Virus record (IMG/VR): IMGVR_UViG_3300025483_000045
Coordinates: 1-32,402 of that record
Direction: 5' to 3' (one strand)
Source of the DNA: a virus
DNA length: 32,402 nucleotides
The notes under the pieces were generated by a model, which saw nothing but the letters and a program-made list of their open reading frames with translations, had not been told where the DNA came from and did no database searches. This document shows positions 1 through 32,402 of this stretch, in pieces. Positions within the stretch are counted from its first letter, which is position 1; the number at the start of each line of letters is the position of its first letter. The position numbers and the translations under genes are program-made.

Positions 1-8
1 ATGACCTA

Positions 9-158
9 ATGGCGACTATGAATAACTACATGAAGTCTAACGAATTTGTTAATGGTTATGCGTTTGCAAAGCATGTAGAAGGTTTAGCTTTAGAGTTGTG
101 GCGAACAGAGCAGAAAGCTATTGCAGAGCGCAATGCTGATAAGGAGTTGCCATTCTAA
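9..158 (+). CDS. Small early protein, 49 aa, ending in ELPF
   Basis: I do not recognise this family. The reading frame runs ATG(9) to TAA(158) and gives 49 residues, with an alternative ATG at 18. The first nine bases read ATG ACC TAA, so the stop of a truncated upstream gene overlaps this start as TAATG, the same coupling used across this operon. The stop again overlaps the next start as TAATG. The middle is helical and charged (FAKHVEGLALELWRTEQ), and the protein ends DKELPF. That tail resembles the end of the 31513-31758 product (EKGLPF), which sits at the equivalent place just before a paralogous zinc-ribbon gene. The first bases of the window cut off whatever came before. Confidence 0.55.
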   Translation: MATMNNYMKSNEFVNGYAFAKHVEGLALELWRTEQKAIAERNADKELPF

Positions 159-502
159 TGACTCCAATAGAAGCAGATTTCAATCCGGTAAACCATGAGC
201 ACCGAGGTGTTAGATACGAGAAGCATTCTAAGAAGTTAAGGTCTGGAACTAATCGTTTTATATCTGATGCAAGTTGCCACAAGTGTGGATCTTACACTAG
301 AGTTTGGGTAAGCAAAGGCAGTACATCTAAGTGCGTAGCTTGTAAACAGGAAGCGCAAAGAAAGGTTATTGCAAAGAAAGAAGTTAAAGCAGGCTATGTA
401 GCTGTAGATGTTGAGAAGCGCAGGGCTATAGAAGCCCACCAGGAAAGAGCAAACGATCACTTTGGTTATAATGGCCGTGCGGCTAATTTTGGCCGCTTAT
501 AG
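158..502 (+). CDS. Putative zinc-binding early protein, 114 aa, paralogue of the 31758-32057 gene
   Basis: The protein has a CHKC pair near residue 40 and a CVAC pair near residue 60, the pattern of a four-Cys zinc ribbon, followed by a Lys-rich stretch and a conserved KRRAIEAHQER segment. The gene at 31758-32057 shares the plan: EHRG-x-RY-x-KH, RFISD, C-x2-CG-x-Y-x-RVW, a second Cys pair and the same RRAIEAHQER tail. The start overlaps the previous stop as TAATG. The last 11 or so residues come from sequence that in the other copy belongs to the downstream gene's region, so this C-terminus looks extended by a rearrangement. Function unknown; zinc binding is inferred from the Cys spacing only. 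Confidence 0.7.
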   Translation: MTPIEADFNPVNHEHRGVRYEKHSKKLRSGTNRFISDASCHKCGSYTRVWVSKGSTSKCVACKQEAQRKVIAKKEVKAGYVAVDVEKRRAIEAHQERANDHFGYNGRAANFGRL

Positions 503-691
503 AAACTCAAAAGGAAAACAACTAATGACTACAATGACTAATATTCACCACATTACAAAATTAACCACGTCAAGTGTACCTGGCGGATCGATCATCATTA
601 ACTTTGAAACTGACTATGGAGGGCATGGTTCGGTTACTTTCTTTCCTAGTAAGTTAACCAACAAAACAGAGCTATTACAGCTATTGAAACA
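469..691. repeat. Left copy of the end-to-end repeat (about 223 bp)
   Basis: This stretch matches 32180-32402 at a constant offset of 31,711 bases, with two differences: C/A at 476/32187 and C/A at 584/32295. Homology begins at TAATGG and continues to the last base of the window. Upstream of it the two sides differ. It holds an inverted repeat (GCGGC, 7-base gap, GCCGC) near 479-496 and the start of the 525-722 gene. Confidence 0.9.
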
Positions 692-722
692 AGACATTGA
701 TTGCGACCTGGAGATTGCCTGA
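525..722 (+). CDS. Small early protein, 65 aa
   Basis: Unrecognised small protein with a glycine-rich centre (FETDYGGHGSVTFFPSKL) followed by a helix (TELLQLLKQDID); the alternating hydrophobic pattern suggests a small alpha/beta fold. I chose ATG 525 because AAGGA sits nine bases upstream. An in-frame ATG at 471 would add 18 residues and is the start that would couple (TAATG) to the upstream gene in the right-hand copy at 32182, so that longer form is possible. The same gene begins again at 32236 and runs off the window. The difference at 584 is synonymous (GGC/GGA, Gly), which indicates the frame is under selection or that the two copies split recently. Confidence 0.65.
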   Translation: MTTMTNIHHITKLTTSSVPGGSIIINFETDYGGHGSVTFFPSKLTNKTELLQLLKQDIDCDLEIA

Positions 723-744
723 TAACGATCTCTGAGGAGGGATA

Positions 745-894
745 ATGGCTATATATATTTGTGATTTTTGTGACGGCATGAAAGACGATGATTATAATCC
801 GCCACAAGAGCTGGCAGGTAAGTACGATATGATTTGTGAGGATTGTAATTTAAGTTTTTTTAATGAAGAAGGCGAAGAAAACGATAATATTTAA
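745..894 (+). CDS. Small putative zinc-ribbon protein, 49 aa
   Basis: A 49-residue frame preceded by a very strong ribosome binding site (GAGGAGG at 734-740, four bases before ATG). It begins MAIYICDFCDG, with a CxxC near residue 6 and a second CxxC (CEDC) near residue 33, the layout of a minimal treble-clef or zinc ribbon. The C-terminus is acidic (NEEGEENDN). Clear spacing to both neighbours and the good ribosome site support a real gene. Function unknown; small Cys-pair proteins of this kind recur along the same operon. Confidence 0.7.
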   Translation: MAIYICDFCDGMKDDDYNPPQELAGKYDMICEDCNLSFFNEEGEENDNI

Positions 895-906
895 TGGAGA
901 GCATAT

Positions 907-1227
907 ATGAATGATTTAGGAATTTTATTAAGGGATGCAGGCATTGAAGCTGCAGAAGATAATGCTAATAAAGAATTAGCCTGGACTGACCTGGCTTACA
1001 ATGCTTTGATTAGATTTCCTGCCGGTGTCGAGCATTTTACTTGTGAGCAGGTGAGGGCCTGGGCAGAAGAAAATACTGACATACCTACACCTCCTGATAG
1101 TCGAGCCTGGGGAGGTACATTCCAACGTGCTGCAAAGTCTAAGCTAATTTTAAAAATCGGCTACATTGCAGGTGAAGGCCCCCAGTGCCATAAAGGTGTT
1201 AAAACTCTTTGGGCTTTTAATATATAA
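907..1227 (+). CDS. Phage protein of winged-helix-like appearance, 106 aa
   Basis: Resembles a widespread family of small phage proteins with the pattern 'FT-x-E-x-VR...PPD-x-RAWGG-x-F-x-RAAK-x-x-LI-x-x-x-GY'; here these are FTCEQVRAW, PPDSRAWGG and FQRAAKSKLILKIGYI. I recall relatives among replication/recombination genes of lambdoid and marine phages, and the fold looks like a small winged helix, but no function is established to my knowledge. A GGAG ribosome site (896-899) lies just before ATG 907. It is the last gene of the rightward early operon, and its stop lies inside the hairpin at 1211-1232. Confidence 0.75.
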   Translation: MNDLGILLRDAGIEAAEDNANKELAWTDLAYNALIRFPAGVEHFTCEQVRAWAEENTDIPTPPDSRAWGGTFQRAAKSKLILKIGYIAGEGPQCHKGVKTLWAFNI

Positions 1228-1232
1228 AGCCC
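1211..1232. terminator. Putative bidirectional terminator between converging operons
   Basis: GGGCTTT and AAAGCCC form a perfect 7-bp stem with an 8-base AT loop. It spans the stop codon of the rightward gene ending at 1227 and lies two bases from the end of the leftward gene at 1234. The flanks are T/A-rich but lack a long uninterrupted T run on either strand, so termination strength is uncertain. Its position between convergent transcription units is the main support. Confidence 0.5.
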
Positions 1233-1233
1233 A

Positions 1234-2925
1234 TTAGTTTATTTTGACTTCGTAGTAAGTGCCGTTAACAAACGGATTAGATACGTTATTTATTGTCACT
1301 AATAAGTTTGCTCCAAAATCTAAAAATGATGCGCCAGCCAAACTTATAACTTGTGTAGCTCCGCCTCGCGGAGTTATGCGAATTTCGTTTAGTACGCTAT
1401 AGTCAATTGAACTACCCTTAATAGCAAAAGTAAAAACATTATTTGCCCAATAAAAATCTACTATGTTACTTTGTCTTTGTTTTACGGAAGCGCTTAAAGT
1501 ATTCATAGCTCCATAATCTGTTGGCAAAGTAACAGTAGAGTTTTCACCCAGGGTTGTAGTAACTTGTGGATAAGGTGATAGTGACGTTATAGGATTATTG
1601 TCTGCTGGGTAATATTCAGTTATTAAGCCAGCTGGATAATTTTGAGAATAACCGATCTTTCCAGAAGCAGTACCAGCTTGCATCCAAAAAGTTGAAAAAG
1701 CATCTCTAGGTATTACTTCAACACTGTACTTTTCACCACTAACAAAACTCACATTTTGCCCATCCGGTAGACCAGAATATTTAATTCCAAAAAGTGTCTC
1801 TGTTACAGTTATATGTTCTATATCCTGGCATCGAATAGTGTGATCAAAAGAAGGTGTGTCTATACCTTTAATTCTAAACTCAGTAAACATCCAAGGATTA
1901 GATACCGGCCTTTGCAAAGCATTAAAATTTCTAACAGAACCTACATCTAATTCAGGCAATACGGCAGGTCCAATTGGCCCTGATAATTGACCAGACCATC
2001 CACCTGCATTGTTTCTTGAACAAGAAGATAATGTAAATTCATCGTTATCTCTACCCCTGTTTACAACCTGAATTTTATCTCCAACTTTCCATATTTGATT
2101 AGTTTGTTTTGTTGCGTATATTCCTGCATATATGCCGGCGTTAAAGAATTCTGAAAACGCTAAATCAACTGGTGTTAAACTTTTACGGTCTTGTGATATC
2201 TCTAATTCAATTTCATTATTTTTTGTTTGTAAATTTACTATTTTTATACGGCCTGGGTTATCTGCGTATCTATTTCCTACAACTCGACCAAACTTAGCTC
2301 CGCTTGATCCGCCTCCAGGTAACAAGCCCCAAACATCACCATTAGGCAAAGATCCTGGCAATACAATAGTGTAAGTAAGAATAGATCCATTGCTATCAAC
2401 AGTTAAAATATTAATTCCAAAAGTATCAGCGGTCCCAGAAGGTTGTCCTGTAACTGCAGAACTTATTGAATCGCCAGCTACATATCCAGTCCCACCATCT
2501 ATTAAAACTATATCTCCAACTGTTTTAGAGCCTTTATAAAAATAAGCGTCATAACCAGAAGGACTTGTCATTTGTACAACACTTCCAGCGCGATAACCCT
2601 GGCCCCCAGTCTTTAATGACCAATTAGAATTTGCATAATATGCTTTTAAAGATCCTGAAGTTAAAACTGTGTAATTTGTAAATCCTGTACCAGCACTTAC
2701 TAAAACCCATGTATCTCTTGAAAACTGACCACTTAATCCTAATGATCCAGAAACAGTAGATCCAAAACCTTGTTGAGCTGTAAGCACTTTAGTTGGGTTA
2801 ATATCATAATCTGAGTTTAAATACCCTATAGTACCTGCAGCGCCATTAGCTATAAATTCCCAGGTTCTCGTTAAAGAAGATATTGTTGCTGCAGACGTTG
2901 CCGATACACCAATTATATTACTCAT
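1234..2925 (-). CDS. Putative distal tail fibre or structural protein with GxGY repeats, 563 aa
   Basis: Large beta-rich, Ser/Thr/Gly/Asn-rich protein without recognised catalytic motifs. Residues about 70-200 hold repeated turns of the form G-x-G-[FY]-x-x-x-[DS] (GTGFTNY, GQGYRAGS, GTGYVAGD), a repeat type common in phage tail and cell-surface proteins and also present in the 1077-residue protein at 22681-25914. It overlaps the preceding fibre gene by four bases (ATGA), so the two are likely translationally coupled. It is the last gene of the late operon. I infer a tail fibre tip or receptor-binding accessory from gene order; homology alone does not prove it. Confidence 0.65.
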   Translation of the reverse strand: MSNIIGVSATSAATISSLTRTWEFIANGAAGTIGYLNSDYDINPTKVLTAQQGFGSTVSGSLGLSGQFSRDTWVLVSAGTGFTNYTVLTSGSLKAYYANSNWSLKTGGQGYRAGSVVQMTSPSGYDAYFYKGSKTVGDIVLIDGGTGYVAGDSISSAVTGQPSGTADTFGINILTVDSNGSILTYTIVLPGSLPNGDVWGLLPGGGSSGAKFGRVVGNRYADNPGRIKIVNLQTKNNEIELEISQDRKSLTPVDLAFSEFFNAGIYAGIYATKQTNQIWKVGDKIQVVNRGRDNDEFTLSSCSRNNAGGWSGQLSGPIGPAVLPELDVGSVRNFNALQRPVSNPWMFTEFRIKGIDTPSFDHTIRCQDIEHITVTETLFGIKYSGLPDGQNVSFVSGEKYSVEVIPRDAFSTFWMQAGTASGKIGYSQNYPAGLITEYYPADNNPITSLSPYPQVTTTLGENSTVTLPTDYGAMNTLSASVKQRQSNIVDFYWANNVFTFAIKGSSIDYSVLNEIRITPRGGATQVISLAGASFLDFGANLLVTINNVSNPFVNGTYYEVKIN

Positions 2926-3803
2926 AAATTAAGTACCGCTGTATTTCCGTAAACTGCCCATGTGTCAGTAGCAATTTTTTGAAGTGTAGCAACACCACCT
3001 TTCATTATTTTCTTTGCAGCTGCAGAGGGCTGATTTATGCCATCGTAAAAATATAATTCAACACTGCCACTGGCAGGCGATATATTAATTTGCGAAGTTC
3101 CACGGTTAGAAAAATTTATAATAGTTCCAATTGGAAAAGCTATAGAAGAATTTGCTGGAACAACAACTGAAAATAAACTTGTTCTACTAGACTCAATTAA
3201 GGTATTAGCATCTGACAATGCCAGGGTTTTGTTTGAAGCAGATAAGTTAGTAATATTCTGTACTGATACTGCAGCAAAATAACTTGGGTTTGCTAATGCT
3301 AAATAATTTTTTGTAACTGCATCCTGTCCGTCTACTGGATCTGATACATTTTTTATGGCAATAGATTCTGCATTCCAGTCGCCACCAGTTACACCTTTAG
3401 TAATACTTCGGCCTAAGAGCTCTTCTACTTGCTGCAGTAACATAATAAGAAGATCTTGCTCATCATTGTAAGTTACAGATAAAAAGTCACCTTGTTCCTG
3501 GATATCAGTTATACGTTGCGTAGGCTCGTTTCTACGAATAGTAATAATATCGCCAACTGAAGCGCCAGCTTGCAAAGTTATTTTTTTAAGAACTCCAGCA
3601 ACATTACCCGCACCAGTAACAGTGTAGTTAGTTGTAAGTGTAAGTAGATCTGCAGCATCATCCGGTGATTGACCTGCCGGAGTTAAATATACATCAAGGC
3701 TTGCGTTAGTAAAAAACGGCCAAGTGATAGTAAAGTCTACCTGGCCCGCTGTTGCTGTGTACTGCTCTGTAGGGCTTACATCGTTTACGATTATATGAGC
3801 CAT
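2922..3803 (-). CDS. Tail fibre protein with T7 gp17-like N-terminus, 293 aa
   Basis: The first 135 or so residues match the T7 gp17 N-terminal (Phage_T7_tail) pattern: a short strand, 'YTATAGQVDFTITWPFF', 'NYTVTGAG', 'GDIITIRRNEPTQRITD' and 'EQDLLIMLLQQVEELLGRSI'. This domain anchors fibres to the tail. A short linker follows, then a C-terminal beta region (residues about 180-293) with a pattern often found in phage adhesion proteins ('GTIINFSNRGTSQINISPA', 'GGVATLQKIATDTWAVYG'). It is much shorter than T7 gp17 (553 aa), so it probably acts as an adaptor for the 563-residue protein encoded directly after it with a 4-bp overlap. Confidence 0.8.
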   Translation of the reverse strand: MAHIIVNDVSPTEQYTATAGQVDFTITWPFFTNASLDVYLTPAGQSPDDAADLLTLTTNYTVTGAGNVAGVLKKITLQAGASVGDIITIRRNEPTQRITDIQEQGDFLSVTYNDEQDLLIMLLQQVEELLGRSITKGVTGGDWNAESIAIKNVSDPVDGQDAVTKNYLALANPSYFAAVSVQNITNLSASNKTLALSDANTLIESSRTSLFSVVVPANSSIAFPIGTIINFSNRGTSQINISPASGSVELYFYDGINQPSAAAKKIMKGGVATLQKIATDTWAVYGNTAVLNL

Positions 3804-3805
3804 TT

Positions 3806-6800
3806 TTAGTTAGTCTCCTGAAATTTGTATTTTGGCGTATTAGATCTTGTATTAACTTCACGCTGTAAATCTGGGTATTCAATTAAAACCTGGGCTTTAG
3901 CTGCAAGTCTGTACTGGTTTAGTATTGACTGTATAAATGCCGCTTTACCGCCATCTTCGCCATCCGTAAACATATTATACATTCCAGAAGACTGGTGCTG
4001 ACCAGTCACTAATAAATTTAGTTCTTCCTGTAAAGTTCCGCCTTGGCTAACAAATCCATTTGTAGTTATTGGCGCACCATTTTGAGTTTTTGTAATCTCA
4101 TTACCGGCAAGTTGGACCATTCTATAATATGCTGCTGGGTAATCTTTTCTAAGTTTTACCTCAATAGATCCGCCACCATACGGCTTGCTAAAAGACTGAT
4201 TTCCACCAGGCAATTTAACAACTTTTCTCAATCTACTTAACTCTATATCTATAGGTTGTGGCTTGATAGATGATTTATAAAACGGCGATACAGCATCATA
4301 TACCTTGCCCATATCTGACCGGCGAGTTCTTTCGTTACCCCATCGGTCATATCTCGCAGGCAATTGGTTTGATAATCCAGGCGTTCTAGCTTTGATCATA
4401 TCTGCCATTGTCTGAGCATGACGCATAACTGGATCTTGCATCTTTGCATATTCGTTAACGGCTGAAGGTACAGCCAGGGTAGATACTATTTTGTTAAAAT
4501 ATCTATCTGCTTTTACAGTAGGATCATTCATCATTTCAAAGAAGTCTGAAACGCCTGTCATATAATTTTGTACTGACATAGAAGAAGCAACCGCTGCCGA
4601 AGTAGCAACCATTAGCTCTTTGATCTCATCCGTAGGCTCCTCGCCTTCTGTCGCTTGTAATATCTCTGTTACTGTCGCCATCATAGAAAGTAATCCGCCA
4701 ATAGGCTCCATTCCTCTATATGAAACATGCTTGAACTCACCTGTATTTGGATCTTCCCATCTTACTGAGTAAGGCTTGTGAGTTAATAACCATTCTCTAC
4801 GATCATCTGCATCTGCAGGTCCGTTACCAGTTAAATGCCCGCTCATCGTTAGATCTGCACCAACTAACATTATTGCAGTACCCATAGTTTGTTGAGCGAT
4901 AGCCATTTCTTTTGCTTCGCCACCAGCATTAATTGCATCACGATATCTTTTAACAACCGGCGCTAAAGGTGTGCGCTCGAAAGTATAAAGACCAATATTA
5001 TATGGGGTATTTCTAAACGGCTGAACTATCTTACCTAACACTGGTAACTGACTGATAGAATTCCATGCAACATTAAACTCAGTTTTTTCTGGGATATCTG
5101 TAAATACCTGTCTTTTACCCTGCGCTTGTGCAGTTAGAATCATATACTCTTCAGGATTGTTTAACAGCTCTTCCATCTGCTGTTGGCGCATGGGCTCAGT
5201 AATTTCACCCCTTTCAATCATTTCATCAACTTTCTTAAATGCTAATCTATGAATTTCCATATCAAAATTCATTGTTGTAAAAAGCTCATCGCTTGCCGTT
5301 AGAGCTCTACCTGGAACACTTAAAGTACCGTTTACAACTGCAGCAATATTGTATTTAATTGTGCCAGGCTCTAAATTCCATCGCTGGGGATCTAAACCGG
5401 TAATCATTGGTTGGTCAACTTTTCCTACACCAAAACCTGATTTGTTATTTTTAACAGCCTGCCATACTGTACCCATTTCTCCGGTTTCTTTAGATACCCT
5501 TAATCCTCGAATCATACCCATTGTCATACCGTAAAGGCTTGCTGCGGCTTCACCTTTTTGAATGGTGTCCATGCCTGGCATTCTAGCAGCTAATGACAAT
5601 TCTGCTGGGCGTAGCATTGTTGTTAAAGCGTTGCCAAAAAAGTTACGCGCATGAGTTTTTGGTCCTGACAATAAAGCAAAATACCAGGCTTGCGCTACAG
5701 CATCACGGGTTTTTGCCCATGCAGTTCCGTTTACGAATGCTTCGACTTGCTCTGCAGATCCAGCTTCGCTTAAAGCTACATGACGTTTTGCAATTTCTTG
5801 TATGTTAGTTTCGTTGCTTAACTCGTCTACAAGAGTTGTTAATTGCTTATCATCTGCGGGCATTCTCCAGGCATTTAAAGCTCTGGCTGTTTCGGCTCTA
5901 GCACCTAAAACTTCTCTCTGTATTGCAGAATGGATAACTAACTGACGCTTGTATGCAATCATGTTTAAAGGACTTGGGTTTAATGCCACTTCATTAGCAA
6001 GATCCATAGACCTTCTGCCAGACTGCGCCCAAAGGTTTCTTACTGCAACTGTTTGCGCTGCATTAAGAGGCTCACCAACACGTCTATCCGCTAGTACCTG
6101 GAAGGCATCTAACTTGTCTGCTTCTAAAGAAGTTTGGTCCCATCCTACTTTGCCACGTCTTGCAGCATTTATTTCAGATATATCTTCATCTGCCAGGTTT
6201 TGAATAAGCTCTTTAACATCATCATCCGTATTGATTCTAGCAAAGTTAATCTCCACTTCATCAATAGATCCGGCTCCCATGTTATATGCAGGTGCATCTG
6301 GATCACCAGCTTCACTTTTGAAAGCATCAAATCTTTGCTTTTGAATATCTACAGCTTCTTCCGCTACTTCTTGTGCAGTCTGCTCTTTAAACCCTTTTCT
6401 AGCTGCGTAGAATGTGCCAATTGAGGCTAAAGCAGCTTTGCTTGCCTTGTTATTTAACATTGCTTTAAATAATTTTTTGCTTGTTTCTGATCCTACAGCT
6501 GCAGTTACTCCCTCAAAACCTGCTGCAACACCAACTACGTCAAGCGTAGTTTTTAGCCTGGCTTCTGCTTCAGAATCTTTAGTAGTTATCCAGTCCAAAA
6601 ATTCTGACTCAACACCTAAATCTTGGAGCAATTTACCAAACTGGTCCTCAAACGGGTCAAAAGCAGTATTAGCAACAAGGGCTTCTGCAGCAAGTGTTCG
6701 TCCTGCAGCACTTAATCCTTTTTCAGCTGTCCATCCAATTGATTTAAGTCCTTTTTGAAATTGTGTAAACGGAACAAAAAATTGAACTCCCATTTTTGTT

Positions 6801-9800
6801 ACGTCTTCTGCAACGTTTTCTGGCTGCCCCATAGCGGCTTCTAACACTCTAGCAACTGTTGCCGGTGCAGACTCTTGATTTATATCTACACCTTCGGGAA
6901 GCTCACCAGTTTCACTAAAGACATTAAACTGTTCATTGGTTATATCGCCATCCATAAGCAACTCGATGCCAGCATAATATTTATCGTTAGGCATACCTTT
7001 ATTCATCTCAGGCATTAAATTCTGTGTAAAATCTGTAAATGAATTTAAAGTCTTATCAATGTTTTGTACAGCTTCCGCTAAACCGCCTACAGCCTGTGCA
7101 GCAATACCAGGCAATGCAGTTATAGCACTAATTGGAATTCCCATACCGCCAGGTGCACCAGAAGCCAACATCATATCTACATCAAACTGCTCCATTTCTG
7201 CTAGTTGCTTATCCCATTCTACTTGTGGGTCAACTGACTCAAACGTCCCTGTTGCCCTTTCATAAGCAGCCTGCTCACGATCTGCAAAATCCTGCGACAT
7301 ATTTGCATCAATATCTTTAGCATAAGATTCTTCGCTTGCAATTGCAGCTGCAGCTACGGCGCTTGTACCGCCAATAATCTTTCCGTTTTTAGATTTAATC
7401 GTAATTAAATTGTCATCGAATACAACATAATTTTTAGATCCTAAAGATCTTGAATCACGAATAGCCTTTGTAAGTCTTGGGCTTGGATCCCAATCGCTAA
7501 TATTCCCACCAAAAGCAGCTTCAATTGCTTCTGCAGGATAATCAAAGCCCAGGTAATCATCTGCCTCTAAAGCCTCTAAAAGTTCTGTTTGCTTTGCACT
7601 AAAATGCCCATCATCAATTAACTCTCTAACTTCATCAAAACCAGCATCATCTGGCAATACTTCGCGCCATCTTTTTGCAATCATTTTGATAGGTAGGTTT
7701 CTTGACGCACCATCTGCAAATTGTATACCTTGAATGCCCAATGCTTTTAAGGCATCACTTGCTTCTTTAGGGTTTGTGGCGTTTGGTTTGATTGTGTAAT
7801 AAAGTTTTCTGCCTTCTTTAGTACCTAAATCAATACCAGCTTCAGACAATCTTTCTTTAACAAAATCACTTTGCTCATCTAAAGGTAGATCCCAATCTAA
7901 CATTTGATCTGGTTCGGCATCAATTTCTACGTTATAAAGATTGCCTAGCTGCGGTTCAATATTTGCAGGATCAACATCTTTAAGATCATTAATTGTTTTG
8001 ACATAAGTATCAATATATTCCTGGCCGCCCATATCAATAATGTAGGCATCACCATTCTTTAGATCAGCTTGATAGCTTTCTAATAATTCTAAAGCACCTT
8101 TTTCGCCGTTTTCACGCAACTCAGATATCGCTTTAAATTGTGGCGTACCTCTATCGTAGACAACTCCACCCACGTTAAAACCGTTTAGGTGTGTTTCGTT
8201 ACTTAAAGACTCTCGATAAGACTCACCGGTTTCTTTTCTACCACCAAAGTAAGAGCCATAACCATAAGCCTGAGCACCTTCGCCACTCCCAATATAGTTA
8301 GAATCAAATTTGTTAAAACTATGCGGGCTTCCATGCCAGGCATTGATAACAGTTTTTCCCAACGATCCAGCACTTGCTTCACTATCTGAGCTAAATGAAG
8401 CAAAGCCACCAGCTACAGCCATAGCTTCAACAATATGCTGCTTATTATTCATTACCACTTCAGTAAAGCCTAAAGCCGCTGCAGGAATTGCGTAAAGCAA
8501 TTTCATATCTGCATAGCCTTTCTGCTTACTCTTAGTTTTCATTACATCAAACACTGCAACAACATTACCCTGGGGAGTAGACTGCAGCATTGCGCTATAA
8601 CCGTTTTCATCTATAAGATTAGATAGCTCGTTATAACGCTCTTGGCGTGATCTTCTGCCGCCGTAAATAGTTTTTTCAGCTATCTTAGAAAATAAGTTAT
8701 CTGGATCTGAAGCAATATCGTAAATCTGTTCTACTCGTATATCTACAGAATGCGGATTAGGCCCTAAGCCAACTTCGCCAGCATAAGGATTTTCTTTAGT
8801 ATTAACGCCACCATACCAGCGCTTTGCAAAATCATCACTTGCTGCCAGGTTACGCTCTGATACTGTACGACCTGATAAACCACTACCGTAGTATTCTGGA
8901 TCAATACGGTCTAGATTTTGGCGACTTCCTGACATATGACTTAGTGTGACAATACCATCATCATCTACTGCGCCAGCTAACCTTCCTAAAACGCCATCGT
9001 TACCAGCTCGCTGGATATAGCTTAGTCTTTGATCGCCCAAAGGTGTATTTTCAACAACGGACCAATTAGGAAGCAATCCAGTTTTTTGTTGTGCGAATGT
9101 AGTATCATCGAATTTCGCCGTTCGGTTAATATCGCCTTGTGGGCCATAGTTCAACCAGGAATTTTGGCCGCGAGTTTCTACCGCCACCGCCCTCATAGCT
9201 AAAGGTGAAAACATGCCGCTGTGACTTTGGTAAGCCATTTCTTCACCTGCAGCACGAAAACCTACGCCAGACTTAGCGTGACCATAATAATCGTGTACAG
9301 CTCTGAACATATCATTGAAAAGTAAAGGCTCACCATCTAAAACATATTTAGATTCACCTACTAGCGGGTTGTTCTTTGGGTCCATTACATCCCAGGTTTC
9401 ATTGCCTGATCCGTAACCGTCTTTTGTTGGAAATATACCTATACGCTTATTCTCACTGATATCACGCAACGCTGCATAAGGTGATCCGGCGTATGGGTTT
9501 TCACCTCTGATAAAAAATGGAGTTACGCCATCTTTTAGCATTTGCTCATACTGAGCTTCTGTTTCTTTAATTAAAGCATTATATGCTTTTTTTACCCTGG
9601 GGCTGTTAGGGTTTTGCTTCATGTAATCGAACTCTTCAGCTACAGCCTCACTGAATATTTCATCATTTTTTTTGTAAACTTTTGGCTCACTATAAGGTAT
9701 TGAAGCATTGCTAGTGTATTCAATTGCGCTGTTCTTGATATCAGAATTCTGACCAACATAAGCAGGGCCAAGATCTGTTATGTTTGGGGTAGAAGGTGCT

Positions 9801-10060
9801 CCAGGTAGTGCAGGTTGATCACCAATAATTGCATAGCCTTCTGCTGCAGCTTTGGACCGTATAATTTTTTGCTGCTCGATATCAGCGCCTTTTACAGTGG
9901 GAGAGTATTCCACCGGCACATCAAAGCCTTGATTAGCCATCCTATCTTTTTGCGATAACTGATCTAAGAATTCTAAGTTATTGACGTTCTTAGTATCTGG
10001 TTTAACAAATTTATCTTTGACGGATTTTACTACGTCTACTATAGGATCATACTTAGCCAT
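3806..10060 (-). CDS. Giant polyvalent internal virion (ejection) protein, 2084 aa, with ART-like domains
   Basis: It occupies the place of the largest T7 internal virion protein (gp16). Residues about 165-310 form a conserved phage domain with H256-D-Y-Y-G-H261, GEE (272-274) and ETRGQN (295-300). Residues about 365-450 begin LSHMSG and continue IDPEYYGSGLSGRT, resembling an ADP-ribosyltransferase (ART)-type fold of phage polyvalent proteins. Residues about 571-895 match the ART-PolyVal type: AWHGSPHSFNKF (H576), GEGAQAYGYGSYF (Y604), LDWDLPLDEQ, LGIQGIQFAD and NYVVFDDNLITI. A hydrophobic segment lies near 519-535. The C-terminal half has features of large polyvalent proteins, such as LLSGPKTHARNFFGN (1463-1477) and RYDRWGN (about 1903). 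No transglycosylase motif is seen. I infer that it is packaged and injected, and modifies host targets. Family assignments are from memory of motifs and were not searched. Confidence 0.8.
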   Translation of the reverse strand: MAKYDPIVDVVKSVKDKFVKPDTKNVNNLEFLDQLSQKDRMANQGFDVPVEYSPTVKGADIEQQKIIRSKAAAEGYAIIGDQPALPGAPSTPNITDLGPAYVGQNSDIKNSAIEYTSNASIPYSEPKVYKKNDEIFSEAVAEEFDYMKQNPNSPRVKKAYNALIKETEAQYEQMLKDGVTPFFIRGENPYAGSPYAALRDISENKRIGIFPTKDGYGSGNETWDVMDPKNNPLVGESKYVLDGEPLLFNDMFRAVHDYYGHAKSGVGFRAAGEEMAYQSHSGMFSPLAMRAVAVETRGQNSWLNYGPQGDINRTAKFDDTTFAQQKTGLLPNWSVVENTPLGDQRLSYIQRAGNDGVLGRLAGAVDDDGIVTLSHMSGSRQNLDRIDPEYYGSGLSGRTVSERNLAASDDFAKRWYGGVNTKENPYAGEVGLGPNPHSVDIRVEQIYDIASDPDNLFSKIAEKTIYGGRRSRQERYNELSNLIDENGYSAMLQSTPQGNVVAVFDVMKTKSKQKGYADMKLLYAIPAAALGFTEVVMNNKQHIVEAMAVAGGFASFSSDSEASAGSLGKTVINAWHGSPHSFNKFDSNYIGSGEGAQAYGYGSYFGGRKETGESYRESLSNETHLNGFNVGGVVYDRGTPQFKAISELRENGEKGALELLESYQADLKNGDAYIIDMGGQEYIDTYVKTINDLKDVDPANIEPQLGNLYNVEIDAEPDQMLDWDLPLDEQSDFVKERLSEAGIDLGTKEGRKLYYTIKPNATNPKEASDALKALGIQGIQFADGASRNLPIKMIAKRWREVLPDDAGFDEVRELIDDGHFSAKQTELLEALEADDYLGFDYPAEAIEAAFGGNISDWDPSPRLTKAIRDSRSLGSKNYVVFDDNLITIKSKNGKIIGGTSAVAAAAIASEESYAKDIDANMSQDFADREQAAYERATGTFESVDPQVEWDKQLAEMEQFDVDMMLASGAPGGMGIPISAITALPGIAAQAVGGLAEAVQNIDKTLNSFTDFTQNLMPEMNKGMPNDKYYAGIELLMDGDITNEQFNVFSETGELPEGVDINQESAPATVARVLEAAMGQPENVAEDVTKMGVQFFVPFTQFQKGLKSIGWTAEKGLSAAGRTLAAEALVANTAFDPFEDQFGKLLQDLGVESEFLDWITTKDSEAEARLKTTLDVVGVAAGFEGVTAAVGSETSKKLFKAMLNNKASKAALASIGTFYAARKGFKEQTAQEVAEEAVDIQKQRFDAFKSEAGDPDAPAYNMGAGSIDEVEINFARINTDDDVKELIQNLADEDISEINAARRGKVGWDQTSLEADKLDAFQVLADRRVGEPLNAAQTVAVRNLWAQSGRRSMDLANEVALNPSPLNMIAYKRQLVIHSAIQREVLGARAETARALNAWRMPADDKQLTTLVDELSNETNIQEIAKRHVALSEAGSAEQVEAFVNGTAWAKTRDAVAQAWYFALLSGPKTHARNFFGNALTTMLRPAELSLAARMPGMDTIQKGEAAASLYGMTMGMIRGLRVSKETGEMGTVWQAVKNNKSGFGVGKVDQPMITGLDPQRWNLEPGTIKYNIAAVVNGTLSVPGRALTASDELFTTMNFDMEIHRLAFKKVDEMIERGEITEPMRQQQMEELLNNPEEYMILTAQAQGKRQVFTDIPEKTEFNVAWNSISQLPVLGKIVQPFRNTPYNIGLYTFERTPLAPVVKRYRDAINAGGEAKEMAIAQQTMGTAIMLVGADLTMSGHLTGNGPADADDRREWLLTHKPYSVRWEDPNTGEFKHVSYRGMEPIGGLLSMMATVTEILQATEGEEPTDEIKELMVATSAAVASSMSVQNYMTGVSDFFEMMNDPTVKADRYFNKIVSTLAVPSAVNEYAKMQDPVMRHAQTMADMIKARTPGLSNQLPARYDRWGNERTRRSDMGKVYDAVSPFYKSSIKPQPIDIELSRLRKVVKLPGGNQSFSKPYGGGSIEVKLRKDYPAAYYRMVQLAGNEITKTQNGAPITTNGFVSQGGTLQEELNLLVTGQHQSSGMYNMFTDGEDGGKAAFIQSILNQYRLAAKAQVLIEYPDLQREVNTRSNTPKYKFQETN

Positions 10061-10070
10061 GTATTTACTC

Positions 10071-11555
10071 TTATAAGTTTTGTTGTGATTGCGATATACT
10101 TTCTAAAGCATTTACTGCGCCTGGTGCAATATCTTGCAGGATTTTCTCTGCAGCAATTCTAGCCTCATCGGTAGTAGCCGTTGGGTTTTGTCTTTTCCAG
10201 CTTAGATAAGCCTGTTTAGCTTTGTATACTGAAGCTGTGTAGTTTCTCACTGATAAACCTCTAAAGGTTTCAATAGCACCATCATATACGCCCATGCCTT
10301 CATCAAACCGTGAAGCATCTGACATATCTATTAAAGTTTTATAATTAGTAGAAGATAACCTACCTTCTCTTACTAATTCTATTGATTGTGCTTTTATAGC
10401 ATCCATTGCTTCAAAGTCTTGCGCAACAATAGCATCACTTAAATCTGCGAAGAGTCCATTGTATGCTACTACGTTCTGCTCTACTACTTTACCCCTGGCT
10501 AATTCTGACCATTGCTTAAATTCAGTGGGGCTAAGATCTGACCTAAATGCTTGCACCTGATCAGGCGTAATATCATTACCCATATCAACCAGGGTTTTAT
10601 TAGCTTCTTGATTGCGCTGAACTAAATTAGCTTCTTCAGCTAAACCTGCATCATTATCTATTTTAATAGTTAATGCCTGGGTATCTGCATATTCCTGTAG
10701 ATAAGATTGCATATCAGTGGCGGCTTGTACTGGTGTCCAACCTGACATTTTTTTAATCTGGCTATTACTACCATCTGTTATCTGACGGTTTCTGGTTTTA
10801 TTAATATACTTCTGAGCACCAGGTAAATCATCTTGATCTATAAAATCCTGAATAATTGAATTGTTAGCAGCTTTAACAAAATCTTGGCGAATCCCTCTTT
10901 TCTCATTTACCTTCTCTAGCTCAGTTAGATTAACTGAACCATCAATAAGAAAATCATAATCTTCAACGGTTCGTTGAATTCTGGTCTCATCAAAATTAAC
11001 ATCCGTAACAGACTCCATAATACTCTGCCTGGAGGCAGTAATAGTATCAACTTCTACCTGCTTCGCTGCAGCCATAGAATCAGCCATTGCGCGTTTTCTT
11101 ATCTCTGCTTCATACCTTGCACTTACCGTATCGTACTGTCTAGCTGCAACACCGGCTAGTGGCCCTGCATCATCAAGAAGGCTAGTTCTTCGTGCGTCTT
11201 TAGCAGCAACATAAGCCTGGGGGTTATCTTTGTATTGTGTAGCAAGAACACCTAGCTCGTTAACAGAATCATTTAATACTGATTGCTCATAAGCATTAGA
11301 CACTTGCCGGTTGTACAGCTGGGCCGCTTTGTTACCACGATCACTTAGCGCTGGAGCGCCCGTAGCAGGGTCATAAGCATCTGCCTGCTTCTGTGCTTCG
11401 TTAGTATTTTTTCTTCCATACGCTTGCGCTGTTGCGCTTAAAGCAGTGCTAGTAAAACCAGCTAATGAATTCTGTATAGAAGCGTATTGATTAGAAGTAT
11501 TAACCGGATTTAACTGGTACGGCTGATAGTCCCGTTGATATCTTTTAGCAGCCAT
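10071..11555 (-). CDS. Internal virion protein, gp15-like position, 494 aa
   Basis: Mostly helical, Ala/Gln/Asp-rich protein without catalytic motifs. Starts MAAKRYQRDYQPYQLNP, then long amphipathic helices. By gene order (nozzle, small helical protein, this protein, giant protein, fibre) it is the counterpart of T7 gp15, part of the core that is ejected to form a DNA channel across the envelope. Sequence similarity to gp15 itself is not obvious to me. It starts at the stop of the 152-residue gene (11555), and ten bases separate its stop from the giant gene's start, consistent with co-expression. Confidence 0.65.
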   Translation of the reverse strand: MAAKRYQRDYQPYQLNPVNTSNQYASIQNSLAGFTSTALSATAQAYGRKNTNEAQKQADAYDPATGAPALSDRGNKAAQLYNRQVSNAYEQSVLNDSVNELGVLATQYKDNPQAYVAAKDARRTSLLDDAGPLAGVAARQYDTVSARYEAEIRKRAMADSMAAAKQVEVDTITASRQSIMESVTDVNFDETRIQRTVEDYDFLIDGSVNLTELEKVNEKRGIRQDFVKAANNSIIQDFIDQDDLPGAQKYINKTRNRQITDGSNSQIKKMSGWTPVQAATDMQSYLQEYADTQALTIKIDNDAGLAEEANLVQRNQEANKTLVDMGNDITPDQVQAFRSDLSPTEFKQWSELARGKVVEQNVVAYNGLFADLSDAIVAQDFEAMDAIKAQSIELVREGRLSSTNYKTLIDMSDASRFDEGMGVYDGAIETFRGLSVRNYTASVYKAKQAYLSWKRQNPTATTDEARIAAEKILQDIAPGAVNALESISQSQQNL

Positions 11556-12013
11556 TATCCTACATCCGTCTTAGTTAGGCCCGTCCCACCCATACTGTAG
11601 GCAGCATTAGTTCCAGATATCAGTGTTTGACCAGCTGCAATATTGCCCCGTCTTCTTGCCAGGCTTGCATTAGTCTTAGCACTTTTCCGCAGATTACTCG
11701 CATTTATAGTGGCACCTAAGTCTGATCTGGTTTGCTCTGCTTCTGCTTGACCTATATCTGTCAACATAATGTTATAAGTAGATCCAGACAATCCTGCTCC
11801 CGAAGCGCCAGATCCAGCCATCTGGGATGACATTGCCTGCAACAACTTTTCTTTTCTGGCAATTGTCTGCTCATTAGCTGCGCTCTTGGCCTGCTCTGCT
11901 GCCATTGCTGCATCGTTTTCTATAGCTACAGCTTCCGCACTTGCAGCTTTACGCTGCATAACCATGCTACCGGCTGTCATTGCTATCATCATTGGTACTG
12001 CTGCTGCGCCCAT
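11555..12013 (-). CDS. Internal virion protein, gp14-like, 152 aa
   Basis: Begins with a hydrophobic segment (AAAVPMMIAMTAGSMVMQ), then a long Ala/Glu/Lys-rich helix, a Gly/Ser turn region (GSGASGAGLSGSTYN) and a second helical part. This 'hydrophobic start, long coiled helix, GSGxxxSG' layout is usual for the small ejection proteins of T7-type podoviruses (gp14-like), which insert in the outer membrane. It shares its start base with the stop of the nozzle gene (12013) and its end with the start of the next gene (11555), so the three are probably coupled. Confidence 0.7.
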   Translation of the reverse strand: MGAAAVPMMIAMTAGSMVMQRKAASAEAVAIENDAAMAAEQAKSAANEQTIARKEKLLQAMSSQMAGSGASGAGLSGSTYNIMLTDIGQAEAEQTRSDLGATINASNLRKSAKTNASLARRRGNIAAGQTLISGTNAAYSMGGTGLTKTDVG

Positions 12014-14037
12014 TACCCATTTACCTCTAGTGCTATACCCAGTATGGTCATCCCAACTGGATCAGTATGATTAATTGTAATCTGTTGTGTCTTTGCCCAT
12101 CCTAATATGGGGGTGTCTTTTCTGCCAGTAAAAGGTGTTGGTACAGTATCAAACGGATCTCCTACACGTCTATCTGGCAATCTATTGCCGTTAACAATTA
12201 AGCCTAAAGAATTGCTTAACTCTAAAGTAACTTTGTTTACTCTGATTTCTTGCGCCAGGTTTCTACCTGCACCTGAATCCTGAGATATCGGCATAGTCTT
12301 CAAAGTAGCATCATACTCCAATCCTATACGAACACTAACTACTGAACGCTCTAAAGTTATCTGCCCACTTGCAACAACTCGATCTAAAAGTACAGCGCCA
12401 TCACCTACGACTTTAACAGTCTTACCCTCCAGGTGTGCAAGGCCGGTAACAACATTACTGTTAACAGCTGGATTATAGATACTTGAATCAGTGTAAAAGT
12501 CTTCATCACCTTTTTCTAAATAGTAAACAGTTGCGCCATTAACAACACGCTTACAAACCATATACAAATCACTAAACGCTACCGCTATACTTGTGTAGTT
12601 ACCATCAGTATTCCATATCGACCAGGCTGATACATTTTGATCTTTAAGAGTATTAAAGACCGCCATAGTCCCATCTGAATTTACAGCATGAATGTAGTTT
12701 GCATCTTCTGAAGAAGTACCACGAACCGCATCTAATTCAATAGGGTCTCGTATTAAAGATGGAGCTAAATAAGATATTGACGGTGCAGTAAACTTTCTTC
12801 CCTGCTCAGTAAACATTTCCCGTATTGCTTTACCAGTCCTCTGTACAAAAGTAACGCTACCTTCGATATCAGTAGGCTTTACTGCTGCAGCCCCATACCT
12901 GGTGTGATTTAATATTCTTATATTAGCGGGTGTAATTGGATCAAACTCATTCTGGAATACTACGAACTCACCACCAGTAGTAAACACTTGCAAGGTAGTA
13001 GAAGAGTAGATAGCTGTGATCTTGTTGTTCTGATCTGTCTGCAAACTGTACTGTATACCCTGGTCATCACGCGAACGGCCAAAAGCAAAGTTAAAATACG
13101 AATTAACAAAAGAACCCCATACGGTAGTAGGTAATGCTTGTGATCCACCAAACCAAAGCCTGCCTTCGTGAAAAGTGCAAGTTTTAGGCCACCCTCTAGT
13201 ATTGGACCATACTGGTTCAGTTCTAGGGGAGCCATCTTGTGTTGTGGTTACTGCCACTGAGCCAGATCCGCCATCAATTCTACGACCTGACATTTGACGC
13301 CAATTTTTAGCTGCTGTGCCTGCGAATGTAACATCAAATACATTCGCGGAAGCTCTAACAACTGTTATGCCTGTATCTGGTGTATTTACCAGATCTAACA
13401 ATACATCACGGATATCATCTGCATGACTGGCATTATCGCTGTATGTAAGCGTCTCAGTATCAATACTTTCCAGGTTTAATTTATAGCCAGCGCCAGTCGC
13501 AAAGCTGCCGCTAAAACTTAATCTTTGAATCTCCGATATTGCAGTAGGTGACTGAGAATCATTAAAATCATTTTCAGGAATACTATCATTGGTAAAAGCA
13601 ACATCAACAATAGTAAAGTCTGCATCCGTAGCTCCTCTTGTGATAATTCTAGGAACATGAAGAGGATGAGTAATAAGCATATCATCGCCAGACTGCGCAA
13701 AATCTACTTCAAATAATTGCGCTTGTGTATAGGTAGTAACAATCGTATCTACCATGATATCTGTATCGGCGCGTAAAACTGATATCTTGTTGTTGGTGAA
13801 AGCCAAAACGTAACGCTGCTCTGACGACATAACTAAAGGAATTATTCTGCAAGCACCGTCTAATGCTGTAATAAACTTAAAGCCTTCTCTACGTCTAGCT
13901 CCACCCTGGGGTATAAACTTAATGTTATCCGCCTTCTCTACACCCTGGAAGTATTGCTGAGTGTCCAGGCGAGCTCGCATAGTCTCATCTAAAACGCCAT
14001 TGTTAAAACTGGATTGCAGCTGATACGTCTTTGGCAT
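12013..14037 (-). CDS. Tail nozzle protein (tail tubular protein B, T7 gp12-like), 674 aa
   Basis: The N-terminus has the hallmark of the family: 'QSSFNNGVLDETMRARLDTQQYFQGVEKADN' shortened as SFNNGVLDE...R.D...Y..G, then 'PQGGARRREGFKFI'. In the middle, 'PVWSNTRGWPKTCTFHEGRLWFGGS' matches the conserved GWP...RL-x-FGG segment. The product forms the nozzle at the tail end in complex with the gp11-like ring. At 674 residues it is slightly shorter than T7 gp12 (794). It follows the gp11-like gene by three bases, the normal order, and continues into the internal virion genes. Confidence 0.9.
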   Translation of the reverse strand: MPKTYQLQSSFNNGVLDETMRARLDTQQYFQGVEKADNIKFIPQGGARRREGFKFITALDGACRIIPLVMSSEQRYVLAFTNNKISVLRADTDIMVDTIVTTYTQAQLFEVDFAQSGDDMLITHPLHVPRIITRGATDADFTIVDVAFTNDSIPENDFNDSQSPTAISEIQRLSFSGSFATGAGYKLNLESIDTETLTYSDNASHADDIRDVLLDLVNTPDTGITVVRASANVFDVTFAGTAAKNWRQMSGRRIDGGSGSVAVTTTQDGSPRTEPVWSNTRGWPKTCTFHEGRLWFGGSQALPTTVWGSFVNSYFNFAFGRSRDDQGIQYSLQTDQNNKITAIYSSTTLQVFTTGGEFVVFQNEFDPITPANIRILNHTRYGAAAVKPTDIEGSVTFVQRTGKAIREMFTEQGRKFTAPSISYLAPSLIRDPIELDAVRGTSSEDANYIHAVNSDGTMAVFNTLKDQNVSAWSIWNTDGNYTSIAVAFSDLYMVCKRVVNGATVYYLEKGDEDFYTDSSIYNPAVNSNVVTGLAHLEGKTVKVVGDGAVLLDRVVASGQITLERSVVSVRIGLEYDATLKTMPISQDSGAGRNLAQEIRVNKVTLELSNSLGLIVNGNRLPDRRVGDPFDTVPTPFTGRKDTPILGWAKTQQITINHTDPVGMTILGIALEVNG

Positions 14038-14040
14038 AAA

Positions 14041-14589
14041 TTAAGACCTTACTTGAACATACGGGCGACTTACTATTGGAGTTGAAGGACGACCTTGCGC
14101 ATCTTTAAATGCAGCCTTCTTATATGAATCTATTGCCGTTTCCTGCATAGCTTGTCGCATGGTTTGGTTATTGGTAATAGATAATGCAAACTTCTCAGCC
14201 AGGTGCGCTGCCAGGCATTCAACAAAGTAAGCAGGGAATGCGCTTTCATCTGGTCTAAATATATAGTCCAGCTGTAAAGAATTTTGGTTAGAGTATATTT
14301 TGTCTTCATATATTTCGTATGAAGTCTTAGGGTAAACCCGAATAGGCATTAACAAATCACTAGGCAATTGAAACGCATTGTTCCATTCGTTTAACGGTGT
14401 AGCTGTTAGTTTACTTAGTGAGGCTTTACCTACAGCAAACCGCCATCTTGTAGCAGTAAGCAAAGAGTCCCTGGTTGTATCGTAAAGGTTAGAGGCAACA
14501 ACACCTGACACACCCTCATCGAAAGAGTTTATAGGCGCTTCGCCAATTAATAATAAAGCCTGGGAAACAATATCAAACTTACTCGACAT
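14041..14589 (-). CDS. Tail adaptor protein (tail tubular protein A, T7 gp11-like), 182 aa
   Basis: Matches the gp11 family pattern: N-terminal 'FDIVSQALLLIGEAPINSFDE', 'A-x-x-LYDTTRDSLLTATRWRFA' and a later 'FPAYFVECLAAHLAEKFA' helix. Members form a ring under the portal that gates the tail. Its length is close to T7 gp11 (196 aa). It is the first gene after the terminator at 14608-14651. I see no strong separate promoter, so it probably depends on read-through from the capsid unit. Confidence 0.9.
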   Translation of the reverse strand: MSSKFDIVSQALLLIGEAPINSFDEGVSGVVASNLYDTTRDSLLTATRWRFAVGKASLSKLTATPLNEWNNAFQLPSDLLMPIRVYPKTSYEIYEDKIYSNQNSLQLDYIFRPDESAFPAYFVECLAAHLAEKFALSITNNQTMRQAMQETAIDSYKKAAFKDAQGRPSTPIVSRPYVQVRS

Positions 14590-14607
14590 ACAATATCACC
14601 TATAAAT

Positions 14608-14651
14608 AAAAAAGCGGAGCCTACTACAGTGTGGTGTCCGTAGCAGACTCC
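14608..14651 (-). terminator. Rho-independent terminator after the capsid unit
   Basis: On the minus strand GGAGTCTGCTAC (14651-14640) pairs with GTAGTAGGCTCC (14627-14616): a 12-bp stem with two G-U pairs and a 12-base loop, followed after GC by six T's (14613-14608). It lies just after the 84-residue head gene and before the gp11-like gene. Confidence 0.8.
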
Positions 14652-14677
14652 TATCCTAAGCGGAGAGCAAGGATTAG

Positions 14678-14932
14678 TTACGCAAACGTCAAAGCGCGTG
14701 AAGCAGTCATAGTGTAGTTAACACCGGTAACTGTAAACGTGTTGAAGCCTACGCCATTGTTAGCAATGATTAAGATAACATCATCTGCTTTAACGCCGTA
14801 ATCTACCGCTTTATTGAAGTAGTTAGCTCCACGGATTGCTGCAATTGTTGCGTCTTCTTCGTATTTCCATAAAACACCAGCGTCACTGTTACCGCCGCTG
14901 ATTCGTTCCAAAGTACCATCTGTAAAAGCCAT
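14678..14932 (-). CDS. Small putative head (decoration) protein, 84 aa
   Basis: Compact beta-rich protein: MAFTDGTLERISGGNSDAG at the start, then 'VLWKYEEDATIAAIRGANYF' and 'DVILIIANNGVGFNTFTVTGV'. I do not recognise a named family with certainty; small proteins of this make-up next to podoviral capsid genes are often head structural proteins. It shares one transcription unit with the capsid gene, isolated by terminators at 15995-16017 and 14608-14651, so it should be made at a high level, which fits a decoration or head-stabilising role. The role is inferred from position. Confidence 0.65.
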   Translation of the reverse strand: MAFTDGTLERISGGNSDAGVLWKYEEDATIAAIRGANYFNKAVDYGVKADDVILIIANNGVGFNTFTVTGVNYTMTASRALTFA

Positions 14933-14979
14933 GATTATATTCCTCGAATTAATTAATTAGTTAAAGAAAACTACTGAGA

Positions 14980-15819
14980 TTAAACCTCAGTAGCCTGCAC
15001 TTTAACGATGCCAGTAGGATCAATTTTAGTTGCGCCAGCTTTCATGATGCCGTTAGTCAACCATGAAGTCTTTTCAGCAATATAGTTGATTTCAGTTTTC
15101 ATATCTAAACCAACTGCCATGCCTACTGAATCACGATGATAAGCGAAGCCATCATAAATATTGGCTGCTACAGACAATCCGCCTTCAGCACGAGTACCGA
15201 TAAATTTGAAGGTAAAACCAGCAAACGTATCAATCTGACCTTGCACTAATGTGCGGACTGAATTGTAATCAGCACTTGATACTTCTGTTGTTGCCAACAA
15301 AGAACCAGCTGATTTAGCGTTTAAGATAAAGATACGACCTTCTTCATCTACTTCGTTGTCATCCAGGATCTCTTTAGCTGCTAAGATCTTTGCTAAGTTC
15401 ATACCTGAACCGGCTGCACCAACATTAGTATCAACTGTTCCAGCGAAAGTACCAATATCCAAAGCATCAATAAGTAATTGATCTTTACGGCGACCTAATG
15501 CTTTAGCAATAGATGCAGCAAGTTCTGATTTCTCATCAAAGTTAACTTCAGCCTGGTCAAAGATATCTGTGTATTCTGGAGCATTCCAGTTTTCCAACGC
15601 GCAACTAACTAAGTTGTGCTGGATATCCATTGGCGTAACATCAGCTTGACTAGCTTTTTGGTTAGCCATGCCTTTGCCCATAGTACGGAATTTGTAGATA
15701 TCCGCTACTACGCCTGTGCGAAGTTTACAACAACCATCTAAACGGTTATTTCCTTGATAAACCTGGTGTACTAAGGAATCAAATTCCTGTTGTGCTACTG
15801 ACGATAATGTTTTACTCAT
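14980..15819 (-). CDS. Major capsid protein, 279 aa
   Basis: Resembles the podoviral/siphoviral 'phage capsid protein' family (Phage_capsid_2 type): 'LSSVAQQEFDSLVHQVYQG', 'MANQKASQADVTPMDIQHN', 'WNAPEYTDIFDQAEVNFDEK' and 'AKALGRRKDQLLIDAL', ending with 'GIVKVQATEV'. It should form the HK97-fold shell. The start ATG at 15819 follows a GAGGG ribosome site. It has its own strong promoter (15957-15986) and a structured leader of about 135 nt, and follows the scaffold gene after a terminator, so it is regulated separately from the upstream morphogenesis genes. Confidence 0.9.
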   Translation of the reverse strand: MSKTLSSVAQQEFDSLVHQVYQGNNRLDGCCKLRTGVVADIYKFRTMGKGMANQKASQADVTPMDIQHNLVSCALENWNAPEYTDIFDQAEVNFDEKSELAASIAKALGRRKDQLLIDALDIGTFAGTVDTNVGAAGSGMNLAKILAAKEILDDNEVDEEGRIFILNAKSAGSLLATTEVSSADYNSVRTLVQGQIDTFAGFTFKFIGTRAEGGLSVAANIYDGFAYHRDSVGMAVGLDMKTEINYIAEKTSWLTNGIMKAGATKIDPTGIVKVQATEV

Positions 15820-15885
15820 GGGAAAACCCTCATAAAATATGATTAAAGTTAAATTAGTTTTTAGCTATTTACTTCGGGTGTCCAG

Positions 15886-15940
15886 ATAGGGCCGATTTAA
15901 TAACTTAATTCGTTCCATATCCGGCCTATGAGTATAGGGT
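15886..15940 (-). promoter_or_regulatory. Structured leader of the capsid gene with mutually exclusive pairings
   Basis: Reading the minus strand, three elements occur: ACCCTAT (15940-15934), ATAGGCCGG (15929-15921) and ATCGGCCCTAT (15896-15886). The second can pair with the first (5-bp hairpin, ACTC loop) or with the third (longer, with a bulge), not both. This could be an mRNA-stabilising or switching structure; no known riboswitch is recognised. Confidence 0.35.
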
Positions 15941-15956
15941 ATCGGGGAATTGTTCT

Positions 15957-15986
15957 CTATTATCCTATTGTATAGGCATTTGTCAA
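15957..15986 (-). promoter_or_regulatory. Sigma-70-type promoter for the capsid unit
   Basis: Minus strand: perfect -35 TTGACA (15986-15981), 18-base spacer, -10 TAATAG (15962-15957). It starts a few bases after the terminator that ends the scaffold transcript, about 140 bases before the capsid start codon. Confidence 0.75.
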
Positions 15987-15994
15987 CTGTTTGT

Positions 15995-16017
15995 AAAAAA
16001 AAGGCCCCGAAGGGCCT
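15995..16017 (-). terminator. Rho-independent terminator after the scaffold gene
   Basis: Minus strand: AGGCCC-TTCG-GGGCCT hairpin (16017-16002) with a stable UUCG loop, running directly into a T tract (down to 15995). It is four bases past the scaffold stop codon and just upstream of the capsid promoter. Confidence 0.9.
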
Positions 16018-16021
16018 AACT

Positions 16022-16777
16022 CTATCTTTGGGCATTACCCATCAATCGTTGAACTTTTGCGCGGAATTGCGCATCTGTAGTGTATCTATTCATACCTTTT
16101 GCATCTGTTTCTCTAAACATCGCATCAATATCTTCTTTGGAATAAGCTGCAGCCTGCTGCTCTGTAGGCATTGGCAATGGTGAATTCCTTGATTTATCTA
16201 TCAGCGTTTCAAATAATAAGAGAGTATCAGCATCAGTAACAGCATTAGTAAAAGCATTGAATTGACTCTCATCTAAATTAGCTTTAGCCCAGCTTGATAC
16301 CTGGTTAACACGCGCCTGGCCCTGAGGTATTGAAGCAATCTGCTCTGCAGCATAATCTGCCGCTTCTGCCTGCTCTCTTGCCATCTCTTCTGCAGTGGCG
16401 CTAAAGTAGCCACCTAGCATACGATCAAGTCCTTCTTGTGACATATTCAGTTCTTGCGCAATAGGTGCAATAGCCTGGAATATAGGATCCTGGTCACTAA
16501 AATCGAAGTGTATACCTTCAGGAATATAAAGATCTTCAGGTAGATTAGCACTGTACGTTTCAGGTGCTCCTGTAAAGCCACCAAAGCGAGTTTCAAGCTC
16601 ACGATAAGCCTTTGCCTGCTCTTCTACATTACTGTACTTACCCTGGTTCAGCCACTCAGGTGCTTCTCCAGATCCAGGCATTGAATCATTCCAAGACCAG
16701 GGATCTACCCCACCAGTGGAAATTGCAGTATCTACTTCTGGTTCTTGGACCATGCCGCCATCTAATTCTTCACTCAT
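16022..16777 (-). CDS. Capsid scaffolding protein, 251 aa
   Basis: Acidic, Gln/Glu/Ala-rich, helical protein between portal and capsid genes, where podoviruses encode the scaffold. The N-terminus is disordered and acidic. A 'PEWLNQGKYSNVEEQAKAY' segment followed by 'ELETRFGGFTGAPE' is a pattern I associate with phage capsid assembly proteins, then 'YIPEGIHFDFSDQDPIFQ'. The C-terminus is basic (KVQRLMGNAQR), suited to contact the capsid protein. It is removed or recycled during head maturation in related phages. A terminator follows the stop at once. Confidence 0.8.
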   Translation of the reverse strand: MSEELDGGMVQEPEVDTAISTGGVDPWSWNDSMPGSGEAPEWLNQGKYSNVEEQAKAYRELETRFGGFTGAPETYSANLPEDLYIPEGIHFDFSDQDPIFQAIAPIAQELNMSQEGLDRMLGGYFSATAEEMAREQAEAADYAAEQIASIPQGQARVNQVSSWAKANLDESQFNAFTNAVTDADTLLLFETLIDKSRNSPLPMPTEQQAAAYSKEDIDAMFRETDAKGMNRYTTDAQFRAKVQRLMGNAQR

Positions 16778-16779
16778 AT

Positions 16780-17013
16780 TTACTCTCCACGTTCTGCTGT
16801 ATTTAACTTACTAACTATCATTGATACAAATTCTCTTCGAGTCTCAGCTTTAGCAAGCTCTGACAATGTTGCATCCTCTTGCGTAAACCCACTAAAAACG
16901 TATTTCATAATCCACTCTTCCAGGATTTTAGCCCCTTCTTCGTTTTTTACAAATATATTGTGATATCGCTTTGCATCTGCAAGCATATCCGCTTTTATTC
17001 TTTCGTTCGCCAT
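16780..17013 (-). CDS. Bbp19-like phage protein, 77 aa
   Basis: Small helical protein with the pattern of the Bbp19 family named from Bordetella phage BPP-1: an N-terminal 'KRYHNIFVKNEEGAKILEEW' helix, an aromatic middle 'VFSGFT', and a C-terminal 'AETRREFVSMIVSKL' helix. Family members sit between portal and scaffold genes in many podoviruses, as here, and their function is unknown to me. It lies 15 bases after the portal stop and two bases before the scaffold start. Confidence 0.65.
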   Translation of the reverse strand: MANERIKADMLADAKRYHNIFVKNEEGAKILEEWIMKYVFSGFTQEDATLSELAKAETRREFVSMIVSKLNTAERGE

Positions 17014-17028
17014 ACTATTCTCCGCTTG

Positions 17029-18618
17029 TTAAACCATAGTTTCTTGGCCTGGAGGCATACCACCTTCCATGCCAGGGTCCATACCACCTTCCATACCTTG
17101 TTGTGCAGCCATGCTCTGCTGTGCTGCTTCAGCTAATTTCTGTTGTTCTTGTTTAGTTCTAACCAGGCCAGGATCTATACCAATTCGATCAGATATAAAC
17201 TTAGGTATATCCTCCATCTTTAATCCACCAGCAAGTAATGCGCCAGTAGGATCATATGACATCAACCGCTGTATAACTTCATCCAGGTTTTGTACATCTT
17301 CAAGATCCATAGCCAGTGCTAATGGAGAAGTATGCTTAACCTTATAGTTACGGCCATCAATGTTAATTTGCGGAATGATACCTTCAGATGATAGAAGGAA
17401 AACGATTCTGGTAATAACCTTGTTAACGAACTCAGTGAACAACCTGGAAAAGAATCCACCTGACTGCTGCATATCCATCTGCTTACGCATAGTGATTTCT
17501 GTTGCTGTCTTAGTAGGATCTTCCATGCTGCCAATAGGGTTAGCAAACAATGCAGTGTTGATTGTGTTTTGCAGCTCTGACTTTTGTATCTGCGTAAACT
17601 GGAAGTTAAAGTCCATAGGTAATGGTGCAATGCTAGGGTTTCGTGCGTCATTCGACATCACTGGGATGATAACCCCAGGTGCTATCTCTACGTTGTAGGG
17701 ATTGAATTGCCCATCCGTAACGCCAGTCCATACGCCTGAAGCTGCGATAGCACCTGAAGTAAGTTCGTATTCAGCAACCAGGTTAAGCGTCTTGATAGAA
17801 GGTAACACTGACATTACTCGACCACGGCCATACGTTTCGCCTGCTGTTACTGCAGATCTAAAGCTGATAAAGGGACTAGAAGCGCTTTCACGATCAACTA
17901 TAAATGACTTTCTTGCCCTGTCTATAACGACATATCTGTATACATCACCATCATAAACGCAACCTTCTACAAACCATGCCTTCTTGTTAGGCTTCTGGTC
18001 TAGCTGACGGTTTAGTTCTTCGTTTAGTTTTGCATCGGGCCATAGTCTTTTAATGTGACTTAGCTCAATTTCCCACTCACGCCAATGGTTATCAATGCTG
18101 CCTCTTGGACCTGGCTCCAGGTATACTTGCGGCATCGGCAAAGCATTAAACACCAGCTCATCTTTCTTAGCATCATACTCACAAGTCATATTGCCAGTGC
18201 TGATACCCAGGTCTATTAGCGCAGGGTAAACCATAGTGTCGAAGTTACTGCGGTGAATGTAGTCAAACACGATATCAGTGGTAAGCTCTAAAGCCTCATT
18301 GATAGTTACTTCCTTACCCTGGAACTCAATTGTTTCCTCACCAACTTCTTCAGGCACTTGCGGACCTAGAGTAATAAGGCCCCATTGCTGCCACGGTGGG
18401 ACCATATAAGTCTGCAACCTGGATGCAAAAGTCTCCAGGCCAACGACTGCGGTATCATCAAAAATGGTAGTGTTCTTCTTAGCTCCAGGACTATGATCAA
18501 AAAAAGTTTCACGCTGCGGTGCTGCATACTCATAGCACTCACGCATATGGTTATACCAATTCTGATTCTTTATTGCCTTAGCTTTAGAGAATCGTTTTAA
18601 TAATGATAAAGCGGTCAT
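17029..18618 (-). CDS. Portal (head-tail connector) protein, T7 gp8 type, 529 aa
   Basis: Clear match to the podoviral head-tail connector family: N-terminal 'WYNHMRECYEYAAPQRETFF', 'TAVVGLETFASRLQTYMVPPWQQW', 'ISTGNMTCEYD' and 'GETYGRGRVMSVLPSIKTLNLV', with 'TATEITMRKQM' near residue 380. Twelve copies form the DNA entry ring at one head vertex. Length is close to T7 gp8 (536). The last 35 or so residues are Met/Gly/Gln-rich with a tandem repeat (MEGGMDPG, MEGGMPPG), visible in the DNA at about 17045-17095. It begins the head morphogenesis block. Confidence 0.93.
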   Translation of the reverse strand: MTALSLLKRFSKAKAIKNQNWYNHMRECYEYAAPQRETFFDHSPGAKKNTTIFDDTAVVGLETFASRLQTYMVPPWQQWGLITLGPQVPEEVGEETIEFQGKEVTINEALELTTDIVFDYIHRSNFDTMVYPALIDLGISTGNMTCEYDAKKDELVFNALPMPQVYLEPGPRGSIDNHWREWEIELSHIKRLWPDAKLNEELNRQLDQKPNKKAWFVEGCVYDGDVYRYVVIDRARKSFIVDRESASSPFISFRSAVTAGETYGRGRVMSVLPSIKTLNLVAEYELTSGAIAASGVWTGVTDGQFNPYNVEIAPGVIIPVMSNDARNPSIAPLPMDFNFQFTQIQKSELQNTINTALFANPIGSMEDPTKTATEITMRKQMDMQQSGGFFSRLFTEFVNKVITRIVFLLSSEGIIPQINIDGRNYKVKHTSPLALAMDLEDVQNLDEVIQRLMSYDPTGALLAGGLKMEDIPKFISDRIGIDPGLVRTKQEQQKLAEAAQQSMAAQQGMEGGMDPGMEGGMPPGQETMV

Positions 18619-18639
18619 ATTGATATCCTAGTAAGTAGA

Positions 18640-19098
18640 CTATGCGCCCAATGCACCCATTGGACCTAATACGCCAGTCTTTTCATCTTTTTGTGTAAGT
18701 GATCTTCTGGTCTTGTTTCTTATGCCTGCTCGCATTCTTAGACCAGTTTCTTCCTGACCTCTTGACTTGATCTCTTCACGCTGCCTTGCTAATAGTTCTG
18801 CAGAATCCATCCGTTCGTTCAGCTCTACCATATCTCTTTCTAAACGCTTATCGCTATAACTTCCTACCCTGCTCTTATGGTGCATACTAAAGCCAGCTTC
18901 TCGAACACCTTTGTCTGGACTTCGACCACCTACTCTTGTATTTATACCCAACAACTTGGCTCTGCTGAATGTTGGGTTGGCATCTCTTATTGCCATTTTT
19001 TCTGCCGTATAGCCTTTAGGATCTTTAAGCAAAAATTCAGTTTCTTTCTTCCTGGCTTTATTTCTAGCCGTTGCTTCCGGTCCTGGTCCCATTCCCAT
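18640..19098 (-). CDS. Basic phage protein with RRSL...LGA tail, 152 aa (tandem family member 1)
   Basis: Function unknown. Very basic, low in hydrophobic residues and probably largely helical or unfolded. The C-terminal part 'REEIKSRGQEETGLRMRAGIRNKTRRSL' followed by LGPMGALGA matches the adjacent 154-residue protein ('EEIKSRTQEEVQMRARAGRRNRTRRSL', LGPSGTLGA). Both also share an 'LGI-[ND]' segment and a 'DKLRDDIAALN/KRLERDMVELN' segment, so they are paralogues. Position between terminase and portal suggests a minor virion or assembly role. The genes are two bases apart. Confidence 0.75.
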   Translation of the reverse strand: MGMGPGPEATARNKARKKETEFLLKDPKGYTAEKMAIRDANPTFSRAKLLGINTRVGGRSPDKGVREAGFSMHHKSRVGSYSDKRLERDMVELNERMDSAELLARQREEIKSRGQEETGLRMRAGIRNKTRRSLTQKDEKTGVLGPMGALGA

Positions 19099-19100
19099 AA

Positions 19101-19565
19101 TTATGCTCCCAATGTTCCTGAAGGGCCTAATAAGCCCTGAGGTTGTGTATCTATTAATGAGCGTCTGGTTCGGTTACGTCTACCAGCTCTAGCCCGCATT
19201 TGTACCTCTTCCTGAGTCCTAGATTTGATCTCTTCCATCTGCCTAGCACCTAGCTCTTTGTCATCTGCTAGTTGGTTTAATGCAGCAATATCATCTCTTA
19301 ATTTATCTTCGTCATATCTAACTGAACTTACTGGAGAGCCTTTGCCCGTTCGTGTTCGCCCAGGCGTTCCAATATCAATGCCCATCATCCTAGCTCTAGC
19401 AGTAAGATTATCTACACCCAATGCTTCTTTTTGCTGGGCTAACCTAGAACGGTATGTATACGGAGTGCCTGAGCCAGCTCTACCTGTATATCTTGTTTGA
19501 TCCATCGGGCTAACATATCCGCCACTTGGTCTTCTAGATCTTCCCGAAACGTCACCTCTTGCCAT
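19101..19565 (-). CDS. Basic phage protein with RRSL...LGA tail, 154 aa (tandem family member 2)
   Basis: Paralogue of the 152-residue product next door. The N-terminus is Arg/Gly/Ser/Tyr-rich and looks disordered (RSRRPSGGYVSPMDQTRYT). The C-terminal half carries 'KLRDDIAALNQL', 'MEEIKSRTQEEVQMRARAGR', NRTRRSL and the end LGPSGTLGA. The conserved tail is the part most likely to contact a partner such as the portal or capsid, which I infer from conservation only. It lies between the 67- and 152-residue members with spacers of three and two bases. Confidence 0.75.
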   Translation of the reverse strand: MARGDVSGRSRRPSGGYVSPMDQTRYTGRAGSGTPYTYRSRLAQQKEALGVDNLTARARMMGIDIGTPGRTRTGKGSPVSSVRYDEDKLRDDIAALNQLADDKELGARQMEEIKSRTQEEVQMRARAGRRNRTRRSLIDTQPQGLLGPSGTLGA

Positions 19566-19568
19566 GAT

Positions 19569-19772
19569 TTATGCTCCTAATGTATCTAGCGGTTCAGCTG
19601 CGCTGGGGTTGTAAGGCTCTGTAATAAGAGAGCGCCCAGCTTTAGCGCCTTTAGCTGCTCGTACTTTAGCCTCTGCTATTTCAGATTTTTTAGTTCTTAA
19701 CTCTTCTAGTTGGGCTGAACGTAATGCCAGCTCTTCAGCACTAGGCTTATACGGTTCTGGTTTGCTACCCAT
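19569..19772 (-). CDS. Small protein with GRSL...LGA tail, 67 aa (tandem family member 3)
   Basis: Shortest of three adjacent genes whose products end alike: here 'KAGRSLITEPYNPSAAEPLDTLGA' given in parts as GRSLI and DTLGA. The front is a charged helix (EELALRSAQLEELRTKKSEI). It contains the motif YKPSAEE and later YNPSAAE, an internal echo. Function unknown. It could be a reduced family member or the ancestor from which the longer ones grew. Spacing is two bases to the 55-residue gene before it and three bases to the next member. Confidence 0.7.
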   Translation of the reverse strand: MGSKPEPYKPSAEELALRSAQLEELRTKKSEIAEAKVRAAKGAKAGRSLITEPYNPSAAEPLDTLGA

Positions 19773-19774
19773 GT

Positions 19775-19942
19775 TTAATACTCCTGCTTGATCAGTGATT
19801 TCTTCTTAACCGTCTTTGCTGATTGACGGAATGATTTAGCTGTTGGCGCACCACTAGCACCAGGCTTACGCATCTTTTCGCCACTACCGGCTGCTATACG
19901 CTTACGCTTAGCATGAATATTATCGTATAGACCTTTTGGCAT
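19775..19942 (-). CDS. Small basic conserved phage protein, 55 aa (MPKGLY...HAKRKRI)
   Basis: Short but convincing frame: ATG at 19942 with ribosome site AGGAGA about six bases upstream, TAA at 19777-19775. The product begins MPKGLYDNIHAKRKRIAAGS and continues GEKMRKPGASGAPTAKSF, a pattern I know from many phage genomes in which the protein is annotated only as hypothetical. It is strongly basic (Lys/Arg-rich throughout). It overlaps the preceding gene by 23 bases. Function unknown; nucleic-acid or virion binding would fit the charge, but that is a guess. Confidence 0.75.
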   Translation of the reverse strand: MPKGLYDNIHAKRKRIAAGSGEKMRKPGASGAPTAKSFRQSAKTVKKKSLIKQEY

Positions 19943-20312
19943 CTACATATCTCCTAAGTTGTTTTGGCGTTAGCACCCACCAGGCTTTAATGCCTAGCAA
20001 TGATTTAGTTTGCTCTACGCAACTGAACATGCCAAACGCATAACGCTTCTGGTCATAAGGTACATCAATCACAAACTTTTGCAATTCACCCTTGATATCC
20101 GCTGCCCATTTACTTCTTAGCGGCAGTACATCAACCTGGGTATATGCAAAGCTGTGATTAATCTTTACCCAACTATTGCTATTCCTAAGCAAGACTGAAA
20201 CATGCCCAAACCATAACCAACCATCGGTATATATGAGATAACCGGTTAACCTTCTAGCTTTCTTCTGCTGTTCCGGTGTCTGCTGTATCAGTCTTAGTGT
20301 CTTTTTTCGCAT
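19920..20312 (-). CDS. Unknown phage protein, 130 aa
   Basis: No recognised family. It has a basic N-terminus, then an aromatic-rich core (GYLIYTDGWLWFGHVSVLLR, SWVKINHSFAYTQVDVLPL), a Cys (SCVEQTK) and a C-terminus with 'KAWWVLTPKQLRRYV'. The core looks like a compact beta fold. The start ATG 20312 lies inside the upstream gene (59-base overlap) but has an AAGG ribosome site nine bases before it, which supports it. No other Met occurs near the front, so the gene cannot start much later except with a rare codon. Confidence 0.7.
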   Translation of the reverse strand: MRKKTLRLIQQTPEQQKKARRLTGYLIYTDGWLWFGHVSVLLRNSNSWVKINHSFAYTQVDVLPLRSKWAADIKGELQKFVIDVPYDQKRYAFGMFSCVEQTKSLLGIKAWWVLTPKQLRRYVDAKRSIR

Positions 20313-20601
20313 TAGCTTTTGCCTTCTTAACTGGCTTATTCAAATTAGCAGTCAAGGTCTTATCTTCAGTAGACAAGATCCATTCGTACTCAGGCATATC
20401 TCTAGCTAATGGCAATTGTATTAATCGCTGCATCTGTGTACCCGATATATTATTGCGTAAATCGAATACCACCTTGCCAGGTGTACACTCTTTAATTACT
20501 TTCGGTTGTGCCTGACGTGTGAATAACTCAAACACCAGGACTATCATCATATTGTGTGGCTCTATATCTTTTAGGCTTACACCTTTCTCTAACATTCTCA
20601 T
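20254..20601 (-). CDS. Unknown phage protein with Lys/Ala/Thr-rich tail, 115 aa
   Basis: No recognised family. The first 80 or so residues look folded (LKDIEPHNMMIVLVFELFTR, 'GKVVFDLRNNISGTQMQRL'); the last 30 are a low-complexity Lys/Ala then Thr/Asp stretch, probably disordered. The gene begins three bases after the large terminase stop, whose final codons contain the GGAG ribosome site. It is between terminase and the small-gene cluster leading to the portal, so a role in packaging or head assembly is possible but not shown. Confidence 0.7.
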   Translation of the reverse strand: MRMLEKGVSLKDIEPHNMMIVLVFELFTRQAQPKVIKECTPGKVVFDLRNNISGTQMQRLIQLPLARDMPEYEWILSTEDKTLTANLNKPVKKAKANAKKDTKTDTADTGTAEES

Positions 20602-20603
20602 AC

Positions 20604-22055
20604 TTATCTCCGCTTAAATGGGTCAAACTGTTTAACTTTTTGTGGGGCTTGGAAGGTAGGCTTGCCATGCACTGCAGCTGATCCGCAACCTTGCCCTTGA
20701 AGTAGATACTCTGCAGCTTCTACAATATGCGAGTATATACCTTTATCGGGCTTATCTGCATACTTTTCACCTGATACCTGCACTCGTTTGTAACAAAATC
20801 CACCCGCCATACCTTTACGCAACATCTTACACTTAGGGCTGATTATCAAAGCAGGCTTGCCATCCATACAATTGCGCAGTCCAAGAGAGCTGATAGAAGC
20901 TCTACGAATCAACGGGTCATTGCTTCTGGTAGGTCCTGCAAATATGCCATTAGCTCTTAGGATATCAAAGGGAGTTCTGTCTGTAGATTGATTACCATCA
21001 CCCCCAGCTGGATCTCCATAGCCATACTCGAACTTAAACTGCGAATACTCCTGGTCCAGATATCTCTTCAACTCAGGTGCAAAGCTCTCCGCACTCATGT
21101 TATCGCTAGTGAACTCATCAATGAATACCCATCTACCCATCGCATCCTTCTGCGCTATTGCACACGCTGGAGTTCTACCAAAGTCAAAGCCAATGTAAAT
21201 AGGACGTGATCTGTCCGGCTTAATGATATCTCGACTGGTATGGACCATATCGTTATACCAGGGGTGTACGGGCTTACCTTCCTTCACGAATCCATAGTTG
21301 TTAGCCAGGTTGACGTTGATCCAGTCATCCTTGTTGCCATGAATCTGGTTCTCGTAATAGCCAATAGGTAGGTTATGCGCATTCTCTGCATCTGGATTAA
21401 CAATCCACTTACCTGTAGCTGCGTCCCTGAACACACCGCCTGCCTGGGTTAAGAAGATCCAGCCTTCAGGCTTTACGTTCTCTGCCAGGTCATAGTACCA
21501 ACTGTCTTCATCTGGGCTGTTAGTATCTCCAATAACACCATACCAATACTCAGGCACTTCGTTACGCTTAGGGTATCGACCGCAACGACCGAACAGCATA
21601 CTTACAACCTCGTATGGGAGCTCCTTAGCCTCATTAAGCCATCCACCCGTTAACTGCAAGCCCCTTAGCTTCTTAACGTCCTGGGGCTTATCAAGAGCTA
21701 GGAATAGGAACTCAGATTTAACTTTAGTTCCGTCCTCCAGGGTAAACGCTATGTTCTGCACCAGGTCCGTACCGTTCAGCTTGCCCAGCTCTTCAGGGCA
21801 GACTTCTATCCACTCTTTGACTGTTGTGTTCTTTAGCTCACTGTAAGTGTTTCGTACTGCGCACCACCTGGATCTACGCACCCCATTAGCATCAGCGGGC
21901 TGATTAACAATTAGGTCCATAATATCTACGCATACCGTAGTAGTCTTGGCAGATCCTAAAGGGCCACGGATGAACCTATGATGATAGTCCAGGGTTTTAT
22001 GGAAGTTAGCCAGGGTATCGCTTTGTGCCTGGTACTCCAGGGAATACTCAATCAA
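20604..22055 (-). CDS. terL: Terminase large subunit, 483 aa
   Basis: DNA-packaging motor ATPase and nuclease. The Walker A segment is GPLGSAKT (residues 31-38), with Ala where Gly is usual before the Lys. Walker B-like LTGGWLNEA is at about 135-143. The nuclease half has IGFDFG (D291), YGDPAGGD (D348) and SHIVEAAEYL (H443), in which Glu replaces the more usual Asp of the H-x-x-DA signature. Length is normal for podoviral TerL. It overlaps the upstream gene by four bases (ATGA). The packaging type cannot be read from this alone. Confidence 0.93.
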   Translation of the reverse strand: MIEYSLEYQAQSDTLANFHKTLDYHHRFIRGPLGSAKTTTVCVDIMDLIVNQPADANGVRRSRWCAVRNTYSELKNTTVKEWIEVCPEELGKLNGTDLVQNIAFTLEDGTKVKSEFLFLALDKPQDVKKLRGLQLTGGWLNEAKELPYEVVSMLFGRCGRYPKRNEVPEYWYGVIGDTNSPDEDSWYYDLAENVKPEGWIFLTQAGGVFRDAATGKWIVNPDAENAHNLPIGYYENQIHGNKDDWINVNLANNYGFVKEGKPVHPWYNDMVHTSRDIIKPDRSRPIYIGFDFGRTPACAIAQKDAMGRWVFIDEFTSDNMSAESFAPELKRYLDQEYSQFKFEYGYGDPAGGDGNQSTDRTPFDILRANGIFAGPTRSNDPLIRRASISSLGLRNCMDGKPALIISPKCKMLRKGMAGGFCYKRVQVSGEKYADKPDKGIYSHIVEAAEYLLQGQGCGSAAVHGKPTFQAPQKVKQFDPFKRR

Positions 22056-22366
22056 CGATCAACACCTTTAAGGTTACGCATGATAACCTCAGCGTTAATA
22101 TCCAGGCTGCCTTCGATAGCTTTTAGCTTAGGCTCCGTATAGTTAGCAACCTTATCCCACCCATCAATAGCTGCCTTCAATGCTGCAGCATCACGCTCAC
22201 CATCATCGTTGAACTTCTCAGCCTGTTCCTGAAGCAATACAGCATTCTCTGCCATCTTCATTATTGGATGAAAGTCATCTCCATACATAGCCTGCAGCCG
22301 ATTCAATAGAAACGACTTGTTCTTGTTTGGTGATCCAGCTCTACTAGGCATACACTTTGTTACCAT
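22052..22366 (-). CDS. Putative terminase small subunit, 104 aa
   Basis: Small helical protein directly before terL with a 4-base overlap, the normal place of the small subunit that recognises the packaging site. The N-terminus SRAGSPNKNKSFLLNRLQA is basic and of the type seen in small terminases; a middle helix is rich in charged residues, and a 'KVANYTEPKLKAIEGSLD' segment near the end is a pattern common in this family. No obvious helix-turn-helix is visible. The assignment rests mostly on context and the PKLKAIE segment. Confidence 0.7.
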   Translation of the reverse strand: MVTKCMPSRAGSPNKNKSFLLNRLQAMYGDDFHPIMKMAENAVLLQEQAEKFNDDGERDAAALKAAIDGWDKVANYTEPKLKAIEGSLDINAEVIMRNLKGVDR

Positions 22367-22385
22367 GTGGTTGATTTATATACTA

Positions 22386-22679
22386 TTAAGAATCGTAATA
22401 AACAGTGATTGCGGCTTCTGTAGGGCCTTTGATTAATCGACAAGTAATAGGACCAGCTATAATAGCTCGTGAGTTATTCTTATCTAAGATACCAGCGCCT
22501 TCAGACGTTCGTACTGCAGTCCATATTGATCCGTTAAATGATTGCTCTAATCCAACATATTCGGTGTTGCTTAAACCAGCATTGGCGTATACCTGGATTG
22601 TAGATCCTGCAGCAACGGTGATAGTCTCACTGTTGAAAGCGTCTGTTTTATTTACGATTGTAGTTACTGTTGTAGTCAT
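22386..22679 (-). CDS. Small beta-rich accessory protein, 97 aa
   Basis: Thr/Val/Ile-rich protein with alternating strands (TITVAAGSTIQVYANAGL, 'YVGLEQSFNGSIWTAV', 'AGPITCRLIKG'), which looks like a small beta-sandwich. I do not recognise a family. It starts two bases after the 1077-residue structural gene and precedes the terminase genes. A head-decoration or fibre-associated function is the likely reading from composition and neighbour. Nothing indicates an enzyme. Confidence 0.6.
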   Translation of the reverse strand: MTTTVTTIVNKTDAFNSETITVAAGSTIQVYANAGLSNTEYVGLEQSFNGSIWTAVRTSEGAGILDKNNSRAIIAGPITCRLIKGPTEAAITVYYDS

Positions 22680-22680
22680 T

Positions 22681-25600
22681 TTATTTACCTACTATATGAT
22701 GAGAAACGATATTGGTTGGTTGTAATGCGCCGCCGCCACCTGGTGTTATACCTAGGTTAGCAGCTGTGAACTCTGTTGTTACTTCATAAGTCTCACCTTC
22801 AACTAATGGCAATAATCTTTGGGCCGTACCACTGTTTGAATTCAGAAAAGTACCCACCGCAAGATTAAAAATATTAATCCAGGGATCTAAATCAGTGCCA
22901 TTAATAACAATATCAGCTCTATCCGTTCGACTTATGTTTTTAAATGTTATTTTAAGGACTTTGGGCTGCGCACCTACCTGGGTATTGAGATAAGCTGTTT
23001 CACCAGCTGTTACACCATTGAATAAGATTGCAAACGCGCCAGCTGCAGGTACAGTCAAACCAAGAATTGTTGCATCTGCTTGCGAAATATTGATATAACC
23101 ATTACCAAAAATAGGATTATCGTTAATATCTCTTTGGAAGAATTCATAAGAAATATTTGGATCCTCGAAAAAATATCCAGAGGGATCAGTAACTCCAGCT
23201 ACGAAGTTTTGTTTTGGAGTATAGCCTTCAACCGCAGTATTAGTTGGTGCTCCGGTGTCTGGAGTATAAAAGTCTTTGTTTATATTAATCGCATAATTTC
23301 TACCGCTTACACGACCACTAATTCTTATACCATATCTACCATTTCTGGGGCCGTTTGTAGCCTGGACTTTAGTAGCATAATATCTATGACCAGGATCATT
23401 AATTGCTAAACTAGCATTTATTAAAGCAATTAGGCCATCGCATATATCTTCGATAGTATCTCCAGCTACCGCATTATAAGTAACAGTTTTTTGTAAATAT
23501 GCAGGATCGCTTGTATTAGAGTTTACATTAAATTTATAAATTAGCGGCCCTGGAACTAATGTTACTTGCATTCCCGTACCACCTTCGCCATTAAAGGTTA
23601 CCACGTCCCCCATAGCATAACCGGTGCCTTGCCCTCTATTGCCCAGATGTTGATAGCTAGCATAAACCCCACCCGAAAGATTATTACCAACAATTTCAAA
23701 ACCGCTACCACTACCACCGGTGCCGGTTATACCAGATGTGCCAGCATAACCACTGCCTTGATTTGTTATTTGCGCAGGAAAAATAGGCCATATAAACTCT
23801 TCCGTAGCTGTAAAAGGTGCTAAACCTGCATAAACTGGCAAAACTCCAACGCCAGACATTATTCCTTTTGAACTTGCAATCCAACTAGCCGCTCCTGGGG
23901 CGGGGGTTCCGTAAATATTTCTGTATAGTCTTTTCATAGTTTGATCTTCCTGAGCTTGCTCATAATAAGGTTGTAGTAGTCCATCTCCCCAAACTGAAGA
24001 TGAGGTACATATATTTGTGTTTGTAAAAATATGGGCTGCAGCTATTGTATGACCTCTTAATAATTCAGATATCATCTGCGGATAACTTAGCACTGCAGGT
24101 GCCTGGGGCTCATGTAAAGAAGCTACTGAAGCACTTGCACCATATGCTAAATCCCAAATCCCACCTCTTTGACCATGACTTGTAGCATTGAATCTTATAC
24201 CGCCAGGCTTACACTGCAAAGCGTTTCTTATTGATCCATCATAATTGCCATTAAAGTTTCTTGTCTGGTCAACAATAATATCAGCCAAAATAGGGAAAGT
24301 TGTTCCAGTGCTTTTCGCTCTATAAGCCATGCCAGGCCCTATAGCTCCGTTACCATCCCACTGTTCCATCCAAACAGAATCAAGATACACGTTAGTAGCA
24401 TCATCTGCCTGCGGTGTAACCTGGATCTCACCAATATAATCCATAGCTCCATTAGCCGGAGGGTTTAATCCTTGCCACTCATATTTTGTTAATCCAGTAT
24501 CACCAACCACCGTTCCTGGAGCATTTGTTAAATCTGAAATAACCTGCGGCTTGTTTGTAGCTCCAAAAAAGCTCTTTGTATACCCTAAACTTTCCCATAA
24601 TTCACTCAAATAAACAGTATCAGTACACGCTTTAAGAACGGGGGTTGTATAAAAAGTATTTAATAATAAAACTTTTTCTTCTTTATTTCTTGCAGTAGGC
24701 ATAGCTGCAGCTTTAGAATTCTTAACCATCTGCCTAATTATTGTGGTGGTAGGTAGAAAAGGTTTTTGTGCATACGGAAAATACCCTATTCTCCAACACG
24801 GCATTCTGAGAGTTCTGCTTTGGTAAGGTTTAGCGATAGTGCTCCAGAAAAGATCACTAGGCTCATATTGATCAAAATGCAAACCTGGAACTTGAATTGA
24901 AGTTGGAAAACCCAAAAGGCCACCAAAAGTCTCTGTATCAAGACTACCTAAACTAGCTCTAAAAGATCCTTTTGTATACCCAGTACCCATTCCATTATAA
25001 CCTGTAGCTTCACCAGCATTAAGATTTGGTGAAAACTGGTAATGGCCTACTCGGCAATTCCGTAAATTACTTCCCTCTTTAGCATAAAAAGTTTCTCCGC
25101 AAGGGATTTGCATTTCTTCTAAGCCTGACGAGTTATCTTGCTCTAAAGCAGCTTTTATTACTTTAAGGCTGCCTAAACAGTTTGATAGATCAACTTGTAT
25201 GCTGCTATTGTAACCTTTAGACATAGCAGTGGGGCTTAATGGGCCACAACAAACTTGCTCTATTCCATTATCTATAACCTGGTTATAAACATCTAAACCC
25301 CAACTTGTCCACCATCGTTTATCTGTATTGGCCGCAATAGAAAAATCTATACCAACTTTAATGTGGTTAGTTATTCCATATTCATCAAAATAAGCATCTA
25401 TTAACGGCTCATCGTATATTCCGTAAACAGCTGCGGTATTGTAAACACAAAGTATTTTATCTCTGCTTGCCTGCTTTCTTACTTTTTTATTGAATGTATC
25501 AAGAACATCGTAGGGCGGATTTATACCTGTAGCCGGTGGAGTGTTTGAAGTATCTAGAACAAGGTTTGTTACATTGACCGGCGCTTCACCCTGGGAATTA

Positions 25601-25914
25601 ACAACATCAGTTACTTGAAAATTTGTTGTTAGTGAAGTTACCAGGTTTGGATTTGTTGGTGCATATACTGGCAATCCCCTACTTTCAGATCCATTTAAAC
25701 TTGTGAAACTTACAAAAGTTAATGTATCGAAACCGGCAAAAAACTCTTCAGAAGTAAGAGTCCAACCATAATAAACAGCAGAATAATCTGAAGGCGTACT
25801 TATAAGAGGATAGTTAACGAAAGTACCTTTGCCATACAAAATCTGGTCATACTTTGCAGTTATAGTAAGACCATCATCGCTTATCGTAAAACTTTCGATT
25901 TGTGGCTGCGCCAT
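22681..25914 (-). CDS. Large putative tail/structural protein with TIGR03790-like domain, 1077 aa
   Basis: Residues 1-100 resemble a bacterial Ig-like domain (IESFTISDDGLTITAKYDQ). Residues about 150-655 resemble the bacterial TIGR03790 family of unknown function: 'DKILCVYNTAAVYGIYDEPL' at the front, and near the end 'SHGQRGGIWDLAYGASA' (579-595), HEP (601-603), a 'LLRGHTIAAAHIF' helix and WGDGLLQP (642-649), comparable to the GATA...EP...GDPL-x-P signature. Residues 718-785 hold GxGY turns (GSGYAG, GSGFEI, GTGYAMGD) like the 563-residue protein. The rest is beta-rich. The size, beta content and C-terminal Gly-rich run suggest a tail spike or fibre. A caspase-like hydrolase fold is conceivable, but no catalytic Cys is evident. 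Confidence 0.6.
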   Translation of the reverse strand: MAQPQIESFTISDDGLTITAKYDQILYGKGTFVNYPLISTPSDYSAVYYGWTLTSEEFFAGFDTLTFVSFTSLNGSESRGLPVYAPTNPNLVTSLTTNFQVTDVVNSQGEAPVNVTNLVLDTSNTPPATGINPPYDVLDTFNKKVRKQASRDKILCVYNTAAVYGIYDEPLIDAYFDEYGITNHIKVGIDFSIAANTDKRWWTSWGLDVYNQVIDNGIEQVCCGPLSPTAMSKGYNSSIQVDLSNCLGSLKVIKAALEQDNSSGLEEMQIPCGETFYAKEGSNLRNCRVGHYQFSPNLNAGEATGYNGMGTGYTKGSFRASLGSLDTETFGGLLGFPTSIQVPGLHFDQYEPSDLFWSTIAKPYQSRTLRMPCWRIGYFPYAQKPFLPTTTIIRQMVKNSKAAAMPTARNKEEKVLLLNTFYTTPVLKACTDTVYLSELWESLGYTKSFFGATNKPQVISDLTNAPGTVVGDTGLTKYEWQGLNPPANGAMDYIGEIQVTPQADDATNVYLDSVWMEQWDGNGAIGPGMAYRAKSTGTTFPILADIIVDQTRNFNGNYDGSIRNALQCKPGGIRFNATSHGQRGGIWDLAYGASASVASLHEPQAPAVLSYPQMISELLRGHTIAAAHIFTNTNICTSSSVWGDGLLQPYYEQAQEDQTMKRLYRNIYGTPAPGAASWIASSKGIMSGVGVLPVYAGLAPFTATEEFIWPIFPAQITNQGSGYAGTSGITGTGGSGSGFEIVGNNLSGGVYASYQHLGNRGQGTGYAMGDVVTFNGEGGTGMQVTLVPGPLIYKFNVNSNTSDPAYLQKTVTYNAVAGDTIEDICDGLIALINASLAINDPGHRYYATKVQATNGPRNGRYGIRISGRVSGRNYAININKDFYTPDTGAPTNTAVEGYTPKQNFVAGVTDPSGYFFEDPNISYEFFQRDINDNPIFGNGYINISQADATILGLTVPAAGAFAILFNGVTAGETAYLNTQVGAQPKVLKITFKNISRTDRADIVINGTDLDPWINIFNLAVGTFLNSNSGTAQRLLPLVEGETYEVTTEFTAANLGITPGGGGALQPTNIVSHHIVGK

Positions 25915-25917
25915 ATC

Positions 25918-26076
25918 TTAATCTTCTAATAATGAATTTACTTGCTCTAAAGTAGCATGACCTATAACCGGCTCATAATTTTCATTTTCTAACAGTATAC
26001 GCAAAAAATCACAAGCAACTGTAAATTGCTCTTTTGAGTATAGTTCTTTTAATTCTACTAAAACTGTATATTCCAT
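25918..26076 (-). CDS. Small acidic protein, 52 aa
   Basis: A 52-residue frame, ATG 26076 to TAA 25918, with an AGAGG ribosome site about seven bases upstream. The product starts MEYTVLVELKELYSKEQF and has two predicted helices; it is acidic overall, with ELLENENYEP-like features in the second half. It sits between the lysis peptidase and the 1077-residue gene with spacers of 13 and 3 bases, so it is translated with them. No family recognised. Position could suggest a chaperone for the large tail protein, as small genes beside fibre genes often are. Confidence 0.6.
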   Translation of the reverse strand: MEYTVLVELKELYSKEQFTVACDFLRILLENENYEPVIGHATLEQVNSLLED

Positions 26077-26089
26077 GATTGCCTCTTTA

Positions 26090-26440
26090 TTAATAAGTCC
26101 ACAAAACTGGTACAGTTTCGCGTATATCTAGGTGTACAAAAGTTTTTGCAATGCCAATACCACTAAACCCTAGCTCGAAAGCTAGTTTAGCTAGAAGATA
26201 TCTTTGTGCTCCGCTGCTAACCCGTATATCTGCAGCAATACCTTTACTGTGCATACCAGGCTGTGCTTTCTTAGCTTCAATTGAATGATTAGGGCTTCTG
26301 TAGCCAGAAGTAATTGTAAAAGCAAAGCCAGCCGCTTCACGAAGAGCATCTAAAGCATGAATAAACTCATCTTGCATATCGTTTTCACCAGTTTCCTGGC
26401 AATCGAATTCTTCTATTTTAAAATACTTGAACTTAGTCAT
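26090..26440 (-). CDS. Endolysin, peptidase M15-type (DD-carboxypeptidase-like)
   Basis: Zinc peptidase that cuts peptidoglycan cross-links. Signature elements of the small phage M15_3 family are present: 'TSGYRSPNHS', the metal pair in GMHSKGIAADI (His and Asp), and the last ligand in FVHLDIR. N-terminal FKIEEFDCQETG is also typical (EFxCxxTG). I chose ATG 26440 (MTKFKYF...), which overlaps the holin stop by eight bases; a GTG at 26458 would add six residues but lacks a ribosome site. The length of 116 residues is normal. It follows the holin, completing a lysis cassette. Confidence 0.88.
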   Translation of the reverse strand: MTKFKYFKIEEFDCQETGENDMQDEFIHALDALREAAGFAFTITSGYRSPNHSIEAKKAQPGMHSKGIAADIRVSSGAQRYLLAKLAFELGFSGIGIAKTFVHLDIRETVPVLWTY

Positions 26441-26909
26441 CCTGCTTATAACTCGCACCGAAGTAAAAAGAAGTTATGGCAGATACTACACCACCCATAT
26501 AACCCAGGACCAGGCTTACAATAGTTTCAGAATTTGCAGTAGGAGGCTGAAGAGTAACAAGGAAGATATAACCAACGAAACCGCACAAGCTAACCAAAGC
26601 AACAATCCTGGGTGTCCAGTCCCCTTTGTGGGCCTGTCTTGCGTCTTGTACGTCTTTTGCTTCCAATTCAAAGATATCAACTTCAAGCTCTGCCATTTTA
26701 GTTTCAAAATTCAACTCCGCTTTTTTGATTTCGATTAATTGCTCAGGTGTAGCTTTCTGTATTGCTGTCTCAATTGATCTGGCATCAGGCTTACAGCCTA
26801 AGACACTAGCAATAGCCTGGGCTGCTGTACCGCCCAAAGGACCGCCAATAGCAGCTCCCAAAGTAGGCGCTATAGCTCCAACCAGGCTTTTAATTGCTTT
26901 AAAATTCAT
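26433..26909 (-). CDS. Holin of GTA_holin_3TM type, 158 aa
   Basis: The layout matches the family known from gene-transfer agents and marine phages: a hydrophobic Gly/Ala-rich start ('LVGAIAPTLGAAIGGPLGG'), a charged helical middle ('TPEQLIEIKKAELNFE', 'ELEAKDVQDARQAHKGDWTPR'), then two membrane segments, about residues 103-121 (VALVSLCGFVGYIFLVTL) and 127-150 (IVSLVLGYMGGVVSAITSF). It would form the membrane lesion that releases or activates the M15 peptidase encoded next. It overlaps the peptidase gene slightly, indicating coupled translation. Confidence 0.85.
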   Translation of the reverse strand: MNFKAIKSLVGAIAPTLGAAIGGPLGGTAAQAIASVLGCKPDARSIETAIQKATPEQLIEIKKAELNFETKMAELEVDIFELEAKDVQDARQAHKGDWTPRIVALVSLCGFVGYIFLVTLQPPTANSETIVSLVLGYMGGVVSAITSFYFGASYKQDD

Positions 26910-26943
26910 AGTCTGACCTTTATAAAGTCATTTATGCCTACAG

Positions 26944-26949
26944 ATTATA
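26944..26949 (-). promoter_or_regulatory. Possible -10 element upstream of the holin
   Basis: The minus strand reads TATAAT here, 35 bases before the holin start codon, in the 68-base gap after the XhlA-like gene. No good -35 hexamer is seen at the expected distance, so promoter activity is doubtful. Confidence 0.25.
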
Positions 26950-26977
26950 CCTGCAAGCCTGGAATTACCTGTTTGAT

Positions 26978-27169
26978 TTATAAGAATTTATTGAAAAGGC
27001 CAACAACAATGATAGCAACATACAAGCCACCAATTCTTTGTTCCAATCTTATAAACCTAGCCTGTCCTTCATCTAACTGATTCTTAATGTTGTCTAGCTT
27101 TACACCGCAAATAGATTCATGCTGTTCTAGTTTTGCTAAAAGCTCTTTAGTTGTAAGTCGGGTAGACAT
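26978..27169 (-). CDS. Small coiled-coil membrane protein, XhlA-like, 63 aa
   Basis: The first 45 residues form a charged helix with heptad-like spacing (LLAKLEQHESI, LDNIKNQLDEG, FIRLEQRI), followed by one C-terminal membrane segment (GGLYVAIIVVGLFNKFL). This 'coiled coil plus single TM' layout is that of the XhlA haemolysin-like family linked to phage lysis, and the gene sits immediately before holin and endolysin. It could be a holin partner or antiholin. It is the first gene of the lysis block. Confidence 0.7.
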   Translation of the reverse strand: MSTRLTTKELLAKLEQHESICGVKLDNIKNQLDEGQARFIRLEQRIGGLYVAIIVVGLFNKFL

Positions 27170-27199
27170 ATTTTATCCAAAATTAAATTGATAGAACTC

Positions 27200-27223
27200 C
27201 ATAATACTATACAGTATATTATG
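27200..27223. other. Imperfect palindrome upstream of the lysis genes
   Basis: A 24-base element with 7-bp arms CATAATA and TATTATG and an inner ATACT/AGTAT pair. It lies in the 49-base gap before the XhlA-like gene and touches the NinG stop. On the minus strand it overlaps a weak promoter-like pair (TTGGAG, 17 bases, TAGTAT). It may be an operator or promoter for the lysis block; it could also be chance in AT-rich sequence. Confidence 0.3.
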
Positions 27224-27647
27224 TTTCTCCAAGCCTTGCCAGCTCTACATTAATCTTGGATTGTAAATCTGATATCAAGTCACGATAATCAGGTGTGCTT
27301 ATTTTATATACATCTTTTTTACTTGCTAACATCTCTTCTACAAAATCAACACCAAACTTTTCTTGCATATAAATTGTGTATGATATTTGAGCTGTACCAT
27401 CCTTCATGCCGAATCCATTGCATCCTTTGCATTGCGGCCAGATATTTCTAGTATCTAAACTCCACCTGGATGAAGATCCCTTGCTTATAAAATGACCGCC
27501 ATCCATATTTTTATAATGGTCGGACTTCTGACAAGTTACACAAAAGCAATAACCATTATCATCTGCACCTTCTAACCTGGCTAATTTCTGCGCCAGGACC
27601 AATGCTTTTTTCCTTAATTTTGCGCTTGTTTGTTTTTTAACTGGCAT
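27219..27647 (-). CDS. ninG: NinG-like recombination protein, 142 aa
   Basis: Resembles lambda NinG (Rap), a structure-specific nuclease acting on recombination intermediates. It has the family pattern of a Cys pair (FCVTCQKSD), then 'MDGGHFISKGSSSRWSLDTRNI' in two parts (GGHFISKG; RNIWPQCKGCN), i.e. an HNH-like zinc site. The N-terminus is Lys-rich (KKQTSAKLRKKALVLAQKLA), as in relatives. At 142 residues it is shorter than lambda NinG (204). It overlaps the NinB-like gene by 11 bases and stands with Erf in the same operon, so it likely works in homologous recombination of phage DNA. Confidence 0.85.
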   Translation of the reverse strand: MPVKKQTSAKLRKKALVLAQKLARLEGADDNGYCFCVTCQKSDHYKNMDGGHFISKGSSSRWSLDTRNIWPQCKGCNGFGMKDGTAQISYTIYMQEKFGVDFVEEMLASKKDVYKISTPDYRDLISDLQSKINVELARLGET

Positions 27648-28095
27648 TTACTTTTAGCTCCCAAAATTCTCCAGAAGATTCCAACATCAAACCACGATCA
27701 GCTGCTAGGTTCTGTGTGAACTCTAACAATGCAAACATACTACCGCTACTCAGGTCTGAAGTAGATGCAGCTCTCGGTGGTGAATTCTTACCAGTTAGGA
27801 TATCAATTTCGGTAACAATAATTTCTGGGTCTGCAGAATATGAGTAGTAGGCCCTTTTTAAGCTCTGCTTTGTCCTGTTGTGATCCTTTACACTGACATC
27901 TTTTGAGCTGCAACGCATTTCATAAGCAGCAAATTCCCTAGCCCATTTTTGAAATAAAGAATTTTGGGGTAAAGATCTGCTGCGGCTCAATTTGTAATGG
28001 AAAATAACATATTCATTATCTTGATACATTGACTCTACAGCTTCGCAGAAGTCCTTACAGCTCTGTTTACTATTGACTACCCATTGCATACCCAT
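27637..28095 (-). CDS. ninB: NinB-like recombination protein, 152 aa
   Basis: Similar in plan to lambda NinB (Orf), a recombination mediator that helps load annealing proteins on SSB-coated DNA. Key feature: 'RSRSLPQNSLFQKWAREFA', corresponding to the NRS-x-x-QN-x-x-x-W helix of the family. The C-terminal helix 'SMFALLEFTQNLAADRGLML' followed by FWELK also fits. Its place before NinG is as in lambdoid phages. It begins one base after the initiator gene stop. Alternative start ATG two codons in (MQWVV). Confidence 0.75.
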   Translation of the reverse strand: MGMQWVVNSKQSCKDFCEAVESMYQDNEYVIFHYKLSRSRSLPQNSLFQKWAREFAAYEMRCSSKDVSVKDHNRTKQSLKRAYYSYSADPEIIVTEIDILTGKNSPPRAASTSDLSSGSMFALLEFTQNLAADRGLMLESSGEFWELKVNAS

Positions 28096-28827
28096 CTAAT
28101 TTAAAATCTCCAGGCCAGCTGTCCAAGAACTATCAGACAATCTTTCAAACGTACTAGGCTTATTATCACCTAATCTCTTCTTCAGCCACTCCAATTTAGC
28201 CCATTGCCATCCAGCATCAATCACTTCAGTAATTATAAGTTCAGCTGTTGTACCTAATTCAAACTGCCAGGTTACTGCCTGGTTCATATTTCTTGCAAAA
28301 GCATTTTGAGTTAATGGTTTTTTAAGATTATTTCTGTGATCAATATATTCTTTAGCGGTATCTACTGATATCTCTACCGGCAAACTATCCAAACTAATTT
28401 TCTTATATATATTGTTTTGTTTATTAGGTTGTTTATTCAATTGTTTATTAGGGTTAAGCTCCTTTACCCCCCCTGGTAAAGCTACTTTACTACCCTGGTT
28501 AACGTCCTTTACTAACCGGTTAAGCTGCTTTACCCCCTCAATCTCGATATCAGTAGGTAATGTAATATGATATACATTGGTATCAATGCCGTTAGTAGAT
28601 CCTTGAACGCTGAGGAATCCACTGTCCTGGAGTACCTTTGTGTATTTAATTACAGTAGGCTTAGTTAGGCCAGTTTCTCTTGCTATGCGCTTTTGACCAG
28701 GCCAGCAAAAATCCCTGTCACTATTCATAAACTTGCGCAAATAGCAGGCAAGTAACTTAGCGTTGCTAGGTAACTCTGCCTGCCAGATGCACTCAGTCCA
28801 ATCTATTACTAGATTATTTACTTTCAT
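28096..28827 (-). CDS. Replication initiator, lambda O-like, with origin inside the gene, 243 aa
   Basis: The N-terminal 85 residues form a winged-helix DNA-binding region: 'SNAKLLACYLRKFMNSD', CWPGQKRIARETGLTKPTV (helix-turn-helix) and KYTKVLQDSGFLSVQG. Residues about 97-137 are low complexity and encoded by the iteron and AT-rich repeats (28417-28538), giving GVKQLNR, LVKDVNQ, GSKVALP, GVKELNP, NKQL, NKQP, NKQN. The C-terminal 100 residues (KEYIDHRNNLKKPLTQNAFA...WAKLEWLKKRL) resemble the C-terminal part of other phage replication proteins. As in lambda O, the protein would bind repeats in its own gene and recruit the host helicase. No lambda P-type loader gene is seen. Confidence 0.82.
   Translation of the reverse strand: MKVNNLVIDWTECIWQAELPSNAKLLACYLRKFMNSDRDFCWPGQKRIARETGLTKPTVIKYTKVLQDSGFLSVQGSTNGIDTNVYHITLPTDIEIEGVKQLNRLVKDVNQGSKVALPGGVKELNPNKQLNKQPNKQNNIYKKISLDSLPVEISVDTAKEYIDHRNNLKKPLTQNAFARNMNQAVTWQFELGTTAELIITEVIDAGWQWAKLEWLKKRLGDNKPSTFERLSDSSWTAGLEILN
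28417..28449. repeat. Three AT-rich 12-bp repeats, putative unwinding element
   Basis: TTGTTTATT occurs at 28417, 28429 and 28441, exactly 12 bases apart (TTGTTTATTAGG, TTGTTTATTCAA, TTGTTTATTAGG). The preceding 30 bases are also AT-rich (TTTTCTTATATATATTG). It lies directly beside the iterons, the usual place of an origin unwinding element. Confidence 0.7.
28452..28538. repeat. Four iterons of a lambda-type replication origin
   Basis: Four 21-base units start at 28452, 28475, 28497 and 28518 (spacing 23, 22, 21). Each has left arm GGTTAAG (variants GGTAAAG, GGTTAAC), a 3-base centre and right arm CTTTACC or CTTTACT, then about four C-rich bases. The arms are complementary, so each unit is a small dyad, as expected for a dimeric initiator. 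Repeat spacing is two helical turns. They lie inside the initiator gene, as in lambda. Confidence 0.8.
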
Positions 28828-28963
28828 CCGCTTTACTCCGCTTAATTGTTTTTACTTTTTTTGCCTTCTTCGGCTTAGAGTTAGACCAATCTATTGCATC
28901 AAACTTGTTATGATACTCTTCTCGGTCTATCTCCATCGGCCTGGGCTTAGATCCCTTACCCAT
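28814..28963 (-). CDS. Small basic conserved phage protein, 49 aa (MGKGSKPRP)
   Basis: A 49-residue frame with ATG 28963 overlapping the SSB-like gene's stop as TAATG and a stop that overlaps the initiator start region (28827) by 14 bases. It begins MGKGSKPRPMEIDREEYHNK, then FDAIDW. The 'GKGS-x-PRP...D-x-x-x-[FY]...W' plan recurs in small phage proteins usually called hypothetical. The C-terminus is Lys-rich (KPKKAKKVKTIKRSK). The tight packing between SSB-like and initiator genes suggests a role in DNA replication. Confidence 0.75.
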   Translation of the reverse strand: MGKGSKPRPMEIDREEYHNKFDAIDWSNSKPKKAKKVKTIKRSKADESK

Positions 28964-29226
28964 TAAAACGGTACGTCATCATCAAAGTCTTCATCCTTTA
29001 GCGCAGGCTTAACCTGCTCCTGGACTACTGACCTAACCTCATCAACTTTCTTAAAGTTAAACTTCAAGCTAGGTGATTTAGGATTACCTTCTGGATCACG
29101 CTTCCAGGCAGATATATAATACTCTACCCCATCAATCATGCCCTTACCGGTAAAGTCTGGGTGCTTAGGACTTTGCTTGTCTTTTGCTTTCCAGATAGCT
29201 GCTTTGTTGTTGTTGTCATATTCCAT
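28963..29226 (-). CDS. SSB-like protein with DDDVPF tip, 87 aa
   Basis: Small protein whose last residues (DEDFDDDVPF) copy the acidic tip of bacterial single-stranded DNA-binding proteins, which binds host repair and replication proteins. The body, with 'AIWKAKDKQSPKHPDFTGKG', 'VEYYISAWKRDPEG' and 'SLKFNFKKVDE', fits a small OB-like beta barrel of the kind seen in DUF736-type and phage proteins. It lies between Erf and the initiator, the usual neighbourhood for a phage SSB. Binding to ssDNA is inferred; the tip is directly visible. Confidence 0.7.
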   Translation of the reverse strand: MEYDNNNKAAIWKAKDKQSPKHPDFTGKGMIDGVEYYISAWKRDPEGNPKSPSLKFNFKKVDEVRSVVQEQVKPALKDEDFDDDVPF

Positions 29227-29227
29227 T

Positions 29228-29320
29228 TTAATAAACCCTTAAATAATTTAAAAATTGTAAACCTGTGAAAAGTAATACTACTATCGTAACGATATTTAAA
29301 AACATTTCATCGCTCATCAT
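29228..29320 (-). CDS. Possible single-helix membrane micropeptide, 30 aa
   Basis: A 30-residue frame fills the gap between the Erf and SSB-like genes. Its ATG (29320) overlaps the Erf stop as ATGA, the coupling used throughout this operon, and its stop lies one base before the SSB-like ATG. The product is MMSDEMFLNIVTIVVLL followed by FTGLQFLNYLRVY, one membrane helix. The fit between neighbours and the clear hydrophobic pattern support it; the short length and AT-rich DNA mean chance is not excluded. Confidence 0.5.
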   Translation of the reverse strand: MMSDEMFLNIVTIVVLLFTGLQFLNYLRVY

Positions 29321-29919
29321 GCACCCTTAATTAAACGTCTTTCTTCTGTTGTGAAAAATGCTGTAGAACATTTAGATGGTGCTACCCATAATTGACGCTG
29401 GGTAGTTTCATCCATTTCTTTAAAGGCTTCACGCGCAAAAGCTATATTGTCTTCAGTGGCATCTGACAACATACGTCTTATGTATTGCAAAGAATTTATA
29501 TTAGCATCAACTGCAGCCTGGACTATTTCTTCATGACTTGGTGCTTCCTGCTTAACTGCATCTAAAGCATCATGCTCAACAATGCCCATTGCAGTGGTCC
29601 ATAAATATCTTCGCAAATAAGTTTGGGAAGCGCCTAGGTTTTGTACTGGGTGACATCCTTTTAATGCAGCCAGGGCCATTGGCGACTTAAACTCAATAGT
29701 TTCACCTGATTCTATATCTACTACTGTTAGAGTAGCAAAATCATTATCAAAAGATATTACATCGCATATACCGCATTTATTGAAAATAGTATTAACTGAA
29801 GGTAAAAAATCCCCTAATTCAAAATAGTTATAACCAGCGAATTTGTTATGCCCTGATTTCTTTAGCGGCATTGATTGCAACATTACTCTTGCTTCACTTA
29901 ACTTTTTGTACACACTCAT
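29317..29919 (-). CDS. erf: Erf-family single-strand annealing protein, 200 aa
   Basis: Recombinase of the P22 Erf superfamily, which anneals complementary single strands and helps circularise phage DNA. Family pattern: 'SVYKKLSEARVMLQSMPLKKSGHN' in parts (KKL-x-x-AR-x-x-LQ; LKKSG-x-N), 'FAGYNYFELGDFLP', then 'SPMALAALKGCHPVQNLGAS' (shortened MALAALKG..PVQ..GAS) and 'QTYLRRYLWTTAMGI'. I chose ATG 29919 (MSVYKK) because it overlaps the upstream stop as ATGA and has GGAG eight bases before; a longer frame from 29934 adds five residues. Next to SSB-like, NinB and NinG genes. Confidence 0.9.
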   Translation of the reverse strand: MSVYKKLSEARVMLQSMPLKKSGHNKFAGYNYFELGDFLPSVNTIFNKCGICDVISFDNDFATLTVVDIESGETIEFKSPMALAALKGCHPVQNLGASQTYLRRYLWTTAMGIVEHDALDAVKQEAPSHEEIVQAAVDANINSLQYIRRMLSDATEDNIAFAREAFKEMDETTQRQLWVAPSKCSTAFFTTEERRLIKGA

Positions 29920-30110
29920 TTTAAATCTCCGCATAGATCACTTGCTTTAATATTACAATCCCTGCTTAAAGCAATAGCTGCTTTAGCCGAAACACCGTTA
30001 GCCTGGGTTTTCCAGTTTGTTACTGTTGTTCTGCTTACACCTGCAGCTGCAGCAATAGCAGACTGATTTTTGTAATGCTTCAACAACTTCTTAAACATCT
30101 TTGGTTGCAT
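29916..30110 (-). CDS. Cro/YdaS-like helix-turn-helix regulator, 64 aa
   Basis: Single-domain DNA-binding protein: 'KHYKNQSAIAAAAGVSRTTV' contains the helix-turn-helix, then TNWKTQANGVSAKAAIALSRD, the layout of YdaS/Cro-like repressors in lambdoid phages. ATG 30110 overlaps the upstream gene by 20 bases; ATG 30098 is an alternative. It is the second gene of the leftward operon, 230 bases from the palindrome-rich control region at 30350-30449, which is its likely operator. No second, CI-type repressor or integrase is seen, so it may only time early versus late expression. Confidence 0.8.
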   Translation of the reverse strand: MQPKMFKKLLKHYKNQSAIAAAAGVSRTTVTNWKTQANGVSAKAAIALSRDCNIKASDLCGDLK

Positions 30111-30339
30111 TTATTGCCTCCGATACCACTTGTTCGCTGATAGGGATGATTCCCGTTAGCTCAATAATTGCACTTTTATAAGTACCTTTTGCATAAGTAA
30201 AATATCCAGTAGTTCGATACTCGATAGTTTCTTCAACCATTTCATGCCACTGTATTAATGCAGCTCCAGAAGTCTCATATAAACAGACAACTGGAGTTGT
30301 TGTAGTTAAAGGCCAGGAATGGGTAATTGTATGTAACAT
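30091..30339 (-). CDS. Unknown protein, first gene of the leftward operon, 82 aa
   Basis: Begins MLHTITHSWPLTTTTPVVCL and has a beta-strand-rich N-terminal half ('TPVVCLYETSGAALIQWHEM', 'EYRTTGYFTYAKGTYKSAII'), with a helical C-terminus. No family recognised. A GTGGAGA ribosome site lies about seven bases before ATG 30339. Being promoter-proximal to the HTH gene in the leftward operon, it is probably expressed early. Confidence 0.65.
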   Translation of the reverse strand: MLHTITHSWPLTTTTPVVCLYETSGAALIQWHEMVEETIEYRTTGYFTYAKGTYKSAIIELTGIIPISEQVVSEAINATKDV

Positions 30340-30349
30340 TTATTTTCTC

Positions 30350-30440
30350 CACTTTATTAAGTGAAGCCATCTTAACAAACTTATCATGTAAAGGCCACTG
30401 AATTATTTTCTAAATAACTGTTGACTTGTCAAGTTAACTT
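30350..30440. promoter_or_regulatory. Putative operator cluster in the divergent control region
   Basis: Three inverted repeats: CACTT-TATT-AAGTG (30350-30363), TTGAC-TT-GTCAA (30421-30432) and the perfect palindrome AAGTTAACTT (30431-30440). The first and third share AAGTGAAG/AGTGAAGTT half-site sequence. The last two overlap the rightward promoter, where a Cro-type protein would block it. TTGAC/GTCAA also gives TTGACA on the minus strand, a possible leftward -35 with a weak AATAAT 19 bases on. Confidence 0.45.
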
Positions 30441-30449
30441 CACTAATAT
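30421..30449 (+). promoter_or_regulatory. Strong sigma-70-type early rightward promoter
   Basis: TTGACT (30421-30426), 17-base spacer, TAATAT (30444-30449), about 33 bases before ATG 30482. It drives the operon of small early genes that continues through the circular junction to 1227. The -35 and spacer carry palindromes. Confidence 0.85.
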
Positions 30450-30481
30450 GAACTCATCGAAACACAAACGGAGTAAAAAAA

Positions 30482-30634
30482 ATGAATAATTATCCACAAA
30501 CTGAAGAAGAAATCGAAGACGCAATTGCAGAAGGCGAGCTTCGTCAAGAACAAGAAGCAGCTCAATTTTATGAAGATTCAGGCTGGCGTGATCAAGAAGA
30601 GCAAGAGTTTTACGAACGATCATTTGGTATTTAA
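30482..30634 (+). CDS. Very acidic early protein, 50 aa
   Basis: First gene after the rightward promoter, ATG 30482 with GGAG nine bases before. The product is dominated by Glu, Asp and Gln (TEEEIEDAIAEGELRQEQEA, DQEEQEFYERS) with few basic residues and is probably a helix. The composition is like that of phage DNA-mimic or polymerase-binding inhibitors, but no family is recognised and the function is unknown. Its stop is followed by the first of two GAAA-loop hairpins. Confidence 0.75.
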   Translation: MNNYPQTEEEIEDAIAEGELRQEQEAAQFYEDSGWRDQEEQEFYERSFGI

Positions 30635-30660
30635 TCAAACGGGGCGAAAGCCCCACTACC
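30630..30660 (+). repeat. Intergenic hairpin repeat, copy 1
   Basis: GGGGC-GAAA-GCCCC (30641-30654), a perfect 5-bp stem with a GNRA loop. The surrounding 31 bases, starting at the stop codon of the acidic gene, recur at 30879-30909 with two differences. No T tract follows, so it is not a normal terminator; it may protect or process the mRNA. Confidence 0.8.
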
Positions 30661-30673
30661 CAAGGATAGAATA

Positions 30674-30883
30674 ATGAAAACAACTAAAAAAGAATTAGCT
30701 TTACACTCTACTCAGAAGTTAATTGATCATGCAAACGAACTTGCTGATCAAATTGCAAGAGGCTCAGAGTCTACTGTTCGCAGATTGTCTGGTCATAAAT
30801 CTGCTATTTCATTAATCTGCCATGAGGTGCAGCGTAGGCAGTTAGAAGCTGTTAAGACTGGCAAGTTTGAGCCTACATTTTAA
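30674..30883 (+). CDS. Small basic early protein, 69 aa
   Basis: Begins MKTTKKELALHSTQKLIDHA and is helical and basic ('DQIARGSESTVRRLSGHKSA', 'HEVQRRQLEAVKTGKF'). No family recognised. The AAGGA ribosome site is eight bases before ATG 30674. It lies between two copies of the GAAA-loop hairpin, forming a gene-hairpin cassette with the acidic gene before it. Its basic charge contrasts with its acidic neighbour, which would suit a toxin-antitoxin or binding pair, but only charge supports that. Confidence 0.7.
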   Translation: MKTTKKELALHSTQKLIDHANELADQIARGSESTVRRLSGHKSAISLICHEVQRRQLEAVKTGKFEPTF

Positions 30884-30909
30884 TCAAGCGGGGCGAAAGC
30901 CCCACCACC
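30879..30909 (+). repeat. Intergenic hairpin repeat, copy 2
   Basis: GGGGC-GAAA-GCCCC at 30890-30903, inside a 31-base repeat of 30630-30660 (offset 249). It begins at the stop codon of the 69-residue gene and ends shortly before the ribosome site of the next gene (AAAAGGG). Confidence 0.8.
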
Positions 30910-30924
30910 TAAAAGGGTATTAAT

Positions 30925-31089
30925 ATGTTGGATGCGTGTGAAGTTTTAGTTTGTAACAAGTGTAAAGCAGATCAGTTAAGTGCGTGTAGTGAATTTAAAG
31001 CTAGTAAAGGGTACGATTCCTACTGTTGGAGTTGCGAAAGTAATTGTAATAAAGAATTAATTTTAGTTGGGGAATACGATGAAAGATAG
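30925..31089 (+). CDS. Small Cys-rich putative zinc-ribbon protein, 54 aa
   Basis: A 54-residue frame with seven Cys, including CNKC (residues 10-13) and CWSC (34-37), the likely four zinc ligands, plus an extra Cys at residues 5, 21 and 41. AAAAGGG lies seven bases before ATG 30925. The stop overlaps the next gene by 11 bases. No family recognised. It belongs to the set of Cys-pair proteins in this operon. Confidence 0.65.
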   Translation: MLDACEVLVCNKCKADQLSACSEFKASKGYDSYCWSCESNCNKELILVGEYDER

Positions 31090-31297
31090 AGAGCAGTATT
31101 ATTGTGGCGAATGTAGTGGCGACTGTTACGGCGAAGTGCATGATTTTAATCAAGATGGTGAAGCCTGGGGTTCTAATTTTAGAGTAGAATGCGAACAGTT
31201 CCTAAGCTCTTGTTGTGGATCAATTATGTTTTATCGTAAAAATAATGTTGGCGATCTGTCTGGTGAAGTACCTATGGAGCAAGCGTATTATGGATAG
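31079..31297 (+). CDS. Small Cys-rich early protein, 72 aa
   Basis: Begins MKDREQYYCGECSGDCYGEV, with CxxC and a third Cys, then a SSCCGS segment near residue 45; a metal site from these four or five Cys is likely. ATG 31079 has GGGGA about five bases upstream. A TTG at 31067 would add four residues. It overlaps both neighbours (11 and 8 bases). Acidic overall. Function unknown. Confidence 0.65.
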   Translation: MKDREQYYCGECSGDCYGEVHDFNQDGEAWGSNFRVECEQFLSSCCGSIMFYRKNNVGDLSGEVPMEQAYYG

Positions 31298-31526
31298 CCT
31301 GGTGCATGTTATAACTCGTGCTAATGATTTATTGGAGTCTATCGAAAATGGTGATGCCAATATTGAAATAGCATTTTATGCTTTAGAAGGTATACTGCAA
31401 TCATTAGTTAAAATTGAATTTGATAATATTAATAGTGTAGTTAGTGAATTAGCTTTTGAAGAACAAGATAGAAAACTAGGCATTCGTTTAGTTGTTAATA
31501 ACCTGGAGAGTAATGATGAAAACTAA
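31290..31526 (+). CDS. Small helical early protein, 78 aa
   Basis: Start ATG 31290 overlaps the previous stop. The product, MDSLVHVITRANDLLESI onward, is all-helical and acidic (GDANIEIAFYALEGILQSLV, FEEQDRKLGIRL), ending SNDEN. No family recognised. A longer frame from 31215 lies inside the previous gene and is unlikely. The last bases contain the GGAG ribosome site of the next gene. Confidence 0.6.
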   Translation: MDSLVHVITRANDLLESIENGDANIEIAFYALEGILQSLVKIEFDNINSVVSELAFEEQDRKLGIRLVVNNLESNDEN

Positions 31527-31758
31527 AATATTGGCCGAAGAATCAAACGTCCTGGATGATAGCAGTGCAGGTGATGCACTATCTGCAGAATTGCGCGAAG
31601 CGTATATCGAAGTAGACCTTATACATTCTATAAAATCATACCTTAATGAGTACCCTGGTTATGACCGTGAAGGTTTTATTTTAACAATTACTTCTTATGC
31701 TGAAGAAGTTTTTGATACCCAGGGTGATCCAGAAGCAGAAAAAGGACTGCCATTCTAA
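31513..31758 (+). CDS. Small acidic early protein ending in GLPF, 81 aa
   Basis: Acidic protein (MMKTKILAEESNVLDDSS, 'LREAYIEVDLIHSIKSYLNE'), with ATG at 31513 or 31516 after GGAG at 31505-31508. It ends DPEAEKGLPF. That tail recalls the SSB-type tip (D/E-rich, then x-PF), like DDDVPF of the SSB-like protein and DKELPF at 158, so it may bind the same host partners. The stop overlaps the next start as TAATG. Confidence 0.6.
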   Translation: MMKTKILAEESNVLDDSSAGDALSAELREAYIEVDLIHSIKSYLNEYPGYDREGFILTITSYAEEVFDTQGDPEAEKGLPF

Positions 31759-32057
31759 TGACAAAAGAAGCAACTTTTAAACCTATAGACTTTGAGCATA
31801 GAGGTACTAGGTATCAAAAGCATCATCATAAAATGGTCGGCGGTAGCAAGCGTTTTATATCTGATACAGCTTGCCCGAAGTGCGGCGAGTATCTAAGGGT
31901 ATGGAGAGGCCAGCGTAACGGAGAAAAGACATCGGCTTGTAAGGGTTGTTATGTCGATAACAAGAATAAATCTATAGATAACACCCAGGCTGATAAGCGC
32001 AGAGCAATAGAGGCTCATCAAGAGCGAACAAGAGATTTAGAATGGGAGTTAATGTAA
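31758..32057 (+). CDS. Putative zinc-binding early protein, 99 aa, paralogue of the 158-502 gene
   Basis: Shares with the 158-502 product the N-terminal EHRG-x-RY-x-KH segment, RFISD, a CPKCGEYLRVW ribbon start, a second pair (ACKGC) and KRRAIEAHQER. Here the protein stops soon after that segment (DLEWELM), while the other copy reads on. Identity looks like about half of positions, so these are diverged copies, not alleles from recent mutation. TAATG overlaps link it to both neighbours. Function unknown. Confidence 0.7.
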   Translation: MTKEATFKPIDFEHRGTRYQKHHHKMVGGSKRFISDTACPKCGEYLRVWRGQRNGEKTSACKGCYVDNKNKSIDNTQADKRRAIEAHQERTRDLEWELM

Positions 32058-32182
32058 TGCAAATAACGTACAAAGGGTATTGCGCACTAGGTGGTGATTC
32101 TAACCCCGCACTTTGGAAGAGGGATATATACTTGGGCAAGTGGTATATGCATACAGCGTATTACATGAGGACGTGGCGGTAA
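32057..32182 (+). CDS. Very small basic aromatic protein, 41 aa
   Basis: A 41-residue frame, ATG 32057 overlapping the previous TAA and its own TAA overlapping an ATG at 32182. The product starts MQITYKGYCALGGDSNPALW and is rich in Tyr/Trp (DIYLGKWYMH, TAYYMRTW). Both ends match the TAATG coupling of the operon. It is absent from the left-hand version of this region, where the zinc-ribbon gene runs straight into the shared repeat. No family recognised. Confidence 0.55.
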   Translation: MQITYKGYCALGGDSNPALWKRDIYLGKWYMHTAYYMRTWR

Positions 32183-32402
32183 TGGCAGTGCGGCTAATTT
32201 TGGCCGCTTATAGAAACTCAAAAGGAAAACAACTAATGACTACAATGACTAATATTCACCACATTACAAAATTAACCACGTCAAGTGTACCTGGAGGATC
32301 GATCATCATTAACTTTGAAACTGACTATGGAGGGCATGGTTCGGTTACTTTCTTTCCTAGTAAGTTAACCAACAAAACAGAGCTATTACAGCTATTGAAA
32401 CA
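32180..32402. repeat. Right copy of the end-to-end repeat
   Basis: Matches 469-691 except at 32187 and 32295 and continues to the last base of the window. This is the overlap that would close the sequence into a circle of about 31,711 bp. Confidence 0.9.
32236..32402 (+). CDS. Partial second copy of the 65-aa early gene (cut by the window end)
   Basis: Same protein as 525-722 from its first Met, with one synonymous difference (Gly GGA here, GGC there). It is cut after 55 full codons by the end of the window. AAGGA lies nine bases before the ATG; ATG 32182, overlapping the 41-residue gene's stop, is an alternative start in the same frame. If the sequence is circular this is the same gene as 525-722, not a duplicate. 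Confidence 0.7.
   Translation, partial: MTTMTNIHHITKLTTSSVPGGSIIINFETDYGGHGSVTFFPSKLTNKTELLQLLK

Follow-up and report, generated by a model that had tools for sequence, protein, structure and literature searches.

In the ADP-ribosyltransferase (ART) domains of polyvalent phage proteins, the active site is described as a histidine in strand 1, a tyrosine in strand 2 and an aspartate in a late strand (H-Y-D; PMC5512222). The contexts treated in that study (Iyer et al. 2017, PMC5512222) are mainly those of N4 RNA polymerase, metallopeptidase, MuF and conjugation, and internal virion or ejection proteins are not mentioned in it. T4 Alt is an ART that is packaged in the phage head and injected (PMC5512222, PMC9503650), and the share of podoviruses reported to have ARTs in a 2022 survey was only about 3% (PMC9503650). 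An ART fold in a podophage ejection protein has already been seen in a virion, because the pre-ejectosome of cyanophage A4 contains ORF27L, a 1717-aa protein of Anabaena phage A-4L (chain 9k3a_B; PDB title and sequence), whose ART-like part, residues 1418-1603, is ordered in the solved assembly. The A4 pre-ejectosome paper is referenced in PMC12810830. The locus described here lies in a 32,402-base IMG/VR virus record, IMGVR_UViG_3300025483_000045, analysed over its whole length (hereafter the window) and belonging to a small, short-tailed, uncultured phage. The phage encodes a single protein in which part of a DNA-ejection machine is combined with predicted ART enzymes, at least one and probably a second, so that the particle is likely to contain enzymes that modify the host.

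The gene for this 2084-aa polyvalent ejection protein occupies 3806..10060 on the minus strand, where the original prediction had placed it; its ATG is at 10060, its stop at 3806, and the frame runs uninterrupted through 2084 codons. Synteny assigns its slot. The late genes, also on the minus strand, run in the order terminase, portal, scaffold-position gene, major capsid, tail-tube A (phrog_394) and tail-tube B (phrog_376), and continue with a gp14-like internal virion protein (11555..12013; phrog_418, E 3e-8), a gene of 494 aa at the gp15 position (10071..11555), the 2084-aa gene and, directly downstream of it, a T7-type tail fibre or tail protein (2922..3803; phrog_1640, E 4e-33). The gp15-slot gene had no family match of its own and is placed by position only; it weakly resembles the gene that fills this slot in a related locus, L095. 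An exact terminal repeat was searched for in the 32,402-base window and none was found.

The last ~830 residues, from about 1250 to 2084 (3809..6313, minus strand), form a gp16-type internal virion (ejection) protein part. Sequence homology makes this assignment firm, because phrog_6651, annotated as internal virion protein, matches residues 1453-1931 (E 1e-37) and because tblastn searches aligned the stretch from residue ~1270 to the C-terminus with proteins annotated as internal virion proteins in podophages of roseobacters, pelagibacters and cyanobacteria (best E 4e-24). Profile matches to the gp16 part were also obtained in five other loci (L108, L115, L156, L059 and L039). Gene order and C-terminal homology together bear out the earlier proposal that the gene holds the slot of the T7 gp16-type ejection protein. 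Scans of Pfam and NCBIfam with the whole 2084-aa protein gave no match, and no transglycosylase was found in it by the Pfam scans. The N-terminal lytic transglycosylase is present in T7 but absent in P22-like phages, and is not universal in the gp16-type family (PMC8954989). The gp16-part profile matched none of the PDB chains, so no direct structural homologue was identified for the C-terminal half. A viral-contig search with the single 2084-aa protein as query returned nothing; alignments were used as queries instead, with relatives gathered from public phages and IMG/VR.

Residues 571-895 (7376..8350, minus strand) are a predicted ART in which the active-site H, Y and D are present in the expected order (H576-Y604-Y615-D882). 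The motifs that the original prediction had reported in this stretch lie at the residues it gave, with HG at 576-577, GYGSYF at 600-605 and NYVVFDD at 877-883, and they are not chance: H576, Y604 and Y615 are invariant across ~79 relatives, counting those with a letter at the site. D882 is kept in about 76% of these relatives, and D783, S786 and R787 are nearly always conserved. Structure prediction, which had been named beforehand as a test able to refute the assignment, returned a confident ART fold (AlphaFold2 on the alignment, mean pLDDT 88.7, pTM 0.80). A Foldseek search of the PDB with this model gave no significant row, and the ART matches were seen only by VIA realignment. There the first-ranked structure was 9k3a_B (Z 10.3, 141 residues, rmsd 4.3), from entry 9K3A, the cyanophage A4 pre-ejectosome, for which Hou et al. 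2025 is reportedly the paper. Many tankyrase chains (Z up to about 7.8) and the Chelona toxin, a diphtheria-toxin homologue (Z 7.1), followed; Z values of about 7-8 taken alone could mirror a common arrangement, an ambiguity that is offset by the agreement of fold, active-site order and Pfam relatives.

The ART-PolyVal assignment made from the motifs stands through the relatives and not through the protein's own score. PF18760 (ART-PolyVal) is matched by 77 of 80 relatives at E<=0.1 (best E 1.7e-8), whereas the window copy reaches 10.8 bits, below the cut-off of 31.2. Membership of the window copy in the family therefore rests on its relatives and its fold, and we call the domain ART-PolyVal-like. 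Within the domain, residues of about 790-870 (7451..7693, minus strand), which include DYLGFDYPAEAIEAAFG, form a helical insert that emerged from the alignment, a motif scan and the model helices, and that is common to five other loci (L095, MetMV and three more). Searches of PDB sequences with the ART profile returned haemagglutinin and gp41 helices, which we dismissed as a low-complexity artefact of this insert. Membrane segments and a processing site flanking the domain were likewise considered and rejected, the flanks being hardly above background hydrophobicity.

The A4 structure also invites a different interpretation of the ART fold. The N-terminal modules might be structural parts of the core or of the periplasmic channel that have lost their enzymatic function or exert it only inside the head while the particle is being assembled. 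The ART-fold segment is ordered in the A4 pre-ejectosome and ends in VINPD, not FDD, and the N-terminal part of T7 gp16 is a wall part of the periplasmic channel (PMC8954989), both of which would suit a structural role. Against this, three active-site residues do not vary among the diverse relatives and the aspartate is usually kept, a pattern typical of an active site that has been kept and not of scaffolding. We therefore consider a purely structural or assembly-bound role unlikely, and treat the domain as a predicted enzyme.

A second ART-like domain, D2, is suggested at residues 365-512 (8525..8968, minus strand) by Foldseek, VIA and conserved residues. In a joint model of residues 88-548 (pLDDT 87.2, pTM 0.86), its best structural match is AcrIF11 (6KYF), with a Foldseek probability of 0.97 but an E of 0.034; by VIA, the superposition gives Z 6.4 with rmsd 4.1 over 120 residues, a Z too low to exclude that the two simply have a common arrangement. 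Further structural matches include MbcT and tankyrases, and a second AcrIF11 structure, 8DWQ, is also listed. In the relatives, H375 and E429 are invariant and D505 is kept in 88%. No family was found for D2 in Pfam or PHROG, and a profile of 27 D2 sequences matched none of the PDB chains at E<=10, giving no sequence link to AcrIF11. We regard D2 as moderately supported by its model as ART-like, more weakly than the domain at 571-895, and do not class it as a member of AcrIF11. The proposal of two ART-like domains in the N-terminal region is thus upheld by structure, strongly for residues 571-895 and moderately for 365-512, with the segment at ~100-340 being a different domain.

The resemblance to AcrIF11 raises the possibility that the injected ART modules serve chiefly against one specific host defence system, such as CRISPR-Cas or NAD-based immunity, and not general take-over. 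This reading is a special case of the model that we favour, and we think it possible but doubtful. Both 6KYF and 8DWQ are AcrIF11 (PMC13131331), an ART that modifies Cas8f by a chemistry set out in PMC12421852, and polyvalent proteins have been proposed as counter-defence tools (PMC5512222). The sequence of D2, however, has no detectable similarity to AcrIF11 at the profile level, and the Z of 6.4 falls short as noted above. More specific still, and quite improbable in our estimate, is the idea that D2 is a virion-delivered, AcrIF11-like ART that disables a CRISPR-Cas or other defence complex of the host before phage transcription. Anti-CRISPRs usually need to be synthesised after infection; if the idea were true, the AcrIF11-like D2 would enter alongside the DNA, fused to the ejection machine.

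The domain preceding D2, D1 (residues 100-340; 9041..9763, minus strand), is not an ART. It is a conserved domain with no assigned function that bears the pattern HDYYGH...GEE...H...ETRGQNSW, and in 59 relatives H256, D257, G260, H261, E273, H280, E295, R297, Q299 and N300 are invariant. D1 is common in viral contigs (at least 590 confirmed stretches) and occurs in giant phage proteins; in Bacteroidota, Proteobacteria and Actinobacteria, it also makes up a protein on its own, of ~280 residues. No Pfam family covers D1. The HDYYGH motif resembles the iron motif (H-[DE]-x-x-G-H followed by Glu) of biopterin-dependent aromatic amino acid hydroxylases. The PF00351 profile matched neither the window nor the cellular D1 proteins. 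An hhalign comparison of D1 with the hydroxylases scored 32.2, against at most 22.7 in 60 column shuffles, with only 9 columns aligned and a probability of 22%, and TPH2 came second in the Foldseek list for D1 (E 0.11). We note aromatic amino acid hydroxylation as a weak lead for D1.

Our comparison with other phages indicates that effector-bearing giant proteins recur in the gp16 slot of many uncultured phages, judging from their sequences. The ART is fused to an internal-virion-protein part in a single ORF in L108, L115 and L156, and D1 is fused to such a part in L039 and L059. The D1-D2-ART series is present in L025, D1 and D2 stand in tandem in about twenty fetched loci, and vir555 encodes a 1974-aa ART protein at the same gene position. 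Where a tail-tube-B gene could be recognised, it lies 2.0-5.8 kb upstream of the effector ORF on the same strand in all 16 of 16 ART loci and all 11 of 11 D1 loci, counts that describe placement and not abundance, because the loci were chosen by similarity.

A further comparison is with L095, a relative that is 66% identical to the window in the capsid, 70% in tail-tube A, 57% in tail-tube B and 52% in the fibre. In this locus the ART is a 592-aa gene of its own, directly upstream of and overlapping a 973-aa gp16-family gene, and its sequence arrangement indicates that the ART module need not be tied to gp16. The match of the L095 gp16-family protein to phrog_342 begins only at profile position 214, so the protein would lack the segment that bears the transglycosylase in T7. 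The two overlapping genes of L095 could be taken as a sign that the long ORF of the window is an annotation or assembly artefact joining effector and ejection genes that are normally separate. We consider this very improbable and largely refuted by the recurrence of single-ORF fusions, with the ART in three loci and D1 in two, and by a window ORF that stays open throughout. The fusion loci and the separate gene of L095, taken together, suggest that effector modules are exchanged at the gp16 N-terminus, where they appear to be swapped in and out.

We favour, as likely though well short of assured, a model in which a gp16-type ejection protein extended at its N-terminus with effector modules is packaged, ejected and ADP-ribosylates host proteins early in infection. 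The gene slot, the C-terminal homology, the ART fold, the intact catalytic residues and the modular recurrence were all computed here. Packaging of the 2084-aa protein would follow by homology, and we infer cytoplasmic delivery, catalysis and a host target for the ART modules. In this model, the N-terminal region would have been built out with D1, with D2 as an AcrIF11-like ART and with a canonical H-Y-D ART of the ART-PolyVal kind. The protein would be packaged in the internal core and would exit from the head together with the DNA or before it, and its C-terminal half may contribute to the trans-envelope conduit. The ART modules would then find NAD+ in the cytoplasm and, ahead of early gene expression, mono-ADP-ribosylate host proteins of defence or transcription.

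This last step requires the assumption that the N-terminal extension passes into the cytoplasm or is released. NAD+ is expected to be scarce in the periplasm. In T7, residues 1-228 of gp16 are part of the periplasmic tunnel after ejection, and it is the C-terminal part that gets into the cytoplasm (PMC8954989). The model is therefore weakest at cytoplasmic delivery, since a shared topology would leave the ART facing the periplasm, probably short of NAD+. We count this T7 precedent against the favoured model, together with the low PF18760 score of the window copy and an active-site aspartate kept in only about three-quarters of relatives.

If the ART modules do reach the cytoplasm, the ejection machine of a small podophage would itself serve to deliver effectors, with one protein of 2084 residues both opening the envelope and disarming the cell. 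The placement seen in the 16 ART and 11 D1 loci suggests that the gp16 slot merits a systematic look. It also raises a concrete question, namely which side of the inner membrane receives the N-terminal modules of gp16-type proteins.

Placed beside the described systems, the window protein shares features with each. It resembles T7 gp16 and related internal virion proteins of the P-SSP7-like family in gene order and C-terminal homology, and differs from T7 gp16 in having no detected transglycosylase and in carrying D1-D2-ART ahead of the ejection part. D2 has AcrIF11 (6KYF, 8DWQ) as the nearest match to its predicted fold and, like it, a conserved H-x-S and a C-terminal D, but it forms a single module within a giant protein, and sequence similarity to AcrIF11 was not detected. 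T4 Alt is, by contrast, a stand-alone protein of a myophage and an ART of the R-S-E clade. Like A4 ORF27L, observed in the virion, the window protein has an ART-fold domain within a large podophage ejection protein. The two differ in sequence (14% identity over the aligned part; D1, D2 and ART profiles gave no significant match to ORF27L), in the position of the ART, near the C-terminus in A4 and mid-protein here, and in the VINPD that stands in place of FDD. The ART-containing polyvalent proteins (PMC5512222; PF18760) are alike in the H-Y-D site, in being giant multi-domain phage proteins and in their virion-gene neighbourhood, but the carrier here is a T7 gp16-type ejection protein. In the literature consulted on ARTs and polyvalent proteins, we did not find the gp16-type slot described as a carrier, nor a D1-D2-ART series on a gp16-type protein. 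The original prediction had called the arrangement little studied, which holds for this domain series and less well for effector-bearing giants as such, given their recurrence in the slot. Polyvalent proteins with ARTs (since 2017), packaged ARTs and an ejection protein with an ART fold are already known; what appears to be new is that the D1-D2-ART series sits on an ejection protein of the gp16 type and that the gp16 slot is used repeatedly.

One of the N-terminal modules in the 2084-residue protein is D1 (residues 100-340; window 9041-9763), an abundant and very conserved phage domain that also occurs as a stand-alone bacterial gene of about 280 residues, with cellular examples at loci L191, L194, L197, L207 and L225. 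A Pfam search assigned D1 to no family. Its invariant pattern, HDxxGH...E/H...ETRGQN, is suggestive of a metal enzyme.

The predicted ADP-ribosyltransferase (ART) domain contains a helical insert with an xLGFDYP motif (window 7451-7693), placed between the conserved motifs DGASR and NYVVFDD and common to the window and five other loci of different origin. At L166, a single open frame of 5409 residues (1968-18194) holds two ART copies, and L156 may likewise carry two. In the close relative L095, ART is a gene of its own that overlaps a gp16-family gene (together 7230-11917), and the latter is without the segment that bears the transglycosylase in T7 gp16.

Upstream of the terminase genes, and on the same strand, lies a gene for a 1077-residue protein (window 22681-25914) with no Pfam match. 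No polymerase was found among the window genes scanned. The early region (window 26090-29934) encodes an ERF recombinase, NinG and an HTH_36 protein, together with an M15 peptidase; the first three are lambda/P22-like, and all four genes are paired here with a T7-like virion module.
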